Shown here piece by piece: positions 1 through 64,000 of a stretch of DNA of 64,000 bases. A model generated the notes under the pieces. The model had not been told where the DNA came from and made no database searches. It was given only the letters and a program-made list of their open reading frames with translations. This DNA is from an uncultured Clostridia bacterium (lineage in GTDB: Bacteria > Bacillota > Clostridia > Christensenellales > CAG-917), in contig CALVQW010000003.1 of assembly GCA_944358385.1 (NCBI GenBank), forward strand, positions 62,001 to 126,000, written 5' to 3'. Position 1 is the first letter of the stretch, and every line of letters begins with the position of its first letter. The translations under genes and the position numbers were made by a program.

Positions 1-3000
1 CGGCTCGCCGAACACCCAGCCGTGTGCTACGGAGAACCTGCTCCACCTCATCTTTTCGATCAGGGAGAGGATGTACATCTGTGCGTACAGTTCGCGCACT
101 GCCTCCGTAGCCTCGCTCCCCTCCTCCTTCCCCGCACTCGCGGCATATTTCCCGATGAGGTCGCCGATCTTCTTCTCATAGACACAGGAGAACAGCTTGA
201 CGGAGAGATTGGACTCCTTCTTGTAGGGAGTGACATCCAGCCATTCCTGCAACAGCTTGCGCTCGTTGATGCCGCTCACTCCTTTCATCGTTTTTTCCAG
301 CTGCTTGAAGGTGTCGAGGGAGATGTCCTTCCCTTCCTGTATCCCGCTGATGATGTCCCACATCAGCTCGTCGGTTTTCTTCTCCTTGTCGGGATACACG
401 GAGAAGGAATTGTAGATATAGTTGAACTTCGCCGCATCTCCCTTGTCCACGATCATGTCGTAGGTATAGACGGAGTCCGTCCTGCCGAAGGGGATGACGA
501 CGAGGTCCTTCCCCCTTTCCGCGAATTCGTAGGCGTCCTTCGCGGTCCAATTCAGACGCGCCTCATTCTTGCCGTCGCGGACGTGGACGTAGATGATCTG
601 CAATCCCTCTCTGCATTGCTTCTTCCTTACGAGAGCGGGGTTGATGATCTCCCGCCGCGCGTCGTCGATGATGGCATTTGCCATATTGATGTTGGTCTCG
701 TCATCACCCAGGCAGATGACGAACGCCTTTGCGCGTCTGCTCTCCTTCCCGCCGACATCATTGCCTGCGTTGACACCCGTCCTGCGCACGGAGACCGGCT
801 CGCCGCCGTCCTTGCCTATGCGGGCATTCATCTTGCGCACGAAGTCCAGCCCGCCGCAGGACGCCTCGTGGAAGAACACGACGGGGAACCCCATCTCCTT
901 GTTGATGTCGTCCTTGGTGGCGTTGCCCCCGGACGGCAGGGAATTGCACGCCGCGTATATGAGTTCGTGTTCCGTGAGTTCCCCCTTCTCGGTACCTGCG
1001 GTGGGTTTGCCGTCGGCGGCGACGCCGCTCGCGCTCACGCGCAGATCGTTCTCGTCCCCTTTGAGACAGAAGAAGAGGGGGTGCTGATAGGCAAACAAGC
1101 CGCCGATGTCCTCCGCATCCCTGTCGTAGACGTCGGCAATGAACTGCGAGGAGACGATCTTCCCCATCTTTTTGAGGGCGGATGTCACGCCCGCCTTCGG
1201 GAAGTCCTCGCCCTTCTCCGGCTCGGCAAGCGAATTCCCCACCGTGTCGGCGGTCTGCATGGTGTTGTCCGTGGGGATCTCCGCTGCGGACGGCACTGCC
1301 TTCACGTCGTCCGTCACCGCCATGCACTCTCCCGCACTCGCCGACAGTTTTTCATTCACCCCGTCCACTTCGAGATACGCCGTCTGGGTGTAGAGCATCT
1401 TCATCGCCTCCTGCCCCGTGAGACCGAAACCGAGGATGTATGCCTTGTAGTCTCCCCTGTCGCTGCTGTTGCCGTCCCCCGCGAAAACGTCGATGTCGCG
1501 GCGGAAAAGACTGTTCTCCCAGCCCTTCCAGTTCCCGCCGATCTGAGGATCGGTGCTCTTTTTCTTCTCCGTCTCCTCAAAGAACTCCCTGCGTTTGACA
1601 GCAAGATCCACCGCGGTGAGATATGCCTCGTTGAACACGTGCATCTGCACGCTGCGCATGAAAGTTTTTTTCTTGCACAGCGTCTTTGTGACTTCGGCGC
1701 ACTTTTCGGACACCGCCGCGCACAGCTCGGCAGTCATGTCGTTTACCTTCTTCTCCCACTCGGCTTTGAACTCTTTTGTGGCGGCGGCGGACAGCGGGAA
1801 CATTTTCGTCACTATCGCCCCAACGACCTTGCAGTCCGACGGCGTCCACCCCGTGAGGACACTCCCCTCTTTGTCGTGTTCCGCATTCTGCATCGCCGTG
1901 CAGATGATCTTGCTTATATCTGAAGAAGAGTCGTCTCCGAATTTCAGGCACGCCTGCTTGTGCAATTCTTCCGAGATATACCGCAGCTTGGGGAGATTGA
2001 GTTCCCACACATCGTCGGTATGCGAGGCGAATTTGTCGTCCAGCACCCTTTGATAGAACTCGTAGTTTATCCTCGTGTCCGTGAGGATGTGATAGTCCAC
2101 CACCCAGGCGGGACGACACTCGGCGGTGAGCAGATCGCCGTACACTTCGGCGGCTGAGGTGCCGGATGCGTCCGGGGAGCCTTCGGACTTGCTCTTTTTC
2201 CTTATGGCTTCGATCTTGCGCGCGCTGTGCGCGAAAGCGCAGTCCGTCAATGCCTCGATGTCCGCGAAAATGGCGTGGCTGTTGACGGACTCCGCGCCGG
2301 ATGTATCCGCCGTGATGCCCAAGGAGATGATGTGTATGCGGGGAAAGATGTGCTTGTCGGTGCAGTCGATGACGTTGTTGCGGTAGAAATGCAACCTCTG
2401 CGCGAGCGGTTTCTCCCCTTTCGCCGCCTTCCCGGCACTGCGTTTCCTGCGCCGCTTGTACCACGAGATGTAATAATACCCGTTCCTCATCAGTTCGCGG
2501 AACAGCTCGTTCTTGTGGTCGAAGGGGGTGAGCCTGCTGCCCGCGAACACTATGATGCAGCGGGTGTTGTGCCTGATCGCGTTCGCGTCCCGCACCTTCT
2601 CCGCCTTCTCGCCCCCGAAAGCGGCTCTGCGGGCGGCGCGGACGGCGGCACGGCGGGAGTCATATTCCTTCACTATGCTGCGCGCAAGGGTGAGGGAATC
2701 CTCCGTGACGTCCGTGAACACGTACATGTCGCACCTTCCGGTGAGCCGCCTCAACAGCGTGGTGGCGAATGCCACGCGGCTGTATATCTCATAGTTGACT
2801 CTGGTGGTGATGATACTGAGCGCGACAAGCCCCGTGTAAAGCGACACGCCGTAATACACCGCCGACAGCACGCCGGCTTCTTCCTCGATGTAATCGGTGT
2901 TGAGACCTTCGAAGGAGAATATGCTGATGGCTTGATAGATCGCGTGGATGAACCTGCCCGCGCCGTCCGTTTCCGTCTCCAACGCGCCTTCTCCGCCCGC

Positions 3001-3192
3001 CGTGAACGCGACGATGACGCGGATGCACGTGCATACGACAAAGGCGAGCAACACGCTCAGAATTTCGGGCAGCCATCTCCAATGGGGTTTGCTGCGTTTC
3101 AGGAAAAAGTAGCCCGCCATCGTGACAAAGTAGCAGAGCGCGACGATGGCGATCCCGGCGAAACACGCCGCGGCAATATCCGCAGGACTCAT
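1..3192 (-). CDS. Large membrane protein with Rossmann and RyR-like regions (3' end outside window)
   Basis: An open minus-strand frame of 1064 codons starts at ATG 3192 after a GGGAGG ribosome site and runs off the left edge. The N-terminus has hydrophobic segments near residues 7-31, 43-62 and 100-130. A nucleotide-binding-like strand (CIIVFAGSRLTPFDHKNELF) follows near residue 225, and a GxGxxG Rossmann motif (GFGLTGQEA) lies near residue 586. The last visible residues, RWSRFSVAHGWVFGEP, resemble the conserved RW...GW.YG core of prokaryotic RyR domains. This order (membrane segments, TrkA-N-like folds, RyR) is known from uncharacterised prokaryotic proteins thought to sense ligands at the membrane; the assignment is inference. 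The long open frame on the opposite strand is a codon-bias shadow. The true C-terminus cannot be seen. Confidence 0.72.
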   Translation of the reverse strand, partial: MSPADIAAACFAGIAIVALCYFVTMAGYFFLKRSKPHWRWLPEILSVLLAFVVCTCIRVIVAFTAGGEGALETETDGAGRFIHAIYQAISIFSFEGLNTDYIEEEAGVLSAVYYGVSLYTGLVALSIITTRVNYEIYSRVAFATTLLRRLTGRCDMYVFTDVTEDSLTLARSIVKEYDSRRAAVRAARRAAFGGEKAEKVRDANAIRHNTRCIIVFAGSRLTPFDHKNELFRELMRNGYYYISWYKRRRKRSAGKAAKGEKPLAQRLHFYRNNVIDCTDKHIFPRIHIISLGITADTSGAESVNSHAIFADIEALTDCAFAHSARKIEAIRKKSKSEGSPDASGTSAAEVYGDLLTAECRPAWVVDYHILTDTRINYEFYQRVLDDKFASHTDDVWELNLPKLRYISEELHKQACLKFGDDSSSDISKIICTAMQNAEHDKEGSVLTGWTPSDCKVVGAIVTKMFPLSAAATKEFKAEWEKKVNDMTAELCAAVSEKCAEVTKTLCKKKTFMRSVQMHVFNEAYLTAVDLAVKRREFFEETEKKKSTDPQIGGNWKGWENSLFRRDIDVFAGDGNSSDRGDYKAYILGFGLTGQEAMKMLYTQTAYLEVDGVNEKLSASAGECMAVTDDVKAVPSAAEIPTDNTMQTADTVGNSLAEPEKGEDFPKAGVTSALKKMGKIVSSQFIADVYDRDAEDIGGLFAYQHPLFFCLKGDENDLRVSASGVAADGKPTAGTEKGELTEHELIYAACNSLPSGGNATKDDINKEMGFPVVFFHEASCGGLDFVRKMNARIGKDGGEPVSVRRTGVNAGNDVGGKESRRAKAFVICLGDDETNINMANAIIDDARREIINPALVRKKQCREGLQIIYVHVRDGKNEARLNWTAKDAYEFAERGKDLVVIPFGRTDSVYTYDMIVDKGDAAKFNYIYNSFSVYPDKEKKTDELMWDIISGIQEGKDISLDTFKQLEKTMKGVSGINERKLLQEWLDVTPYKKESNLSVKLFSCVYEKKIGDLIGKYAASAGKEEGSEATEAVRELYAQMYILSLIEKMRWSRFSVAHGWVFGEP

Positions 3193-3554
3193 ATTCCCTC
3201 CCTCTTAGGTGCTTTTAAATTTCTTCGGATAAAATTTTAACATGTCAAAGCGCGCACGTCAATATGCGTGCGCACGCGCCTGTCCGCAACCCGCCCGCGC
3301 CCTTTGTCTCCGTGACGCCCGGCTATCCCGCCCCTGCCGCAGATGCCGTCCGCCCCGTCCGCGTCGCAACGGCTGCCTCATATGTACCGCGAGGGTTATC
3401 CTGCCCCTGCCGCAAAGCCTTCCGCGTCCCTGCCGCAGGAGGTCTCTCCGCCTTTCCGCAACACGGGGACGGGGAGCGGCACTCTCGCTCCCGCTCCCCG
3501 TCATGATCAAGCATGTTGACGCTATCCCGTGTTTATCCCGCCTTTTTTGTGCCG
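3193..3554. other. Intergenic region with a strong GC hairpin
   Basis: No convincing gene lies in these 362 bases. They hold two similar GC-rich stretches sharing the core CCCCTGCCGCA (near 3330 and 3403) and a perfect 12-bp stem at 3468-3479 with 3491-3502. The region separates two minus-strand genes, so the hairpin lies in the 3' region of the SPOCS/LysM gene. It has no clear T-run, so it is not called a terminator. Confidence 0.5.
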
Positions 3555-5030
3555 TCAACCCGCCAATGTGCGGAAATAGACCACTCTGTCTCCCGGAGAT
3601 AGGGGGAGGGTGAGGGAGGGATTCTGCGCCATGATGTCGTCGGGAGTGGCGGTGAGGGCCTTGCACACGTCCCACATCTCGTCCCCCTCCGCGACGATGT
3701 AGAGGGAAAGCGCGGAGTCGTTGCGCTCCTTCTCCTCCCCCACCGTGACGGAGGAGACGTACTCCGCCTCGCAGCACCCGACGGAGGAGACCAGCACCCC
3801 CACTTCCGCCTCGATGTGCAGCTCTCCCCTGCCCGCTTTGGCTTTGATCTTCTCCACAAAGCAGACCGCGCTCACGTCCGCGCCGAACTTGCCTTCGACG
3901 TCCAGCGAATAGGGCACTTCCGCACGCACCGAGCCTATGCCATCCTCGCCTCGGTAGATGACGTCGGCGACCAGCACGCCTTCCACCAGCGCGCCCGTGT
4001 CCGTCACTTCCGCCTTGGCGACGTGGCAGCGCGCATAGGGCAGGGCGATGATCCTTTCCGCCCCGCCTCTTCCTTCCAGCGACGCAGTGCCGGACACGCT
4101 CTCGGAGGAATACTTCACCCCCGCGGGATAGAGGAACTTGCGCGCCTCGCGGGAAAGTTCCACCTCGTTGGTGAGCATGAACATGTCCGCCACGATCTCC
4201 CTCTTTTCAAGGCGCACCGCCTGCACGCGCAAGGCGACATCCCCCTCAAAGCGTATGACGTTCGCGCCCGGCACGCCTTGAAGGACGATGCGGGAATTCC
4301 TGACCGACGCCGATGCGGTGGCAAGGTCTCCATCCTGCACGCCGTCCGCCGCCACTTCCTCTACAAAGGGGATCACGCTCTCGCGCTCAGTCATCTCCCC
4401 GTTCTCGACAAAAGTGACCGCGGCGCGCACCCGTCCTTCCACCGTGATCTTGCCCTCTCCCGCCACTGCGGAAGTCACCACGGTCTGCACGTCGGAAAGC
4501 AGCACCGAGTCGATGTCGCCGGCGTCCATATCCTCCTCCACGGACGTCGAGACCGTCTTTGCCGCAACGAGGACGGGAAGGGTGACATCCTCCACCGTCT
4601 TGTAGCACTTCTCCGCATCCGTGAGGCACTCCTCCTCCGTGCGGCGGACAGCCTGCGCCTTCACGCCCACCAGTGCGGAAAGCACCACACCCTCTCCCGT
4701 GCGCACGTCCGCTTCTATGATGCAGACCTCCGCGGTAACGCTGTCCTCGGGAGCGAACCCGCCCTCGACGCGGAGATCGAAATCGGCATTGTAATCCACG
4801 CCGTGCGCCTCGCCGTCGCGGTCCTGATAGACCAGACGGAAATTCGCTCTCCCGCTCACTGCGGCATAGCCCTCTCCCGCCTCGACGGAGACCGCCCTGC
4901 CGTCCACTGCGAGGGTGAGCACGCGAGCCACGTCGCCCGCGTCCAGCCCCGACGGGGAAAATTCCACCACCCTCTCTGCGGGCGGCGCGTTTACGATGCT
5001 GCTTGCGTTGAGTTTTTCGTATTTGAACAT
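3555..5030 (-). CDS. SPOCS-domain (DUF3794) and LysM protein, SipL-like
   Basis: This encodes 491 residues. ATG 5030 is chosen because GGAGG sits 6 bases upstream. Repeated beta-rich SPOCS-like modules of about 90-110 residues fill the body: EVCIIEADVRTGEGVVLSAL near 100 and VEGVLVADVIYRGEDGIG near 345 are typical strands. The C-terminal 45 residues form a LysM domain (SLYIVAEGDEMWDVCKAL, then PDDIMAQNPSL and LSPGDRVVYF). The architecture matches SipL, which joins SpoIVA in building the Clostridioides spore coat, and related SPOCS proteins. Cytoplasmic or forespore-surface action is inferred, as no signal peptide is visible. It is the best sign in the window that the organism belongs to a spore-forming lineage. 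A vegetative SPOCS/LysM protein is the alternative. Confidence 0.85.
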   Translation of the reverse strand: MFKYEKLNASSIVNAPPAERVVEFSPSGLDAGDVARVLTLAVDGRAVSVEAGEGYAAVSGRANFRLVYQDRDGEAHGVDYNADFDLRVEGGFAPEDSVTAEVCIIEADVRTGEGVVLSALVGVKAQAVRRTEEECLTDAEKCYKTVEDVTLPVLVAAKTVSTSVEEDMDAGDIDSVLLSDVQTVVTSAVAGEGKITVEGRVRAAVTFVENGEMTERESVIPFVEEVAADGVQDGDLATASASVRNSRIVLQGVPGANVIRFEGDVALRVQAVRLEKREIVADMFMLTNEVELSREARKFLYPAGVKYSSESVSGTASLEGRGGAERIIALPYARCHVAKAEVTDTGALVEGVLVADVIYRGEDGIGSVRAEVPYSLDVEGKFGADVSAVCFVEKIKAKAGRGELHIEAEVGVLVSSVGCCEAEYVSSVTVGEEKERNDSALSLYIVAEGDEMWDVCKALTATPDDIMAQNPSLTLPLSPGDRVVYFRTLAG

Positions 5031-5118
5031 AGTCGCCTCCAATTCCTCAACATCTTATGCGCAAGGGGACGCGGATATGCCGCGTATACATCGGCGGCGG
5101 AAAGGGAATGATGTGTGT

Positions 5119-5358
5119 ATGAGAGAAATAGGAAAAGGTCTCGGAGAAGCCAAGGCGAAAGTAGAAAGTCTGACGGGAGTGCCTCTCGTCATGAAAGTGA
5201 GCGAAGGGAGAGGGCGAAGCTCCCTGTGCAAGGGACGCATAATCGCGGTGTTCCCCGCCGTGTTCACGGTGAGATTGGAGGGCGGCGAAGTGCGCACTTT
5301 CTCCTACTCCGACGTGCATACGCGGGGAGTGATGTTCCTGCCCGACGAGAAGGACTGA
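5119..5358 (+). CDS. veg: Veg family protein
   Basis: A 79-residue protein with a short helical N-terminus (LGEAKAKVESLTGVPLVMKV) followed by a small SH3-like barrel (GRIIAVFPAVFTVRL, then FSYSDVHTRGV). This is the layout of the Veg/DUF1021 family, small conserved Bacillota proteins linked to biofilm formation in Bacillus subtilis. ATG 5119 is used. The only purine-rich stretch upstream is GGAAAGGGA at 5099-5107, which fits a GTG start at 5113 somewhat better, so the first two residues are uncertain. It is transcribed divergently from the SPOCS/LysM gene and convergently with the subtilase gene, from which a bidirectional terminator separates it. Confidence 0.85.
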   Translation: MREIGKGLGEAKAKVESLTGVPLVMKVSEGRGRSSLCKGRIIAVFPAVFTVRLEGGEVRTFSYSDVHTRGVMFLPDEKD

Positions 5359-5487
5359 ACCTTTCGCGCACCTTACGCGCACCCTTCCGCACGCGGCTCG
5401 TTCCGCGCAAAAGGTACACCCTCCCGCAAAAGCGTTTCCCCCGGCAGCACGCCCGTTCCGGCGCGTCCGAAACTTTGCAAAGAAATG

Positions 5488-5513
5488 CAAAACCGCCGAA
5501 ATCGGCGGTTTTG
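5488..5513. terminator. Bidirectional terminator between veg and the subtilase gene
   Basis: A near-perfect inverted repeat (CAAAACCGCCG with CGGCGGTTTTG) has A-rich and T-rich outer arms, so it can form a rho-independent hairpin in both directions. It lies between two convergent genes, as expected. Confidence 0.85.
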
Positions 5514-5549
5514 TGTCGCATTTTGTCATTTAAAGTCCGGTTTTTGCGG

Positions 5550-7580
5550 TCATTTCTCCTCGGCGTCCGATGCCGCTTCGGCGGCTTTTTTCGCCTTCAC
5601 GCCGCGCACGAGGAAGAACACTCCCACCGCCGCACCCACGCCGAGCGCGGTCCAGAGGATGGCAAAGAGGGGGTGTGCCGCCCAGGACTTGTGTTCCACC
5701 GTGAAGCCGTCCAGATACTCCGCGCCGCCGTCCTCGAACAGCACGCGCGCGGTGACGGTGTAGTCCTTGCCGGGCATGCCTTCGGGGGTGAACTCGAAGG
5801 TCGCGCCCGTCCCCGCTATTTTGCCGTTGACATACCAATTCACCGTGTCGTAAGCCACATCCTCAATGGTGGTGACGGTGAGCGTCAGCGTCCCGCCGCT
5901 GCCGTACAATATAGCAGACGACGGCACTTTCCCCGATCCGCCGTGGATGTAGGCGTCGGAGGAGATGTAGTCCTCCGTCACGATGTGCGCCTTACTGCCC
6001 GCCCATGCCTGCATGGACGCGACTACATTGAACTCGTCCGTGAACGTCACGGCGGACGCGCCTTCGCCCACCGTCAGAGTCGCGCGCACTCCGAAGCTGC
6101 CCGCTCGGTCAAAGAGATGCTCCGCGCTGCCGCCCTTGCCCAGCGAGACGACGGAGACTTCCTCGCTGCCGTCCTCGCCGCCGTATTCCACCAAGCTCCA
6201 TTCCACCGCGTCCGCAAGAGAGGGATCGGTCTCGTCCGCGGGCGAGATGTCCGCCGTGAATTGCAAGAGCGACCTGCCCTCCCCCGTCTCGCGCAAGGTC
6301 TGCACCTTGATCGAGGACTCGTCTGCGACGGTCTTGCCCGCGCGTTTGGCGGAGACGGTCAGCCCCGTGGGATCCAGCCAGCCGTAGTCCACATTATCGA
6401 TGTCCTCGGAGACGAGCTTTAAGATGTCCAGCTTTTTATACTCCTTCCCGTCCTTCGCCGTCACCGTGGCGTCCCCTTCCGAGACCGCCGCCATGAGTCG
6501 GGTGATGGCTCCCGTGCGGGGCATCTCCTTGCCCTCCGCGAGCTGCTCCGCCTTGAAGGAAAGCCTGAGGAGTGCGGCGGCAAAGGAGACGAAGGGCGCG
6601 GACATGCTGGTGCCGGACGTGCTTTCGCCGCTCGTCGTATAGCTGCCGTTGCTGCTGCTCACCAGGATGCCGCTGCCGGGTGCGAAGATGTCGTAAGCCG
6701 AGCCGTAATTGGTGGTGGAGTAAGCCCCGTTGGCGTCATGCGCCATGACGCCCAACACGTTGTCGTAGGCTGCGGGGTAATAGTAGTGCGAAGTGCTTGA
6801 CGTGCCTTTGTTGCCCGCCGCGGCGACGATGGTCGCCGAGCGCGTCGCCTCGGACACGGTGGCTTTCATCGCGCTGTCCGTAGCCCAGCTCGTCTCGTGT
6901 TCCGGCTCGGAACACAGGGAAAGATTGATGACCTGCGCACCGACCTCATCGCTCACCGCGTGTTCGATGCCCAGACGTATGCTCTCCTTCTCGAAGGAAT
7001 TGACATTGCCGCTGCCCGTGGGATAGGACGCCTTGACGGGATAGATCTTGATGTAATCGCTAAGTCCCGTCTCGCGGATGAGAATGGCGATGATGCTTGC
7101 GACCGCCGTGCCGTGCTTGCCCTCGGACTCGTCCGTGAAATCCCCTGTCTTGCCCATCTCGCCGTGGGAGGCGTAGTAGGAATTATACCCCCGCAAAACG
7201 CCGTTCTCGTCGCGCAGGAGCAGTTCCCCGTTCCCGTCCTTGTCGCCCGCAAAGAGGGAGTTGCCGGTGTCCAGCCCCGTGTCCACCACTGCGATGACCA
7301 CAGGCTCGACATCACTGCCGCGAAGCACGGGGAGGATTTTATCGGCGACATGACTCCTCAGCTTGCCGAGATCCAGCTCGCTCCCGCCGAAATACCAAAG
7401 CGAGTCGGTGTCGATCTCGCCGTACACTCCCGCGGTCACCGCTTCCGCGGCATACGCCGTGTCGCTCGCGCCTCCGAACGCGGCGGGCAATGCCGCTCCC
7501 GCGATCAGCGCGCAAACGATCAGGACCGCCGCCACCGCCATCCATCTCTTCTCTGCCGTCATTTTCACTTCCCTATCCAT
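5550..7580 (-). CDS. Secreted, membrane-anchored subtilisin-like protease (S8)
   Basis: A 676-residue subtilase. The N-terminus has a signal peptide (AVLIVCALIAGAALPAAFGG, then an A-Y-A-A cleavage region). The S8 triad is visible: Asp in VVDTGLDTGN, His in GKHGTAVASI and Ser in GTSMSAPFVS. The oxyanion Asn is in VAAAGNKG. After the catalytic domain come about 270 residues of Ig-like beta-rich sequence, one hydrophobic segment (FAILWTALGVGAAVGVFFLV) and a short basic/acidic tail, so the protease is probably anchored outside the cell. ATG 7580 and ATG 7562 are both possible starts; the latter has AGGG 8 bases upstream. The gene stands alone. Substrates are unknown. Confidence 0.9.
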   Translation of the reverse strand: MDREVKMTAEKRWMAVAAVLIVCALIAGAALPAAFGGASDTAYAAEAVTAGVYGEIDTDSLWYFGGSELDLGKLRSHVADKILPVLRGSDVEPVVIAVVDTGLDTGNSLFAGDKDGNGELLLRDENGVLRGYNSYYASHGEMGKTGDFTDESEGKHGTAVASIIAILIRETGLSDYIKIYPVKASYPTGSGNVNSFEKESIRLGIEHAVSDEVGAQVINLSLCSEPEHETSWATDSAMKATVSEATRSATIVAAAGNKGTSSTSHYYYPAAYDNVLGVMAHDANGAYSTTNYGSAYDIFAPGSGILVSSSNGSYTTSGESTSGTSMSAPFVSFAAALLRLSFKAEQLAEGKEMPRTGAITRLMAAVSEGDATVTAKDGKEYKKLDILKLVSEDIDNVDYGWLDPTGLTVSAKRAGKTVADESSIKVQTLRETGEGRSLLQFTADISPADETDPSLADAVEWSLVEYGGEDGSEEVSVVSLGKGGSAEHLFDRAGSFGVRATLTVGEGASAVTFTDEFNVVASMQAWAGSKAHIVTEDYISSDAYIHGGSGKVPSSAILYGSGGTLTLTVTTIEDVAYDTVNWYVNGKIAGTGATFEFTPEGMPGKDYTVTARVLFEDGGAEYLDGFTVEHKSWAAHPLFAILWTALGVGAAVGVFFLVRGVKAKKAAEAASDAEEK

Positions 7581-7621
7581 GCCTTACCCTATTGCGCGGG
7601 CGCGCCCGCGCTCGCGTCATT

Positions 7622-9067
7622 TCATTCTTTTGCGTCGAGCAGCTCTTGAGAAAAACGCAGTCTCCTCATGCTCTCGTCCTTGCCCAGCACCACCGCCATC
7701 TCTATAGCTCCGCCGGGAGTGGAGGGCTGTCCGGTGAGTGCGACACGCATGCTGAACATCACCTGTCCGCTCTTCATCCCCGCCTCCTCGGCGGCTGCCT
7801 GCACCGCGGCTTTGATGCTCTCCTCGTCCCACTCGCCGAGACCTTCAAGTGCCGCTATCGACACTTTAACGGCACGTTTAGCCACATCAAGGTCCACTTT
7901 CATCTTTTTATGCTCGTACATTGCAAGGTCGTACTCACCGAATGAGCAAAGGAAAGCGATCTTCTCAGGGATCTCTCCCAGAACATCCGCCCTCGTCTGC
8001 ATCAGCCTTGCGATCTCCCTCACGTCGTAGCCTTCGCCCACCGCTCCTTCTATCCAAGGTCTGCTCACCGCAAGGAACTCCTCCTCGGACATGGCTTTGA
8101 GATACTCTCCGTTGAGCCAGCGCATCTTCGCCTCGTCGAATATGGAGCTTGACACCGAGATGCCGTCCACGTCGAACAGCTCTATCATCTCCTCCATGGT
8201 CATCTTCTCCGCATTGTTCTTGGGACACCATCCCAAAAGAGCGACATAGTTGACCACCGCCTGCGGCAGATAGCCCTTGGCGACGAAATCCTCGAAGTTG
8301 GCGTCGCCGTAACGCTTGGAGAGCTTGCGCGTCGCGTCCTTCATGATGGGAGGCAGGTGCATATACTGCGGTCTCTCCCACCCGAACGCATCGTAGATGA
8401 GGTTATATTTGGGGGTGGAACTCAGATACTCCGTGCCGCGTATGACGTGGGTGATGCCCATGAGGTGATCGTCCACGACGTTTGCGAAGTTGTAGGTGGG
8501 CATGCCGTCGGATTTGAGCAACACGCCGTCCTCGATGTCCTCCGCCGAGACGGAGATCTCGCCGAACACCATGTCGCGGTAGGAGGACACCACGCCGTCC
8601 GGCACTTTCTGCCTGATGACGTAAGGCTCTCCCGCAGCTATGCGCGCCTTCACCTCGTCGGGGGAAAGGTCGCGGCAATGGCGGTCGTAGGTGTGGGTGC
8701 CGTTCTCCCCGTGCAGGCTTTCCAGCCTCTCCTTGGTGCAGAAACAGTAGTACGCGCCGCCAAGTTCCACCAGCTTCTCGGCATACTCGCGGTAGATGCC
8801 CGCCCTCTCGCTCTGCACGTAAGGTCCGACGCCGCCGTCGCGGTCGGGACCTTCGTCATAATCAATGCCCGCCGCGGCGAGAGTGCGGTAGACCATCTGC
8901 TCCGCGCCCTCCACCATTCGTTCGCGGTCGGTGTCCTCTATGCGTAAAATGAACTTCCCGCCGTTGTGACGGGCGAAAAGGTAGGCATAAAGCCCCGTAC
9001 GCAGGTTGCCGATGTGCATGAACCCCGTGGGTGAAGGGGCAAATCTCGTTCTCACGATACCGTTCAT
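7622..9067 (-). CDS. gltX: Glutamate--tRNA ligase
   Basis: 481 residues charging tRNA with glutamate in the cytosol. Class I synthetase signatures are clear: the HIGH-type motif FMHIGNL near residue 17, YCFCTKERLE in the acceptor-binding insertion, and a KMSKS-type motif KLSKRYGD. Length and the helical anticodon-binding C-terminus fit bacterial GluRS. The start ATG overlaps the radC stop as ATGA, so the two genes are translationally coupled. Whether the enzyme is discriminating or also charges tRNA-Gln cannot be told from sequence alone. Confidence 0.96.
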   Translation of the reverse strand: MNGIVRTRFAPSPTGFMHIGNLRTGLYAYLFARHNGGKFILRIEDTDRERMVEGAEQMVYRTLAAAGIDYDEGPDRDGGVGPYVQSERAGIYREYAEKLVELGGAYYCFCTKERLESLHGENGTHTYDRHCRDLSPDEVKARIAAGEPYVIRQKVPDGVVSSYRDMVFGEISVSAEDIEDGVLLKSDGMPTYNFANVVDDHLMGITHVIRGTEYLSSTPKYNLIYDAFGWERPQYMHLPPIMKDATRKLSKRYGDANFEDFVAKGYLPQAVVNYVALLGWCPKNNAEKMTMEEMIELFDVDGISVSSSIFDEAKMRWLNGEYLKAMSEEEFLAVSRPWIEGAVGEGYDVREIARLMQTRADVLGEIPEKIAFLCSFGEYDLAMYEHKKMKVDLDVAKRAVKVSIAALEGLGEWDEESIKAAVQAAAEEAGMKSGQVMFSMRVALTGQPSTPGGAIEMAVVLGKDESMRRLRFSQELLDAKE

Positions 9068-9762
9068 CTGAACTCCTCTTTGGGCGCGCCTCCCAAAAGC
9101 CCGTTCGCCTCGAAGGAGTAGCTGCCCGCATCCGTAAATATGATGTGATCGGCGAGCTTCACGCCTATGCCGTCCAACACGTCGGCAATGCGCAAAGTCA
9201 GCTCGAAATCGCTCTGTGAAGGACGCGCGTTCCCGCTGGGATGGTTGTGCGCGAGCACCACGGACACCGCGTTGCTGCGCAGTGCGAACTGCACCACCTC
9301 TCTCGGTGTCAGGTTCACGCCGTCGCCCGTACCTTTGGCGAGCCTTTCAAAACGCAACAGACCGTCCTGCGCGTCCAATGCCGCGGCGCACACCGTCTCC
9401 ACCGGCACGCCGAACATCTTGCCCGCGATGTGATCCTTCACCGCATTCTTGCCCGAAAACCTAGGTCTCTTAGCCGAGACGCTCGCCGCATACCGCCTGA
9501 ATATCTCGGGCAGCACGGAAAGGAAAAGCGCGGCATTCCCCGTCATGCCCGGCACCTTATCCAGCTCCTCCGCATCCGCGTTGAGCACGTCCGCGAAAGA
9601 ACCGAAACGGTCCATGAGCGCGTGTGCCATCTCGTTGGTGTTGCGCCTGGGAACGAATGCAAAGAGAATGTATTCCAACAGCTCGTGATCCTGCATGGAC
9701 TCCGTGCCCGAAGCCCGCACTCTGTCACGCATCCTCATCCTGTGACCGTCATGTGTGCCCAT
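9064..9762 (-). CDS. radC: RadC-family JAB/MPN protein
   Basis: 232 residues. An N-terminal helix-hairpin-helix region (LNADAEELDKVPGMTGNAA) is followed by a JAMM metal-binding motif, LAHNHPSGNARPSQSD, which supplies two His and one Asp. These are the hallmarks of RadC, a conserved protein of uncertain biochemical role once linked to DNA repair. ATG 9762 follows GGAGC at 9 bases. It is the first gene of a two-gene operon with gltX. Confidence 0.92.
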   Translation of the reverse strand: MGTHDGHRMRMRDRVRASGTESMQDHELLEYILFAFVPRRNTNEMAHALMDRFGSFADVLNADAEELDKVPGMTGNAALFLSVLPEIFRRYAASVSAKRPRFSGKNAVKDHIAGKMFGVPVETVCAAALDAQDGLLRFERLAKGTGDGVNLTPREVVQFALRSNAVSVVLAHNHPSGNARPSQSDFELTLRIADVLDGIGVKLADHIIFTDAGSYSFEANGLLGGAPKEEFR

Positions 9763-9841
9763 AGCAAAAAGCTCCCGCGCGTGCGCGCCGACCTTATTAT
9801 AATTCTACAAAATTATACCTTATACCCCCGTCAAAATCAAG

Positions 9842-9860
9842 AAAAACCCGCAAAACGGGC
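9842..9860 (-). terminator. Short terminator after the amidase gene
   Basis: On the minus strand a CCCG-TTTTG-CGGG hairpin is followed by five T residues. It lies about 170 bases after the stop of the amidase gene. The stem is only 4 bp, so this is tentative. The rest of 9763-10030 shows no gene. Confidence 0.45.
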
Positions 9861-10030
9861 GGTGATGAAAGTCCGCACCTTCGCGCCGCAGGCAGCGTCT
9901 CTCCCTCCCGCACGCCGCAGGAAACCTCTCCCGCGCTCACGTTTCCGCCCTTGCGCTCGCCCCGCACCCGCCACAAAAGCCGCCTTTCTCCCTTGTCTCT
10001 CCCGGATCTCGGAGGCGTCTCCGCGCTCTG

Positions 10031-10735
10031 TCACGCCCCGCCGAAATAGCCGCTCACCGCGGCGGCGACCGCACGCGCGAACCGTGCCGTATAGTCCGCG
10101 TCCAGCAGGTGCGCCTCGTCCGCGGGGTTGGAGAGAAAGCCGCACTCCACGATGACGGAAGGGGCGGAAGTCTGTTTCAGGATGTACTTGTCGGCGGAAA
10201 GCGGCGCGAAACCCCTGCCCGCATCGGGGAGATTGAACTCGCTGTTGAGCGCGTCCTGCAAACTCTGTGCGAGAGCGCGTCCGCTCTCGGAGCCGCCGTC
10301 GAAAAACACCTGCGCGCCCCTGCGCGATCTGTCGTGAAATGTGTTCATATGCACGCTGATCACCGCGACGGGCGAGGCGCGGCGGATGATCACGCCCCGC
10401 ATAGCCATATCCGCGCTCTTTTTGTTGTCGTCCTCCTCGCGGTAAAGCCCTCCCCGCCCTTTGCGGGTGTACACCGCCTTGAATCCCAGGCTTTCCAAGC
10501 ATTCTCCGATGAGCCTGCTCATGGCGAGATTGAGGTCGCTCTCCTTCGCGCCGGAGTTCACCCCCGTGACACCGCCGTCCGCGCCGCCGTGTCCCGCGTC
10601 CACCACGACAACGGGGAGCCTCTCCGCCGAGACCGCAACGGGGACGGCAACTGCGGAAACGGCAAATACGAGGGCGATGACGAACGCCGCCGCCACCCTT
10701 GCAGTGCTGTGATCTTTGCCCGATTTTTTATGCAT
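10031..10735 (-). CDS. N-acetylmuramoyl-L-alanine amidase, CwlD-like
   Basis: 234 residues with one N-terminal membrane/signal segment (AAFVIALVFAVSAVAVPVAV) and an Amidase_3 domain. Zn ligands are visible as His in VDAGHGG, Glu in GAKESDLN and His in ISVHMN. The catalytic Glu is in VIVECGFLSN. The enzyme cuts the bond between muramic acid and the L-Ala stem in the wall. Length and single-domain layout match CwlD, which makes muramic-delta-lactam in the spore cortex, but the sequence cannot exclude a vegetative autolysin. The upstream gap holds a DnaA-box-like cluster. Confidence 0.85.
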   Translation of the reverse strand: MHKKSGKDHSTARVAAAFVIALVFAVSAVAVPVAVSAERLPVVVVDAGHGGADGGVTGVNSGAKESDLNLAMSRLIGECLESLGFKAVYTRKGRGGLYREEDDNKKSADMAMRGVIIRRASPVAVISVHMNTFHDRSRRGAQVFFDGGSESGRALAQSLQDALNSEFNLPDAGRGFAPLSADKYILKQTSAPSVIVECGFLSNPADEAHLLDADYTARFARAVAAAVSGYFGGA

Positions 10736-10781
10736 ATCGTTTCAGTTTTAAACATATGCGGCGAAGTATAAAAATACAACC

Positions 10782-10836
10782 TTGTCCACAGAGTTATCCA
10801 CATTTTGCCCGAAATTGTGGACAACTCCGTGCATAA
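10782..10836. promoter_or_regulatory. Cluster of DnaA-box-like 9-mers
   Basis: TTGTCCACA (10782-10790) and the consensus TTATCCACA (10794-10802) lie on the plus strand. The reverse complement of TTGTCCACA (10816-10824) and of TTATGCACG (10828-10836) follow, giving an inverted two-plus-two arrangement within 55 bases. The cluster is in the divergent gap between the amidase gene and the PRC-barrel gene. It may be a DnaA-responsive promoter or a DnaA-titrating site. No dnaA, dnaN or other replication gene is near. Confidence 0.55.
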
Positions 10837-10980
10837 CTCACGTTTTCGCGTCATATTCGTTTGGCTTATACCGCCGCAAAACGCGTATAATATATGCTTT
10901 TTGCGTCGAAAAAGCGCGCTGCGCGCACGCTTTCGGAATAATGCCGCGCGGGAGGGAATAACTTGTTGCGGAGGTGAACT

Positions 10981-11766
10981 ATGCCAAGCCTATCCCAAAC
11001 GCTGGATGCGGATGTCATCGTCCGCTCGGACTGCTCCGTCGCGGGCAGGGTGAGCGATGTATATTTTGACGAAAAATGCCGCAATGTTGCATATTTTGTC
11101 GTGGACGACGGCGAGAGAGTGCGGCTGTTGCCCGTGGACGAAGTGCTCTCACTAAAAGACGCCCTTGTCGTTGCCGATCCCTTCCCCTTCCTCTCCGCCG
11201 GCGATGCCGATCTCACCCCTTTGAAGGGCGGGCTGCTCTCCAAAAAGGTATACACGGCGGGCGGGAAGTTCCGCGGCTCGGTCACGGACATCGAATTCAC
11301 CGCCAAAGGCAGGGTGCGCTCCGTCACCGTCGGAGAGGAGACCTTCTCCCCCGCCTCCTTCGGTGCGGTGGGGGATGTGATGTTGCTCAAAGACGGCTCC
11401 GACGCACGCAAAAAAAGAAAGAAAACCCCTTTCCCGAAAGCCGGGACGGACTATCCCGTCGCCGCGCTCTCCCCCTCGCCCGCCGCTCCGCCCACCGCCG
11501 AAGTGCGTCCCGCAGAGGAAGATCCCGCACCTTCCGTCCCTCTGCCGGATGCGGCGAGCGGCGTGACCGCGGCAACGGACGAGAATTTCACCCCGTACAG
11601 GGTGATCGCGGACTACAATTTCCTGCTGGGCAGGACGCTCACGGACGACCTGCTCTCCTACTCCGGCAAACGGCTTGCAACATGCGGAGAACGCGTCACG
11701 GCGGAGTTGGTGGAGACGGCGCGGAGGCAGGGGAAGCTGATGGATCTCACCCTGTCATCGAGATGA
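10981..11766 (+). CDS. PRC-barrel domain protein
   Basis: 261 residues starting 6 bases after GGAGGTG. Two PRC-barrel-like beta modules are seen at about residues 5-65 and 75-135 (GRVSDVYFDEKCRNVAYFVV and GSVTDIEFTAKGRVRSVTVG). A Pro/Ala-rich linker (about 150-200) leads to a third short segment (YNFLLGRTLTDDLLSYSG). PRC barrels occur in RNA-maturation and cell-surface accessory proteins of Bacillota (YlmC/YmxH type); the role here is unknown. The stop overlaps the start of the next gene, so the two form an operon. Confidence 0.78.
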   Translation: MPSLSQTLDADVIVRSDCSVAGRVSDVYFDEKCRNVAYFVVDDGERVRLLPVDEVLSLKDALVVADPFPFLSAGDADLTPLKGGLLSKKVYTAGGKFRGSVTDIEFTAKGRVRSVTVGEETFSPASFGAVGDVMLLKDGSDARKKRKKTPFPKAGTDYPVAALSPSPAAPPTAEVRPAEEDPAPSVPLPDAASGVTAATDENFTPYRVIADYNFLLGRTLTDDLLSYSGKRLATCGERVTAELVETARRQGKLMDLTLSSR

Positions 11767-13226
11767 GAAGGAAGCTCGCCTTTCGCGTGGCGGCGGGCGG
11801 ATGCGTATTCATGCTCCTGCTCTTTGCCGCAGCAATGCTCTCGGCGTGTTCGGACGTCACGCTGCCCGCCCCGTCGCTCCCATCGCCCGTCTATACGATG
11901 AGCGTGACATACGACGGAGAGAGGCGTGTGGAAGTTGCGCAGGAACTTGTGTTCACCCTGCGCGGGGACGCGGAGAAGATCCCTCTGCATCTCTACCCCA
12001 ACGCCTTTTCCCAACGCGCGTCCACCCCGCCCTGCCTCCCCGAGGAGAAGGAGAACTTTTACTACAACGGAGAGAGTTTCGGCAATATCGACGTTTCAAA
12101 TGTCGTTTTGAACGGAAAAACAGCGGATACCGTTATTTCGGAGGACGGCGGCATACTCACCGTATCCTGTGACGCAAGCGCGGGGGACACCATCACTCTC
12201 TCCCTCAATGCCCTCATCACCCTCCCGGAATGCAACGCGCGTCTGGGGGTGGCGCAGGACAGCGTCAATCTCTCCGCGTTCTATCCCGTCCTGTGTTTTT
12301 ACGACGGAGAGGAGTGGCGCACGGACGCTTACTCCGCCATTGGCGATCCCTTCCTCTCGGACATCTCCACCTTCTATGTCACCCTCACCGCACCCGAGGA
12401 ATATGTCGTGGCGGCGAGCGGAGAGGTCACCCGTTCCGTACTGCGCGGCGAGGACAGAGTGACCGAGATCTCCGCCGAGAACGTCCGCGACTTCGCCCTC
12501 TTTCTCTCCCCCGACTTCGAGCGGGAGACGGTAAGTGCCGAGACCGCGCGGGGCGATGTGACCGTCACCTACTTCTACATCTCGGACGAGGACGCGTCCG
12601 CGACGGCGGCACTTGCCGCCCGAGCCGTGGAGACCTTCTCCGCCGCGTTCGGGGACTACCCCTACTCCCGCTTCACGCTGGCAGAGGCGGAAGTGGGCGC
12701 GGCGGGCATGGAGTACGGCACTCTCGCTACCGTATCCCCCGCCCTCTCTGCAGAGAGCAGAGAACAGACCGTCGTCCACGAGACCGCACACCAATGGTGG
12801 TTCGGCGTGGTGGGATCAGATCAGATCCGCACCCCCTGGCTGGACGAGGGACTGACGGAATTTTCCGCCGCATACTTCCACCTTCTCAACGGCGACACAG
12901 CGGCATACACCGCTGCCGTCTCCGCCGCAAGAGACTATTTCTCCCTTTACACCTCCCTTCCCGCAGCGATCGGTTTCGACGGCAGCCTGAGCCGCCCCGT
13001 CTCCTCCTTCCTCACCGCGGGAGAATACACCGCAGTGGTGTATTGCAACGGGCTTCTCCTCTTTGACACCCTGCTCTCCCTCACGGGCAGATCCGCCTTC
13101 ACCGCCGCCCTCGCGGACTACTTCGAGACGTGCGCCTTCTCCGTCGCCGCCCCCTCCGACCTCGCCGCCGCCTTCTCCCGCGCAGGCTTCGACATCCTCC
13201 CCGTCCTCGCCGCCTACGGCGCGTGA
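11763..13226 (+). CDS. M1-family zinc aminopeptidase, lipoprotein
   Basis: 487 residues from ATG 11763, overlapping the PRC-barrel stop as ATGA. The N-terminus is a lipoprotein signal with lipobox LSAC (AAAMLSACSD), so the enzyme is lipid-anchored outside the membrane. The M1 signatures are a GAMEN-type substrate loop (AAGMEYGTL), the zinc motif HETAHQWW and a downstream Glu in WLDEGLTEF, spaced as in gluzincins. It is shorter than classical M1 enzymes (about 850 residues) and lacks their long helical C-terminal domain, as many Clostridia lipoprotein M1 peptidases do. It probably trims extracellular peptides. Confidence 0.88.
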   Translation: MRRKLAFRVAAGGCVFMLLLFAAAMLSACSDVTLPAPSLPSPVYTMSVTYDGERRVEVAQELVFTLRGDAEKIPLHLYPNAFSQRASTPPCLPEEKENFYYNGESFGNIDVSNVVLNGKTADTVISEDGGILTVSCDASAGDTITLSLNALITLPECNARLGVAQDSVNLSAFYPVLCFYDGEEWRTDAYSAIGDPFLSDISTFYVTLTAPEEYVVAASGEVTRSVLRGEDRVTEISAENVRDFALFLSPDFERETVSAETARGDVTVTYFYISDEDASATAALAARAVETFSAAFGDYPYSRFTLAEAEVGAAGMEYGTLATVSPALSAESREQTVVHETAHQWWFGVVGSDQIRTPWLDEGLTEFSAAYFHLLNGDTAAYTAAVSAARDYFSLYTSLPAAIGFDGSLSRPVSSFLTAGEYTAVVYCNGLLLFDTLLSLTGRSAFTAALADYFETCAFSVAAPSDLAAAFSRAGFDILPVLAAYGA

Positions 13227-13239
13227 GGACGGGGCTTGA

Positions 13240-13735
13240 ACAGGGATCACACCCCTCGCAAGGGGGCGGATGACCGGAGAATGCTTGTAACGTACACTCA
13301 TTAGGCGCGTATTTGAGTGCGGTATTTCTCTTTCGGAGACGTTCTAACGCACACTCCGAGCGAGCGTGCTTGAATTATACGTCTCTCTTTCGGAGACGGT
13401 TTAACGTACACTTTGATAGAGCGTCCCCGAGCACGACGTCCTCTCTTTCGGAGACGGAATCGGAGCCGCAGGGCGGCGACTATCTGAGTGCCGAGCGCAG
13501 ACGTACACCTAAGTAGTGGTAGCACTCGTGCGCGAGTGCCGAATTCCTCCTCCCGTGCCGGGTATTCAGTGGGTGCAGTCCTCCGCTTAGTTATGTGAGT
13601 GCGAGAGATTAAATCTTGTAGAGATGTAAAGTCAGTCCCGCAAGATGCGAGGAGTGAAGTTCAATCGGCACGGGGGAGGAAAGCCCGAAGGGAAGGAGGG
13701 GGTATTCTCATTCCCCCGCGAGCCGTACAGCTTGT
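13240..13735 (-). repeat. Dispersed intergenic repeat family, copy 1
   Basis: No gene is visible. Read on the minus strand, this stretch matches modules of the 26.7-27.9 kb region: a segment with CTCACATAACTAAGCGGA, one with AGTCGCCGCCCTGCGGCTCC and a small hairpin GTCTC-CGAAA-GAGAC that occurs three times here. Hairpins and purine-rich strings such as GAAGGGAAGGAGGGGG recur. Start codons in the region give only short shadow frames. Its nature is unknown; it may be a non-autonomous mobile element or an untranslated RNA. Confidence 0.7.
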
Positions 13736-13756
13736 TCCTAATAGGTTTTAAAACGA

Positions 13757-13800
13757 AAACCCCCGTCTCGTGACGGGGGCTTTGACAAAGCAGGTCGCCG
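13757..13800. repeat. Partial hairpin element
   Basis: A short hairpin (CCCCGTC-TCGT-GACGGGG) is followed by the 24-base string GCTTTGACAAAGCAGG... that is identical to the right half of the element at 16795-16922. The matching left arm is missing, so this is read as a fragment of the same element. Confidence 0.5.
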
Positions 13801-13817
13801 AACCACCCATTCAATGC

Positions 13818-13941
13818 CCGAGGGCGATATTTGGATGCAGAATGCGAAAGCGCTCTTGTCGGGAGGCGGAGCGTACAGAGACGTACGTGAGCATCCACGA
13901 CAAGGGCGCTGACAAAGTTCTGCGCCAAATAGCGCCCTCGG
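13818..13941. repeat. Structured hairpin element B, after the aminotransferase operon
   Basis: A 124-base nested hairpin starts about 20 bases beyond the aminotransferase stop. The outer stem pairs 13818-13834 with 13925-13941 (17 bp, one mismatch). An inner 13-bp stem pairs AGCGCTCTTGTCG with CGACAAGGGCGCT through one G-U pair. The apex carries AGCGTAC..CGTACGTGA. The fold is the same as that of the element at 16795-16922, although both stems differ in sequence. Confidence 0.75.
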
Positions 13942-13959
13942 TTCCGTTAAAAGGAACGG

Positions 13960-15249
13960 TTACTTGATGTAATTAGCATCCGGGTGATTCGCGCGCACGA
14001 TCTTATACGCCTCATCCGCGACTTCCCAGGTGTACTGCATATCTTCGTCGGAGAGGGCGTAGTTGATGAAGTGGTTGTGGTGCGAGGTGAAGAACACGCC
14101 GCGCTTGACGCACTCCGTCACCCACTCCTGATGCAGGATGGTGGAGGGGAAGTCGTTGCCGAGACGCAGGTAGAACATGGCGGGTTCGCCCGTCACGCGG
14201 AGATCGAAACCGTTGTCGCGCGCGACTTCTTTGAGTCCTTCGGTGAGCTTGATGCCCTTCTTGGCATTCTCCTCGACGGCGTGGATGGCTTTCGCCTTCC
14301 TGAGGGTGGCGACGCCTGCCGCGAGCGGAACAGCGGAGAGCCAATAGCTGCCGGTGTACGCGATGTCGGCGGTGGCGTTCTTGAGCTTCTCTTTGCCGCA
14401 GATGGCGGACATGTTGTAGCCGTTTGCGATGGCTTTGCAGAAGCAGGAGAGATCCGCCTCGATGCCGTAGTGGTAGTCACTGCCCTTCTCGTCGATGCGG
14501 AAGCCGGCGCGGACGTCGTCGAAGATGAGGACGATGCCGTTGTCGTCGCAGAGCTTGCGCATCTTCTGCCAATAGCCCTCGGGAGGCAGCTGGTTGTCCA
14601 CGAAAGTGGGATGATAGTAAGGCGTGGCGATGAGTCCCGCGATCTGACCGGGATACTTCTTGATGAGTTTCTCGAACTGATCGGGAGCGTTCCAATCGAT
14701 GTAGAGGTTGTTGGCGAGGTCCTCTTCGGTGACGCCGGAGTAGCCGAGTTTCTGCATCCAGGGAGCGACGCCGTGATAGTAGCCGCTGACGAGGACGATC
14801 TTCTTGCGGTTGGTGTAAGCACGCGCGATCATGACCGCGAACGCCGTCATATCACCGCCGTTCTTGCCGAAGAACGCCCAATCCGCCATGTTGATGGTGT
14901 TGACCATCTCTTCCGCCATCTCCACCATGGACTCCGCGATGAGGGTGGTGCAGTTGCCCTTCTTGAGCTGCTCGATCGCCGCCGCGTCGACGTCGGGATC
15001 GTTGTAGCCGAGAAAGTTGGGACCGTAGGCGCACATATAGTCGATGTAGCGGTTGCCGTTGAGGTCCCAGATGTATGTGCCCTGCGCGCGGGACATGAAA
15101 AGCGGATAGGCACTGACGGGGATCATGCAGCCTTCGGAGGGGCCGAGGTGACCGTAGATGCCCGCGGGGACGAGGCTCAGGGCTTTCTTGAAGAGAGCCT
15201 GACCTTTGGAAACGTCATATACCTGTTTGGGTTCGTATTGCAATTTCAT
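13960..15249 (-). CDS. Class III PLP aminotransferase (glutamate-1-semialdehyde aminomutase-like)
   Basis: 429 residues with a strong site AAGGAGG before ATG 15249. Class III features include the substrate-domain start VSAYPLFMSRAQGTYIWDLN, the PLP-ring Asp in IFDDVRAGFR and the PLP Lys in CFCKAIANGYNMSAI. Closest by pattern is the GSA aminomutase subgroup, but true HemL keeps GGVNSPVR-type motifs that are absent, and the classical DEV motif is DDV here. A sugar, beta-amino-acid or similar transaminase is more likely than haem synthesis. It is co-directional with and 22 bases after the SCP2-like gene; the split transketolase genes lie further upstream. A pathway linking these is possible but not shown. 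Confidence 0.82.
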   Translation of the reverse strand: MKLQYEPKQVYDVSKGQALFKKALSLVPAGIYGHLGPSEGCMIPVSAYPLFMSRAQGTYIWDLNGNRYIDYMCAYGPNFLGYNDPDVDAAAIEQLKKGNCTTLIAESMVEMAEEMVNTINMADWAFFGKNGGDMTAFAVMIARAYTNRKKIVLVSGYYHGVAPWMQKLGYSGVTEEDLANNLYIDWNAPDQFEKLIKKYPGQIAGLIATPYYHPTFVDNQLPPEGYWQKMRKLCDDNGIVLIFDDVRAGFRIDEKGSDYHYGIEADLSCFCKAIANGYNMSAICGKEKLKNATADIAYTGSYWLSAVPLAAGVATLRKAKAIHAVEENAKKGIKLTEGLKEVARDNGFDLRVTGEPAMFYLRLGNDFPSTILHQEWVTECVKRGVFFTSHHNHFINYALSDEDMQYTWEVADEAYKIVRANHPDANYIK

Positions 15250-15271
15250 AACTTAATTCCTCCTTATCCGA

Positions 15272-16066
15272 TTAGCCGAGATAGTAGTTGACCTGGGTGA
15301 GCAGTTTCGCCATCTGTTCGAGCATCTCGACGTAACCGCTGATCTGGAACTGTCCCGTGCCCATGCCGGTGAAGCTGGAGGACTTGCCGTTCAGAAGATC
15401 GTGCGCGAACTGCAGATCGCCGAAGATCATCGTGGCGCGGGGATCCTTGACCTTGCCTTTGTTAGTGACGAAGTGATGATTCTTGATCGTGATGTTCACC
15501 GCAAGATCGGTGCCGCCCACGGCACACGCGATGACGCCGTCGGGCATGCGCCTTGCGATCGCCTTGCCCGTGAAGTCGCTGTTGGCGATCTCGCTCATGG
15601 CATAGAAAGCGGTGTAGGCGGTGAGGATGGTGTTCGTCTCAAAGTAAGCGGGATCTTTGAGCAGCTCTTCCTTCTCTTCAGGCTTGGGCTGGAGATAATG
15701 GCTCAGTCTGTCCGCAAGTTTGGTGAAAGTGTTGAGCAGGAAACTCACCTTGAACACGTTGTAGAAGATGGGGATGACCATCTTGGGCTTGCCCGTCTTG
15801 GGATCGGTGGGCGGCGCGATGAGGTTGTTGAAGTGTTCGGGAGAGGTGAAATAGAGTTTGAGAGCAGACTTGCCCTTCCCTCTCGTGAACTTGCACTTGC
15901 CGTCCTTGAAGGTCAGCACCGCGGAGCCGACTTCGGGCACATTGAATTCCACGCCGAGATCGACGCCTTTGATGAGATCCGCCGAAACGGGATCCATAGT
16001 GCAAAGATCCTCGATGTTGCGGAGCACCGCGAACAGGTTTATCTTTGCTCTTGTGACATTGTCCAT
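15272..16066 (-). CDS. Conserved protein, SCP2-like fold suspected
   Basis: 264 residues after a perfect AAAGGAGGAATT site. No catalytic motif is recognised. The N-terminal half (VDLGVEFNVPEVGSAVLTF, then GKGKSALKLYFTSPEHFNNL) and the C-terminal half (GGTDLAVNITIKNHHFV, then GDLQFAHDLLNGKSS) resemble two beta-helix repeats of the sterol-carrier-protein-2 type, in which a short sheet is followed by an amphipathic helix. This would suggest binding of a hydrophobic ligand in the cytosol. It is the first gene of an operon with the aminotransferase and has its own strong promoter. Function unknown. Confidence 0.6.
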   Translation of the reverse strand: MDNVTRAKINLFAVLRNIEDLCTMDPVSADLIKGVDLGVEFNVPEVGSAVLTFKDGKCKFTRGKGKSALKLYFTSPEHFNNLIAPPTDPKTGKPKMVIPIFYNVFKVSFLLNTFTKLADRLSHYLQPKPEEKEELLKDPAYFETNTILTAYTAFYAMSEIANSDFTGKAIARRMPDGVIACAVGGTDLAVNITIKNHHFVTNKGKVKDPRATMIFGDLQFAHDLLNGKSSSFTGMGTGQFQISGYVEMLEQMAKLLTQVNYYLG

Positions 16067-16151
16067 AATTCCTCCTTTACCGCAGCGCGAAGGAAAAAAG
16101 CTCGCTCTCCCCCTCCGGAACCGCTTTATGATAGACTTGTTCTAAGTTATA

Positions 16152-16180
16152 TAATACTTTACTAACATTTGAGTGTCAAT
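16152..16180 (-). promoter_or_regulatory. Sigma-A promoter for the SCP2-like/aminotransferase operon
   Basis: On the minus strand TTGACA (16175-16180) and TATTAT (16152-16157) are spaced 17 bases apart, about 85 bases before the start codon. Confidence 0.8.
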
Positions 16181-16239
16181 ACCAAATCCGAAAATAGTTT
16201 AATTGTTAAAGATAGAGCGTTAGGAAAGTGTTCGGCATG

Positions 16240-16410
16240 CTCAAAGACGCTCACTCAAAGTGTGCGTCGTACTCGGAGAGTATAAAACGGGCTGCCGTCC
16301 TCTGACACGGGAGTGTTGTTGCCCCCCCTCCTGCGGGTGCAAGGGTTTCGTCGTGCTCGGGGACGCTTCGAATAAGTGAGCGTGACAAGTGCGTCCCGCC
16401 CACCCGCCCT
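16240..16410 (-). repeat. Dispersed intergenic repeat family, copy 2 (partial)
   Basis: Strings such as TACTCGGAGAGT, AAACGGGCTG and GTCCTCTGACA are shared with the region at 27.07-27.13 kb. Only part of the module set is present. No gene is visible. Confidence 0.55.
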
Positions 16411-16413
16411 ATG

Positions 16414-16458
16414 GCGGCATCTGCGAGGATATTCTCCTCGCGGATGCCGCACTTTTAT
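16414..16458 (+). terminator. Terminator-like hairpin
   Basis: GCGGCATC and GATGCCGC enclose an inner GCGAGGA/TCCTCGC stem, followed on the plus strand by ACTTTTATT. No plus-strand gene lies just upstream, so it may end transcription across the repeat copy. Confidence 0.5.
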
Positions 16459-16510
16459 TGACATTCTTGACATGTTCTCGTTTTGTCAAGGAACAGCGCC
16501 GAAAAATTTC

Positions 16511-16670
16511 GCGGGCAACGCCCGCTAAAATTTTCGCGCCCTTGACAACAACGGAAAACAGTATAATAAACACACGCGCGGAGCGGTCTCCCGCCCCGCG
16601 CCTTAGTTGCTATCTAACCCGCCGAACACCGTTCGGCGGACTTTATTTTCCCCGCCGCCACTCGGCGGGG
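16511..16670. terminator. Series of three strong hairpins in a gene-free gap
   Basis: Three inverted repeats follow in order: GCGGGC-AAC-GCCCGC (16511-16525), CCGCCGAAC-ACC-GTTCGGCGG followed by CTTTATTTT (16619-16639 plus tail), and CCCCGCCG-CCACT-CGGCGGGG (16650-16670). The second has the form of a rho-independent terminator on the plus strand. No gene is visible between them. Confidence 0.55.
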
Positions 16671-16744
16671 CATTTAACAATTGGGGACGGGGCAAATTTG
16701 TTAAATTTTCTTAACAATTTTGCCCCGTCCCCAATTGTTAAATG
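16671..16744. repeat. 74-bp near-perfect palindrome
   Basis: The arms CATTTAACAATTGGGGACGG... pair with their exact complement ending at 16744, about 26 bp each side. An inner TTGTTAA/TTAACAA stem closes on a short AT loop. Nothing suggests coding. It resembles a miniature inverted-repeat element or an extended terminator. Confidence 0.8.
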
Positions 16745-16794
16745 CTGCGCTGCGAAGCTCTACGCCGCCATCCGGAAAGACAATCTGTTCGGAG

Positions 16795-16922
16795 ACCGAC
16801 GCCTTCATTCGGATGAGATGCGCGAAAAAGCCCCTTCCACAAAAGGGAGCGTACTTAGTCGTACGTGACCGCATTGCGGAACGGGGCTTTGACAAAGCAG
16901 GTCGCCGAATGAAGGCGTCGGT
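16795..16922. repeat. Structured hairpin element A, after the transketolase operon
   Basis: A 128-base nested hairpin starts about 25 bases beyond the transketolase stop. The outer stem is a perfect 18 bp (16795-16812 with 16905-16922). An inner stem pairs AAAGCCCC-TTCC with GGAA-C-GGGGCTTT. The apex is AGCGTACTTAGTCGTACGTGA, and the 3' side carries TGACAAAGCAGGTCGCC. The same layout with different stem sequences is found at 13818-13941. Confidence 0.78.
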
Positions 16923-16948
16923 AACTTAAAGAGGGGACTACCCTTTTA

Positions 16949-17890
16949 TTATTTCTTGCGTGCCACCGCGCGCTTGGCGGCAGCAACGATATCCTCCACC
17001 GTCAGGTGGAACTTCTCGCTGAGATACGCCTGCTTGCCCACTTCGCCGAAGGAGTCGACGACGCCGATCATCTCGACGGGTGCGGGGCATTTCTCGACAA
17101 CGACCTCCGCGACCGCGCTGCCCAGACCGCCGAAGGTGCTGTGGTTCTCACAAGTGACCAGCGCGCCCGTCTCTTTGACGGCGTCCGCGATGGCGTCGGT
17201 ATCGATGGGCTTCCAGGTGTGCATATTGACGACTGCGGCGGAGATGCCCTCCTCTTTGAGTGCGTCCGCTGCCTTCAACGCTCTGTCCACCATGATGCCG
17301 GAGGCGATGAGGGTGACATCTTTGCCCGCACGGATCTTGACCGCTTTGCCGAGCTTGAAATCCAGAGAGTCGTCAAAGATCTTCTCCGTCTTTTTGCGGA
17401 ACATGCGGATGTAGACCGCGCCGGGATAATCGATGATCTGAGGCAGAGCCTTTTGGAGCATGGTGGCATCCGTAGGCTCGAAGCACACCATCTTGGGGAT
17501 GGCGCGCATGAGCGTCATATCCTCGAAGGGCATATGCGTGCCGCCGTTGGCTTCCGCCATGACGCCGGGATCGGAACCCACCATCTTGACATTGAGCTTG
17601 CTGTACGCGACGGAGATGAAGATCTGGTCATAGCACCTTCTGGTCGCAAAGGGGGCGAAACTGAAGGTGAAGGGGATCTTGCCGAAAGCCGCCATACCCG
17701 CGGCGACGCCGATCATGTTGGACTCGGCGATGCCGACATTGATGAATCTTTCAGGATAGGCTTCGAGGAAACATTTGGTGGCATGACAGCTCATGAGGTC
17801 GGCGTCCAGCACGACGATGCGGTCGTCATTCTTTGCCGCCTCGACGAGTCCCGCTGCCATTACTTGTCTGATTTCTTTTTCGTCGGTCAT
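16949..17890 (-). CDS. Transketolase, C-terminal subunit
   Basis: 313 residues holding the pyrimidine-binding and C-terminal domains of transketolase. The pyrimidine-domain signatures INVGIAESNMIGVAAGMA (with the catalytic Glu) and FTFSFAPFATRRCYDQI are clear, and the C-terminal domain begins near residue 185. It pairs with the N-terminal subunit upstream: TAATG lets the stop of one gene overlap the start of the other. Two-gene transketolases are common in Clostridia and archaea and act in the pentose phosphate pathway or in related C2-unit transfer. A role in a special sugar pathway is possible. Confidence 0.92.
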   Translation of the reverse strand: MTDEKEIRQVMAAGLVEAAKNDDRIVVLDADLMSCHATKCFLEAYPERFINVGIAESNMIGVAAGMAAFGKIPFTFSFAPFATRRCYDQIFISVAYSKLNVKMVGSDPGVMAEANGGTHMPFEDMTLMRAIPKMVCFEPTDATMLQKALPQIIDYPGAVYIRMFRKKTEKIFDDSLDFKLGKAVKIRAGKDVTLIASGIMVDRALKAADALKEEGISAAVVNMHTWKPIDTDAIADAVKETGALVTCENHSTFGGLGSAVAEVVVEKCPAPVEMIGVVDSFGEVGKQAYLSEKFHLTVEDIVAAAKRAVARKK

Positions 17891-18708
17891 TATTCATACC
17901 TCCCCGTTTCCTTTCTCCACACCTCTTCGGGCACGGACATACTGTGGCAGTTGGCGACGCCTTCGGTGAAGGAGGCACCCTTGCCCTTGACGGTGCGCAG
18001 GACGATCATGGAGGGCTTGTCGTGCTGAGCCTTCGCCGCGTCGATGGCGTCGGAGATGGCTGCAAGGTCGTGTCCGTCCACGTCCTGCACGAAGAAATTG
18101 AATGCCTTCCACTTGTCCACGATGGGTTCAAGCCCGTTGATGTTCTCCACCGGACCGTCCAGCTGCATACGGTTGCTGTCGAGCAGCACGATGAGATTGT
18201 CGAGTTTCTTGGAACCAGCGAGCATGCTCGCCTCCCATATCTGCCCTTCCTGGCTCTCGCCGTCGCCGATGAAACAATAGATCGTCGCGGGATTGCGGTC
18301 GATCTTGGCGGCAAGTGCCATGCCGACAGCCGCGGACAGTCCCTGTCCGAGCGAACCTGCCGTCATATCGATGCCGGGCGTCTTGTTCATGTCGCAGTGA
18401 GAGGGAAGATTGGTGCCGTTCTTGTTGAGCGTGGTCATCCACTCCTTGGGGAAGTAGCCGAGGTCGCACAACACGGCGTACATGGCGGGACCTGCATGAC
18501 CTTTGGACATGATCACGCGGTCGCGGTCCTGCTTTTTGGGATCCTTGGGATCGACATTTGCTTTGTCGTAATAAATGACTGTCAGAGCGTCCATGACGGA
18601 CATGGTGCCGCCGATGTGACCGACGCCGAAGTGACCGATGATCTCGATGGCGTCGTCACGGAGCTTGCGCGCTTTGGCAGTCAAAAAATCGAGTTTTTCT
18701 TTCTGCAT
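17890..18708 (-). CDS. Transketolase, N-terminal subunit
   Basis: 272 residues from ATG 18708, chosen because AAGGAGG lies 8 bases upstream. It carries the thiamine-diphosphate-binding domain: the phosphate-binding region SKGHAGPAMYAVL, TAGSLGQGLSAAVGMA and the GDG...N cofactor motif (FIGDGESQEGQIWEA, then LDSNRMQLDG). Together with the downstream subunit it forms the usual heterotetramer in the cytosol. It is the first gene of the two-gene operon. Confidence 0.92.
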   Translation of the reverse strand: MQKEKLDFLTAKARKLRDDAIEIIGHFGVGHIGGTMSVMDALTVIYYDKANVDPKDPKKQDRDRVIMSKGHAGPAMYAVLCDLGYFPKEWMTTLNKNGTNLPSHCDMNKTPGIDMTAGSLGQGLSAAVGMALAAKIDRNPATIYCFIGDGESQEGQIWEASMLAGSKKLDNLIVLLDSNRMQLDGPVENINGLEPIVDKWKAFNFFVQDVDGHDLAAISDAIDAAKAQHDKPSMIVLRTVKGKGASFTEGVANCHSMSVPEEVWRKETGRYE

Positions 18709-18913
18709 GGCATTCCTCCTTATCAAGCCGAGTATATCACCTCAAAATCCGTTTTTCAATACCCGTCGCAAAAAAAGTTCATAAATTAACGATTTCGCAT
18801 AATTTCTCCTCCCCCGCACAAACTTCTCCGAAAGGCGGGCGCGCACGCACAATAAAACGAGAACGCGCGCGCACGCACGCATCGTCGGCGCACCCGACGA
18901 AAAGGAGTAAGAT

Positions 18914-19591
18914 ATGTTGAAAACCGTGATCGCCATCATAGCCCTCGCGCTCACCGCCCTGCCCGTCGCCGCGGGTACGGCAACGGAATGCGCACACGCG
19001 GAAAGTTTCGCCGTCACCGAAAACGCCGCACCCCTCACCCCCGACGGCGTGCAGACTCTCCCCTTCTTCCCCGAAGGAGAGGATGCGGCACCCCTGCCGG
19101 GAGAGAAAGACGGGGAACACCGCGGACACCGTCCCCGCGGAGAAGGACACCGCGGACACCACCGCCACGGACACGGCGGAGAACACCGCTGCCCCCACGG
19201 ACACGGCGAAGAGAGAGGGAGCTTCCCGACGCCGGAGACCGACCTCTGCGGAGTGGCGGATCTCTTCCTCACCCGCCTCACCCCCGAAGTCATCGCCGTC
19301 TACGAAAAATGCATCGCGGGCAAAGAGCTTGTCTCGGGCAGGACGGAGGCGGAACTCTCCCTCGCCGCCGACAGGCTGGGGGTGACCGAACAGAAATTGA
19401 AGGCACTCATCCTTCTTGCGGACCTTATGGCGCGCACTTCCAAACCCGTGCCTCTCTCCGCCCTCGCGTCCCTCGGCGACGGCGAACTGCTGCGCCTTGC
19501 GCGCCGCCACGCCAAGATGTATGCCGAGAGCATCCCCGAGGAGGAGCGGGACGCCCTGAAAGCGGAATTCCGCGCCGCACTGAAAAAGTGA
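18914..19591 (+). CDS. Secreted His-rich protein
   Basis: 225 residues after AAGGAGTAAGAT. A signal peptide is clear (VIAIIALALTALPVAAGTA). Residues 69-98 contain about ten His among Gly, Arg and Glu (for example GHHRHGHGGEHR), a likely site for Ni, Zn or Cu binding. The C-terminal half is helical and charged (TEAELSLAADRLGVTEQKLK, then IPEEERDALKAEF), like periplasmic metal-responsive helical proteins. The DNA of the His tract is built of repeated GGACACCG-like units, so its length may vary. No neighbour hints at its job. Metal storage or sensing outside the membrane is inferred. Confidence 0.7.
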   Translation: MLKTVIAIIALALTALPVAAGTATECAHAESFAVTENAAPLTPDGVQTLPFFPEGEDAAPLPGEKDGEHRGHRPRGEGHRGHHRHGHGGEHRCPHGHGEERGSFPTPETDLCGVADLFLTRLTPEVIAVYEKCIAGKELVSGRTEAELSLAADRLGVTEQKLKALILLADLMARTSKPVPLSALASLGDGELLRLARRHAKMYAESIPEEERDALKAEFRAALKK

Positions 19592-19638
19592 CCACACTGA
19601 AACGCAGAGGATAAATTTATAAAACACACGTTGAATGA

Positions 19639-19669
19639 ACGAAAACGCGCGATGAACGCGCGTTTTCGT
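19639..19669. terminator. Bidirectional terminator between convergent genes
   Basis: A 13-bp stem (ACGAAAACGCGCG with CGCGCGTTTTCGT) has a five-base loop and a T-rich tail. It lies between the His-rich gene and the kinase gene. Confidence 0.85.
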
Positions 19670-19723
19670 CATTTCTTTCCGTTCTTTTTGCCGACGCGTG
19701 TCGGCGGGCATGCCCTGCCTTCT

Positions 19724-20548
19724 TTACAGCCCTATCCTCGTGCAGGGGACGGTGCCGCCGAGAAGTTCCGCTATGCCGTAGCGGCTGCTGCCTATGATGA
19801 CGGTGGTGCCGTTCTTCAAAGGCTCTTTGATGTACTCCAGCTTCGCTCTCGCGCCGTGCGCTCCCTTTCTGGACGCGCCCGCGCAATGGGATTGCAGCTC
19901 CTCCACGTTCTCTATGAGTTCGTAGACGTCCTTGCCGCTCACGCGGGTGACGAGGGTGCTGCCGTCGTCGGGATCGGCATATATCCCCTCCGTGGTGGTG
20001 AGGATGAGCAAAGTCTTGCACTTGACGAGGCAGGCGATCTGGCTTGCGGTCTCGTCGTTGTCCACGCACTCGATGGCGTGTCCGCGCTCGGCGAGTATCC
20101 TGCCTATCTCGTGCTTGCGGTTCTCCTCATAGCTCACGGGATCGTTGTAGTTGATGATGGGGATGGCGTTCTGCCCCGGGCAACGGCAGAGCATGTCGTA
20201 AAGGTGGGCGCGCTTCTCCTCGTCGTTGAAGTGCTGATGCTCCACGAGGATCTGCCTCACGCTGAAACGGCTGTCTATGAACTGCCTGTACGTCTGCATG
20301 AGGATGGACTGCCCCTGCGCGGAATAGTCCGTCTTGTTCTCCTCGTCCGTGCCGATGAGTTCCCTGCCCGTACGCTTGATGTAGTCCAGCCTGCCGATCT
20401 CGGTGGCGCCCGAAGTCACCCACACGAAACCGGGGCGCAGCTCGCGCGAAAGCCTGGCTATGATGTTGTAGTTCATATCCTGATATTCGCGGTCGATGAG
20501 CGCCATTGAGCCTATCTTGCCTACGAGTTCGATGTCGAAATCCGCCAT
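19724..20548 (-). CDS. Amino acid kinase family protein (ProB-like)
   Basis: 274 residues from ATG 20548, preceded by AGAGGTAATT. The amino acid kinase fold is shown by VTSGATEIGRLDY near residue 45, the middle IINYNDPVSYEE and the nucleotide-binding CVDNDETASQIACLV followed by LILTTTEGIYADPDDGS, which closely resembles the DNDxLSA...LLTD.DGLY pattern of glutamate 5-kinase. The PUA domain of many ProB proteins is missing and the N-terminal Lys motif (KxGS) reads VGKIGS. No proA or proC is nearby, so proline synthesis is plausible but a different acyl-phosphate substrate is possible. Confidence 0.75.
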   Translation of the reverse strand: MADFDIELVGKIGSMALIDREYQDMNYNIIARLSRELRPGFVWVTSGATEIGRLDYIKRTGRELIGTDEENKTDYSAQGQSILMQTYRQFIDSRFSVRQILVEHQHFNDEEKRAHLYDMLCRCPGQNAIPIINYNDPVSYEENRKHEIGRILAERGHAIECVDNDETASQIACLVKCKTLLILTTTEGIYADPDDGSTLVTRVSGKDVYELIENVEELQSHCAGASRKGAHGARAKLEYIKEPLKNGTTVIIGSSRYGIAELLGGTVPCTRIGL

Positions 20549-20646
20549 AATTACCTCTTGTGTACGGTGGTTAGACAATTATAATACAATATTCGGCGAA
20601 ACGCAATCCTTGCGGGAGATTATCCCCCGCGCTCCGGACTGTTGCA

Positions 20647-20678
20647 AGCAAAACGGCGGCAGATGCCGCCGTTTTGCT
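20647..20678. terminator. Strong hairpin terminator after the P-ATPase gene
   Basis: A perfect 14-bp stem (AGCAAAACGGCGGC with GCCGCCGTTTTGCT) has an AGAT loop and T-rich arms. It lies about 40 bases beyond the stop of the minus-strand P-ATPase gene. Confidence 0.8.
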
Positions 20679-20719
20679 TTGTTGAACTCTTGTCGCTCGC
20701 GACGTTTTCCGCGGATGCG

Positions 20720-23479
20720 TCACAGGCTCGAAGCGGGAGACGCTTCTGCGGAAGCCGCTTTCTTCGCCATGTGCTTCTGCATGAGCCGCACGATGAGCTT
20801 GTAGATCTCCACACACGGGATCACGGCGAACGCCACGGCAATGGAGATCGCCCATTCCACACCGTTGATCATTACGGTGCCGAACGCCGTATTGACGCCG
20901 GGCACAACCACTATGAACACGGTGAGCGCCACACCGATGAGGAAGCTCAGGTTGATATACTTGTTGGAGAACAGCTTGCGGTTGAGGATGCTGTGATCCT
21001 GCGAGCGCATGGAGAAGGAATGGAACAGCTGTATGAGCGCAAGGCTGACGAACGCCATCGTCATCGCCTCTTCGTGGCGCGCACCGTCCATGGCCTCGAA
21101 GATATTGGTGCCGATAAAGAATGCCGCCATGACGAGTCCGGTCTGGATGATGCCCTGGATGACGATGTCCACACCCGTCCTGCCCGCGAAGAGGCTAGCG
21201 TTGGACTTGCGCGGTTTCTTCTTCATGACGTCGCTTTCCGCCTCTTCCATGCCAAGGGAGAGCGCGGGGAGGCTGTCCGTGACGAGATTGATCCAAAGGA
21301 TCATGAGCGGAGTGAGGAACGGGATATTCATCATGGTGGCGATGAACAGGCACAGCACCTCCGCGATGTTGGCGGAGAGGAGGAATTGGATCGCCTTCTT
21401 GATGTTGGCGAAGATCTTCCTGCCCTCTTCCACCGCTCCTATGATGGTGGCGAAGTTGTCGTCCGCAAGCACGAGGTCCGCCGCGCCCTTGCTGACGTCC
21501 GTACCCGTAATGCCCATGCCGATGCCGATGTCCGCGCGCTTGATGGACGGCGCGTCGTTGACGCCGTCGCCCGTCATGGCGACCACCTTGCCCTTGCCCT
21601 GATAGGTGGTGACGATGCGCACCTTGTTTTCGGGGCTGACTCGTGCGAACACGGAGTACTGCTCTATGGTGTCGCGGAACTCATCGTCCGACATCTTGTC
21701 CAGATCCGCGCCGAGTATGACCTTGTCGCCCTCGCGCAGGATACCGATCTCCGCGGCGATGGCGGACGCGGTGTCGATGTGGTCGCCCGTTATCATTATG
21801 GGGCGCATGCCGGCTTCCTTACACACGCGCACCGCCTCCTTCACCTCCGCTCTCGGAGGATCTATCATGCCGACAAGCCCCACGAAAACGAGTTCGCTCT
21901 CAAGGCTCCCGCGTTCGAGATCGCCGCTCTTGACTGCGACGCCGAGGACGCGGAGCGCTTTCTTCGCCATACGGGAGTTCGCCTTCTTGATCTCCTCGAC
22001 GTCCTTTTCGGTCATGGGACGGACTTCTTCGCCCGCCATTATCGAAACGCAGCGCGGCAGGAGCATATCAGGCGCGCCCTTGACGTATGCCTCTCTCACG
22101 CCGTCGTGCTCGTTGACGGTGGTCATGAGCTTGCGCACGCTGTCGAAGGGGACTTCGTCCACGCGGGGATATTCCGCGGTGAGCTCGCGGTAGTCGCAGC
22201 CGCAGTCCTCGGCATACTGCACGAGCGCGGTCTCGGTGGGATCGCCGCTGAGACCCTCCGAAGTCTTTTCCGTGTCGTTGCAAAGTGCCATCGCGCGCAG
22301 GAACGTCCGGAAGTCCTCCCCGTCCGACGTACTCTCTTCGTCGACCGACTTAAATCCGCAATCCGGCAGATAATAGCCTTTTACGGTCATCTGATTGAGG
22401 GTTAAAGTGCCTGTTTTGTCGGAACAAATGACTTCGCAGCACCCGAGCGTCTCGACGGAAGGCAGGTTCTTCACGATGGCGTTGCGCTTGGACATGCGCT
22501 GCACGCCGATGGCGAGCACGATGGTGACGACGGCGGGCAGACCTTCGGGGATGGCGGCGACCGCGATGGCGACTGCCGTCATGAAGGCTTCCATGATGTT
22601 GTCGGGCTCTCTCACCGCCTGCACGATGAATATGACCGCCGCCACGGCAAGCACGAGTATGCTGAGCAGTTTCGCGGTCTTGCCGAGCTGTTTCTGCAGC
22701 GGCGAAGTCTGCTGCGAGCCGTCCGTGAGCATGGTGGCGATCTTGCCAACCTCGGTGTTCATGCCCGTGTGCGTGACCACGCCCGTGCCTCTGCCGTAAG
22801 CCACAGTGCCGCCGGAATATGCCATATCCGCACGGTCGCCGAGGGGCGCGTCGGCGGCGACGGTCTTTTCCGCGTCTTTTTCCGCGGGCACGCTCTCGCC
22901 CGTGAGCGCGGCTTCCTCGATCTTGAGAGACGCGGAGGTAAGCAGCCTGAGGTCCGCGGGGACGATGTCGCCGGCTTCCAGCTTGACGATGTCGCCGGGT
23001 ACTATCTCCTCGCTGGCGAGATGTTTCCACTCGCCGTCGCGCAGCACCTTGGAAAATGCCTTGTTCATGTTTTTCAAGGCTTCCATTGCGTTCTCCGCCT
23101 TGTTCTCCTGGATGACGCCGATGACCGCGTTCAGGATGACGATGAGCAGAATGACGCCTGCGTCGATGAGTTCGGAAGGCTCTTCCTGCACGATCGCGAT
23201 GACCGCGGAGACTATCGCCGCCACGATGAGCACGATGATCATTACATCCTTGAACTGTTCCAGGAACTTGACGATCAGGCTCTTTTTCTTCGCCTCTTTG
23301 AGCGCGTTCTTGCCGTACTCGGCGGCGCGCTTCTCCGCCTCGGCGGAAGAGAGTCCCTGCTCGGTGACGGAAAGTGCGGCGAGGACTTCCCCCGCCTCCT
23401 TGTCGTGGCAGACGAACGCGGGCTGCGCGTTCTCGGCCACCGCCGTCTCCTCGGAGGGCTTTTTCTTGAAAACTGCCAT
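20720..23479 (-). CDS. Cation-transporting P-type ATPase (Ca2+ type, P2)
   Basis: 919 residues from ATG 23479 after AAGGAGAGAAT. In order: an N-terminal cation-ATPase domain, TM1-2 (IIVLIVAAIVSAVIAIV), actuator loop with ALTGESVP, the TM4 motif VAAIPEGLPAVVTIVLA, the phosphorylation site CSDKTGTLT, the nucleotide-binding domain (KGAPDMLL), the hinge MTGDGVNDAPSIKRADIG and six C-terminal helices. TM4 has the PEGL motif and the C-terminal region carries NLVTDSLPALSLG, features of SERCA-like Ca pumps. It exports Ca2+ (perhaps Mn2+) at the cell membrane. It is not in an obvious operon. Confidence 0.92.
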   Translation of the reverse strand: MAVFKKKPSEETAVAENAQPAFVCHDKEAGEVLAALSVTEQGLSSAEAEKRAAEYGKNALKEAKKKSLIVKFLEQFKDVMIIVLIVAAIVSAVIAIVQEEPSELIDAGVILLIVILNAVIGVIQENKAENAMEALKNMNKAFSKVLRDGEWKHLASEEIVPGDIVKLEAGDIVPADLRLLTSASLKIEEAALTGESVPAEKDAEKTVAADAPLGDRADMAYSGGTVAYGRGTGVVTHTGMNTEVGKIATMLTDGSQQTSPLQKQLGKTAKLLSILVLAVAAVIFIVQAVREPDNIMEAFMTAVAIAVAAIPEGLPAVVTIVLAIGVQRMSKRNAIVKNLPSVETLGCCEVICSDKTGTLTLNQMTVKGYYLPDCGFKSVDEESTSDGEDFRTFLRAMALCNDTEKTSEGLSGDPTETALVQYAEDCGCDYRELTAEYPRVDEVPFDSVRKLMTTVNEHDGVREAYVKGAPDMLLPRCVSIMAGEEVRPMTEKDVEEIKKANSRMAKKALRVLGVAVKSGDLERGSLESELVFVGLVGMIDPPRAEVKEAVRVCKEAGMRPIMITGDHIDTASAIAAEIGILREGDKVILGADLDKMSDDEFRDTIEQYSVFARVSPENKVRIVTTYQGKGKVVAMTGDGVNDAPSIKRADIGIGMGITGTDVSKGAADLVLADDNFATIIGAVEEGRKIFANIKKAIQFLLSANIAEVLCLFIATMMNIPFLTPLMILWINLVTDSLPALSLGMEEAESDVMKKKPRKSNASLFAGRTGVDIVIQGIIQTGLVMAAFFIGTNIFEAMDGARHEEAMTMAFVSLALIQLFHSFSMRSQDHSILNRKLFSNKYINLSFLIGVALTVFIVVVPGVNTAFGTVMINGVEWAISIAVAFAVIPCVEIYKLIVRLMQKHMAKKAASAEASPASSL

Positions 23480-23563
23480 ATTCTCTCCTTGTTCCGCACC
23501 CCGAAAGGCGCGGTTGATGACTCTCTCACGTGCGCGTGACGCGCGGGAGCGCGCACGTACTTA

Positions 23564-23595
23564 TTAAAAAAGACTTTTGCCTGCGCAAAAGTCTT
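23564..23595 (-). terminator. Terminator of the lysS operon
   Basis: On the minus strand the hairpin AAGACTTTTGC-GCAG-GCAAAAGTCTT is followed by TTTTTAA. It lies about 140 bases past the lysS stop. Between it and the P-ATPase start only a second GC inverted repeat (near 23529-23558) is seen. Confidence 0.85.
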
Positions 23596-23733
23596 GTAAC
23601 CCCTTTCAGAGGCTGCCTTGCCAGAGACACGCGTCCCATGATGTTGACAATGGCACTAAACTACTCCCTTTCGTTGTTCGCATTATATGCCGAGGGAGGA
23701 GAAGATGTCAAGCGTTTGGCTCAACTCCCCTCT

Positions 23734-25236
23734 TCACGCGCGCGGTTTCATGGTGGGGAAAAGCAGCACCTCGCGTATGGAGTAGCTGTCCGTGAGCAGC
23801 ATGACCAGCCTGTCCACGCCCATGCCCATGCCGCCCGTGGGAGGCATGCCGTATTCCAGCGCGGTGACGAAATCCTCGTCATAGGGCTGCGCTTCCTCGT
23901 CCCCCTGCGCCTTCGCCGCCATCTGCGCCGCGAACCTCTCGCGTTGGTCGATGGGATCGTTGAGTTCGCTGAACGCGTTGGCGATCTCCTTGGACGCGAT
24001 GAACAGCTCGAAACGCTCGGTGAGACGGGGATCGGACTTCTTCTTTTTGGCGAGCGGGCTGACCTCGACGGGATAATCCGTGACAAAGACGGGACCTGTG
24101 AGCTTCTCCTCCACGAAGTTGTCGAACACCTCATAGAGTGCCTTGCCCCAGCTCGTGTCCGCGGCAAGTTCCAGCCCTTTGGCGTTCGCCTTCGCTATAA
24201 GGTCGCCAAGCTCCCCGGTGTCGAAATCCATACCGACATATCTTCTCACCGCTTCCACCATGGTCAGTCTCTCCCACGGACCTGCAAAGGAGAGCTTTTC
24301 TCCCTGATAGGTGATGTCGAGAGTGCCGCACGCCTTCATCGCGCAGTAGCGGATGAGGTTCTCGGTGAGGTCCATCATCGCATTGTAATCCACATACGCC
24401 TGATAGACTTCCACGGTGGTGAATTCAGGGTTATGCTTGGGATCCATGCCCTCGTTGCGGAAGATCCTGCCCACCTCATACACCTTCTCGAAGCCGCCGA
24501 CTATGCAGCGTTTGAGATAGAGTTCGGTGGCGATGCGCAGATACATATCCACGTCAAGGGTGTTGTGATGTGTGACGAAGGGACGGGCGTTCGCGCCGCC
24601 CGCAAGGGTGTTGAGGACGGGCGTTTCCACCTCGAAAAAACCCTCGCCGTCCAGATATTCGCGGATGGCAGACACCACCTTGCTGCGCTTGACAAAAATG
24701 TCCTTCACGCCGGGATTGGCAATGAGATCGACATACCTTTGGCGGTATCTGAGTTCGGGATCTTTCAGCCCGTGATACTTTTCGGGCAGCGGGAGCAGGG
24801 ACTTCACGAGCAGGGTGTATCCCTCGACATGCACGGTGATCTCCCCCGTCTTGGTCTTGAACACCACTCCCTTCACGCCGATGATGTCACCGACGTCCAA
24901 TTTCTTGAACTCCTGATAATTCTCCGCGCCCATGTCGTCGCGGCTGAAATAGAGCTGCAAGTCGCCGTCGCTGTCCGCGATGTGACCGAAACTCGCCTTG
25001 CCCATCACGCGCTTGGACATCAGCCTGCCCGCAACGGACACGCTCTTGCCCTCGTACGCGTCGTAATCGGCGCGGATCGCTCCCGCCGTGGCGGTGCGCT
25101 CGTATGTCGTAAGCTCGAAAGGATCCTTCCCCGCCTCTTCGAGAGCGGCGAGTTTGGCGAGGCGCACCTTGCGCACTTCGCCGATGTCCTGTTCGGGCAT
25201 CACATTGACGTTCTGTTCCCTGGCGTTATCGCTCAT
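23734..25236 (-). CDS. lysS: Lysine--tRNA ligase, class II
   Basis: 500 residues. The N-terminal OB-fold anticodon domain (SVAGRLMSKRVMGKASFGHI) is followed by the class II core: motif 2 FRNEGMDPKHNPEFTT and motif 3 GMGMGVDRLVML. Length and layout fit bacterial LysRS. The start ATG overlaps the greA stop as ATGA, and the ribosome site AAGG lies inside greA, so the two are translationally coupled. It is the last gene of the AmaP-like/greA/lysS operon. Confidence 0.97.
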   Translation of the reverse strand: MSDNAREQNVNVMPEQDIGEVRKVRLAKLAALEEAGKDPFELTTYERTATAGAIRADYDAYEGKSVSVAGRLMSKRVMGKASFGHIADSDGDLQLYFSRDDMGAENYQEFKKLDVGDIIGVKGVVFKTKTGEITVHVEGYTLLVKSLLPLPEKYHGLKDPELRYRQRYVDLIANPGVKDIFVKRSKVVSAIREYLDGEGFFEVETPVLNTLAGGANARPFVTHHNTLDVDMYLRIATELYLKRCIVGGFEKVYEVGRIFRNEGMDPKHNPEFTTVEVYQAYVDYNAMMDLTENLIRYCAMKACGTLDITYQGEKLSFAGPWERLTMVEAVRRYVGMDFDTGELGDLIAKANAKGLELAADTSWGKALYEVFDNFVEEKLTGPVFVTDYPVEVSPLAKKKKSDPRLTERFELFIASKEIANAFSELNDPIDQRERFAAQMAAKAQGDEEAQPYDEDFVTALEYGMPPTGGMGMGVDRLVMLLTDSYSIREVLLFPTMKPRA

Positions 25237-25712
25237 TTGATTTCCTTGATCCTATACTGTATCCTGTTGCCGTTGGGAGCGGTCATTTCCACCACGTCTC
25301 CCACTTTTCTGCCTATCAACGCCTCGCCGAGGGGGGACTCGTTGCTGATGCGGTCGTCCTCCGCGTTCGCCTCCGTCGTGCCGACGATCTGGTAAGTCTC
25401 GGGATCGTCCTCCTCTCCGTCGAAAAGAAACGCCACGACGACGGTGCTGCCTATGGACACGATGTCCTTGGAGAGGGATCCCTCGTCGATGACGACGGCA
25501 TTGTCGATCTTTTCCTCGATCTCCTTGATCTCCGCCTCGACGAAAGACTGCTCTTCCTTTGCCGCATCGTACTCCGCGTTCTCGCTCAGGTCGCCGAACT
25601 CACGGGCGATCTTGATCCTCTCCGCAACTTCCTTGCGCTTGACGACGACGAGATACTCGTGTCTCTTTTTCAGTTCTTCCAGCCCTTCTTTGGTGATATG
25701 GACTTCGTTCAT
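25233..25712 (-). CDS. greA: Transcription elongation factor GreA
   Basis: 159 residues. The N-terminal coiled-coil hairpin that enters the RNA polymerase secondary channel is present (EELKKRHEYLVVVKRKEVAE, then LSENAEYDAAKEEQSFVEAE), with the acidic tip around DLSENAEYDAA. The C-terminal FKBP-like domain (SPLGEALIGRKVGDVVEM) is complete. It rescues backtracked polymerase by stimulating transcript cleavage. It overlaps both neighbours by ATGA. Confidence 0.96.
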   Translation of the reverse strand: MNEVHITKEGLEELKKRHEYLVVVKRKEVAERIKIAREFGDLSENAEYDAAKEEQSFVEAEIKEIEEKIDNAVVIDEGSLSKDIVSIGSTVVVAFLFDGEEDDPETYQIVGTTEANAEDDRISNESPLGEALIGRKVGDVVEMTAPNGNRIQYRIKEIK

Positions 25713-26575
25713 TTCTCGCTTTCGGCGTCCTCGTCCTCCGCGGCCGCCTCATCCTCCGTTGATTTTTCTTCCTCATCATATCCCGCATCCTCCGTCTCCT
25801 CGACCTCGGCGGTCTCCTCGACGGGAGCGGGAGCATATCCTTCCTCCGCATCCTCCGCGGGAGTCTCCGCCACGGTCTCAGGCAACTCGGCGGGAGCGTC
25901 ATCCGCGGTCTCTTTCACGGGTGCCGCGGGCGCGGTGTTTTCCGCCTCGGGAGCTTCCGCTCCGTCCGCCGCGCTCCTCTCCACCATGCCGGAAAGTGCG
26001 GCATAGTTCGCGGTGTGGTCTGCAACGATCTCCGCGACCTCTTCCTTCACCTTCTCCCTGTCGGGTTTATACTTGGCTTGCAGGGACACGATCTTGAACT
26101 CGATGGCGTGGAACTTGAAGCCCAGCGCGCCGCGGAAATTGTCCACCAGAAGGGATCTCAACAGCGTCTCCGTCTCGAACACGTCGCGGTCGGTGACGCG
26201 CACCGCCACCTTGAGCTTCACGCCGTACTCGTTGACGATGAGCGTGACTTTGCCCGTCTTGACGCCCTCTATGCCGTAGAAGGTCTCCTTCACCAGCTTG
26301 CGGATGACTCCGAGCGTCACCTTGCAGCTGCCGCCCTGCTCGCTGCGCAGAGTGATCTCGCGCACCGCATCGCTGCTCATGAACAGCATGATGAGAGAGC
26401 TGATGCCCAGCAACAGATAAAGCACGCCGAGAGTGATGATGAGTCCCTTGACAAGCTGATTGTCGAACTCGCTCTGCTCGATGCCGCCGAACGCCGTCAC
26501 CACCAGGATTATGATGAGCACCAGAGCTATGATCAGCCCCGCGGACGCCAAGATCTTTTCGATGTTCTTTTTCAT
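25709..26575 (-). CDS. AmaP/Asp23-like membrane protein with acidic tail
   Basis: 288 residues from ATG 26575, chosen because GGAGG lies 6 bases before it. Two N-terminal membrane helices (LIIALVLIIILVVTAF and LIITLGVLYLLLGISSLI) are followed by an Asp23/AmaP-like cytosolic domain (IEGVKTGKVTLIVNEYGVKL), then about 90 residues rich in Glu, Ala and Pro. AmaP anchors Asp23 to the membrane in the cell-envelope stress response of Gram-positive bacteria. The highly acidic tail is unusual and probably disordered. First gene of the operon with greA and lysS. Confidence 0.8.
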   Translation of the reverse strand: MKKNIEKILASAGLIIALVLIIILVVTAFGGIEQSEFDNQLVKGLIITLGVLYLLLGISSLIMLFMSSDAVREITLRSEQGGSCKVTLGVIRKLVKETFYGIEGVKTGKVTLIVNEYGVKLKVAVRVTDRDVFETETLLRSLLVDNFRGALGFKFHAIEFKIVSLQAKYKPDREKVKEEVAEIVADHTANYAALSGMVERSAADGAEAPEAENTAPAAPVKETADDAPAELPETVAETPAEDAEEGYAPAPVEETAEVEETEDAGYDEEEKSTEDEAAAEDEDAESEK

Positions 26576-26744
26576 AACGCCTCCGTTCAGGACGTCGCCG
26601 TCCCGTCTATGCCGCCGAAACAGCGTCCCCCGGAGTCCCGAAAGCCGCTGTTCCCGTGAAGTACTATTATTTTTCATATAATATAAACGATACTCCCATA
26701 TTAGTCAAGCGACTTTGCATTTTCCCGCCCGCGCATTTTAGTTG

Positions 26745-27290
26745 ACACCCACCCCCTCCTCCTTCCCTTCGGGATAAAGTCTTGTCCTCCGACATGGGAG
26801 TTAGAAACCCCCACCTCCCCTACGGGACTCCTCCCCCGTGGCGTCGCAGCACGCACTCGGCTTGCGCGGCGGCGTTGCCTTCGCCGCTTATCTGTCGCAC
26901 GGCTGCTCCTTTTCCCCTTCCGAATATTCATTCGGCGGGGACCCCGTGGGCGGAGGAATGACGCGATCGGCGCAGAGCGCAACGATCGCTAGACCTTCGG
27001 TGCGGCACTCAGGTAGTCGCCGCCCTGCGGCTCCGGTTCCGTCTCCGAAAGAGAGACGTCGTGTTCAAGCACGCTCGCTCAAAGTTCACGGCGTACTCGG
27101 AGAGTGTAAAATGGGCTGACGTCCTCTGACAGGGGAGTTATTGTCCCCCACCTCCCCTACGGGACTCCTCCCCCACTCGGAATAGAGTTCCCTCCTCCCA
27201 AAATGCGGGATTAACTTTCCGCCTCTTGAAAAAAGTTTGAGTCTCGCATTCACATAACTAAGCGGATGCCGGTACTAATTGAGCGTCGCT
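26745..27290 (+). repeat. Dispersed intergenic repeat family, copy 3
   Basis: No gene. This copy contains a 72-base unit (26937-27008) that is repeated exactly at 27722-27793, the hairpin GTCTC-CGAAA-GAGAC, a CTCACATAACTAAGCGGA-like end near 27250 and pyrimidine-rich strings with CTCCTTCCCTTCGGG. The modules are the inverted match of those at 13240-13735. Confidence 0.7.
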
Positions 27291-27905
27291 CGTGGGGCGA
27301 GGAGGGCGACTCGACGCGCACAGGAGACATCTCTACTTAGTTTCTCGTCTAGCTTGCGAGATCGCAGATTCGCGCCGCGACTTTCAAGCGCGGACGCAAG
27401 ACGCTCGCGGTGAAAGTTTGGCTTTGCGGCGCGTAGTTCCGTCTCCGAAATAGAGACGTATAGTTCAAGCACGCTCAAAGTTCGCGTCGTGTTCGGAGAG
27501 TGTAAAACGGGTGACGTCCACTGACAGGCTAGTTAGATACCCCCTCCTTCCCTTCGGGCTTTCCTCCCCCGTGCCGATTAGAGTCCACTCCTCGCATCAT
27601 GCGGGACTAACGATACATCTCTACAAGATTTTATATCTCGCACTCACATAACTAAGCGGATGACTGCACTCACTGAATACCCGGCACGATTACCCCAGCT
27701 GAAAATCAAAGATTTTCACCCGGGGACCCCGTGGGCGGAGGAATGACGCGATCGGCGCAGAGCGCAACGATCGCTAGACCTTCGGTGCGGCACGACGCGA
27801 TCGGCGCAGAGCGCAGCGATCGCTGGATCTCACGGTTCGGCACTCAGATAGTCGCCGCCCTGCGGCTCCGGTTCCGTCTCCGAAAGAGAGACGTCGTGCT
27901 CAGGC
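27291..27905 (+). repeat. Dispersed intergenic repeat family, copy 4
   Basis: A second copy follows directly, with the exact 72-base unit at 27722-27793, a tandem duplication of about 50 bases just after it (GACGCGATCGGCGCAGAGCG twice) and the module ending CTCACATAACTAAGCGGATG near 27645-27663. Short open frames here give only low-complexity shadows. The rest of 27906-28073 shows nothing recognisable. Confidence 0.7.
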
Positions 27906-28073
27906 GCACCCGCCCCGCGTGTTTAATATATGATACACCACTCCCCGCTCTTTGCAACGCCGAATCGCAACACCCCGCCCACGATCCGCCCGACACGCCA
28001 CCTTTGCCCTCCTATCGCTCCGCCGCTTCACCGCTCCCGCACAGGCTTTCGACGCACAACACGCAAAAAACGC

Positions 28074-28102
28074 TTGCGTTATTTCCTTCGGGGTGCTATA
28101 AT
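28074..28102 (+). promoter_or_regulatory. Promoter of tRNA-Ala
   Basis: TTGCGT (28074-28079) and consensus TATAAT (28097-28102) are separated by 17 bases, 12 bases before the tRNA 5' end. Confidence 0.85.
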
Positions 28103-28114
28103 GCGAAAAGCTAT

Positions 28115-28190
28115 GGGGGCGTGGCTCAGCTGGTAGAGCGATGCGTTCGCAACGCATAGGTCAGGGGTTCGAGTCCCCTCGTCTCCACCA
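28115..28190 (+). tRNA. tRNA-Ala (CGC anticodon)
   Basis: A full cloverleaf of 76 bases with encoded CCA. The acceptor stem is GGGGGCG with CGTCTCC and contains the G3-U70 pair that identifies tRNA-Ala. The anticodon loop is TTCGCAA (CGC, reading GCG), and the T loop is TTCGAGT. It marks the left border between core genome and island. Confidence 0.95.
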
Positions 28191-28365
28191 CCATAAGCAA
28201 ACGGCATCGCGGAAGCGGTGCCGTTTGTTTTTAATTAGCTCCGTTTGCCTCCTCCAATCATTAATTTACATTTCCTATTATCACTTATTTATGATTTATT
28301 TATCTTGACCTCAATACGCGACCATGCGAAAATTTATCTGATCGTTTGCGGTAGGATATTACTCG

Positions 28366-29287
28366 ATGTACGATGTGTTTATTTCACACTCTTCTAAGAA
28401 TGCCGAGGTTGCCACTAGCTTGGTAGCCTACATCGAAGAAAACGGCTTAAAATGTTTTATTGCGCCAAGAGACATAGTCGGCGGTATCAGTTACGCCGAA
28501 CAATTGGTGCATGCCATCAATGACTGTGAAGTTTTTTGTTGCTTGTTTCTGAAGAGATCAACAAGTCCGAGCAGGTTTTGAACGAGTTGGAGATCGCAGT
28601 TGACAACAATAAAATAATTTTGCCGTTCAAAATAGACGAGTCGACATATAATGACAGCTACAAATATTATTTGAAACGAAAGCATTGGATCAACGCCATC
28701 CCGGATCCCGTCCTACATTTTGCGGAAGTATTAAAAACCATCCAGCTTTTAATGAACAAGGGATGCGATGCAGCCGATTTGGATCAACAGCAATACTTGG
28801 TGTCGGTAGCAGAAAAAAACAAGCGAAATCTGATCAATGAAACCAGCGAAAAGCGTCTTTCTTTCGGGCTAAGCATCGAAGACGACAAATACGGCGACTC
28901 GTGTCATGTATATAACGAAATAAAACGGTTTGATTTGATCGACAGCTCAACAGGGATGTATACAAGCTACCGTTGGCTTACCATAACCAACGTGTCCAAT
29001 AAGGCCACCAACTTCATTTATCACAAGGAATGCGGTGAAAACAAGATATATTTCAGTGACCTTAAATTTAGGGCAAAAGCATATGCCTCTGACGGAGAAC
29101 GAAAACTCATCGTTGACTCCATAACCGAAATCCAGCCAAATTTCATTCAAGTCTGCAAGATACATTTCGGTAAGAACCTGATGCCCGGAGAGTCAATCAG
29201 AATTTTTTACAGATTGGATTGGCCAGGTGAAGCTCTATCATTCTATAAAGGTGAACTAAGTACGAGCATTTCTTTACCAAGGTACAA
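28366..29287 (+). pseudogene. TIR-domain protein, 5' part (frameshifted and interrupted)
   Basis: Residues 1-110 are a TIR domain (YDVFISHSSKN, APRDIVGGISYAEQLVHAI, then SEQVLNELEIAV with the likely catalytic Glu), followed by a beta-sandwich region (YRWLTITNVSNKATNFIYH). The reading frame shifts at the T6 run at 28532-28537; one added T restores VFLLLVSEEINKSEQ. The frame then meets the 16-bp repeat at 29272-29287, after which it turns into unrelated sequence. Joining to 59130-59406 across the repeat and adding one T gives exactly 400 codons ending in a stop. The intact gene was therefore a 399-residue TIR protein, probably an NAD-consuming or signalling defence effector. Confidence 0.82.
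29272..29287 (+). other. Left 16-bp direct repeat of the inserted element (attL-like)
   Basis: CTTTACCAAGGTACAA is identical to 59114-59129. It lies within the TIR coding frame and marks where that frame stops being TIR sequence. Confidence 0.8.
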
Positions 29288-29635
29288 CCCGAAACAAAAG
29301 GGGCATTGCCCGCCGCAATATACCCCTTCCGAACATCTCAAACACCACAATATCTTGTGTTTTTCCTTCCCCCGAATTTCTCTGGCTGTCAGCCCTTTTC
29401 CCGATTTGACAGCCAAATACAGCCAATACCGATTTTATGCCGTTTTTCCGCGCTTTTTCCCGCCTTTCAAACTGCCTGTTTCTGCCCCGCTCTTACGAGG
29501 TTTTTATAGTCGAAAATCGGCGTCAAACAACGACTCGCCCATTGCTTTTCTCACCACTATATATTAAACTGCTTATGGGGTAGTCCAAACCACACACAAT
29601 CATCGGCAACCGACTGTGACCTCGACGCTAAAAAA
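29288..29635. other. Left end of the element, non-coding
   Basis: No supported gene. The stretch holds CTGACAGCC on the minus strand (29384-29392) and TTGACAGCCAAATACAGCCAAT on the plus strand (about 29406-29427). The latter is nearly the same as a stretch at 58759-58780 near the other end. These may be recombinase arm sites. Confidence 0.55.
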
Positions 29636-30088
29636 ATGACTAACCGGAATTCCAAAATTCATGCGCCCTGCCAAGTGTGCGGCAAAAGCGTTCTTGTCGA
29701 CACGTACGGCAACGGCTTTTGCGAAAACTGCGGCTGGGTTCAAAACAGGGAGTATGACAAATGCCCCGACGATGTCCGCTACCCGAATATAGTTTCTTTC
29801 AACAAGGCAAAACGGCTTTTCGCGGAAGGGCAACCTCTCTCTCCCTCTTTTGAAGATTTCATAGACGGCTTAAAGTTCTACAAGGAAATGCAGTTCGATT
29901 ACGACGGCAAAACTTACGGCGTGTTGATAAGAGAAAACGATGCCGTACACTTCTATCTATTCCACTCGCTCGTAAACTACCAAATATACCCTTCCGTCTC
30001 CGACTTCTACGAAAAAGCCCACATCAACGGCACCCCTCTTTCTACACTTTGGCCAGAAGTGCTCAATGCAGGATATATGATTCCATAA
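29636..30088 (+). CDS. Small protein with N-terminal zinc ribbon
   Basis: 150 residues. Two CxxC pairs (CQVCGK and CENCGW) lie 14 residues apart near the N-terminus and should bind zinc, as in CPCC-type cysteine-rich proteins. The rest (LSPSFEDFIDGLKFYKEM, YGVLIRENDAVHFYLFHS) resembles no family with confidence. It is the first gene inside the element and stands alone. Its start lacks a clear ribosome site. Function unknown. Confidence 0.6.
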   Translation: MTNRNSKIHAPCQVCGKSVLVDTYGNGFCENCGWVQNREYDKCPDDVRYPNIVSFNKAKRLFAEGQPLSPSFEDFIDGLKFYKEMQFDYDGKTYGVLIRENDAVHFYLFHSLVNYQIYPSVSDFYEKAHINGTPLSTLWPEVLNAGYMIP

Positions 30089-30100
30089 TAGTCACATAAT

Positions 30101-31006
30101 TCAAGCGAAATAATTTTTAATTGCAATATCTTGTAATGTCCCTATAACCGCATCATAATCCGCCTCTTCAAACAACAATTTCCGCGTAATATCTCGGTAA
30201 TCACTTTTATAGATTTTACGATCAATTATTTCTTGAAGTAAGCGGCTTATATCAACTCCAACTTCAGCTGCAGAGCTTTTTTGACTATTGCGACGTACTT
30301 CCCGAGTCTGTGCAACCAATTTGCCAAATTCGTCATCGAATTTTATATGCGGATAAATTTTGTAAATGTCATACAGATGCCTCGAATGTTCTGTCACTCT
30401 TCCGTCCAAGTAGCAGTCGCAAACAGCGAACACTTTGTCGATAAATGTTCTCACAACAGATTGTACTCTGATTTCAAAGGGGGCAAGTTCGTATTCAGCC
30501 ACAATCGAGTCGAATCCGGCATTACGTAAGAATTCGTATAACAGACTGCTCACTTCACGTAGCTCTGTTGGAAAAGCTGGAATGCTGTAATATGTCTCCA
30601 CATACAAATTAGGCCTCACACCGTCAACCGCAAACCGCGAGGAATAGTCGATTTTATATTTATTGTAATTAGTCCTCGTCCAAATTTCATCTTTGTTGGT
30701 CAAATCCAATCCAACTGCCGCAACAGATTCAATTATGCTGTATTTTGTGTCCTTTTTAATAGATTGTGTGGGAAATGGCTCTTCTAAATTGAGATCAATG
30801 TCCTCCGAAAATCTGTTGATTAAATGATAGCATTTAGACAAAGATGTTCCGCCTTTAAATATCAAAGACGGAACTCTCTTTGCCATCTCCTTCAACAACA
30901 AATAAACGTAATAATCCTTCTCAACGATGCCGTATGCGACTCCGAAATTTTCCGAGGCATTTTTTATAGCGTCTTCAAATAATTCGTCATTAGTATGTAA
31001 GAACAT
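30101..31006 (-). CDS. AbiEii-type nucleotidyltransferase toxin
   Basis: 301 residues from ATG 31006, chosen over an upstream in-frame GTG because GAGG precedes it by 6 bases. The nucleotidyltransferase signature is FKGGTSLSKCY followed by RFSEDIDLNL. AbiEii/MenT-like toxins transfer nucleotides, in studied members to tRNA 3' ends, and block growth on phage infection. It starts one base after the stop of its antitoxin gene. Its product is normally held in check by the neighbour's control. The family assignment is firm; the target is unknown here. Confidence 0.88.
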   Translation of the reverse strand: MFLHTNDELFEDAIKNASENFGVAYGIVEKDYYVYLLLKEMAKRVPSLIFKGGTSLSKCYHLINRFSEDIDLNLEEPFPTQSIKKDTKYSIIESVAAVGLDLTNKDEIWTRTNYNKYKIDYSSRFAVDGVRPNLYVETYYSIPAFPTELREVSSLLYEFLRNAGFDSIVAEYELAPFEIRVQSVVRTFIDKVFAVCDCYLDGRVTEHSRHLYDIYKIYPHIKFDDEFGKLVAQTREVRRNSQKSSAAEVGVDISRLLQEIIDRKIYKSDYRDITRKLLFEEADYDAVIGTLQDIAIKNYFA

Positions 31007-31007
31007 C

Positions 31008-31607
31008 TCACGCCTCACAAAGCAAATAATTCTTTAGCGCCTTTGCAGGATAATACCGGCAATAACGTTGGATCTCTTGCAAGTTCACTTCAAGCGAATC
31101 AATATAATCCCTCAAAATGCAATAATCATTTTCGTCGTACTTGCCTTTGAGACCATTCATCAATTCCAACACTTGCAACACATTTATGTTCTCGGCATTA
31201 ATTAGTGCTCTCGCTTTTCTCAAAATCACTTTTTGCTTACCTATCGTCACTTCACGAACGCGCGCTGATTCGTTGTTTGTCACAATCTCGATAACATTTG
31301 GCATTTGCTCGGTAATTCCTAATTTGTTAAGCACGGCAAGACCGGAATAAAAACCATACACTTTGTTTCCATCTCGCAAATATAACCGCTCAATAACAGC
31401 GCCGACATTCAACTTCGATGGGCCAAAAATTGTTTTGGTGGGGATATAATATATTCCTTGATCAAATCTCACAAGCTGACCGGCATCTATTGCCGCTGCT
31501 ATGAGTTGATACACGCGCGCCTTGGTATACTCTCTCATCGTCGCAAGTATATCATCAGCAAATATAGGGACATTTTCTCCGTATTTCAATGCAAGCCTTT
31601 CTATCAT
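31008..31607 (-). CDS. AbiEi-type antitoxin
   Basis: 199 residues. The N-terminus is a winged-helix DNA-binding domain (ILATMREYTKARVYQLIAAAI, then GQLVRFDQGIYYIPT), and the C-terminal part (GFYSGLAVLNKLGITEQMP) matches AbiEi antitoxins. These bind inverted repeats in their own promoter and repress the operon, with no direct contact to the toxin needed (type IV). It is first in the two-gene operon and has a strong promoter. Confidence 0.86.
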   Translation of the reverse strand: MIERLALKYGENVPIFADDILATMREYTKARVYQLIAAAIDAGQLVRFDQGIYYIPTKTIFGPSKLNVGAVIERLYLRDGNKVYGFYSGLAVLNKLGITEQMPNVIEIVTNNESARVREVTIGKQKVILRKARALINAENINVLQVLELMNGLKGKYDENDYCILRDYIDSLEVNLQEIQRYCRYYPAKALKNYLLCEA

Positions 31608-31673
31608 AGTTTTACCTCACCTCAACTTTGATACATTAAGCGTCCAATATCCATTATTTCTACTGTCACCGAT

Positions 31674-31703
31674 ATTATACTTTTTTTAACAAAAATTTGT
31701 CAA
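31674..31703 (-). promoter_or_regulatory. Promoter of the AbiE operon
   Basis: On the minus strand consensus TTGACA (31698-31703) and consensus TATAAT (31674-31679) are spaced 18 bases apart, about 65 bases before the antitoxin start. A strong promoter under self-repression fits AbiEi biology. Confidence 0.85.
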
Positions 31704-31760
31704 CTTTTTATAGCATTATTTTGAATTATATTCAATTGTATTGGAACTAGAATAAAATCA

Positions 31761-31800
31761 GAAAAAAGGAGTTATTACCTTCAAATAATCCCCTTTTTTC
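31761..31800 (-). terminator. Terminator after the helicase gene
   Basis: AAAAAAGGAGTTATT pairs with AATAATCCCCTTTTTT around a short loop, with a T-run on the minus strand just past the helicase stop. Confidence 0.78.
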
Positions 31801-31838
31801 AATCCAAAAACAACGATCATCTCGCCTTCGAGCTGGTC

Positions 31839-34300
31839 TCAATTATCCGAGATGATTGTAAGGCATTTTAATGCTCTTGTACACGCAACATATTTTTCGT
31901 TAATCGTCATTCCCTTTTCGAATACATATACTTTCTCAAATTCAAGACCTTTAGACATACTCACCGTTATGATATTAACGCTGCCCTTTTTTAGGCAATC
32001 AACATCGCTTTTTATTACATTAAATTCGCGTGCCGTCTTGAAAAATTTTTTAATAAAATCTATCGAAACCGCACCCTCGTCTTTAATTATAATAGCTACT
32101 CGCTCACCCTCGTTAAAATCATCATCTATTGCTCTTATACCATCTATATTTTTTTCTACTGCTCTACCACTTATGCCTATAGGTAACATAGACAATCCGA
32201 ATCTACTATTGACATACTCAGTAATTTCTCTGGCATTTCGATAATTTTGATTCAACTCATAATTTTTCCATTTTAAATCCTCAATCAATCTAGCCAAATC
32301 ACCTTTATCCACCATTTTTTGATGCATATCTCCAAATAAACAACAGACTGCATTACCGAAAATTCTTCTTATCAGATTGATTTCTTCAACACCAAAATTT
32401 TGGTATTCATCGATGTATACAAAAACTCGCTCATTATTCAATACACCAAATAAAGCTTGCATTACATACGAACAATAAAACATTTCAAATTCATATTTGC
32501 TATTGCTGTCAATTTATAGAATTGTTTAAACAATGATATTTCGTCCGATATAACTTGATAAAGATAACCGTACACATTCCCATGGAGGAATCCTTCGTAA
32601 TTTTTCACTCTGTCACTACATTTTCGATGAGAAAGAATAATCCCGAACAAATCTTTATTACTAACGGTTCTTTCTCGAAGCTGTTCAACATTTTGTTTGA
32701 ACAGTTCATATGCAGCTATTGTAGATCTGATAGAATCCGGCTCCACCTCTGGCTCTCCTTTCAAGGTCATACTCGGAATGGCTGTAAATGTATAGTTTTC
32801 TGCGATAAATGTCAAAAATTCTAATATCTGCTTATCTTTTAGAATTTTTTCTTTCTGTTTTTGATTATCAACCGACTGATTACGTTTTTCTGCATTGCTT
32901 ATACTAGTTCTTAGAGAATTTATTTTCGCGACAAGATTGTCACGCGCCACCCTCTTGATATTTTGGCTTAACACATTATAAAGCAAATACTCCGGCCCAA
33001 AGAGATAATCGTTTATAAAACTATGATCCTCACCTTCTTTTACTAGATCTCCGTAAAGACGATACAATATTTCATTCTGTCTTTTAACAAAACCGACATT
33101 TTCTAAAGAACCAGTCTTCAATATCATTTTGATTCGATTCGTGAATGTTGTAATTGTTGCACCATCATATATTGTGTGTACATTTTCCGCACCCAATATT
33201 TCATCTTTTAACAATAATCCTGCTGTTGTTTTGAACAAAATGCCATGTTTTTTGCAATATTCTTCAAATATATAACTGTAGAATTCGCCAATGACCAATC
33301 TACGTGCTGAGTTAATTTCAAGAGCTTTTGCCAATTCATCGCTTTCCAAATTTAACGTTTTTGTTGGACTGATTACTATTACATTTTTCATTGAAACTGA
33401 TGGCATATTAAAAAGGAAATATGACAACTTGTGTAATAGAATGGCCGTTTTACCAGATCCAGCACAACCATTGACAACAATATTTTCCGAGCTGTTTTCA
33501 ATAATTATATCATATTGCTGCTTTTGTATGGTTCTTATTATGTCGTGTACTTTAAAATCTTCGCGATCTTGATTTATTATGTTTATGAGATATTCATCGG
33601 CAATGATTTTTTCCACATTTTCATTTTTGTTTTTCAACCCACTTTTTGAAAATTTATCTTCAAATCCACAATATTTTCCAGCGACAATATTGATATCTCT
33701 TACTAGCGACAATCGCACTTCTGGATTATCAATAAAGATGTTGAACTGGTAATACATAATAGCACGCTTATCACGCCAATCGGTAATATAGCCTTCTATT
33801 GCTTTTTTCCCAAAATATAGGGTGTTTTGCTTCGACTGATAGTAATCAATTCTTGCAAAATATGGTGACCGTGCAATTGCAGACAATTCGAGTACTTTTT
33901 CATGAGCGAGCGAGCTTTTACCAAAAACATCGGCATCAAAAGTATCCGTAAAATCATTGTAGCCATAGCTGACAATTCTGTCATTGTATCTTGCAATTTC
34001 AAGCAAATCTTTAACATGGAATGCTACTTTGTCAAAAAATTCTTTTTCTTCGACATTCTCTTGTTCATAATATTTTGCATCTGAACTGGTTTCGTCTTTT
34101 GACAATTGCGGCGCATTGATGGACAAAATTTTAAACAATTCATCATTATAAAGGAATTTTTTTATACCATAATCCTGAAAGTCAATGTTTATGTAGATGT
34201 AATTGTTTTTCCCTTTCTCTAAGGAATAAAACACTCCGATACCATAAACTTTATGATAGAACTTTTGTCCATTAAGCTTGTCGGTTCCTATCTTTATCAT
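31839..34300 (-). pseudogene. UvrD-like helicase, split by one missing base
   Basis: Two overlapping frames (34300-32462 and 32483-31839) make one protein if one A is added to the AAA run near 32485; the sum is then exactly 821 codons. ATG 34300 follows GGGAGG. An N-terminal region of unknown type (residues 1-230) precedes a superfamily 1 helicase core: Walker A NGCAGSGKTAIL near 295, a Walker B-like VYIDEYQNFG at the start of the second frame, QNYRNAREI and SMSKGLEFEKVYV, CTRAL at the end. The domain order recalls HelD/UvrD proteins in defence islands. It lies alone between the AbiE pair and the conjugation-accessory cluster. Whether the shift is real or an assembly error is open. Confidence 0.75.
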
Positions 34301-34875
34301 ATGAATCCTCCCAATATGCAGCTGAACGCATTCACGCACCACGTTAAGAATTTAACTTGCCATGGATAATCTTATTATATCAATATATTAACAAAATCGG
34401 AACCATGTAGCAAGTCTACAACAAATTTTAGGAAATAAATTGAACTAATCCTCTATCATGCAAAACATCTTCTCTTAACAAAACCATTCTGAATTCTGTT
34501 TTGCCGTTTCGGGGGCGGGGTGTAGCGCAGGCGGAGCGGAGTCAACGGGCGTAAATTGTCGCTGAAAAATTTAATGTCTTATTGCCGCTTCGGAATTATC
34601 CCGAGGCGGTTTTTATTTGCACGCAGACTCTGTTTTTCAGACCGCTTTATTTTCTATATGACCGCTCTGCTGTGTCACTTGTGCGCCTTGCTATTCAGCG
34701 GACTGCCCTGTTGGTTAGGCACAAGCGTTCACTAACCAGACTGCTCTATTTTCTCTCGACAATTTCCGCTCTGCTCCGTTGACTGCCGAGGCAGAAATAC
34801 GCAATTTTCGTTCTTCTCCGCCCGTGCTCCTCCGCTCTTGCCGAAAGGCAAAATCAAAATTCGGAGGTGAACTCT
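34301..34875. other. Gene-free gap with one terminator-like hairpin
   Basis: No supported gene in 575 bases. A hairpin (34585-34593 with 34601-34609, one G-U pair) is followed by TTTTTATTT on the plus strand. Beyond it lies CT-rich sequence with repeated GCTCTGCT-like words, up to the GGAGG of the next gene. Confidence 0.5.
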
Positions 34876-35187
34876 ATGGAAAACAAAGTTTCCAACTCTT
34901 GCAAAGCCGAAAAAGGCTATCTTGCCGAATTCGACTTTTTCGACGGTGACTATTTCGTCACATTCAACATCATCGGATACGGCTTAAACCAATCCGAAAT
35001 CCTTGTCGCGGTGACGGACAGAGGAAAAATCAGCCTTATCACGTACGATGTACAAACCGACAAAACCGGCAGACGGTATTTCGAATACGGCTGTATGTTC
35101 GACAAAATTTACATCGACGACTTCCGCGAAGAAAACAGGGTTTGTTTATTCGAAAGTTTCGGCGACGACGAAAAACGCATAGCGTGA
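34876..35187 (+). CDS. Small protein of the PcfK/PcfJ cluster
   Basis: 103 residues. ATG 34876 is preferred over an in-frame GTG at 34867 since GGAGG lies 8 bases before it. The protein is acidic and beta-rich (YLAEFDFFDGDYFVTFNIIG, EILVAVTDRGKISLITYDV). No family is recognised. It opens a set of closely spaced plus-strand genes of plasmid/conjugative-element style (34.9-38.3 kb). Confidence 0.65.
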   Translation: MENKVSNSCKAEKGYLAEFDFFDGDYFVTFNIIGYGLNQSEILVAVTDRGKISLITYDVQTDKTGRRYFEYGCMFDKIYIDDFREENRVCLFESFGDDEKRIA

Positions 35188-35195
35188 GGTGGTAT

Positions 35196-35447
35196 ATGAA
35201 AAACACAAAAGAAATCAAAGCGATATTGACGGCGATATTCGCCATCAACAAAACAAGCGAACGCGAAGATAAGGATATCTCCAGAATCCTCGACTATGCA
35301 TTTCGAAGACTTTTCGAATCGAACACAAATTTACTCCTGCTCGCCTGCATAGGCAAAAGAAAGAAAGACATTATGCCGGAAGTCATGGAAATGCTGAAAG
35401 CGGAAACTCAATACGACAAATATTTCGGAGAACAGAATGCGCAATAG
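35196..35447 (+). CDS. Small helical protein, unknown
   Basis: 83 residues from ATG 35196 after GAGGTGGTAT. Helical and charged (IKAILTAIFAINKTSEREDK, then RRLFESNTNLLLLACIGKRK). No family recognised. It starts 8 bases after the previous gene and overlaps the next by 11 bases, so the genes are probably co-translated. Confidence 0.6.
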   Translation: MKNTKEIKAILTAIFAINKTSEREDKDISRILDYAFRRLFESNTNLLLLACIGKRKKDIMPEVMEMLKAETQYDKYFGEQNAQ

Positions 35448-35682
35448 CAAAACTCCGAATTACGGCTACAAGGTGTGCTACCGCGAAGAAGGTGCAAAAG
35501 AATATGTCCGATACTTCCTGACGCACACCCGAAAGCAGGCTTTCAACGCGATGCGGAGTTACATACGCTATCCCCCAACAGCGAGGGACGGCGACCGAGA
35601 ACTCGTCAACCCGAAATGGAAAGTCATTCCCGTATCGAAAAAGGAAATCAAACGCGGTATATGGAGAGAGTGTCCGTTTTAG
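35437..35682 (+). CDS. Small basic protein, unknown
   Basis: 81 residues, start ATG 35437 inside the end of the previous gene, with GGAG 6-8 bases upstream. The sequence (YGYKVCYREEGAKEYVRYFL, THTRKQAFNAMRSYIR) resembles small proteins next to PcfK in conjugative elements, a comparison made from memory of such clusters. Function unknown. Confidence 0.58.
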   Translation: MRNSKTPNYGYKVCYREEGAKEYVRYFLTHTRKQAFNAMRSYIRYPPTARDGDRELVNPKWKVIPVSKKEIKRGIWRECPF

Positions 35683-35715
35683 CGGGCACTCTCTTTCACA
35701 CCGAAGGAGAACAAG

Positions 35716-36414
35716 ATGACAAAACTGAATTTGGAAGCGACTTCGAGGGAGCAGGAAATCGTAAAAGCATATCTCGAAGACAACGCAAGCGAAACGCTTG
35801 CCGAAAAGATAAACAACGGCACACCCATTGAGAAAGACGGCAAGCAACTTATCAACCGCAAAACGCTGGACGGCTTTATGCGATACGCCTGCGACGAAGC
35901 GAGAAAGCTCGCGGCAAAAGGCGCGTCATCAGCCTGCGTCGAAGACAAAGTCGTGTTCGGCTGGGCGATACATTACTTTGAAGAAGACGGCATCGAAGGC
36001 ACGCTTTACAACGCCGACGGCACGGAATACAAACCCGTCCTTACACCCGCAAGCAAGCCGACGACAACGCTCAAAACCGTCGCAAAACCGCAACCGGCGC
36101 CGCAGATGACGCTCTTCGATTTTATGGAAAAAGAAGACGGCGAAACGACGGAAACAGACGTCAAAAACACAGTCGAAAACGAATCCGAAAACGAGGAAGA
36201 AGACGACCTTCCAAGTGCCGAAGAAATCGACGAAATTTTAGCCGAAATCGACAGCGAAGACGGGGCTCGAAGATACCCCGAAAACGTCGATATGGAAACG
36301 GGCGAAATACTGCCTGCGAAGGCGGAAAAATCCGAGCCTTCCGTCTCCCCTTACGAGCCCGAAGCGCTCCGCATTCTGCAAGAGATTTTCGGAGACGAAA
36401 TGGTATTGAGGTGA
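35716..36414 (+). CDS. PcfK-like protein
   Basis: 232 residues after GAAGGAG. The N-terminal 115 residues match the PcfK family: REQEIVKAYLEDNASETLAE, KQLINRKTLDGFMRYACDEA, and VFGWAIHYFEEDGIEGTLYN. The C-terminal part is acidic and low complexity with a clamp-like QMTLFDF motif (a possible beta-clamp binding motif, QxxLFDF). PcfK is encoded on the pCF10-like conjugative plasmids beside PcfJ; its biochemical role is unknown. It precedes the frameshifted PcfJ by 3 bases. Confidence 0.82.
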   Translation: MTKLNLEATSREQEIVKAYLEDNASETLAEKINNGTPIEKDGKQLINRKTLDGFMRYACDEARKLAAKGASSACVEDKVVFGWAIHYFEEDGIEGTLYNADGTEYKPVLTPASKPTTTLKTVAKPQPAPQMTLFDFMEKEDGETTETDVKNTVENESENEEEDDLPSAEEIDEILAEIDSEDGARRYPENVDMETGEILPAKAEKSEPSVSPYEPEALRILQEIFGDEMVLR

Positions 36415-36417
36415 TCT

Positions 36418-37738
36418 ATGAGAATATGCGATATCAGACCTATCCCGGAACGGATTTTAGCAATCATTCGGCAAGCCGACGAACAGGGATTCCCGCAACC
36501 CGACGGGCACGTGCGATTCTATTCCTATCTTACCACGGCACGCCGCGAACTCATCAAAGTCACCGTTGCGGTGAAGCATATCCGCAAAAAGTGGTTTTGC
36601 AAGCAAGTCGCAGTACACGGACTTTATTCATCAAAATGTTATGTTAAAGATATGGAATACTGCGGATACTTCGGAATGGGCTTCCGCGTCGGCTGGTGCG
36701 ACGAAGGTTTGCAACCCCATCGCAAATGGTATGAATGCGGTTGGTGTTGGGCGGCCGACAAATACTACGACCCGTCCTGTCCGACGTTGAATTTACAATT
36801 CGTCGGCACTCTGCCAGAATTCCGTTACAGCGCGTTCGAGTATTACCGCGGAGCCGATATTCTCGGGTATCTTAGGCTCTATACGGCATACCCTCAAATC
36901 GAGTATCTCATGAAGCTCGGACTCGATAATATCGCTCAAAATGTGACCGTATTAAAGCGGTGCGGAAAGGACAAAAATTTCTGCAAATGGCTCATCAAAA
37001 ACCGCGCCGAAATCGCCGGCAATTATCACTATATTCCCGTCATTATGGAAGCATACAAAACCGGTCGTCCGCTAGAAGATTTACAGCGTTATCACGAAGT
37101 GAAAAAGAGCCTTCAACACACAGAAAATTATGCCGCCGTCAAAGAGCTTTTCAAAGACAGAAATCTCGAAGACCTTTGCAAATATCTCACAGCACAAAAA
37201 GCCAATGCCAGCTCCTATGCGGACTATGTGGAAAGCCTGCGTTTATCTGGGACTCGATATGTCACTCGAACGCAATCTTCTCCCCCACGAATTCCGGCGT
37301 TGGCACGATATCCGCATAGACGAATACCGCACCGCAATGACAATCGCAAGCGAAAACAAGCGCAAAGAATTTTACGCGCGTTTTGAAGCAATCACGGAAA
37401 AATACGCCGCTCTCCAACATAACAAGCGAAGTGCATTCGTGGCAATTATCGCGCGTTCCCCCGCAGACCTCATCACGGAAGGTAACGCATTGCACCACTG
37501 CGTAGGACGAATGAATTACGACCAAAGAATAGTGCGCGAAGAATCGCTCATTTTCTTTATCCGCACAAGGGAATGCCCCGATACGCCTTTCGTCACCGTG
37601 GAATACTCCCCTTCCCTCAAAGCCGTTCTGCAATGCTACGGCGACCGTGACTCAAAGCCCGACGACAGCGTTCTGCATTATGTGAACGACGTGTGGCTTC
37701 CCTACGCCAACAAAACGTTGAAAAGACTCGCGGCTTAA
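36418..37738 (+). pseudogene. PcfJ-like protein, frameshifted
   Basis: The frame from ATG 36418 keeps family-like sequence up to about 37225 (CKYLTAQKANASSYADYV) and then loses sense; the next frame takes over with ACVYLGLDMSLERNLLPHEF and ends at 37738. Removing one G in GTGGAAA at about 37230 joins them into exactly 440 codons. The PcfJ signature HHCVGRMNYDQRIVREESLI is in the second part, together with CYGDRDSKP. PcfJ proteins accompany PcfK on conjugative elements; the role is unknown. The frame break suggests decay, unless it is an assembly error. Confidence 0.78.
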
Positions 37739-37754
37739 CCGCAAAGGAGAAATT

Positions 37755-37967
37755 ATGCTTGTATCGCATGGATATGTCATCAAAGAATTCGGAAGCATAG
37801 ACGAGGTTTCCGAATACATCGAAAAGCAACTCACTCAACACAACCTTTCCTACGCGAAGGTCTACGACCACACCGAAAACAAAATGCGTGTGGTCGTATA
37901 TCAGTATCACACCCTCTACACCGAAGTGTTCATCATACACGACGACTACGAATTAAGGAGAATCTAA
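37755..37967 (+). CDS. Small protein of the PcfJ cluster
   Basis: 70 residues after AAAGGAGAAATT. Sequence such as IDEVSEYIEKQLTQHNLSYA gives a short helix followed by strands (MRVVVYQYHTLYTEVFII). No family is recognised. It starts 16 bases past the PcfJ stop. Confidence 0.55.
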   Translation: MLVSHGYVIKEFGSIDEVSEYIEKQLTQHNLSYAKVYDHTENKMRVVVYQYHTLYTEVFIIHDDYELRRI

Positions 37968-37968
37968 T

Positions 37969-38253
37969 ATGTCCAACTATTTCAGAATTACGGTTTATCA
38001 CCCTGTACACAACATCTCGGCAATCATGGACTCGAACGGAAAGTTCGAGAAACTCTGGCAATTTTCCGCCCACCTTGTCGCGAAAGGTTTCAAAATCGGA
38101 AGCGTCTCAGGTGCCGACAACTTCTCGGAAGGCAACATTCCGATGAACGACGTCCCTACTGACACTATCCTCTTACGCGCCTGCGCCCAAGGTCAACCGA
38201 AAATAAACGGCAACACAATAACCGTTCGCAACAAATATTATAACACGAACTAA
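37969..38253 (+). CDS. Small protein of the PcfJ cluster, unknown
   Basis: 94 residues, ATG 37969 one base after the previous stop, with AAGGAG 6-8 bases upstream. The N-terminus (YFRITVYHPVHNISAIMDSN) is strand-rich. No family recognised. It is the last gene of the plus-strand cluster. Confidence 0.55.
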   Translation: MSNYFRITVYHPVHNISAIMDSNGKFEKLWQFSAHLVAKGFKIGSVSGADNFSEGNIPMNDVPTDTILLRACAQGQPKINGNTITVRNKYYNTN

Positions 38254-38343
38254 TAGTTGCCAATCCAACAAGAAAAGGATTTTCAGGCAATCTTATTTTG
38301 ACACATTATTCCTGTTGCAATCCTAGCAAGTACATTTGCGTTT

Positions 38344-39234
38344 TTAGCGCCTTTCTTTTGACAAATTTTCTGCATAATTGTCTTCTTCTTTTTGCTTGCC
38401 GTGACGAAACAACTTGTGAAACCAATCTGGTACTAAATATGCTTGCTTTCTATAATCAAAAATCTCCACTTGCAATTCTTCTATCTCGTCCCATAATTCC
38501 TCGGGAGAATGTTTCTCTTCTATACTCTCAATATGCAGATACAAACTGTTTCTACTTTTAACATCTTCGCACAATTTTTTAATCGCATTATAAAGAAAGG
38601 TAGCTACTGGAACAAGCGTTGAAAGAACCGCCACCATTACCCAAACGTTCATTCTTTGTAAAATTGCATTTATTACTATGCCAATAATAATTGCGGCAGA
38701 CATTATTATTAGCACAACCAAATATGTTTTTTTTGCAGACATCTCCCATCTTATATTTTGTTTTTGACATTGATAGACAGCCTCCTCATATGGAAGAGCG
38801 GAAAAATCCGAGTACCAATCATGAAAGGACTCATCATTTCGTTTATCGAATCTTTTCATCAGCTTAAGCCTTTCATACAAACTTAATTTTTGGGGATAAA
38901 TATACTTCTTGCAAGAGTTTTTTAAACCGAAAACAAATTCATCAAAGTACTGCTGCATTCCTGCCCCATAAAATTTCCATTTCTTGATTCTTGTTCGAAT
39001 AAATTCCGACACTATCAAGCAAAGAAATGACGCAAAAATTAAACATCCGTTTAATATATCTATGTCAAATAATGATAAAACTACATTTATTGCGACCGGC
39101 ACCGCTACAGAAGTTACTACTAAAAATACTGACAATATTTTCCCTACCGAATAGCAATTATGCGCTGTCTTTTGTGCAGCCACCAATCCAGGCATGTTTT
39201 GTCTTTCAAATATTTCTTTACTTCTCCTATCCAT
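38344..39234 (-). CDS. CBASS effector with four membrane helices (S-4TM type)
   Basis: 296 residues. ATG 39234 is chosen over TTG 39255; GGAGGAGAG lies upstream and the start overlaps the CD-NTase stop by 8 bases. Two helix pairs are visible, near residues 33-54 and 61-78, and near 175-197 and 203-224, separated by a charged region of about 100 residues. This matches the S-4TM/SLATT-like predicted pore-forming effectors that pair with CD-NTases. On phage infection the nucleotide signal would open or assemble the pore and stop the cell. Which nucleotide is sensed cannot be seen. Confidence 0.82.
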   Translation of the reverse strand: MDRRSKEIFERQNMPGLVAAQKTAHNCYSVGKILSVFLVVTSVAVPVAINVVLSLFDIDILNGCLIFASFLCLIVSEFIRTRIKKWKFYGAGMQQYFDEFVFGLKNSCKKYIYPQKLSLYERLKLMKRFDKRNDESFHDWYSDFSALPYEEAVYQCQKQNIRWEMSAKKTYLVVLIIMSAAIIIGIVINAILQRMNVWVMVAVLSTLVPVATFLYNAIKKLCEDVKSRNSLYLHIESIEEKHSPEELWDEIEELQVEIFDYRKQAYLVPDWFHKLFRHGKQKEEDNYAENLSKERR

Positions 39235-40219
39235 ATGTCGGGAACTCTCCTCCAAAAATATCTCCCCAAATATTTAATGCTTTACAATGATTATTTTCTT
39301 TCTCCGCATAATGTGCATCAATTGCTTTATTGTATATAATTTCAACTTTTTGCTTTACGCTTTGTCGTTCCCAATAACTAAGATTATTTATATTACCCTG
39401 TATGTTTTTCGGATCGTAAATATCACTTGTAATTTTATCTTTAACGTATGAAAGCAACCGAATAAACTCTATATCAACATATTTGCTGCAATCATCATAA
39501 CTGCGCTCATAATAATCCAATAATAAACTTTCAGCAACATACCCTTCTAAAGTAACAACTTTTGCACGCTTATTCCAGTATTTGAAAAGCCGAATGGCAT
39601 CAAGAATAATGGTTCCTTTCTTCTCAACAAGTGTTTGAACCCTCTCATTGTCAATTCTCGGATCTGTTTTTTTCCATGCGCCTTTTCCATTTGGTATTAA
39701 ATAATAAGTTCGGCCATCAATTTCAGGTTTAGTAAAAAAGCACGGTACTATATCAAAACTCCATTCTTTAGACTTATAGTTTACTGTTATTGCCTCCCCG
39801 TTTTTTACAACTTCGTTGACTCTTAAATCACATATACCCTTTAATTTTTTCTTTAATTTGCCCAACACCATATTTGAATCTAATTGCCCGTTATCATTTT
39901 TGCATTCTTGTTGAGCAACCGAATCCTTACTTGGATTAATTTTTACATCATTCCATGAATTACAATCGTATGTATTACCCTCCGCGCTCAATCCAAACAT
40001 AATATCCAGATCATCTAATGGACGGCACTTCGTTTTTCTAGAAAATGATCCAAAAAAATAATTGATGCTCTTATATGTTCTAAAAAAATTTATGTCATCT
40101 AAATCCAAAGCGGAAATAAGTTCTGCTCTGTTACTCTTTGCATCGCTTGAAACATTTTTATCCAAGTTAACTGTATTCTTTAAAAATTCTTCAAATGCTT
40201 GATTTACTGTGATGGCCAT
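39227..40219 (-). CDS. CD-NTase (cGAS/DncV-like nucleotidyltransferase)
   Basis: 330 residues. The nucleotidyltransferase site is clear: G57-S58 in FFGSFSRKTK, the D70-x-D72 pair in PLDDLDIM and the third acid D156 in WSFDIVPCFF. The C-terminal OAS-like helical domain begins near residue 200 (LDAIRLFKYWNKRAK). Such enzymes make cyclic di- or trinucleotides on phage infection. With the four-TM effector right behind it the pair forms a minimal two-gene CBASS. No Cap2/Cap3 or HORMA/TRIP13 genes are present. Confidence 0.88.
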   Translation of the reverse strand: MAITVNQAFEEFLKNTVNLDKNVSSDAKSNRAELISALDLDDINFFRTYKSINYFFGSFSRKTKCRPLDDLDIMFGLSAEGNTYDCNSWNDVKINPSKDSVAQQECKNDNGQLDSNMVLGKLKKKLKGICDLRVNEVVKNGEAITVNYKSKEWSFDIVPCFFTKPEIDGRTYYLIPNGKGAWKKTDPRIDNERVQTLVEKKGTIILDAIRLFKYWNKRAKVVTLEGYVAESLLLDYYERSYDDCSKYVDIEFIRLLSYVKDKITSDIYDPKNIQGNINNLSYWERQSVKQKVEIIYNKAIDAHYAEKENNHCKALNIWGDIFGGEFPTYG

Positions 40220-40422
40220 TACTTATCCTCTCAATAGGCTTTTTTTATATTATAAAATAAATTTCAATCTAGTCAATACATCTTGAAATTCAAATTTCTT
40301 CTTGTATCAGTAACAAATGATTTGTTAACTATTTTCAGGTAAAAATAGCGCAAACTAACAACATTTCTGCAAGTTATTATTATGCGCAAATGTTGAAAAG
40401 TAGTGCTTAATAAGTTATTTAG

Positions 40423-40656
40423 TCAATCTTCTATTTCATTAAAATAATCTCTGTCAAAAAATTCGGACAAAGTTATACCTGCACCTTCGCAAAAACTTCT
40501 CACAGTCGAGACTTTCGGACACTTTGTCCTTCCCTTCATCAAGTCATATAATGACGACGGGGATTTCCCACCTTTTAGACAGGTATCACATACATTGATG
40601 CTCTTCTCGCGGCATATCTCATTTATTCTCTTAATAATTGCTTCACTCGTATTCAT
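40423..40656 (-). CDS. Xre-family HTH regulator
   Basis: 77 residues. A Cro/CI-type helix-turn-helix is seen at residues 20-60 (DTCLKGGKSPSSLYDLMKGR, CPKVSTVRSFCEGAGITLSE). It is divergent from the SLOG gene, with operator-like repeats in the gap, so it most likely represses its own and the SLOG promoter. It could also serve the nearby CBASS, 200 bases downstream on the same strand. Confidence 0.85.
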   Translation of the reverse strand: MNTSEAIIKRINEICREKSINVCDTCLKGGKSPSSLYDLMKGRTKCPKVSTVRSFCEGAGITLSEFFDRDYFNEIED

Positions 40657-40665
40657 ACTACCTCA

Positions 40666-40791
40666 TCGTGGGATTTCTTATCGTTATTCCACGATTCAGT
40701 ATAGAAAGAGGACAATTTTTCTTCTCGTGGAATTCCGCGATATTGACAATTAGGTCATCATAATATATGTTATTTTTACGGAATTCCACGA
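40666..40791. promoter_or_regulatory. Operator array and promoter between the Xre and SLOG genes
   Basis: Half-sites of the form TCGTGGAAT recur: TCGTGGGAT at 40666-40674 and ATTCCACGA at 40686-40694; a near-perfect palindrome TCGTGGAATTCCGCGA at 40725-40740; and CGGAATTCCACGA at 40779-40791. A promoter with TTGACA at 40743-40748 and TATGTT at 40766-40771 (17-base spacer) lies between the last two, so a bound repressor would cover it. Confidence 0.8.
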
Positions 40792-40810
40792 AAACATACG
40801 AGTTTATAAA

Positions 40811-41317
40811 TTGGTAACGTGCTTTATTGGACACAGAACTATAACTGCAACAAACGAACTTCGCGAAAGAATCAGAACCGCCGTACTCGACTTAATTGAC
40901 AATCAAGGCGTTGACACTTTCCTGTTCGGCAGCAGGAGCCAATTCGACGAGCTCTGCCTCAAAATCGTCACGGAAATAAAAGAAATCCGCCCTCATATCA
41001 GACGGATTTATGTTCGCGCCGAATACCCTTACATCAGCGCCGACTACGAAAAATATCTGCTAACCTTCTACGACGAAATCTATATACCAGAAAGCATCAT
41101 CCACGCCGGCAAAGCAATCTACATAGAACGCAACCGCCACATGATTGACTCCTCCGACATCTGTTTGATGTATTTCGACAACAAAAATACACTTAATCAA
41201 AATTACAATTCAGGTACAAGAAATATTTACAAATATGCTGTTTTCAAAAAGAAAACAATTGTAAATTTTTATTGCCAATGCAAAATGAAAAGCCGCTTAA
41301 ATCTAAGCGGCTTTTAA
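40811..41317 (+). CDS. SLOG-family protein (DUF1273/YspA-like)
   Basis: 168 residues. The N-terminus VTCFIGHRTITATNELRERI and LFGSRSQFDELCLKIV match the SLOG Rossmann-like fold, which binds nucleotide-derived ligands and is common in prokaryotic conflict systems. The most likely start is TTG 40811, without a ribosome site; transcription from the promoter at 40743-40771 would give a short leader. The last codons lie inside a terminator hairpin. It is paired divergently with the Xre regulator. Its ligand and role are unknown. Confidence 0.72.
   Translation: MVTCFIGHRTITATNELRERIRTAVLDLIDNQGVDTFLFGSRSQFDELCLKIVTEIKEIRPHIRRIYVRAEYPYISADYEKYLLTFYDEIYIPESIIHAGKAIYIERNRHMIDSSDICLMYFDNKNTLNQNYNSGTRNIYKYAVFKKKTIVNFYCQCKMKSRLNLSGF
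41288..41315. terminator. Terminator at the end of the SLOG gene
   Basis: A 12-bp perfect stem (AAAAGCCGCTTA with TAAGCGGCTTTT) overlaps the last SLOG codons. The symmetric A- and T-rich arms let it also serve the convergent hsdR gene. Confidence 0.82.
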
Positions 41318-41374
41318 CAGTGGGCGTTGATTAAAGCAACTATAGCTTAAAGAAAGCGACGGAACAAATCACAT

Positions 41375-44300
41375 CTACGCATTATCGGTCCAAAGTTCAC
41401 ACTGTTGCATAACCGTTTCGATGGCATCGTCGTACTTTTCGGGTGGGTACTTGTATTTTTTCAACAGCCTTTTTACCATTTTGCGCATCCCTGCTCGCGC
41501 TGTTTCCTTCTTCTGCCAGTCAATGGTCCTGTTCTTGCGAAGCATTTCCGTAAGTTCGCGCGTCATGGACACCAAAACTTCGTTTTCGTAGAAATCCTTT
41601 ATATTCTCCGGCTTTGTAAGCGCGTCATAAAAAGCCATTTCTTCCTCGGAAAGACCGAGTTTCTCGCCTTGCTTGCGCAATTCTGCTATCTCTTCCGCCG
41701 CTTTAAGCAACTCTTTGATGACTTCCTCGTTGGTAATCAAACCGTTGTAATAACTGTTCATAAGCAGGTTGATTTTTTCCGAGAAAGTGGTTGCCTGTAC
41801 GATGTTTGTCCTTTTGTATATGGCAATCTGTTCCGCCATAAGTTTACGCAGGATTTCAACAGCGATGTTTTTCTCTTTCATTTTGGCGATTTCTTCCAGA
41901 ACGCTCGGGTCAAACAGGGAGAACTTTTCGCCCAAGTGCTGACTTTCAAACAGATTGATTACGCCTTCGCTCTGAATGCTTGCTTTCAGCAACTCATTTA
42001 TCTTAGCGTTGATTTCTCTCAAAGACAACGGTTTGGCACCGCTGCCCTCCATCGTGATTTTGGTTATACCGGCTCTCACCGCTTCGAAGTATGCGGCCGC
42101 GCGACGTTCTTCGGGCGTGGTCAAACTCGAACAAAGGGAATGCGCCTGCTTTAACAGCAACGCTTCTTTGAGGAACAAATCTTTCTTATCGGCGACCTTC
42201 GGGTCGAGAATAAAGTTAATGCCACCGGTTATGCACTTCGCCATTTTAAGCGCGTTTTCGCTCATGAAATCGGCGAAATCGAAACCGTGCATCAAATCCT
42301 TGCAGACTTGCAACTTCTCCTGAAATTTCGGATATGCGGTCTTTGCGATATCCATATCACCGTAACGGGCGCGGTCACGCGACGAATACTCTTTCATCGC
42401 TTCTTTCAATGCGGACGCAATCCCAATATAATCGACAATCAAGCCGCCCTCTTTATCCTGAAACACGCGGTTGACACGCGCGACCGCCTGCATCAGGCTG
42501 TAACCGTGCATAGGCTTGTAAACATACATCGTGGCAAGCGACGGAACATCGAATCCCGTCAGCCACATATCCACGACAATGGCGATTTTAAGCGGGTCGG
42601 TGTTATCCTTGAACTTGCGCGCCATTTCCTCTTTGTGCGCCTTGTTCCCTATAATCTCTTTCCAATCTTCGGGGTCATTGTTGCCGCTCGTCATAACAAC
42701 ACCGATTTTCTCCGTCCAAGTGGGGCGCAGTTCCAGAATTTTGCGATAGATTTTCATTGCTATCGGACGGGAGTAGGCAACAATCATTGCCTTGCCGGTC
42801 AGAACATTGGCGCGGTACTTTTCGTAATGCTCTACAATGTCCCTGCACAACGAATCTATCGTGGAATCGGCGCCCAACACGCTCTCCAACTGCCCGAGCA
42901 TTTTTTTGCTCTTTTCGATTGTCACGGAATCCGCTTGTTGTTCGAGCAAATCGTATGTGGCGTCGATAAGACGCAACGCGTTTTGGTCCAGTTTCAAATG
43001 AATGACGCGGCTCTCGTAATATACAGGTCGCGTTGCCCCGTCCTCGACCGCCTGCGTCATATCGTAGATGTCGATATAATCGCCGAACACCTCACGCGTG
43101 TTGCGGTCTTTGATGGATATCGGCGTCCCCGTAAACCCGATGAAAGTCGCATTGGGCAGCGCATCGCGGATAATACGCGCGTTGCCCACAACGATATGAG
43201 CCTCTTTCTCGCCTTCTTCGTTCTCGGAAAAAACGACTTTTTCGTCAAATCCGTACTGTCCCCTGTGGGCTTCGTCGGCGATGACAACGATGTTGCGCCG
43301 TTCGGAAAGCGCCTTTTCGCCTTTTTCGAACTTGAACATCGTAGTAAATATGATGCCGTTTGCCGTTCTCCCTTCCAAAAGGCTCTTCAAATGCTCTTTG
43401 CTTTCCGCCTGAACGGGCACCTGCCGCAAGAACTTCGAACACTTGGAAAACTGCATATAAAGCTGGTCGTCAAGGTCGATTCTGTCCGTCATCACTACAA
43501 TGGTCGGGCTGTCCAGGACCTCCTGCAACAAATGCGCATAAAAGACCATGGACAGCGACTTGCCGCTGCCCTGCGTATGCCAGAACACACCGCCTTTCCC
43601 GTCTGTGGCGGTCGCCACGACGGCTTTGTCGACAGCCTTTCTCACGGCGAAATATTGATGATATCCCGCCATTATCTTGTTGAGCTGATGATTGCTCTCC
43701 GAAAAGCAGATAAAGTTTTTTATGATATCCAACAATCGCGCCTGCTCAAACAACCCTTCGTAGAAAGTGTCGAACTGCGCATACGCCGTGTTCTCATAAC
43801 TTCCGTCCTTGGTCTTCCACTCCATAAAGCGATCGAACCCCGAAGTGATTGTCCCCGCCTTGTTGGTCGTCAGGTCGCTGATGACGCAAAAAGCGTTGTA
43901 TACGAACATCGACGGAATGTCGTGTATGTAGTTGCGTATCTGATTATAAGCGTTTTCCGCCCCGACTTCGTCCTTGGACGGGCTTTTGAGTTCCATTACC
44001 ACAAGCGGCAATCCGTTTACGAACAAAACGATATCGGGACGACGGTTGTTCCCATCCTCTATGAAAGTGAATTGATTGACAACTTCGAAAGTGTTGTTTT
44101 TGACCTTTGCGTAATCGATGAGTTTAACTATGGTGGAACGCTCTTCCCCACGATTGAAATACTTGACCTCGACGCCGTCCTGCAAATACCCCATAAAAAC
44201 GGCGTTCTTCTGCACGATACTGCCGCTCTCGAAATCTTTGAGCTTCGCAATCGCTTCCTTTATGGCTTCAATCGGCAGACCCTTGTTGATTTGCACCAGG

Positions 44301-44437
44301 CAATCGAGCAATGTCCCTACCAAAATAGGGCTCGTATAATCACGCGCCATGTCGGGCGCGTAAATATGGGTGTATCCCATCCCTTGCAACAGTTCGATAA
44401 TAGCCTGTTCGTATGTATTCTCGGTAAAGTACATCAT
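41375..44437 (-). CDS. hsdR: Type I restriction enzyme, R subunit
   Basis: 1020 residues from ATG 44437 (AGAGGGG before it). The nuclease motif is D135 in RRPDIVLFVNG and E149-x-K151 in VVMELKSPS. The helicase/translocase core follows: Walker A WHTQGSGKS at 286-294, DEAHR, and the SF2 motif VARVNRVFQDKEGG. HsdR cuts unmodified DNA after ATP-driven translocation and acts with HsdM2-HsdS. It is last in the operon and is separated from hsdS by two extra genes, a TIR protein and a membrane protein. No frame break is seen, so the system appears intact. Confidence 0.93.
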   Translation of the reverse strand: MMYFTENTYEQAIIELLQGMGYTHIYAPDMARDYTSPILVGTLLDCLVQINKGLPIEAIKEAIAKLKDFESGSIVQKNAVFMGYLQDGVEVKYFNRGEERSTIVKLIDYAKVKNNTFEVVNQFTFIEDGNNRRPDIVLFVNGLPLVVMELKSPSKDEVGAENAYNQIRNYIHDIPSMFVYNAFCVISDLTTNKAGTITSGFDRFMEWKTKDGSYENTAYAQFDTFYEGLFEQARLLDIIKNFICFSESNHQLNKIMAGYHQYFAVRKAVDKAVVATATDGKGGVFWHTQGSGKSLSMVFYAHLLQEVLDSPTIVVMTDRIDLDDQLYMQFSKCSKFLRQVPVQAESKEHLKSLLEGRTANGIIFTTMFKFEKGEKALSERRNIVVIADEAHRGQYGFDEKVVFSENEEGEKEAHIVVGNARIIRDALPNATFIGFTGTPISIKDRNTREVFGDYIDIYDMTQAVEDGATRPVYYESRVIHLKLDQNALRLIDATYDLLEQQADSVTIEKSKKMLGQLESVLGADSTIDSLCRDIVEHYEKYRANVLTGKAMIVAYSRPIAMKIYRKILELRPTWTEKIGVVMTSGNNDPEDWKEIIGNKAHKEEMARKFKDNTDPLKIAIVVDMWLTGFDVPSLATMYVYKPMHGYSLMQAVARVNRVFQDKEGGLIVDYIGIASALKEAMKEYSSRDRARYGDMDIAKTAYPKFQEKLQVCKDLMHGFDFADFMSENALKMAKCITGGINFILDPKVADKKDLFLKEALLLKQAHSLCSSLTTPEERRAAAYFEAVRAGITKITMEGSGAKPLSLREINAKINELLKASIQSEGVINLFESQHLGEKFSLFDPSVLEEIAKMKEKNIAVEILRKLMAEQIAIYKRTNIVQATTFSEKINLLMNSYYNGLITNEEVIKELLKAAEEIAELRKQGEKLGLSEEEMAFYDALTKPENIKDFYENEVLVSMTRELTEMLRKNRTIDWQKKETARAGMRKMVKRLLKKYKYPPEKYDDAIETVMQQCELWTDNA

Positions 44438-44490
44438 TAACCCCTCTCTATCACATCTTACATCTGCAAAAGAATTTGTCAATATGCCTA

Positions 44491-45387
44491 TCACTCGGCG
44501 GAACCGCTCTCTTCATAGTAAGTACAGTACAACCACAACAAAGTTTCATAATACATATCCTCATATGTTTCAACTGCCGCATCTGTCATGTTGTCATACA
44601 TCACCCCTTCGGGGTGCTTGCGGCTGTAAATGTTAAGCACCACCTGCTCAACGAACTCCATTACCCAATAGCATACTATATTTTCATCTGCACCACCTAA
44701 ATTTTGCAAATCCCAAATATAGTCAGCAGGTGGATATGATATTGCTTCGTTTTGCGCACCATCCTTTTCTCCAAAAACCTGCCTGAAATAAGCGTCCAAA
44801 TATTTCTCGAAACTATCCTTGTTGTCAACAAATGTAGCACTCGTAAAGGTTGAATTAGTATATACACTCGTGGCGTGCAATTCGTCAAGTTTATACGGCA
44901 GTTGTCTGTATCTTTCAAACCCTCTGTGAAAATATTTTGCTCCGTCGTACAACATATCCCTGCCGAGTTTGTATTCCTTTATATCGTCGCGAAGTTTGGA
45001 AAAGCAAATGTCCACCCATTCGCGTCCTTTAACAATGGGCAAAGTGAAACCGGCTTGTTTCAAAATCTCCGTTTGAAGCTCGGGACTGCAACGGCAGAAA
45101 TTGGTATATATTGCTCTGCTGTGTGTCTCGTGCCTATGCAAATTTACCGCAATAATGCACCATGGCAGATAGTCGCGTTCGTTGCTGTTGTCTAATAGAA
45201 AAATATGCGCCCTTTCTTCCAGTTCCCTCTTCTGTCTGTTCTGCTCTATTTTGGCGATTTCCTTTTCGTGTCGCGTCTGCAACCAATATATCAAAAACGA
45301 TACTGCAACAGTTGCAGCCAAAGATAATATACCGATAACAATTTGGACAATATCTGCTGTTGTCATTTCCATAGACCAAATTTTCAC
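44491..45387 (-). CDS. Single-pass membrane protein paired with a TIR gene
   Basis: 298 residues with one N-terminal membrane helix (IVQIVIGILSLAATVAVSFLIYW, residues about 13-35) followed by a charged coiled coil (TRHEKEIAKIEQNRQKRELEE) and a helical cytosolic domain of unknown type. GTG 45387 overlaps the TIR stop; ATG 45372 is an alternative start. The tight coupling suggests that the two products act together, for example with this protein as sensor or membrane anchor for the TIR enzyme. No family was recognised. Confidence 0.68.
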   Translation of the reverse strand: MKIWSMEMTTADIVQIVIGILSLAATVAVSFLIYWLQTRHEKEIAKIEQNRQKRELEERAHIFLLDNSNERDYLPWCIIAVNLHRHETHSRAIYTNFCRCSPELQTEILKQAGFTLPIVKGREWVDICFSKLRDDIKEYKLGRDMLYDGAKYFHRGFERYRQLPYKLDELHATSVYTNSTFTSATFVDNKDSFEKYLDAYFRQVFGEKDGAQNEAISYPPADYIWDLQNLGGADENIVCYWVMEFVEQVVLNIYSRKHPEGVMYDNMTDAAVETYEDMYYETLLWLYCTYYEESGSAE

Positions 45388-46148
45388 CCTTCTGCTTTTA
45401 GCCTTTTTATAAATTGCCGAGCAAACATTATGGCAATTTCATCACAAGAAAGTTTTCTTGAATCAACGGTTTGAATGTCTGCAACCAACGGATATTTTTT
45501 ACGCAAATCATCGTTGGTAATGTTATGAATAATGGGAAGAACAAGTTTTTGTCCGTTTCTGTTCTGACGATTCAAAAACTCATTCAATTCCTTTTCCGTC
45601 CATTCTCTGCCAAAGAAATTTTGAGATATTACAATGATTGCAAATTCGGACTTTTTAGTCCCTTCCAAAATGCGCTCTTTCCATTTATCGCCCCATTCGA
45701 GAGACTTCCTGTCATAAAAAATGTTGACACCCAATTTTTCGAGCGATTTATACAAATCCTCTACAAAATCCTCCTTGTCTTTGTTTGCATGCGAGAGAAA
45801 AACATCATACTGAGGCAAATTTTTTGCTTGATAAGAAGGAACTGTTTTCTTCGAAATTCCGTTCATTTCATCTATAAAATTTTTATCTTTTGCTATGCTA
45901 CGAAGGCATGATACAAGTTGTGGAAAACTGCTCAGTCCTCTATCAAGCAACAAAAATTGTATCCTGCTTGACAAAGCATGTTTTGTAAGAAACTTTTGGT
46001 GAAATATTTCCACATCATTCATCCAGTCATCAAGTATGTGTCTATTCCCGAAAAGATTTACTGTGTCAAACGAATCAACTTGCTTTGGACTCTTGATTTC
46101 GTTTGCTCTCTCCAAAAGCGCGTTTAGTTGTTCTTCGAAACTACTCAT
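45384..46148 (-). CDS. TIR-domain protein within the restriction operon
   Basis: 254 residues. Residues 1-105 form a helical region of unknown fold. The TIR domain starts at 114 (YDVFLSHANKDK), continues with VNIFYDRKSLEWGDKWKERI and holds the likely catalytic Glu187 in REWTEKELNEFL, spaced as in NAD-cleaving TIR proteins. It lies between hsdS and hsdR with a downstream membrane-protein partner. TIR enzymes commonly deplete NAD+ or make signalling cyclic-ADP-ribose in phage defence. A trigger linked to the restriction complex is inference. Confidence 0.83.
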   Translation of the reverse strand: MSSFEEQLNALLERANEIKSPKQVDSFDTVNLFGNRHILDDWMNDVEIFHQKFLTKHALSSRIQFLLLDRGLSSFPQLVSCLRSIAKDKNFIDEMNGISKKTVPSYQAKNLPQYDVFLSHANKDKEDFVEDLYKSLEKLGVNIFYDRKSLEWGDKWKERILEGTKKSEFAIIVISQNFFGREWTEKELNEFLNRQNRNGQKLVLPIIHNITNDDLRKKYPLVADIQTVDSRKLSCDEIAIMFARQFIKRLKAEG

Positions 46149-46194
46149 GGCTAATCTCCTTTGCTATGTTACCCACTCTCCTAACTATACAATT

Positions 46195-47427
46195 CTAAAT
46201 CTCCACATTGTCAACATCGATTTCTCCCGACATAAGTTTCGGGAGAAGCGTATCTCTGACTTTGCACAACCAGATGTTTGCATCAATGTTAAGCGCAATA
46301 CTTCTATACATTGCCTCAACAGTTGCGCTAAATTCATTTAACATAGATATCTTTGATGGGAATAAGAACCGATAATCTGGCAATGCCCTTTTACTTAAAT
46401 GCAAAACTGTTGTTCCATTTACATATCCCAAACAATGTTCCTTGAATCTTTTGTCTTGAAGAATCGCCGCTATAATAAACTTAGACAACGATTTATTTTT
46501 TGGAACAACTTTAACTAAATCCATAGAAAATATTACATTTTCATATTCACACTTACTCATTAACAGTTCCGCATTTCCAATAACTTCTGCTTTTTGTGTT
46601 AAATCTGTATGCGCCACGAGAGTATCAAACAAATCTACATATTGACAGATTTTCAACTTAGATGAAGGTGCAATTTCCTTATACCCCTCCAATTTGAACC
46701 CTTTATTCCGGTCAAAATTTTTAATGGTTGCCATAGCGGTTGTTGATTGCCTAAGTTCAGAACTTGTGTACGAATAACCACCAACAAACTCCGCAATATC
46801 TGATAAGTTGATTAAAGACCAATCCGCTGGCACTACTCCCCCAAATGGCTCGAATTCTACAAACCAAGAATTGTAAAGCGCTTGCGCCTGCTCTTCCAAA
46901 TTCTTGTTGATTTGATTGTTTAATTCGATTTTATCGTCCAATGCGGACAATACTTTCGCTATCTTTTTTTGAGTTTCAAGGTCGGGTATCCTTAATACGA
47001 TTTTGCGAAATTCTGATTGCTTAATTCCTGTCACTGTTGTTCCAGTTTCTTTTGCTTTTAGAAGTGATTGACCATATGGCGATTGTAATAAGTACAACAA
47101 ATATCCATTATCCAATACATCTTTTTTTCCACGAATGGTAAGCAGTCTCTGCGCAACCGCTACACCATTTCTGTCCAAACGAGCAACCAATCCCATAGGT
47201 GCTTCCGTGGTTAATAACACATCTCCTTTTTGCGGGAAACCCCTAACCATAAATTTTTTGTATTCCGACTCGGATATAAAATAACATTCTGAATAATCAA
47301 TATGATTATTCTTTACCGATTTTGCACTAAGCGTAGGAATTCCATTAATGGATTTTTTCGGGGTCTTTCCTCTATAATCAATTATGGAATCCAAAACCGA
47401 TTCCATTGTGTATTCCCTAAATTTCAT
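46195..47427 (-). CDS. hsdS: Type I restriction enzyme, S subunit
   Basis: 410 residues from ATG 47427, overlapping the hsdM stop by 11 bases. Two target-recognition domains (about residues 1-160 and 200-380) are separated by the central coiled-coil helices (LETQKKIAKVLSALDDKIEL), and a second short coil closes the protein (RDTLLPKLMSGEI). HsdS sets which bipartite DNA site the enzyme methylates and cuts; the site cannot be predicted here. Confidence 0.92.
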   Translation of the reverse strand: MKFREYTMESVLDSIIDYRGKTPKKSINGIPTLSAKSVKNNHIDYSECYFISESEYKKFMVRGFPQKGDVLLTTEAPMGLVARLDRNGVAVAQRLLTIRGKKDVLDNGYLLYLLQSPYGQSLLKAKETGTTVTGIKQSEFRKIVLRIPDLETQKKIAKVLSALDDKIELNNQINKNLEEQAQALYNSWFVEFEPFGGVVPADWSLINLSDIAEFVGGYSYTSSELRQSTTAMATIKNFDRNKGFKLEGYKEIAPSSKLKICQYVDLFDTLVAHTDLTQKAEVIGNAELLMSKCEYENVIFSMDLVKVVPKNKSLSKFIIAAILQDKRFKEHCLGYVNGTTVLHLSKRALPDYRFLFPSKISMLNEFSATVEAMYRSIALNIDANIWLCKVRDTLLPKLMSGEIDVDNVEI

Positions 47428-48922
47428 ATCCGATTGCTCCCAAGTTTTTGCGGATGTCTTCTTCCAGTTCGTGCGATTTTGCAAACATTGCGGACAGTTC
47501 TCCCGTGAGCCGCGTCATCTTTGCGTCAAAGGGTTCGTCGTCGGCTTCCTGTTCCTCTATTCCTACATAACGCCCGGGGGTCAGAATGTAGTCCTGCTTT
47601 GCGATTTCGTCCGTGCCGACAACGGCGCAGAAACCTTTGACATCTTCCAGCGTGCCGTCGGCAAACGCTTTGTATGTGTCCGCTATTTTCTTGATGTCAT
47701 CATCGGTAAATTCGCGCAGTTTGCGCGTCACCATAGTACCCATTTTGCGCGCGTCGATGAAGAGCGTTTTGCCTTTCTGCGTTTTGTTTTTGGACAAAAA
47801 CCAGAGCGACACGGGGATTTGCGTTGTGTAGAACAGTTGCGGAGGCATCGCCACTATGCAGTCCACGAGGTCTGCGTTGACGATGTTTTTTCTGATTTCG
47901 CCTTCACCGCCCGACTGCGAGGACAGCGAGCCGTTGGCAAGCACCATACCTATTCTGCCGTTGGGCGCAAGGTGATAAATCATATGTTGCATCCACGCAA
48001 AGTTGGCGTTGCCCGCGGGAGGAATGCCGTATTTCCAGCGCACATCGTCCTGCAGTTTGTCCGCGCCCCAGTCCGAGAGGTTGAATGGCGGGTTTGCCAT
48101 AATGTAGTCCGCACGAAGCGTCGGGTGGCAATCGTTGAAGAATGTGTCGGCGTTGTACTGTCCGAGGTCCGCGTCAATGCCGCGGATTGCAAGGTTCATT
48201 TGCGCCATTTTCCAGGTGGTCGGGTTGGAGTCCTGTCCGTAAACGGAAATGTCGTTTATGTTGCCGCTGTGGCTTTCGACAAACTTTGCCGATTGCACGA
48301 ACATACCGCCGCTGCCACAGCAGGGGTCGTACACTCTGCCGTGGAAAGGTTGCAACACTTCAACCAGCGTACGCACGACGCAGGACGGCGTATAAAACTC
48401 CCCTGCCAGTTTGCCTTCCTGTTCGGCAAATTTGGAGAGGCAGTATTCGTAGGTTCGGCCGAGAATGTCTTTCTCGTCGCCGTGCTCGTGCATTTTTATG
48501 TTGGTGAACAAATCGACGACGTCTCCGAGCCTTCTCTTGTCCAGTTCGGGACGCGCAAAGTTTTTGGGCAAAATGTCTTTCAGGCGTTTGTTGTTCTTCT
48601 CGATGCTGCGCATCGCATTGTCAATCGCAACGCCGATTTCGGGCGTATGTGCCGCCGCCGCAATGTCTTTCCACCTTGCGCCCTGCGGCACGAAGAAAAT
48701 GCCTTCGGAAGTGTACTCGTCGATGTCTTCCTCAAAGCCTTCCCCTTCTGCCTTCAATTCCTCGTATTTCTGCTCGAAACGGTCGGAAATATATTTCAAG
48801 AATATCAGCCCAAGCACAACGCTTTTGTACTCCGAGGCGTCTATGTTGCCACGCAGCACACAAGCCGCCTCCCAAATCTCTTTTTCAAAACCGATATTCG
48901 CCGTCGTCTTTTCGTTCGCCAT
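47417..48922 (-). CDS. hsdM: Type I restriction enzyme, M subunit
   Basis: 501 residues. The N-terminal helical domain is followed by the N6-adenine methyltransferase core: motif I DPCCGSGGMFVQSA and motif IV NPPFNLSDW. The signature GEFYTPSCVVRTLVE in front of motif I is typical of HsdM. It modifies the recognised adenines and forms the complex with HsdS and HsdR. The start ATG 48922 is preceded by AAGGAG. It is the first of the five-gene operon; a small Xre gene lies just upstream. Confidence 0.94.
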   Translation of the reverse strand: MANEKTTANIGFEKEIWEAACVLRGNIDASEYKSVVLGLIFLKYISDRFEQKYEELKAEGEGFEEDIDEYTSEGIFFVPQGARWKDIAAAAHTPEIGVAIDNAMRSIEKNNKRLKDILPKNFARPELDKRRLGDVVDLFTNIKMHEHGDEKDILGRTYEYCLSKFAEQEGKLAGEFYTPSCVVRTLVEVLQPFHGRVYDPCCGSGGMFVQSAKFVESHSGNINDISVYGQDSNPTTWKMAQMNLAIRGIDADLGQYNADTFFNDCHPTLRADYIMANPPFNLSDWGADKLQDDVRWKYGIPPAGNANFAWMQHMIYHLAPNGRIGMVLANGSLSSQSGGEGEIRKNIVNADLVDCIVAMPPQLFYTTQIPVSLWFLSKNKTQKGKTLFIDARKMGTMVTRKLREFTDDDIKKIADTYKAFADGTLEDVKGFCAVVGTDEIAKQDYILTPGRYVGIEEQEADDEPFDAKMTRLTGELSAMFAKSHELEEDIRKNLGAIGYEI

Positions 48923-49037
48923 TCTCTTTCTCCTTAGTTTTAGGACTCTTTTGTTTCGTCACTCTATGATCACTCGTCGCAACAAGGTTTCCGCCGACTG
49001 CATGCAGCCGATTTCGTTCACCAAGCGGCAGACAAGT

Positions 49038-49247
49038 TCAATCCTCTGTTTTTGTCACATCCATAATATCGCCCACATTGCATTCCAACACATCACATAT
49101 GCGAAGCATTATGTCCATTGACACAACCTCGTTTTTGCTCATCTTTGCCAGTGTCGAAGTGGACATATCCGTTTTTATACGCAAATCCGTTTTGGTCATG
49201 CCTTTATCGATAAGCAACTTCCATAGTTTGTTGTAACTGACTGCCAT
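49038..49247 (-). CDS. Small Xre/YozG-like HTH regulator
   Basis: 69 residues from ATG 49247 with CAGG 8-9 bases upstream. The helix-turn-helix is MTKTDLRIKTDMSTSTLAKM followed by LRICDVLECNVGDIMD, typical of YozG-type one-domain regulators. It is co-directional with and upstream of hsdM (about 115 bases) and may control the restriction operon, as C proteins do. Confidence 0.85.
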   Translation of the reverse strand: MAVSYNKLWKLLIDKGMTKTDLRIKTDMSTSTLAKMSKNEVVSMDIMLRICDVLECNVGDIMDVTKTED

Positions 49248-49583
49248 ATCAAAACCTGCTGTAAAATAACTATTCACTTAATTATATCATATCTATAGAG
49301 AAAAACAAGCCCCAACATTCGCCATTTCAAACAAAAAATTCGACTTCACACAACTTAAACAATGCAAAAATTCTTCCTCTTTGGGAGTATTCAACAAATT
49401 TGACGATGGGACGTGTGCTTGTCTTTGTACAAGTGGCGTCGCTGCGCTCCGCCAGGACAAGCACACGCCCGCACGCCGACCACCGCCGGAAAGGGGCGGA
49501 CGGAAGCGGCGTTGCCCGCTGAACCGCTCGGGCAAGCGTCCGCTTTCACCGTCTCGCTCCCCTTTCCTGTTCGGTTTTGTCGG
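49248..49583. other. Gene-free GC-rich patch with an inverted repeat next to a Rep remnant
   Basis: No supported gene. CGTGTGCTTGTC (49412-49423) pairs with GACAAGCACACG (49456-49467) around an inner TGGCG/CGCCA stem. Base composition is GC-rich compared with the surrounding island. The position beside a replication-protein remnant suggests an old replication origin or terminator; this is inference. Confidence 0.45.
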
Positions 49584-50210
49584 TCAGTTGCAACGGCGCA
49601 TCTGCTCGATCACTTCCATGCTCGCCTGTCCCACATAACATCCTTCGTCCCAACACCCGAAATCATCGAAGAGCAACAGCTTTCTGTCGTCCACTCCGAC
49701 TCGACACACAACATCGTCTTCCATAATGTCGGATATGAAAAACTGCGACAATCCCTTGGAATACACTACCTTTTCGCCCGTCTTTTCTATGTATTTCAGA
49801 ATGTAGGCGAGCGCCTCGGCTTTACGGGATTGCTCGTCGATTGGTTCGAAATCCGACCTGCCGAAGCGTTTGTTGAAATAAGTGTTCTGCAAAGTCACCT
49901 GTCTTTGACGAGTGCCGAAACTGTAATCGTTCACCTCAACAAGTTCTCCAGGCATTGTGCCGTCGGGGATATGGAAGACCCCATGGAAATGCAATCGGTT
50001 TTTCTCTGGCGACCGCTCCCATACACCTATGTAACGCCATTTTTTGCGCGAGCCGAACAGACTCAGACAATTCGTGAGTTTTTTGCGGAAAGCGATCTCG
50101 TCGTGGAGTTTGTCGTCGTAGGTAAAGGTCTTAAATTGAGCCGAATTGCCGACACGTTGACCGATACCTTCCAAAGCAAGCGGACTTCCACGTTCGGGGT
50201 GTCTCGTCAT
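49584..50210 (-). pseudogene. Rolling-circle Rep-like protein, N-terminally truncated
   Basis: 208 residues. A HUH-type motif is visible (NRLHFHGVFHIPDG, with His-x-His), and KAEALAYILKYIEKTG holds the expected Tyr/Lys helix. The first recognisable motif, FKTFTYDDKLHDEI, lies only 26 residues from the start, and the preceding residues look unrelated to Rep. The frame begins 12 bases after the stop of the sugar dehydrogenase gene, so the N-terminal part was probably lost when that operon joined. It is likely the remnant of a plasmid or ssDNA element. Confidence 0.6.
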
Positions 50211-50221
50211 CGCTCAATTTT

Positions 50222-50998
50222 TCATTGCTTAACTTCCTGTCCGACACTCCTGTATATACTGTTTTTCAACATTACCGCATTCATCAAGGTAGCATCAACG
50301 CCACATTTTTCAGCCTGCGCTACCAGTGCCGCCACATCTTTGGGCAAACAGTTTCCTCCGTATCCGCGGTTATCTTCATAGACGAAAGTGTGACTGCTGC
50401 CGATACGCGGATCGGCTACCCACATTTCTCGCACAACATTGTAATTGGCTCCAAGGGCGCACGCGATGTCAAACATCTCGTTGCAAAATGTCACCTTTGC
50501 AGCTAAAAAAGCATTCTCCATATATTTGGCGAACTCGGCATCTTTCGCAGTTCCTTGATAAATACTGACATTGGAATTCACAACTGTTTTGTAGGTCTTT
50601 ATTGCCAAATCTATTCCCCGCTGCGAGCCACCGAATGTCAGCCAATTTCTCTTGGTCAAATCAGCGAAAGGATGCGCCACCGTCTCACCGAAGTATTCAG
50701 GCTGAAAAACTATTTCCTTGTCATATTTTTCCCTCATTTTGTCCGTAAAACCGACGGGCACGGTAGAACGAATGATTATCAGCGGAACATTTAACCAACT
50801 CAACACCTCTTCCACCGCACTCGTATCACATTCACCGTTACTTTTCGGAGGCGTCGGAACACAAATAAAGACGGTATCGCACAAATTCAGTTCCTCCTGT
50901 GCGCCCATATCCAAAAATTTATCGTAAACTTCGGCGTCCTTAAACAGTTCAAACATTGCTTTGCCAACGTGTCCGTAGCCCACTATTCCTATTTTCAT
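50222..50998 (-). CDS. Short UDP-glucose/GDP-mannose 6-dehydrogenase
   Basis: 258 residues from ATG 50998 (GGGAG upstream). The NAD motif GYGHVG (7-12) and the catalytic Cys217 in GYGGNCLPKD are intact, with FQPEYFGETVAHPF between. Family members are usually 390-450 residues; the C-terminal UDP-sugar-binding domain is absent. It should oxidise a nucleotide sugar to a uronic acid, or use another substrate. It is last in the operon, 17 bases after the double-HEPN gene. Confidence 0.8.
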   Translation of the reverse strand: MKIGIVGYGHVGKAMFELFKDAEVYDKFLDMGAQEELNLCDTVFICVPTPPKSNGECDTSAVEEVLSWLNVPLIIIRSTVPVGFTDKMREKYDKEIVFQPEYFGETVAHPFADLTKRNWLTFGGSQRGIDLAIKTYKTVVNSNVSIYQGTAKDAEFAKYMENAFLAAKVTFCNEMFDIACALGANYNVVREMWVADPRIGSSHTFVYEDNRGYGGNCLPKDVAALVAQAEKCGVDATLMNAVMLKNSIYRSVGQEVKQ

Positions 50999-51015
50999 CT
51001 TTCTATTCTCCCTCG

Positions 51016-52893
51016 TCATTTGACCTCAAATCTTTTATGTATAACTGCGCCTTGCTCGTCCTCGCCTTTCCAGACGATTTTCTGCCCTTCAAGTTGCGGT
51101 TTTATTTCCGTCCAATCTGTGTGCGGCGTTTCAAAAAACTTAATACCGTTCAATGCGTTGCCCCTGAATTTTAATTTTCCCCTGATTTCAATAAGCGTCA
51201 GTCTGGAAAATATAAATTCTTCCTGTTTATCCGAATATCGACTCAGCTTAAACCGAAAACTATCAGCCATTTTTCGACAAATCTCATTTTCGTCGGCAAT
51301 ACTCACCGAGGAATTTTGCACCGTTCTCAAACTTTTGTCAATTCTCGCAATCAGTGTGCTTATATCATCGCTTGCGGACCAAAATAATGCTGCGGACGCT
51401 TCCACAACTCGCTTATATTTCACGCCCACAATCCCATTAAACAATATAATTTGAAGCCCTTTTTTCACTACATCCGCAATTTCAGAATGACGCTCCATCA
51501 AAAATTCAATCAATTCTTCAATTACGGCAATCATGAATTCAAGAGAACAGTAATACTGTTTTCCGGACTGCGAAAAAGCAAAATTATTGATTATTCCGTA
51601 ATGGGCGCAGAAATTTCTCAATGCGACTGTCTTTTCAAACAGCTCTCCCGATACTCCGACGTTTTTCAACACCGTTGAAAAGCGCAGATAATTGCCGTCT
51701 TTCAATTTTAGAGAATGATAAACTTCCTCTTCCAGTCTTTGCACCATCTGCAACAATCCGCCGCTCACCGTGTCGTTGATAGTGCGCATATCGGCATTTT
51801 TGTTGCCGCTACACAGCATTAGCAAATCCTTATCCCGATAGAACTTAGGCTGGTTCAACTTGTCGAAATTTACAAAATTCACATCGGTTAATTCGTCTAT
51901 CTTGTGAATTTTGTTGTGCGCAAAATACGCTATTGCCATAAAAGACGGAACACGGCTGTTTAACTTAAGAAACAATTCCTCGTCTTCTATTTCCAAGCGA
52001 TATTCCGAGTCATAATAACGCCCCATATTGCTCCCCGCGCTTATGGTCAAAGTGCTCCCGCCGCAATGTTTCTCCAATTTCCCTGCAATCCCATATGCTG
52101 GCGCATCCGTTTGCTTGCGCAAATCCAGACTGAATTTTATGACACCCGAATCTTCTCCTTCCAGCGCAAGTTGAGAAAACAGCTTGCCCGCCACACTTTC
52201 CAACAAACCGTCCCCCTTATCGCCTGACGAAATCGGCAGATCATAATCGCACTTGAACACCGCCTGCAATTCTTCGGAAAGTTTCTCGCATTTCTTGTCC
52301 CAGCTGTCGGACTTATAATCAGAATTCAGCGCATCTTCCAAATATCTTCTCAAGGCCTTCAGAAGAGACTTGCAATTTTCCTTTCTCATGACTGAAAGCA
52401 TAATTATCAACATACCCGCAACGGTAATTACGCCATCTTTGGTATATTGCACTCCCCCGCCAAGAGCCGGAAAAACATCAAAAAATCCGACAGGCACACT
52501 AAATTTCTTTTTCAGATCTTCGAATAAAACGGCATGAATGTTTATGTTACGCAGTTGCGATAGCAGAAATAAATAAAACTCCAGCCCGCTATTTATCCGT
52601 CCACCGTAGGCTTCGCCATGTGAATATTCGACATTTGCAAAATGGTCATAAACAAACGGAAATTGTTTTGCGAACAATGCCCTGTCTGCAAATTGGTACA
52701 ACTTGCAGATATCTGCATAATAAACCGAGCGGAACATCCTTTCGAGAACAAGAAATTCACGAGCGCATGCTCCCTTAAGCTCCCTGCGCTCATTGGGTTT
52801 GATATATCCGTTTGTAATCCCGTATATTTCGTCCAAACCCGCATTCAGAAGATATGACGAACCCGCTTTATACCCCGCTCTCTTGTCTCCCAT
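51016..52893 (-). CDS. Unknown protein with two HEPN-like RN-x3-H motifs
   Basis: 625 residues from ATG 52893, chosen because GGAGG precedes it; the start lies 26 bases inside the upstream gene. No family was recognised. Two helical regions carry the RxxxxH pattern of HEPN ribonucleases, each with Asn second: RNINIH at 115-120 (in FYLFLLSQLRNINIHAVLF) and RNFCAH at 426-431 (in ELFEKTVALRNFCAHYG). Two such sites about 310 residues apart recall the layout of two-HEPN RNases such as Cas13 and its relatives, but size, spacing and a 195-residue C-terminal region differ. The last part is rich in strands and Lys (EIRGKLKFRGNALNGIKFFE). The third gene of an operon with sugar-modifying enzymes. RNase activity is inference. 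Confidence 0.6.
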   Translation of the reverse strand: MGDKRAGYKAGSSYLLNAGLDEIYGITNGYIKPNERRELKGACAREFLVLERMFRSVYYADICKLYQFADRALFAKQFPFVYDHFANVEYSHGEAYGGRINSGLEFYLFLLSQLRNINIHAVLFEDLKKKFSVPVGFFDVFPALGGGVQYTKDGVITVAGMLIIMLSVMRKENCKSLLKALRRYLEDALNSDYKSDSWDKKCEKLSEELQAVFKCDYDLPISSGDKGDGLLESVAGKLFSQLALEGEDSGVIKFSLDLRKQTDAPAYGIAGKLEKHCGGSTLTISAGSNMGRYYDSEYRLEIEDEELFLKLNSRVPSFMAIAYFAHNKIHKIDELTDVNFVNFDKLNQPKFYRDKDLLMLCSGNKNADMRTINDTVSGGLLQMVQRLEEEVYHSLKLKDGNYLRFSTVLKNVGVSGELFEKTVALRNFCAHYGIINNFAFSQSGKQYYCSLEFMIAVIEELIEFLMERHSEIADVVKKGLQIILFNGIVGVKYKRVVEASAALFWSASDDISTLIARIDKSLRTVQNSSVSIADENEICRKMADSFRFKLSRYSDKQEEFIFSRLTLIEIRGKLKFRGNALNGIKFFETPHTDWTEIKPQLEGQKIVWKGEDEQGAVIHKRFEVK

Positions 52894-55800
52894 AATATTT
52901 CCTCCTCGCGTTATCAAGCAAAACCGATTTTGTTGCGGCTTTGTTTTCATCGCTGTATCGCCCCGTTCGTTCCACATTATCGAAACTGGGCTCAAAATAA
53001 TACAGTGTGTCGCAAATAAACTCACACTTCCTAGCCTTGCTTATCATTGGCAGCATCACTGCGAAGTCTTCGTCTACCGTGACATACTCGCCGTCGATTT
53101 TCAAATCGGCATCTATGTCTATGGCATCAAAAAGCCATCTGCGGAAACACTTCGGGTGCACCCAAATATTGTCACCGTTGCGTTCCCATACGCGCTCAAA
53201 CGATTTTATGCTGTATTTTTTCAACGGTTTATCATACCGAACGCAATTACCGCAGGTCAAATCAGCCCCATGCTCAAACCTGCTTACAATTACACCTATC
53301 GCATCATCGTTAACAAGAAAATCGTCGTTGTCGACATTTATTACTATTGCGTTTTTATTCGTTATGACATTCTGCATTGCCACAACAAAATTCTCGAGAG
53401 CTCCGATGCTTGTATCGTTAAACAGCGCTATTGTTCTTTCTTTGAAGAAAGAATCGTTGCGCAACATAAACTTTGCATATTCTCTGCTTTCGTTTTCGGA
53501 CGCGTCGTCCACATAAACGATTGAGAACCTGTCGTAGCTCTGCCTTTTAAGACTGTCGAATAACCTTTTTAGCTTTGTAGCAGGTGTATTGCGACCCCTT
53601 ATGAAAATTACCACTTCTGCCTCGGTGTGAGGGAGCCACTCGTTTACATCATCCACAACATTTACTGCTTCATATTGCCTTTCGGGCAAAACACCGCGCC
53701 CTACCATATCCCGAACTCTCGCAATGAAGTTGCTGCGACTTTTGATTTTGTTTTCGGGATGCACAAACCAAAAATCGCCTCCTTGCATTCTGACGCTTTC
53801 TCCTCGTGGTAAAACGGAGTCGACTCCTCTGTGCCAAGCTAAAACAAACCTCCCTTTATCGACACGGTTAGGGAGAGGAAGAAAATCTTTCAATTTGTAA
53901 AGGTTCAGAAAACAGCAGCGCACCTCACACCTGCACCCCAAACGCTCGGGCTCGCGCCGCTTTTGAGCTATACTCGGAGCAACAGTAACCGCACCGTCGA
54001 CAGTCATTTTGTATGCTGACAAAAAATCCGCCTGACTTCCGACATGAAAAACTATATCGCTGTCTGTTTGAAAAACATACGGCGTTTTTACATTGTCAAA
54101 TGCGTACAGAGTGGCAAAAAGACCCTGCCCATTTTCCGAATGTCCGTCATCGCATTCCTTTGCAAAATATTTCTCATAAACACATTTAATTTGACCATCA
54201 TTTTCCGATGCGGAAATTATCCTGTCGATCAAACCGTTGTCCTTTGCTCTCTCCAATTCCCGCAACAAAATATGCTCGTCGTCCTCAGCGTATTTTCTCG
54301 CTCTCTCGTCTGTACTCGTCAGATCCACGACAACGATTTTCTCAAAAAACCTGATGCCATTCGACAATTCCGTGACTATATGGCGCACATTATCGTAAAT
54401 GCAGTCGTACTCCATCGGACAGGCCTTGATCAGCAGAGTCAAATTGTCAGCCACAAACGGCTCGGCAATCTTGGTACACTCAAATATGAGAAACTCCGAC
54501 GCCTCCGTAAGGTTATCCGTATCGACGCCGTCGCTCTCAAAAACATTATCAATCGTCAGGCCGTTTTCGCGCAAAAGCAGTTCATAAAATTCGATTGGAC
54601 GATGAAATTCTTCGCGTTCTGCGGACGACAAGACCAGGCGTTTGACAAACCTTTGAGACTGTCCGTACTTTCCCTCGATTCCTCCCTGTCTTAAAAGCGT
54701 GTTTTTTACGCCGTTGAAAAAAGGATTACAAATACTGATAACAGCTTTGCCGCCGTTCTTTAATGCCTTAACGATGTCAGAAACCACCATGCGGGCAGAT
54801 GCGTCATCAATGCAGCACAGAACAAGGTTGCAGATTACTGCGTCAAAAGAGCTTTTCGCTATTTCGTTTCGCGTTTTCAATATCTTAACGGTCTTGTTCG
54901 CCCTGTCATTAAGGATATCCAGATCAATATCGTACACGCTTACATCGCATTTATCGGAAAGTCTATTGGCGATTTTGCATTTGCCGGCGCCGTAATCCAG
55001 CACGGGCTCGGGTTGTGAGTTATGCAGTATATCAAGTATAATATCGTCATGCAACGATTCTTTCGAGTATGACCCCACCGCTTTCATAAGATTTTCGTAT
55101 CCGCTGTTCAACGCATCGGTCAATCCGTCGTAGTCCATGCAAACCAACTGCGTAAATTGCTGCTCATCGAGGAAATAATAGCGCAGCATCTGGTATGCTC
55201 TTTTTACACTTTTAGCAAATGCATCGGCAGAAAAAGAAAGTAGCGACCTACCGTAATCAATCAGCTTTATTCCATTTTCCGTTAAAATAAAATTTTCTTT
55301 TTTGAAATTTTCGAAAACTATGCCGTTTTCTTTGGCAAATCTCAGCAAATTTATTATTTCACGGCTGTGCCCGCCGTGATAAGTTTCACTTTGTTCAAAC
55401 TTGTATTTGAGCACGGTGTATCCGCACACATTTAAAACATCTACTGCATACATCTGTGGGCATTGTCCTAAAAGTTGCCCTTTTTCGCACAAAAATTCAA
55501 GGTTGTCGGGAGTATTGAAAAATATTTTATACACGTTGAGAGTATCCGTAAATACGATGCCTTCCGCTCCGCTCCCTATCATTTTCACATCTTCTCTCAA
55601 TCCCAATTGCGAAACTAACAAATCCTTGAATTTGTCCCGCATGCTTATACAAGCACGGCGATTCAACCTTTTTTCCATAACGGCGTGCGCCGCCATAGCG
55701 CAATATACATCGCCGTACACAAGCGCAATCCTGATAAAATCGTTAATTGCCGTGTCTGCGAACAAATTTGCATATTTACCGTCTCCCGTTATTGACAACA

Positions 55801-57715
55801 AACCTTGTATGCGGTAATAATTTGCAACGCATTTCACGAGCCTCTTAAGATAAAAACCGCGATAGCATGCGGCAAGCGTACGACTGCTTGCCTGCATACC
55901 GCACTGTCGGACGGCTTTGGTAAATGCTGCTCCTATGATATCCGCAATGAGTTTGTCCTGTTCGCGGACAATGTCAAACTCTTGTTTTTTTCTGTTGTGC
56001 AAAGTCGCAAATGGTGCGCTTGCAATCCTGTATCCCATTCTTTGCGCGGACAGCACCCAGAAATAATCGCCTCGCCTTCCCTTTCGGTCTCCCACTCGTA
56101 TAGAATCATTGGACACCTTCAACAAATCTTTGTTGAAAATCAGCGTATTTCCACCGCGCCCCCGCGGTGACACGACTTCTCCGTCACGCAAGTATAAAGG
56201 ACGACTGAGAGTATGCCCGGCAAAAATGTCTTTCAAGTCTCCCCTTCTGAACAATGCAAATGGCGTTTCGAGATGCAAAGAATTGCAGTCGGACAAATCG
56301 TAGTAATAATCTGTTTTGTCTTCAAGCGGCGCAGATTGTATGGGAAAATCGGAATTGTACACATAATCCAAAAGCGAAGTGCGCAATGTGGATAATAGCG
56401 GCAAGGGCGGGTCCAGACAATATTGACCTACAACGGCATCGTATTTTTCTTTGTATGTTGCTATAACCCTGTCTAAGTTTATCTCGCACTCGTGCAACAT
56501 ACCTCCGTCTGCGACCAATTCCCTCAACTCCATATCGTCGTCGAGAATCCATATCACATCACCCGATACGCTGTCATGATAAATGTATTGCTGCAGTATC
56601 GAGCGTGCTATTGCTATATCGCAGACTTTTCCGTCGGTTATTACAGTATTCGCGAGCTCTGTGTCGTCTCCCCAGGAGGAACAACATCTTGCGAACTCTT
56701 CAAAACAAAACATCTTGAAATCGCAACCTGTTGCTTCCAGCGCAACGCGATATTGCTCTTTGTCCCCGCCGAAATTCAAGAACACCACTATCTCTGTGTC
56801 TACGCGCCCAAGTTTGCCGATCTGTTCTATCAATCTCAATCCCAACTCGTATTCGGATGCGATAAAGCCTATTATAAGGTGTCCCGCAAACGTGTTATCG
56901 CTGAACTTTCTATTTAATGTCACATCGTCTACGGAAAACTTTGTGAGATGGTTTTCATCCACCCCGAAAACTTCGCTTGCCCGCTTAAAAAATTTGCCTT
57001 TGACCTCTTCAGACATAAATTTACGGTACTTGTAATAGAACTTGCGCAACCCGTCGGCCTTTACGGTCTTATCGTTGGTTATGCGCGGTCTGTCGTCGCG
57101 GGCATCGGCATATACCAAATGTTCGTTCAGAACACGATATGATGGGTTCAGCATCATCACGCGGACAAAGAAGTCCCTGTCGGTAGTCGAACTCATATTC
57201 TCATCGAACATTCCCGCCCGCAAAAGTACTGTCAATTTAACGAATGTGTTTGACCCCTGTATATGAGGATTGCCTGACAAAAAATCGGAGATTGAGACGC
57301 TTTGCGGTATGGAAAGGCTTTCCACGTTTTTGCCATTATCGTACAACAATCCGCTTATCAGAAAATCTTTTCCGTCAATCGAATCCTCCGCTTTTTTCAA
57401 ATACTCCCTGTCCCAAATATCGTCGTCATCCAATGTGGCAATGTATATGTCGTCGACACTTTTCCCAAGCAAAATTTCTTCTTGCAGAATGTTGTATATC
57501 GCGGTATTGAGTGAACCTGCGTAATTATGTGTGGCATTGTTTTCTAGAAAATCCACTTCGTTATCCGCACAAAGCCGACGTTCAAAAGTATTATCAACAG
57601 AATCGCATACGACGACTATCTTATCAGCCTTCCTTGTCTGCGATAGCACAGATATCAATGCTCTCTCGAACAGTGTCCGCCTGTTTTTAGTGGCGATGAC
57701 CGCATATATCCTCAT
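52868..57715 (-). CDS. 1615-residue polyprotein: glycosyltransferases, kinase-like and methyltransferase domains
   Basis: Six domains can be seen in order. A GT2-like domain (1-260) has DDDD at 96-99. A second GT-A-like domain (280-600) has LDDDME at 391-396. A kinase-like fold (710-850) has a glycine loop GSGAEG (714-719), Lys730, NFKKEN (803-808) and IDYG (819-822). A Rossmann methyltransferase (900-1080) has VLDYGAGK (905-912). A GT-A-like domain (1090-1350) has QTDSD (1216-1220). A GT2 domain (1365-1615) has YVDDAS and VDNDD (1461-1465). Start ATG overlaps the radical SAM stop as ATGA. Such chained enzymes usually build phosphorylated or methylated surface glycans. No signal peptide or membrane helix is seen. 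Coupling to a HEPN-like protein is unexpected. Confidence 0.78.
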   Translation of the reverse strand: MRIYAVIATKNRRTLFERALISVLSQTRKADKIVVVCDSVDNTFERRLCADNEVDFLENNATHNYAGSLNTAIYNILQEEILLGKSVDDIYIATLDDDDIWDREYLKKAEDSIDGKDFLISGLLYDNGKNVESLSIPQSVSISDFLSGNPHIQGSNTFVKLTVLLRAGMFDENMSSTTDRDFFVRVMMLNPSYRVLNEHLVYADARDDRPRITNDKTVKADGLRKFYYKYRKFMSEEVKGKFFKRASEVFGVDENHLTKFSVDDVTLNRKFSDNTFAGHLIIGFIASEYELGLRLIEQIGKLGRVDTEIVVFLNFGGDKEQYRVALEATGCDFKMFCFEEFARCCSSWGDDTELANTVITDGKVCDIAIARSILQQYIYHDSVSGDVIWILDDDMELRELVADGGMLHECEINLDRVIATYKEKYDAVVGQYCLDPPLPLLSTLRTSLLDYVYNSDFPIQSAPLEDKTDYYYDLSDCNSLHLETPFALFRRGDLKDIFAGHTLSRPLYLRDGEVVSPRGRGGNTLIFNKDLLKVSNDSIRVGDRKGRRGDYFWVLSAQRMGYRIASAPFATLHNRKKQEFDIVREQDKLIADIIGAAFTKAVRQCGMQASSRTLAACYRGFYLKRLVKCVANYYRIQGLLSITGDGKYANLFADTAINDFIRIALVYGDVYCAMAAHAVMEKRLNRRACISMRDKFKDLLVSQLGLREDVKMIGSGAEGIVFTDTLNVYKIFFNTPDNLEFLCEKGQLLGQCPQMYAVDVLNVCGYTVLKYKFEQSETYHGGHSREIINLLRFAKENGIVFENFKKENFILTENGIKLIDYGRSLLSFSADAFAKSVKRAYQMLRYYFLDEQQFTQLVCMDYDGLTDALNSGYENLMKAVGSYSKESLHDDIILDILHNSQPEPVLDYGAGKCKIANRLSDKCDVSVYDIDLDILNDRANKTVKILKTRNEIAKSSFDAVICNLVLCCIDDASARMVVSDIVKALKNGGKAVISICNPFFNGVKNTLLRQGGIEGKYGQSQRFVKRLVLSSAEREEFHRPIEFYELLLRENGLTIDNVFESDGVDTDNLTEASEFLIFECTKIAEPFVADNLTLLIKACPMEYDCIYDNVRHIVTELSNGIRFFEKIVVVDLTSTDERARKYAEDDEHILLRELERAKDNGLIDRIISASENDGQIKCVYEKYFAKECDDGHSENGQGLFATLYAFDNVKTPYVFQTDSDIVFHVGSQADFLSAYKMTVDGAVTVAPSIAQKRREPERLGCRCEVRCCFLNLYKLKDFLPLPNRVDKGRFVLAWHRGVDSVLPRGESVRMQGGDFWFVHPENKIKSRSNFIARVRDMVGRGVLPERQYEAVNVVDDVNEWLPHTEAEVVIFIRGRNTPATKLKRLFDSLKRQSYDRFSIVYVDDASENESREYAKFMLRNDSFFKERTIALFNDTSIGALENFVVAMQNVITNKNAIVINVDNDDFLVNDDAIGVIVSRFEHGADLTCGNCVRYDKPLKKYSIKSFERVWERNGDNIWVHPKCFRRWLFDAIDIDADLKIDGEYVTVDEDFAVMLPMISKARKCEFICDTLYYFEPSFDNVERTGRYSDENKAATKSVLLDNARRKYYGRQESGV

Positions 57716-58545
57716 ACGATTTGTTCCCCGGCTTTTATTATCCGTGCTCTTTCGGTGTCGCCGTCACACATCATGCATGCGGACGAATATTTGCCGCTGT
57801 AGAGCTTCTTCAATTCTTTTGCAAATTCACGACGAGGCAATCCGACATTTATTCCCTCATCGGCGCAAAGCCCGAGTTTTGCAATAATAGCGGTTCGCGA
57901 ACACAAATATATTTTTCCGTCGCAGAGCGAAACGCACCGTTTAATGCTGCACTCCTCATAACTGCTTTCTTTACGCGCAGCAATTTTCCCCATATCTCTC
58001 CATTCTTGCCCCGCTAAAAAAATGTATTTCACTCCGTTCGCCGTGAGCGCCTTGAGTAATTCCTCTCGCTTGTTTTGGGTGAATGAATAGTCACTGATTT
58101 GAACAACCGCTTTGCTGTTAGCCAAACATCCCAGAACCTCTTGAGAAGGAACAATGCTTCCGTTGGTCGCTATCCTCACCGATTTTATCTTTGGCTGAGA
58201 ATCTACAAATTCAACAATACTCTTTAACTCGGGATGAAGAAAAACTTCTCCGCCGTGAATTTTCAATCTGTAAATGCAATCGACTTTTTCCAATAGTAAT
58301 CTCAAGTCTTCAGTTACATCTTCAAAACGCTCGTCCTCTTTAACTGTCAAATAAGGAATTAAATTTGAACAATACTTGCAACGCAAATTGCAACGTGTGG
58401 TCACAAACATTTCAACATAGGGTATCTCTATTTTGTTTAAAATATATTGCCTTAAAAACAACTCCGCCTTATGACGAAGCAGGCTGTGTTGCGGAGCAAT
58501 TTTTTGTAAGTAGTGTAAACTCTCGCAATATATCTTCCGTCTCAT
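57712..58545 (-). CDS. Radical SAM protein with C-terminal Cys cluster
   Basis: 277 residues from ATG 58545 after AGGGG. The radical SAM cluster is C52-x3-C56-x2-C59 (TTRCNLRCKYCS), followed by KIHGGEVFLHPELKSI, the GGE-type motif. The C-terminal region holds further Cys residues (KRCVSLCDGKIYLC and ACMMCDGD) like a SPASM/twitch cluster. Similar proteins occur beside glycosyltransferases in surface polysaccharide loci. The substrate is unknown. First gene of the four-gene operon. Confidence 0.83.
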   Translation of the reverse strand: MRRKIYCESLHYLQKIAPQHSLLRHKAELFLRQYILNKIEIPYVEMFVTTRCNLRCKYCSNLIPYLTVKEDERFEDVTEDLRLLLEKVDCIYRLKIHGGEVFLHPELKSIVEFVDSQPKIKSVRIATNGSIVPSQEVLGCLANSKAVVQISDYSFTQNKREELLKALTANGVKYIFLAGQEWRDMGKIAARKESSYEECSIKRCVSLCDGKIYLCSRTAIIAKLGLCADEGINVGLPRREFAKELKKLYSGKYSSACMMCDGDTERARIIKAGEQIV

Positions 58546-58555
58546 AATACCCCTG

Positions 58556-58675
58556 AAAAGACAAAATCCCGACAATGGTCGGGATATCAAAATCATTCCG
58601 ATAAAACTACATAAGGATCTGCCTTATGTCGTCTCTTCGATGTCCAACATCCCTAAGCCGTTAATTTTATCTCGT
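58556..58675 (-). ncRNA. Short structured leader RNA with its own terminator
   Basis: Between the promoter and the radical SAM start three perfect hairpins follow one another on the minus strand: GATGT-TGG-ACATC (58639-58651), ACATAAGG-CAGAT-CCTTATGT (58609-58629) and ATCCCGAC-CATT-GTCGGGAT (58566-58585). The last is followed by TTTTGTCTTTT, the form of a rho-independent terminator, placed only 20 bases before the start codon. Either this is an attenuator or most transcripts end here as a free RNA of about 110-120 bases. The RNA ends are estimated. Confidence 0.6.
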
Positions 58676-58681
58676 GTTTGA

Positions 58682-58710
58682 ATAATAACACATAAAACAA
58701 TAAATGTCAA
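58682..58710 (-). promoter_or_regulatory. Promoter of the leader RNA and four-gene operon
   Basis: On the minus strand consensus TTGACA (58705-58710) and TATTAT (58682-58687) are separated by 17 bases. Confidence 0.85.
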
Positions 58711-58943
58711 TGCGAAGGAATAAGCCCCTAATGATGCCATTCCCTGCGTCAAAAAATGCTGACAGCCAAATGTAGCCAATGGGTGAAAAATAGGGGGTTT
58801 TAGGGCGGTTTGGGCAGGTCGGGAAAGGGAGACTGATTTTTCAAAAATTCAATCGAATTTTGACAATATATCTGACAGCCAATGGGCGTTTTTCTGACAG
58901 CCAATCGAACTTTGTCGATTGGTTTTTGAAGTTTTGAAAAATG
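58711..58943. other. Right end of the element with TGACAGCCAA repeats
   Basis: No gene. CTGACAGCCAAATGTAGCCA starts at 58759, and CTGACAGCCAAT occurs at 58872-58883 and 58894-58905. The first is nearly the same as 29406-29427 at the left end. Equal sites at both ends fit recombinase arm sites. Confidence 0.6.
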
Positions 58944-58972
58944 AAAAAAGCCCTGTAAACAGTGGCTTTTTT
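58944..58972 (-). terminator. Terminator of tRNA-Thr
   Basis: AAAAAAGCC-CTGT pairs with ACAG-GGCTTTTTT, directly downstream of the minus-strand tRNA. Confidence 0.85.
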
Positions 58973-58975
58973 GAG

Positions 58976-59051
<76 letters not shown>

Positions 59052-59113
59052 GTATCGATGATTTTGACTGTCTGCAGCGATCTGCGTCTGCCTGCGTTTT
59101 TACCCCCTGCTGG

Positions 59114-59129
59114 CTTTACCAAGGTACAA
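59114..59129 (+). other. Right 16-bp direct repeat of the inserted element (attR-like)
   Basis: CTTTACCAAGGTACAA, identical to 29272-29287. From here the TIR frame resumes without a shift. Confidence 0.8.
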
Positions 59130-59406
59130 GCAAGGCGTCGAAACGCTGGTTTTTGGTATTATGCAAGATAAGCCGCTTTACGCTTTTGAGCTATATGGCA
59201 CCGAAAACTCTTTTATTACAACGCCGTCTGACAAAACCGCTATCCCGATACATTGTGACGATATTCCTGAGCTGAAAAAATTCCACGGAAGGAATTTTGC
59301 CGGAGCATATTACACGATAGGCGAAGCGAGTTCGCGCACATCTTATCGTATAATATATAAAATAATTGATAACGCCGTCGCCAACGACGATGACGAGGAT
59401 TTTTGA
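59130..59406 (+). pseudogene. TIR-domain protein, 3' part
   Basis: The frame reading LPRY within the repeat continues as KQGVETLVFGIMQDKPLYAF and ends DDDEDF before TGA 59404-59406. Strand-rich sequence (GRNFAGAYYTIGEASSRTSY) continues the beta-sandwich of the 5' part. An ATG at 59161 could start an 81-residue fragment, but without the TIR domain it would not be functional in the same way. Confidence 0.8.
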
Positions 59407-59408
59407 TC

Positions 59409-60185
59409 ATGGAGCATGATTTTGATAAAACACCCAGTTATTTTAACACCGAGGAAGCCTTCGAGAAATATCTCGGCATGACTAGCTATTACCTCGGTCT
59501 GCAAAAGTGCGCAGAAAAATTGATCCGCCTTGCCTCTCCGAAATCCGTAGCGGAACTCGGTTCTGCGACAGGCGCAACTTGCATACGCCTAGCAAAACGA
59601 TTTAGTGATGTTCGATTTGTCGGAATAGATATGCGCGCGGATGTTGTAGCCATCGCCACTTCTCTAAAAGAAAATTTATCGAACCTTTCTTTTGTTGTCG
59701 GAGACATGACGCAATTTGTTAAACAACCAATTGAAGAAGATTTCTTGTTAATGTTGTACTCATATCATCATATTATCGATCCGCTCGCCAACAAAGTGGA
59801 TTTTTTGGCGGATGCATATCATAACATGAAAAAAGGCGCGTATCTATGCATTGCCGAAACCTTTATTCCGGACAGCGCAAGCGGACTCTCGGACAAAGAC
59901 GCAATATTGCGCCTTTGGTCCACACGGAAAGACGAAGGATTCGCTTCTACTTTCTGGAATGCCCTCAATGCTCTCGACACAGATTCCATAATCAAAACGC
60001 AGGCAATAGCTGAATATTGCGGCGAAAATGAATATCTTGCCGGAAAGTTGGTAGCAGAAAGAAACGATGAGTTTTTGATCCAACCTGCCTGGCTGATAGA
60101 AAAAGGCAAACTCGCCGGCTTTAATGTCATCCTCAACCAAGCGATCAACTCTATTGAAGACAGGATAATCCTTTTTAGAAAATGA
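59409..60185 (+). CDS. SAM-dependent methyltransferase
   Basis: 258 residues. Motif I VAELGSATGATCIRLA (48-63), the acidic loop VGIDMRAD (71-78) and the post-motif VVGDMTQF show a class I Rossmann methyltransferase. Substrate determinants (LMLYSYHHIIDP, then SFW-like FASTFWNALNALD) are not diagnostic. ATG 59409 lies 3 bases after the TIR stop and its end overlaps the next start by ATGA, so TIR, methyltransferase and DHQS-II-like genes formed one operon before the insertion. Its present promoter is uncertain, as the insertion cut it from the original one. Confidence 0.85.
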   Translation: MEHDFDKTPSYFNTEEAFEKYLGMTSYYLGLQKCAEKLIRLASPKSVAELGSATGATCIRLAKRFSDVRFVGIDMRADVVAIATSLKENLSNLSFVVGDMTQFVKQPIEEDFLLMLYSYHHIIDPLANKVDFLADAYHNMKKGAYLCIAETFIPDSASGLSDKDAILRLWSTRKDEGFASTFWNALNALDTDSIIKTQAIAEYCGENEYLAGKLVAERNDEFLIQPAWLIEKGKLAGFNVILNQAINSIEDRIILFRK

Positions 60186-60724
60186 ATAGCACCAAAACTA
60201 TTACCGCAACGATAACATCCATCCGCAAATTTTATTCCGGTAAACGACTTCTCCTAGATTTTATGGAAGAGTTTGACGCGACCGATTCGATTTTTGTCGG
60301 AAACACAATGAACGGCTTGTTTTTGATCCCGTCGGAAAACAGGCAGTCCATCAATTATTTGCCGAGAAAATTCCGTTTCAATGCGGGGGCAATCCATCAA
60401 TACGTTGCATCTCCGTCGGGAGTAAAATATTTGGACGAGTTGATTCCGGGCGATGAAATTATCATCTCAACACAAGCGCAACTCAAAACCGCACCCGTCG
60501 CCAGAACAAAATGTGAGATCCGCGATTTCGTAAAAATAGAAGCCATCGCCGATAATAACACGTTTTCTGTCATTTTACAAGACGGGGATACTACGGCATT
60601 GCTTACACCGCAAGGCCTTAAATATCTTGCCGAATTAAACCCGGGTACACCCGTTCTCGTCCGGCTTTACGATCATGCGACTCATTTGGGAAACCCTATT
60701 GACGAATTTTGCGAAGAAAAATAA
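60182..60724 (+). CDS. Half-length 3-dehydroquinate synthase II-like protein
   Basis: 180 residues. Its sequence follows the C-terminal half of the DHQS-II family: FVGNTMNGLFLIPSEN, RFNAGAIHQYVASPSG, DELIPGDEIII, IEAIADNNTFSVILQDGDT, LLTPQGLKYLAELNPG and a closing HATHLGNPIDEF. Full enzymes (about 330-380 residues) carry a catalytic Lys in an N-terminal half absent here, so a different role is likely. The methyltransferase just upstream may be its partner. Such a pair in an operon with a TIR protein is not known to me. Confidence 0.72.
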   Translation: MNSTKTITATITSIRKFYSGKRLLLDFMEEFDATDSIFVGNTMNGLFLIPSENRQSINYLPRKFRFNAGAIHQYVASPSGVKYLDELIPGDEIIISTQAQLKTAPVARTKCEIRDFVKIEAIADNNTFSVILQDGDTTALLTPQGLKYLAELNPGTPVLVRLYDHATHLGNPIDEFCEEK

Positions 60725-60757
60725 GCCGACGTATCTTTCGTGCCTTATGTATGTCAA

Positions 60758-60782
60758 AACATCGCCGCCGCGGTGTTTTTTT
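60758..60782 (+). terminator. Terminator after the DHQS-II-like gene
   Basis: AACATCGC-CGCC-GCGGTGTT (one T-G pair) is followed by a T-run, 34 bases past the stop. Confidence 0.82.
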
Positions 60783-60846
60783 GTTAAGTAGCGGAGCGAG
60801 TGGCGGGGATGACATCCCCGCCGGGGTGCAGGGGTGGGGATCCTGC

Positions 60847-61749
60847 TCAGAGCAGGCATTTCACGAGGACGGCCTTTTGGGCGTGAAGGCGGTTCTCCGC
60901 CTCGTCGAAGATCTCGCGGGAATGCTCCTCGAACACTTTTGAGGTGATCTCCTCCTCGCGGTGGGCGGGGAGACAATGCAACACCATTGCATCGGATTTT
61001 GACACAGAAAGCACTTTATCGTTGATTTGGTAGAATTTAAACACCTTTTTGCGTTCCTCCGCCTCGCCTTCCTGTCCCATGGACGCCCAGACGTCGGTGT
61101 AGAGGACGTCGGAGTTTTGCGCCATTTCGAGGACGTCGGGGGAGCAGGAGAACCTGCCGCTCTCGTGCGCCCAGCGCATGATGTCGGCGTCAGGCTCATA
61201 GCCCGCGGGACAGGCGACGGAGACTTCCATGCCGAGCTTGATGCCGCCCACGATGAGGGAGTTGGTCATATTGTTGCCGTCGCCGATGTAGCAGAGCTTG
61301 CGCCCTTTGATGTTGCCCTTATATTCACGTATGGTCATGAGGTCGGCAAGCACCTGACAGGGGTGGCAGTAGTCCGTCAGCCCGTTGATGATGGGGATGG
61401 TGCCGAACTCCGCGAGGGCTTCCACTTCCCGCTGATCGAAGGTGCGGATCATGATGCCGTCGAGGTAACGCGACAGCACGCGGGCGGTGTCCTGGACGAT
61501 CTCTCCCCTGCCGATCTGCAAGTCGCGGGAGGAGAGAAAGAGGGATGTGCCGCCGAGGTCGAACATGCCCACCTCGAAGGAGACGCGGGTGCGGGTGGAG
61601 GACTTTGCGAAGATGAGTCCCAGCACCTTGCCCTCGAGCAGGCGGTGGGGGATGCCGTTCTTCTTCTCGAATTTGAGCTGATCGGCAGTGTTGAGGATCT
61701 CGACGATCTCCTTTTCGGAGAGGTACATGAGTTTCAGAAGATTTTTCAT
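60847..61749 (-). CDS. argF: Ornithine carbamoyltransferase
   Basis: 300 residues from ATG 61749, overlapping the argD stop as ATGA with AAGGTGTG upstream. The carbamoyl-phosphate motif SSTRTRVSFEV, the HPCQVLADL motif and the ornithine-binding HCLPAHREEE are intact. It makes citrulline from ornithine and carbamoyl phosphate in arginine synthesis, in the cytosol. It is the last gene of the visible arg operon. Confidence 0.96.
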   Translation of the reverse strand: MKNLLKLMYLSEKEIVEILNTADQLKFEKKNGIPHRLLEGKVLGLIFAKSSTRTRVSFEVGMFDLGGTSLFLSSRDLQIGRGEIVQDTARVLSRYLDGIMIRTFDQREVEALAEFGTIPIINGLTDYCHPCQVLADLMTIREYKGNIKGRKLCYIGDGNNMTNSLIVGGIKLGMEVSVACPAGYEPDADIMRWAHESGRFSCSPDVLEMAQNSDVLYTDVWASMGQEGEAEERKKVFKFYQINDKVLSVSKSDAMVLHCLPAHREEEITSKVFEEHSREIFDEAENRLHAQKAVLVKCLL

Positions 61750-62909
61750 TGTGCACACACCTTTTTTATCGCGCGGACGGCAAAGTCTATCTCGTCGTCC
61801 GTGATGTTGAGGGGCGGGAGCAACCGCACCTTATCTTTGGCTTTGATGACTAAGACGCCCTCCTCTCGGAGTGCGGAAATGACCTCTCCCGCGGGCTTCT
61901 CGGCGAGGATGCCGAGCATGAGACCGCGCCCGGTGACGGCTTTGACGCCCTTCGCGCCCGTGAGCGCGGAGGCGAGTTTCTCCCCTTTGCGGGAGACCTC
62001 GGCGAGGAACTCCGGGGTGAGCCTGCTTACTATGTTGAGCGCGCCCGCCGTGACGACGGGATTGCCGCCGAAGGTGGAACCGTGGGTGCCGGGGGTGAGG
62101 ACATCCGCCGTCCTCCCGCCGAAGAGCACCGCTCCGATGGGCAGACCGCCGCCCAACCCTTTTGCGGACGTCACGATGTCGGGCTGCAAGCCGAAGCGCA
62201 TGTAGGAATAGAACGCGCCCGTCCTGCCCATGCCCGTCTGCACCTCGTCCACGATGAGAAGGACGTCATGCCGTCTTGCGATGTCCGCCGCCGCACGGAG
62301 ATACCCCTCCGAGAGCGGGATGACGCCGCCCTCGCCCTGCACCGTTTCGAGCATGACGGCTGCGCACTTATTTTCCGCAAGCGCGTTTTCCAGCCCATCC
62401 GCGTCCTCGGGATCCGCGGTGATGAAGCCGGGAGTGAGGGGGAGAAAATCCTTGTGATACTCCTCCTGTCCCGTTGCGGCGAGCGCGGCGAGCGTCCTGC
62501 CGTGGAATCCGCCCTTCAACGTGACGATGTTGTAATATCCCTCGCCCTTGTGTTCCTCTCCCCATTTGCGGGCGGCTTTGATGGCGCACTCGTTGGCTTC
62601 CGCGCCCGAATTGCAGAAAAACACCTTCTTCATGCCCGTGCGCAAGACAAGAGCTTCCGCGAGCGCGATGCAGGGATCGGTGTAATAGAGATTGGAGGCG
62701 TGCTGCAACGCGCCGAGCTGCCCGGTGACCGCCGCCGTCCACTCCTTATCGCCGTAGCCGAAGATGTTGACGCCTATGCCGGAGGCGAGGTCGAGATAGC
62801 ATTTGCCCTCCGCGTCATAGACCGTCCTGCCCTCTCCCCGCACCAACCTCAACGGGAAGCGGGAGTAAGTGGACGCGATGTATAACCTGTCCTTTTCTTC
62901 TGCCGTCAT
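61746..62909 (-). CDS. argD: Acetylornithine aminotransferase
   Basis: 387 residues. Class III aminotransferase features are intact: the PLP-binding LLIVDEVQTGMGRTG and the PLP Lys in TSAKGLGGGLPIGA, with NSGAEANECAIKAARK near residue 95. The enzyme converts N-acetylglutamate semialdehyde to N-acetylornithine. It overlaps argB and argF by ATGA on both sides, so the operon is tightly coupled. Confidence 0.95.
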   Translation of the reverse strand: MTAEEKDRLYIASTYSRFPLRLVRGEGRTVYDAEGKCYLDLASGIGVNIFGYGDKEWTAAVTGQLGALQHASNLYYTDPCIALAEALVLRTGMKKVFFCNSGAEANECAIKAARKWGEEHKGEGYYNIVTLKGGFHGRTLAALAATGQEEYHKDFLPLTPGFITADPEDADGLENALAENKCAAVMLETVQGEGGVIPLSEGYLRAAADIARRHDVLLIVDEVQTGMGRTGAFYSYMRFGLQPDIVTSAKGLGGGLPIGAVLFGGRTADVLTPGTHGSTFGGNPVVTAGALNIVSRLTPEFLAEVSRKGEKLASALTGAKGVKAVTGRGLMLGILAEKPAGEVISALREEGVLVIKAKDKVRLLPPLNITDDEIDFAVRAIKKVCAQ

Positions 62910-63772
62910 ATGTTTTCACCCGACACGAACATCGTGCCCATACCTTCATCCGTGAGCGTCTCGATGATGATGGAGTGAGGCACCCTGCCGTCTATGATGA
63001 ACACCTTTTTCACCCCGCGGCGGATCGCCTCTATGCAGCAGCTCACTTTGGGGATCATCCCGCCCGAAAGCTGCCCCTGATTGATCATGCGCTGCGCCTC
63101 GCTGACGAAGATCTTGCCGATGAGGGTGCTTTCGTCCTTCTCGTCCTCAAGCAGCCCCGCGGTGTCCGTCATATTGATGAAGCTCTCCGCTTTGAGCATC
63201 CCCGCGATCTTGGCGGCGGCGGTGTCGGCATTGATGTTGTAGACATTGCCTTCCGCGTCGCATCCCACGGTGGAGATGACGGGGATGTAACCCATTTCCA
63301 GCATATCGAGGACGGGCTTGACGTTGAGGGACTCTATCTCGCCGACAAAACCGAGCTTTTCATCCATCTGCTTTGCCGAGATGAGACCGCCGTCCGCTCC
63401 GCTCAGCCCTATCGCACTGCCGCCGAGGGATTGTATGAGGTTGACGAGGCTCTTGTTCACCTTGCCCGCAAGCACCATCTGCACCACATCCGCGGTCTCG
63501 GCGTCCGTGACGCGCAATCCGTCCACGAACTTCGTCTTTTTGCCCAGCTTGTCCAGCATCTCGGTGATCTCCGGACCGCCGCCGTGCACCAGCACCACCT
63601 TGACGCCGATGAGGGAGAGCAGGACGAGATCACCCATGACGGCGCGTTTCAACGCCTCGTCGCGCATCGCGCTGCCGCCGTATTTGACGAGAAGTATCTT
63701 GCCGCTGTATTTCCTGATGTGCGGGAGAGCCTCGATGAGGATCTCCGCCCTCTGCTTGTTGTCTATGCGCAT
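62906..63772 (-). CDS. argB: Acetylglutamate kinase
   Basis: 288 residues after AAAGGAGGAATT. Amino acid kinase motifs are KYGGSAMRDEAL, VLVHGGGPEITEML and NVYNINADTAAAKIA. It phosphorylates N-acetylglutamate. The absence of a long N-terminal helix suggests the form of about 290 residues; the C-terminal region (HSIIIETLTDEGMGTMFV) is like arginine-sensitive members, so feedback inhibition is possible. It follows argJ by 10 bases. Confidence 0.96.
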   Translation of the reverse strand: MRIDNKQRAEILIEALPHIRKYSGKILLVKYGGSAMRDEALKRAVMGDLVLLSLIGVKVVLVHGGGPEITEMLDKLGKKTKFVDGLRVTDAETADVVQMVLAGKVNKSLVNLIQSLGGSAIGLSGADGGLISAKQMDEKLGFVGEIESLNVKPVLDMLEMGYIPVISTVGCDAEGNVYNINADTAAAKIAGMLKAESFINMTDTAGLLEDEKDESTLIGKIFVSEAQRMINQGQLSGGMIPKVSCCIEAIRRGVKKVFIIDGRVPHSIIIETLTDEGMGTMFVSGENI

Positions 63773-63782
63773 AATTCCTCCT

Positions 63783-64000
63783 TTAAGTCCTGTAATCGCC
63801 GTTGATGCGGACGTAATCGTAAGTGAGGTCGCACCCCCACGCCTCCGCGGAGAATTCTCCCTCTCCCATCTTGACGAGGATGAAGATCTCGTTTGCGGAC
63901 AGCACTTCCTTTGCCTTCTCCTCCGAGAAGTCCGTGCCCGAACCTTTGCTGCACACTTCCACCTCGCCCGCCGCCGAACGGAAGGTCACGTCCACCTTGG
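63783..64000 (-). CDS. argJ: Glutamate N-acetyltransferase/ornithine acetyltransferase, C-terminal end (partial)
   Basis: Only the last about 72 residues are inside the window. The ending EAWGCDLTYDYVRINGDYRT is the conserved ArgJ C-terminus, and EEKAKEVLSANEIFILVKM before it fits. The enzyme moves the acetyl group from N-acetylornithine to glutamate. The stop at 63783 overlaps the argB ribosome site region. Confidence 0.93.
   Translation of the reverse strand, partial: KVDVTFRSAAGEVEVCSKGSGTDFSEEKAKEVLSANEIFILVKMGEGEFSAEAWGCDLTYDYVRINGDYRT

Follow-up and report, generated by a model that had tools for sequence, protein, structure and literature searches.

A dispersed family of modular nested hairpins at bacterial gene ends, with the stop codon often placed in the stem base

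Introduction

Two hairpins of the same nested architecture, built from stems of different sequence, lie just behind minus-strand genes in the stretch of DNA analysed here (64,000 nucleotides, positions G000:C3:62001-126000 of the 1.77 Mb draft genome of an uncultured, Limadaptatus-like gut bacterium of the Clostridia, hereafter the window). What are these structures, and how can their stems differ in sequence and still pair? A sequence-only reading took the paired differences as the mark of a selected RNA or of structure-dependent mobile DNA. We asked how large the family is, where its members sit relative to genes and how they change between species.

Results

Two nested hairpins and a partial copy

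The first element (copy 1; 13818..13941, + strand) adjoins the 3' end of a minus-strand aminotransferase gene, on its downstream side, and the second (copy 2; 16795..16922, + strand) is placed in the same way relative to a minus-strand gene for the C-terminal part of a transketolase. Both are of the CCGA/TCGG type. The two genes, both of which have orthologues, finish with TAA codons on the minus strand at 13960..13962 (ORF 13960-15249) and 16949..16951 (ORF 16949-17890), respectively, so that stop codons do lie close to both elements, at 18 and 26 nt. The description of each element as following an operon is also reasonable given the tandem minus-strand gene pairs 13960-15249/15272-16066 and 16949-17890/17890-18726.

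The equal fold of the two copies is far beyond that of shuffled sequence: in a DNA fold test the z-scores were -8.6 for copy 1 and -6.8 for copy 2, and no shuffle folded as stably as either of them. Their covariance-model scores (model R1) are 138 and 113 bits. As read from the sequence, the 5' arm of the outer stem of copy 1 (13818..13834, +) pairs with its 3' arm (13925..13941, +) over 17 positions with one A.G mismatch; the proposed outer stems of 17-18 bp are thus perfect in copy 2 but not quite so in copy 1. Inside, the inner stem and apex of copy 1 (13849..13910, +) form a terminator-like core that folds, and those of copy 2 (16827..16890, +) look like a terminator on the minus strand, followed by CTTTTTCGCG; a scan for terminators returned a hairpin with a CTTTTTCGCG tail. 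The conserved apex is AGCGTACAGAGACGTACGTGA in copy 1 (13870..13890, +), with 11 exact matches in the genome, and AGCGTACTTAGTCGTACGTGA in copy 2 (16848..16868, +). The window has exactly two occurrences of the apex pattern reported as common to both, AGCGTAC..AG.CGTACGTGA (0.05 expected), and two of the shared 3'-side motif GGGGCTTTGACAAAGCAGG (0.01 expected). The partial copy at 13757..13800 (+) is real as well: it consists of an inner stem closed by a plain TCGT loop, without apex or outer stem, and of the 3' middle module.

A family spread over an order

The sequence-only reading staked its case on further copies with intact stems. A covariance model built from nine copies gave 79 matches in the genome, which, after discarding hits to the other strand of hairpins already counted, correspond to about 65 distinct repeats of about 125 bases, nearly all of them with intact stems. 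Within the genus, the number of copies per genome ranges from 0 (G003) and 1 (G007) through 15 (G001) up to 69 (G002, G009); in g4 and g8, two other genera of the same family, the maximum is 59 and 22, respectively, and many relatives have 15-69. Other families of the order yielded weaker but full-length matches, with the same layout on reading the sequences. The relatives identified through lysyl-tRNA synthetase include Candidatus Limadaptatus stercoravium and L. stercoripullorum, which places the family in an order that we take to be Christensenellales. The intergenic regions that hold the elements are crowded with other repeats.

The family does not correspond to a known RNA in Rfam. At the gathering score, Rfam 15 matched only two tRNAs in the window and nothing in seven element loci from four bacterial families, and with permissive E-values the only matches were microRNA-like, due to chance and for the most part located in another palindrome. 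Viral carriers were discarded, as the apex pattern had no match in viral contigs.

Elements sit at gene ends and often contain the stop codon

To call genes beside the copies, we used a codon-usage model for which eight genes of the window served as the training set. A gene was called next to 118 copies, of which 117 lie on its downstream side in a single orientation. Among approximately 91 gene-proximal copies, 69 have an outer stem whose first three bases, read on the gene strand, are the stop codon of the gene, mostly with a C before it, and 13 more have the codon directly before the stem. In nine, the stop codon precedes the stem by 15-27 nt according to the boundaries of the model. Both window copies are among these; they thus represent a minority type with the stop codon some 20 nt away, whereas the majority hold it in the stem base. 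All other copies belong to tandem arrays, in which they occupy the outer places, as a rule some 130 nt farther along. Stem-base stop codons are TGA or TAA among these copies, mostly TAA in g4 and g8, TAG or TAA in another family (f24), and TGA in one copy from a third (f5). Genes hosting elements include gdhA, proS and apparent genes for ribosomal proteins S9 and S18.

The pairing extends slightly into the coding sequence. Across 65 copies compared with re-dealt flanks, coding base -1 pairs with the distal flank in 64 (52.9 after re-dealing) and base -2 in 41 (18.5 after re-dealing), with no excess beyond these two positions.

Relatives that lack the element at a given gene show what the site looks like when empty. 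For gdhA and proS, the protein tail is the same with and without the element, which starts at the stop codon; in empty sites the tail is mostly followed by a short leader and an ordinary terminator. The gdhA element of G005 is of the TAA type and the empty members of its genus have TGA there, and therefore the element brings its own stop codon. When genes with the stop codon in the stem were compared with those of the element-poor G007, protein length was unchanged in nine of 12, and the other three were shorter by 1, 2 or about 10 residues. In element-bearing genomes we could not recognise an ordinary terminator, and the space between the genes is enlarged; from gdhA to the next conserved sequence, the distance is about 1068 nt with the element versus 135 nt without it.

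Layers are exchanged with both arms matched

Each element is made of layers: an outer stem, a middle part, a GC-rich inner stem and an apex. The middle part contains conserved unpaired motifs (GGATG, GCGAAA or AAGGAAA opposite TGACAAAG or TGACGCAG). The outer and inner stems combine variously among copies and hence behave as independent modules, as in BOX-like repeats. Within each copy, the arms nevertheless match. Watson-Crick pairing of the outer stem amounts to 95% in this genome, 98% in G002 and 96% in other genera, versus 65%, 76% and 64% when the 3' arms are re-dealt among copies; for the inner stem, the corresponding values are 91% and 56%. One-sided recombinants are few (L076, L087). 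The observation that stems differ in sequence yet pair is therefore correct as to the pairing, but the differences are mostly swaps of whole modules rather than point-by-point compensation. In contrast with the variable stems, the internal loops are kept across families.

Matched arms need selection for pairing, arm-to-arm copying, or both. Template switching during replication creates and repairs hairpin arms in a single event (PMC8794818), and paired arm changes are for this reason not proof of selection. The proposal of a selected RNA or of structure-dependent mobile DNA was nonetheless a fair lead in view of the many copies with paired arms. Template switching could turn one-sided recombinants symmetric and extend stems by 1-2 bp into the gene, as seen here. 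The unpaired motifs kept across families are beyond its reach, and selection is thus needed for those.

Elements are replaced in place between sister species

Thirty copies of this genome could be aligned on the gene side to a copy in the sister species G002, 21 of them over at least 250 nt at at least 85% identity. At these 21 orthologous sites, the median identity is 91.5% in the flanks and 71% in the elements. Both the outer and the inner modules differ between the two genomes at 14 of the sites, and the elements are nearly identical at three. The aminotransferase gene of the window illustrates this pattern: the two species share 99% identity in the protein and do not differ in the 25 flank bases nearest to it, but the element is wholly different. 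Turnover of the elements between species is thus fast. Moreover, the outer module CTGACGGCG is present in two copies in this genome versus 17 in G002, which represents a genome-specific spread. Swapped elements at conserved sites are as expected from copying among fixed sites within a genome.

Strand features

Behind the inner stem, the gene strand mostly shows runs of 3-5 T, compared with 0-3 on the other strand. These runs fit a terminator for the upstream gene, although runs of 3 are weak for an intrinsic one. Bacteria with uncoupled transcription, among them Bacillus subtilis, typically have their terminators within a few nucleotides of the stop codon, on its downstream side (reviewed in PMC7858274).

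The + strand, opposite to the gene strand, is the better folder of the two in 123 of 124 copies as RNA and in 118 of 124 as DNA, the gene strand being worse by about 8.5 kcal/mol. It owes this to two conserved G.T pairs and to tandem G.A pairs, whose counterparts on the gene strand are A.C and T.C mismatches; these pairs survive even the change of the apex stem from GCGTAC/GTACGT to GTTTAC/GTAAAT. We also considered counts of G.T versus A.C mismatches in the stems as a test of strand. Leaving the two conserved wobbles aside, the counts are about equal, with no preference for G.U on either strand, and say little on the stems. The copies have diverse 5' flanks in which no shared promoter-like block was apparent by eye, and a scan of one flank found none. 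From these features, it seems that something reads the + strand as a folded single strand, probably as DNA because the flanks show no shared promoter.

Candidate movers and element classes

No enzyme moving the element was found; Y1 was the type of transposase searched for systematically. The single Y1 transposase of the genome, a RAYT gene (L224 633-1400), has GGGGACGGGGC palindromes in its flanks and not the nested-hairpin element, and Pfam Y1 hits are absent in G020, which has 59 copies, as well as in G060, G029 and G016, the latter with 22 copies. With the wrong flanking repeat and the wrong phylogenetic pattern, Y1/RAYT was rejected as the mover, and so was a REPIN/RAYT system, the repeat not flanking the transposase and its copy number being independent of the presence of that enzyme. 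The outer stems of 17-19 bp, whose ends are often CTGA/TCAG, amount to terminal inverted repeats, a trait of MITEs. However, reading the flanks by eye revealed inverted rather than direct end repeats and no target-site duplication, which does not correspond to a classical MITE of a DD(E/D) transposon. Integron attC sites were dismissed as well, since the stem bases read by eye are CTGA/TCAG, CTAA/TTAG or CCGA/TCGG and not RYYYAAC/GTTRRRY. As for the loss of SbcCD as a permissive condition, no SbcD exceeds the curated cut-off in 42 of 43 genomes from the family, irrespective of whether they hold elements. Its scarcity may make long hairpins tolerable, but it does not separate genomes by the presence of the element.

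Discussion

Our preferred explanation, to which we assign a probability of roughly one half, is that these elements are non-autonomous dispersed repeats of the BOX or SPRITE kind that serve as stop codon and terminator of their host gene and evolve by in-place copying and homogenisation of their arms. It builds on direct observations: copy number, fixed orientation, the stop codon in the stem base, modularity, matched arms, in-place swaps and the ordinary terminator of empty relatives. On the gene strand, the inner hairpin with its A-tract, GC stem and T-tract would act as the transcription terminator of the gene. A repeat bringing both stop codon and terminator would therefore be tolerated or favoured at gene 3' ends only. 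New variants might reach a site by copying from other copies, either by gene conversion or by transposition with a putative enzyme; mismatched arms would then be made to match through template switching inside the hairpin and be kept by selection. The antisense (+) strand would be the one recognised by the putative machinery, as single-stranded DNA. Several points speak against this explanation. The search for an enzyme gave none, the Y1 transposase does not follow copy number, target-site duplications were not seen, and T-runs of 3 are weak for an intrinsic terminator. Moreover, a DNA target alone leaves hits on three kinds of stop codon unexplained, and the conserved unpaired internal loops indicate that homogenisation of the arms is not the whole story.

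It is tempting to speculate that the elements form a dedicated translation-end system, in which the nested tips of stop-codon hairpins are exchanged between sites as folded units by a putative enzyme, yielding fast-changing, interchangeable gene-end cassettes throughout the order; we regard this as rather unlikely. Much the same standing, at about one chance in four, is what we would give to a cis-acting structure at the mRNA 3' end, whose outer stem the terminating ribosome opens and closes, so that translation termination would be coupled to the release or stability of the transcript or to its cleavage by RNase III, with swaps resulting from recombination filtered for pairing. The strong concordance of the arms and the conservation of internal loops amid varying stems agree with it, as does the presence of a stop codon in the stem in different genera and families, whether TGA, TAA or TAG, the constant being the codon rather than any one sequence. 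However, the gene strand is the one that turns the wobbles and G.A pairs into A.C and T.C mismatches and folds some 8.5 kcal/mol worse; the stem mismatches, the two conserved wobbles aside, show no G.U preference on either strand; and a polymerase that stops behind the inner stem would leave no RNA able to form the outer one.

The strand that folds best would be the one made as RNA if the repeats were a dispersed family of structured antisense RNAs overlapping gene 3' ends, and the conserved G.U wobbles and tandem G.A pairs do outlast changes of neighbouring pairs across families. We nevertheless find this quite improbable in the light of the diverse 5' flanks, devoid of a common promoter-like block by eye and in the one flank scanned, and of the lack of an Rfam match. 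Slightly less improbable, though still doubtful, is that they are passive selfish palindromes without host function, for which gene ends are merely harmless and arm concordance is a by-product of template switching. Template switching is documented (PMC8794818), turnover between species is fast and other repeats crowd the same intergenic regions. Yet such palindromes should occupy many intergenic positions in both orientations, unlike the one orientation of 117 of 118 copies and the stop codon at the stem base, and homogenisation would have erased the unpaired loops conserved across families.

As for known systems, mitochondrial double-hairpin and palindromic elements are mobile-looking hairpin repeats that keep their folding, but they are organellar and, to our knowledge, have no tie to stop codons. 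Our literature search on nested or mosaic intergenic hairpins and stop-codon repeats identified near relatives in kind only, namely BOX and SPRITE, and Coxiella MITEs. BOX repeats of Streptococcus pneumoniae are likewise modular, hairpin-forming, dispersed and variable between strains, and in 36 cases the repeat provides a gene with its stop codon, at the very 3' end and with no clear truncation (PMC3049150). Nevertheless, BOX varies by the number of its tandem boxB units and the present family exchanges nested layers, both arms together; stop-codon placement is a minority situation in the former and the rule in the latter. We thus see a likeness in kind and claim no homology. SPRITE, the pneumococcal Rho-independent terminator-like element, is also a dispersed hairpin concentrated just downstream of genes and is thought to be co-opted as a terminator, but it has an 18 bp duplex and a long U-rich tract, and neither nested layers nor mosaicism is reported for it (PMC3049150). 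REP/REPIN sequences with their RAYTs are similarly high-copy, non-autonomous extragenic palindromes (PMC2817692); here, in contrast, the Y1 transposase is flanked by a different palindrome and element numbers do not depend on it. Template-switch hairpins (PMC8794818) share the making or mending of paired stems in one event, as matched arms need, but they represent a mechanism rather than an element family and leave dispersal and stop-codon placement unexplained. New in this family are the nested mosaicism involving both arms, the fast in-place replacement, and a placement at stop codons that is the norm in several families of the order.

When both sides of a stem change together, this is commonly read as proof that selection acts on an RNA. 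The approximately 20 sites at which modules are swapped in place between sister species make it possible to measure directly how gene conversion, template switching and selection contribute to compensatory changes. A repeat that provides housekeeping genes with their stop codon, and probably with their terminator, would represent an unusually intimate takeover of gene ends by dispersed DNA across an order.

Past the nested hairpins, which are repeats of about 125 bases at gene 3' ends, the intergenic DNA is a mosaic of additional hairpin repeats, as observed downstream of gdhA on contig C3 of the window's own genome, G000 (stretch L272), where CGCGCCGC...GCGGCGCG and GTCTCTCTTTCGGAGACG are examples. 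Because of these mosaics, the intergenic regions concerned are several times as long as those of relatives without the element. A 266-nt repeat (window 13480-13745) is also frequently located past the nested hairpins. It has 56 matches in G000, full and partial ones together, with 90-95% identity in at least 24 of them, and no match in Rfam. It may be a repeat of recent origin or, alternatively, an RNA.

Repeats are also found within repeats, as a small hairpin family, GGGGTCCCC...GGGGCA, interrupts the apex loop of nested hairpins at L088 1143-1318 and, in the congeneric genome G005, in the 3' regions of gdhA and proS (L276 and L306). At an aminotransferase gene of G009, of the same genus, the outer-arm sequences TGACGCGC...GAGCGCGTCAG are retained, with other hairpins in place of the interior (L097); this site looks like a decayed nested-hairpin element.

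In a family-wide search, SbcD nuclease above the curated cut-off was absent from 42 of 43 genomes, G062 having one. As for transposases, the single Y1/RAYT-type gene of G000 (L224 633-1400) is bordered on each side (555-604 and 1470-1519) by the palindrome ACAATTGGGGACGGGGCAAA...TTTGCCCCGTCCCCAATTGT, which spans 68 nt in the window (16676-16743). Palindrome and transposase likely form a REPIN-RAYT pair.

Follow-up and report, generated by a model that had tools for sequence, protein, structure and literature searches.

AbiF and AbiD proteins (Abi_2; abiF RNA, RF03085) are defence-associated HEPN RNases and have been proposed as the ancestors of Cas13 (PMC12373285, PMC12165695). AbiF is a homodimer with one HEPN domain per chain. 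The Cas13an study puts the HEPN domains of Cas13 near those of AbiD/F and reports that the two HEPNs of Cas13 pair intramolecularly (PMC12165695). In C. difficile the AbiF toxin is bound by an RNA, RCd22, and the locus is laid out as promoter, RNA, terminator and gene (PMC12373285).

Two further kinds of described system are relevant. The attenuation riboswitches and protein-responsive attenuators of Bacillota combine a promoter, a conserved junction closed by a P1 helix, a P1 strand that competes for the terminator arm, and a downstream operon. The WbdD-type proteins are kinase/methyltransferase terminators of glycan chains. In the literature library searched, no paper brings together HEPN, glycosyltransferases, radical SAM proteins and anti-phage activity.

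The locus described here lies in the window, by which we mean the whole 64,000-nucleotide stretch that was analysed, from an uncultured gut Clostridia bacterium of the order Christensenellales. The operon spans 50222-58545 on the minus strand and consists of four coupled genes. The radical SAM (rSAM) gene and the gene for the multi-domain protein POLY share an ATGA overlap (57712-57715), POLY and the HEPN gene overlap by 26 bases (52868-52893), and a 17-base gap (50999-51015) separates the HEPN gene from the dehydrogenase gene, which starts at MKIG (50998), as in its homologues. An earlier note on this DNA had described four coupled genes with these overlaps and this gap behind one consensus promoter. 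On re-derivation of the coordinates every element was found where it had been placed, the promoter (TTGACA-17-TATTAT) included. The features are as follows.

58682-58710, minus strand: sigma-70-type promoter, TTGACA-17 nt-TATTAT, 11/12 consensus
58599-58672, minus strand: core of the leader RNA (covariance model R1), a three-way junction in which P1 (GATAAAA/TTTTATC) encloses P2 and P3
about 58561-58585, minus strand: intrinsic terminator ATCCCGAC-CATT-GTCGGGAT with a T-run, which closes the leader before the first gene
57712-58545, minus strand: rSAM protein, 277 aa; Pfam Radical_SAM 2.7e-10; Cx3Cx2C and additional C-terminal cysteines
52868-57715, minus strand: POLY, 1615 aa; GT2, GT-A-like, kinase-like, methyltransferase, GT-like and GT2 domains in that order
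51016-52893, minus strand: twin-HEPN protein with a predicted Cas13 fold, 625 aa; R115-N-x3-H120 and R426-N-x3-H431
50222-50998, minus strand: short nucleotide-sugar (UDP-glucose type) dehydrogenase, 258 aa; Pfam UDPG_MGDP_dh 2.9e-24
45384-46148: TIR (TIR/ThsB-like) gene, on the same island as the operon
41375-48922: type I R-M genes, on the same island as the operon

The reading that we favour, at about even odds (probability near 0.5), is that of a mobile, attenuator-controlled operon in which a glycan or nucleotide-sugar pathway is coupled to a twin-HEPN RNase of predicted Cas13 fold, which would act as a conditional growth-arrest effector in defence.

These genes have not come together by chance, because the full cassette recurs in four further genomes of the order, making five with the window. 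The complete relatives are L009 (=L017), L010 (=L020), L011 (=L018) and L019 (=L032), the last being Candidatus Ornithoclostridium faecavium, which came from a species-wide collection. The genes and the leader travel together, a point on which the earlier note had staked its proposal. Its set of four genes recurs but was incomplete. The order in the window is rSAM-POLY-HEPN-dehydrogenase, while an optional SLOG-cluster-4 gene sits before the dehydrogenase gene in the cassettes of the four relatives, and an APH-like kinase gene lies 3' of the cassette in three of these four. The window carries neither gene, nor any remnant of them.

Identity to the window is 47-51% for rSAM, 44-50% for POLY, 31-34% for the HEPN protein and 66-72% for the dehydrogenase, the last range taking in the other cassettes and a reduced locus, L033. 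At 32-34% for the window, against 48-50% for POLY and 67-72% for the dehydrogenase within the cassettes, the HEPN gene is the least conserved of the cassette, as would be expected of a conflict protein. A HEPN search of 297 genomes of the order gave six matches in six genera, the window included; the five relatives are 32-36% identical and full-length or nearly so. None was found in the 42 other genomes of the window's family, and a class-wide search returned the genome itself and one 51-residue fragment, nothing else. Distant homologues (22-26% identity) occur in a Gallicola genome and an Acholeplasmatales genome. POLY was matched seven times in 396 genomes of the order.

Distribution bears on the main rival, which is possible although we lean against it. 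It holds that the genes form an uncoupled, mobile operon for a surface glycan or secreted glycoconjugate, with a feedback riboswitch-like attenuator, and that the twin-HEPN protein is an unlinked defence hitch-hiker or addiction module. L033, in genome G264, has the leader, POLY and the dehydrogenase and lacks rSAM, SLOG and HEPN, which counts against coupling. Profile searches of the L033 genome and of the genome of L034, where a POLY fragment lies beside a GmrSD-type gene, found neither HEPN nor rSAM. Conversely, the HEPN gene occurs without POLY, alone or beside unrelated small proteins, at L007/L022, L008/L021 and L016. Since L033 lacks a HEPN gene the pathway does not need one, and since lone HEPNs exist the HEPN protein does not need the pathway. 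In the HEPN tree the window copy is unplaced and does not join the other cassette HEPNs; it has an end branch of 1.38 and is unusually diverged, as though it had been swapped in. Against the hitch-hiker, however, the HEPN gene occupies the same slot in 5/5 complete cassettes, between POLY and the SLOG or dehydrogenase gene and overlapping POLY, and the four other cassette HEPNs form one clade (85/92). The operon also has no export gene, and the scanned cassette proteins, POLY included, gave no convincing transmembrane segment, which likewise counts against this rival.

The leader is the second conserved part of the cassette. The 146-nt leader folds with a z of -4.4 against dinucleotide shuffles. 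The aligned leaders share P1 (GATAAA(A)/(T)TTTATC), P2 (GGCUU..GAUG/CAUC..AAGUC) and P3 (CAUAA/UUAUG). Covariance model R1 was trained on six loci; across 396 genomes of the order it recovered all six and one further match, in G691 (E 1.2e-7), where the gene after the RNA is an rSAM gene cut at the contig end. The RNA is thus found in 7/396 genomes, and in 7/7 loci it precedes an operon of the rSAM/POLY type, L033 included. Standard pairs fill 93% of pair cells across the seven loci, against 33-48% in slid controls, and six pairs have changed on both sides; with seven sequences this covariation is modest, and the shuffle test is inflated by related sequences. The structured leader that the earlier note had seen is borne out. 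It had described three separate hairpins ending in a terminator; the terminator stands, and a three-way junction followed by the terminator fits better than the hairpins.

The architecture looks like that of a transcription attenuator. A sigma-70 promoter with 17-nt spacing (10-12/12 consensus) lies just 5' of the RNA core in 7/7 loci, and a terminator lies just 3' of the RNA in every locus. Pairing of the P1 3' strand and the adjoining bases with the 5' arm and loop of the cognate terminator is predicted in 6/7 loci, with energies between -8.1 and -13.5 kcal/mol that 1.5% of shuffles or fewer reach. The window is the weak case (-5.6 kcal/mol, with 11% of shuffles as good); its minimum-energy fold has the terminator arm sequestered by GGGAU of P2 instead. 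Noncognate combinations of leader and terminator at times pair as well as cognate ones. The promoter, P1-closed junction, predicted competing strand and operon resemble those of the Bacillota attenuators, but no Rfam family matches this leader, and it is confined to the seven genomes above. Weak Rfam matches to HPnc0260, Qrr and rnk were rejected as far below gathering scores.

The same layout suggests another reading, which we regard as doubtful, in which the locus is AbiF-like or a type III toxin-antitoxin system. The leader would bind the HEPN protein as its antitoxin or guide, in the way RCd22 binds AbiF, and would be made in excess through termination before the operon. The order of promoter, RNA, terminator and gene is shared with the C. 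difficile system (PMC12373285), the 625-aa protein has a Cas13-like predicted fold, and the leader is highly structured and conserved. However, the RNA does not follow the HEPN gene. It is kept in G264, whose assembled genome has no HEPN, with compensatory changes in P1 and P3, and R1 has no match even at E 1 in G160 and G302, which carry HEPN without POLY. Rfam searches with cut-offs of E 5 and E 1 did not return RF03085. Type III antitoxins differ further, as this leader is a single junction RNA without repeats and is followed by an rSAM gene rather than a toxin gene. The predicted competition between P1 and the terminator points to control in cis. Because the leader tracks the operon without HEPN and is absent from the HEPN-only genomes, a role as antitoxin or guide for the HEPN protein is improbable; most likely the leader regulates the operon and does not act, or does not act only, on the HEPN protein. 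The earlier proposal of HEPN control by the RNA is weakened by this distribution and by the attenuator architecture.

The HEPN assignment itself fared better. The earlier note had called the 625-aa protein double-HEPN-like, and its two motifs (R115-N-x-N-x-H120 and R426-N-F-x-x-H431) are invariant in 10 homologues, down to 22% identity. An AlphaFold (AF2) model built from the homologue alignment has a pLDDT of 83 and a pTM of 0.81. When the model was compared with the PDB by VIA-align, the top 12 entries by Z were all Cas13 (Z 15.6 to 5.2), although high Z scores are frequent for helical models. PspCas13b scored 15.6 over 277 residues, PbuCas13b 14.2, Cas13bt3 13.7, EsCas13d 10.8 and LbuCas13a 7.1, and the next unrelated fold 5.0. 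The Cas13b and Cas13bt alignments cover 260-277 residues and span both HEPN domains. The structure search that the earlier note had called for over 51016-52893 hence ranks the Cas13 fold first by VIA-align; Foldseek also placed Cas13bt3 first, at an E of 0.31, which is below significance. Homologues are not restricted to glycan loci with a known non-RNase fold; lone HEPNs exist, and the predicted fold is closest to Cas13.

The predicted fold and the motifs thus indicate a CRISPR-free twin-HEPN protein with a Cas13-like fold. It resembles type VI Cas13, especially Cas13b and Cas13bt, in having two HEPNs with R-x4-H motifs in a single chain. It differs from Cas13 in lacking a CRISPR array and a sequence-level match, in its length of 625 aa, in an additional C-terminal beta domain and in its setting in a glycan operon. 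No Pfam or NCBIfam family, Abi_2 among them, matched the protein, PADLOC has no Cas13 model that does, and a profile of the 10 homologues matched no PDB chain, Cas13 included. The PADLOC AbiD model gave a weak match (E 0.016) over 31 residues around the second motif. No CRISPR array or spacer-like repeats were found near the window copy, nor near L016, L018, L021 and L022, and a CRISPR-Cas13 system was rejected for want of an array. Unlike AbiF, the 625-aa protein carries both HEPNs in one chain. A CRISPR-free twin-HEPN family of this predicted fold fits the picture in which Cas13 lies near AbiD/F (PMC12165695). The model is compatible with kinship to Cas13 by descent or by fold alone, and either may hold. 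A role as a helical scaffold for the glycan enzymes, catalytically dead or at least not an RNase, would agree with the protein's lack of a Pfam or NCBIfam family and with the non-significant Foldseek values, but is very improbable given two invariant R-N-x3-H motifs in 10 proteins and a fold match limited to Cas13, in four of its subtypes.

The remaining genes suggest sugar chemistry. POLY matches GT2 in Pfam at both ends (1e-18), Methyltransf_11 and, weakly, a kinase. Its second domain was modelled as GT-A and reached a Z of 11.5 against a mannosyltransferase; the mean pLDDT of this model is 58, although most of the first 175 residues score well. All four DxD-type motifs (LDDDD, LD[DE]D, TDSD and DNDD) are kept in the alignment. 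Compared with structures for a possible link to WbdD, the kinase and methyltransferase regions gave only generic fold matches (TTK kinase, a methyltransferase), and the kinase-like domain has Asn at the position usually occupied by Asp in the catalytic loop. The dehydrogenase has the NAD-binding and central domains only. As multi-domain GT2 and WbdD-type systems are generally described, the combination of GT2, kinase-like and methyltransferase domains with a nucleotide-sugar dehydrogenase nearby is familiar. POLY differs from them in being a single 1615-aa chain, in its rSAM partner, in the lack of an exporter and in the Asn for Asp. Looser relatives of POLY lie on gammaproteobacterial plasmids (Salinivibrio, Pseudoalteromonas), near rSAM or RibA/AsnB-like/N-acetyltransferase genes, and these neighbours are as suggestive of small-molecule chemistry as of a surface glycan. 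For the rSAM protein a viperin identity was rejected, as the PADLOC pVip match covers the generic rSAM core only and MoaA and many others score alike.

In the favoured reading, a coupled and attenuator-controlled operon, the RNase activity, switching, trigger and product that we infer would fit together as follows. Transcription would start at the sigma-70 promoter and yield the three-way-junction leader. With P1 formed, the terminator would form and the operon would be off. With P1 open, its 3' strand would pair with the 5' arm of the terminator and RNA polymerase would read through. The obvious candidate for the signal sensed at the junction would be a pathway metabolite. The rSAM protein, POLY (with four GT-type domains, a kinase-like domain and a methyltransferase) and the dehydrogenase would build or modify a cytosolic sugar-containing product. 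As in Cas13, the two HEPNs would associate in cis to make one metal-independent RNase site. The enzyme would be kept off until either infection or a loss of the pathway product freed it to cut RNA. An unlikely elaboration is that the predicted Cas13-fold RNase is gated by a small sugar-nucleotide product of its own operon, with SLOG as the reader where present, under a new riboswitch class. Control of the HEPN protein by a modified sugar nucleotide, the alternative offered in the earlier note, may likewise hold.

If the favoured reading is true, a full twin-HEPN family with the Cas13 fold and without CRISPR joins the known repertoire. It would bear on the origin of Cas13 from AbiF-like RNases and on the role of such RNases before guides. 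A leader RNA outside Rfam would be added, and its ligand would name the pathway. So would a conserved connection of an RNase effector with glycan chemistry, one that a few genes would suffice to test. Should the sugar-gated version hold, a Cas13-shaped enzyme would be controlled by chemistry and not by a guide RNA.

A phage origin of the cassette was considered and rejected. Phages gave no HEPN or POLY match, plasmids and IMG/VR gave no HEPN, and the IMG/VR matches to POLY are partial (26-31%) and confined to the N-terminal GT region. Phage dehydrogenases are about 32% identical to the cassette enzyme, and Foldseek against viral models returned nothing significant.

The window cassette is on a swappable defence island at a tRNA-Thr hotspot. 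The stretch that diverges from the sister species G030 runs from 41163 to 58749 and contains the cassette, while the left flank, ending at 41163, and the right flank, which starts at 58749 and takes in tRNA-Thr, are 93-95% identical. At the same site G030 has a different insert of 19.5 kb with an integrase-like gene. On the right, the island ends some 40 bases upstream of the operon promoter. The defence setting supposed by the earlier note is supported by the type I R-M and TIR genes of this island and by AbiE, GmrSD and AbiL-like genes near copies in relatives. In L011 the cassette borders on AbiE, in L034 GmrSD lies next to the POLY remnant, and an AbiL-like pair lies near the lone HEPN in L016; some copies lie away from known defence genes. 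Serine recombinases are found near the cassette in L009.

Comparison with the genome of a sister species (G030) identified window 41163-58749 as an island at a tRNA-Thr hotspot. The island flanks are 93-95% identical between the window and G030, and the G030 insert at the same hotspot is 19.5 kb in length, differs in content and includes an integrase-like gene. Two features of the window are as follows.

41375-48922: type I restriction-modification set, including a TIR/ThsB-like gene and a 298-aa gene
49584-50210: rolling-circle type replication protein, REP_ORF2/G2P (match 4e-8), directly downstream of the operon

The TIR/ThsB-like gene (45384-46148) and the 298-aa gene (44491-45387) lie between the specificity and restriction subunits. 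The replication protein gene is possibly the remnant of a small element. Close to the right edge of the island, between the tRNA-Thr and the operon, are repeated TTGGCTGTCA units (window 58760-58914), which may be recombination or binding sites. Beside the tRNA (window 59161-60724) are a small ORF, a methyltransferase and a 180-aa protein that matches 3-dehydroquinate synthase II in its C-terminal half only (1.6e-37).

The HEPN genes found without the polyprotein (POLY) are accompanied by a 269-aa protein and a membrane-protein gene (L022 8000-11893; L021 9998-12951; L024 9995-17440). In L022 and L024 an NrdG-NrdD operon is also nearby. The nrd operon and the HEPN gene of L022 are each preceded by the repeat GACAAAAGTTGTCCTGT, which may be a common operator for an HTH gene close by. 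In the cassette of Candidatus Ornithoclostridium faecavium (L032, genome G719) the HEPN gene (11999-13732) is broken by internal stops in the C-terminal beta domain; both HEPN motifs are still present.

The kinase-like domain of POLY has Asn803 at the position expected for the catalytic loop Asp (residues 801-809; window ~55289-55315, minus strand). This residue is invariant across the cassettes and the plasmid relatives, and the domain could be a pseudokinase or perform unusual chemistry. The plasmid relatives are POLY-like GT2-kinase-GT2 proteins encoded by Salinivibrio and Pseudoalteromonas plasmids (L047, L048), and their genes neighbour an rSAM gene or RibA/AsnB/NAT genes.
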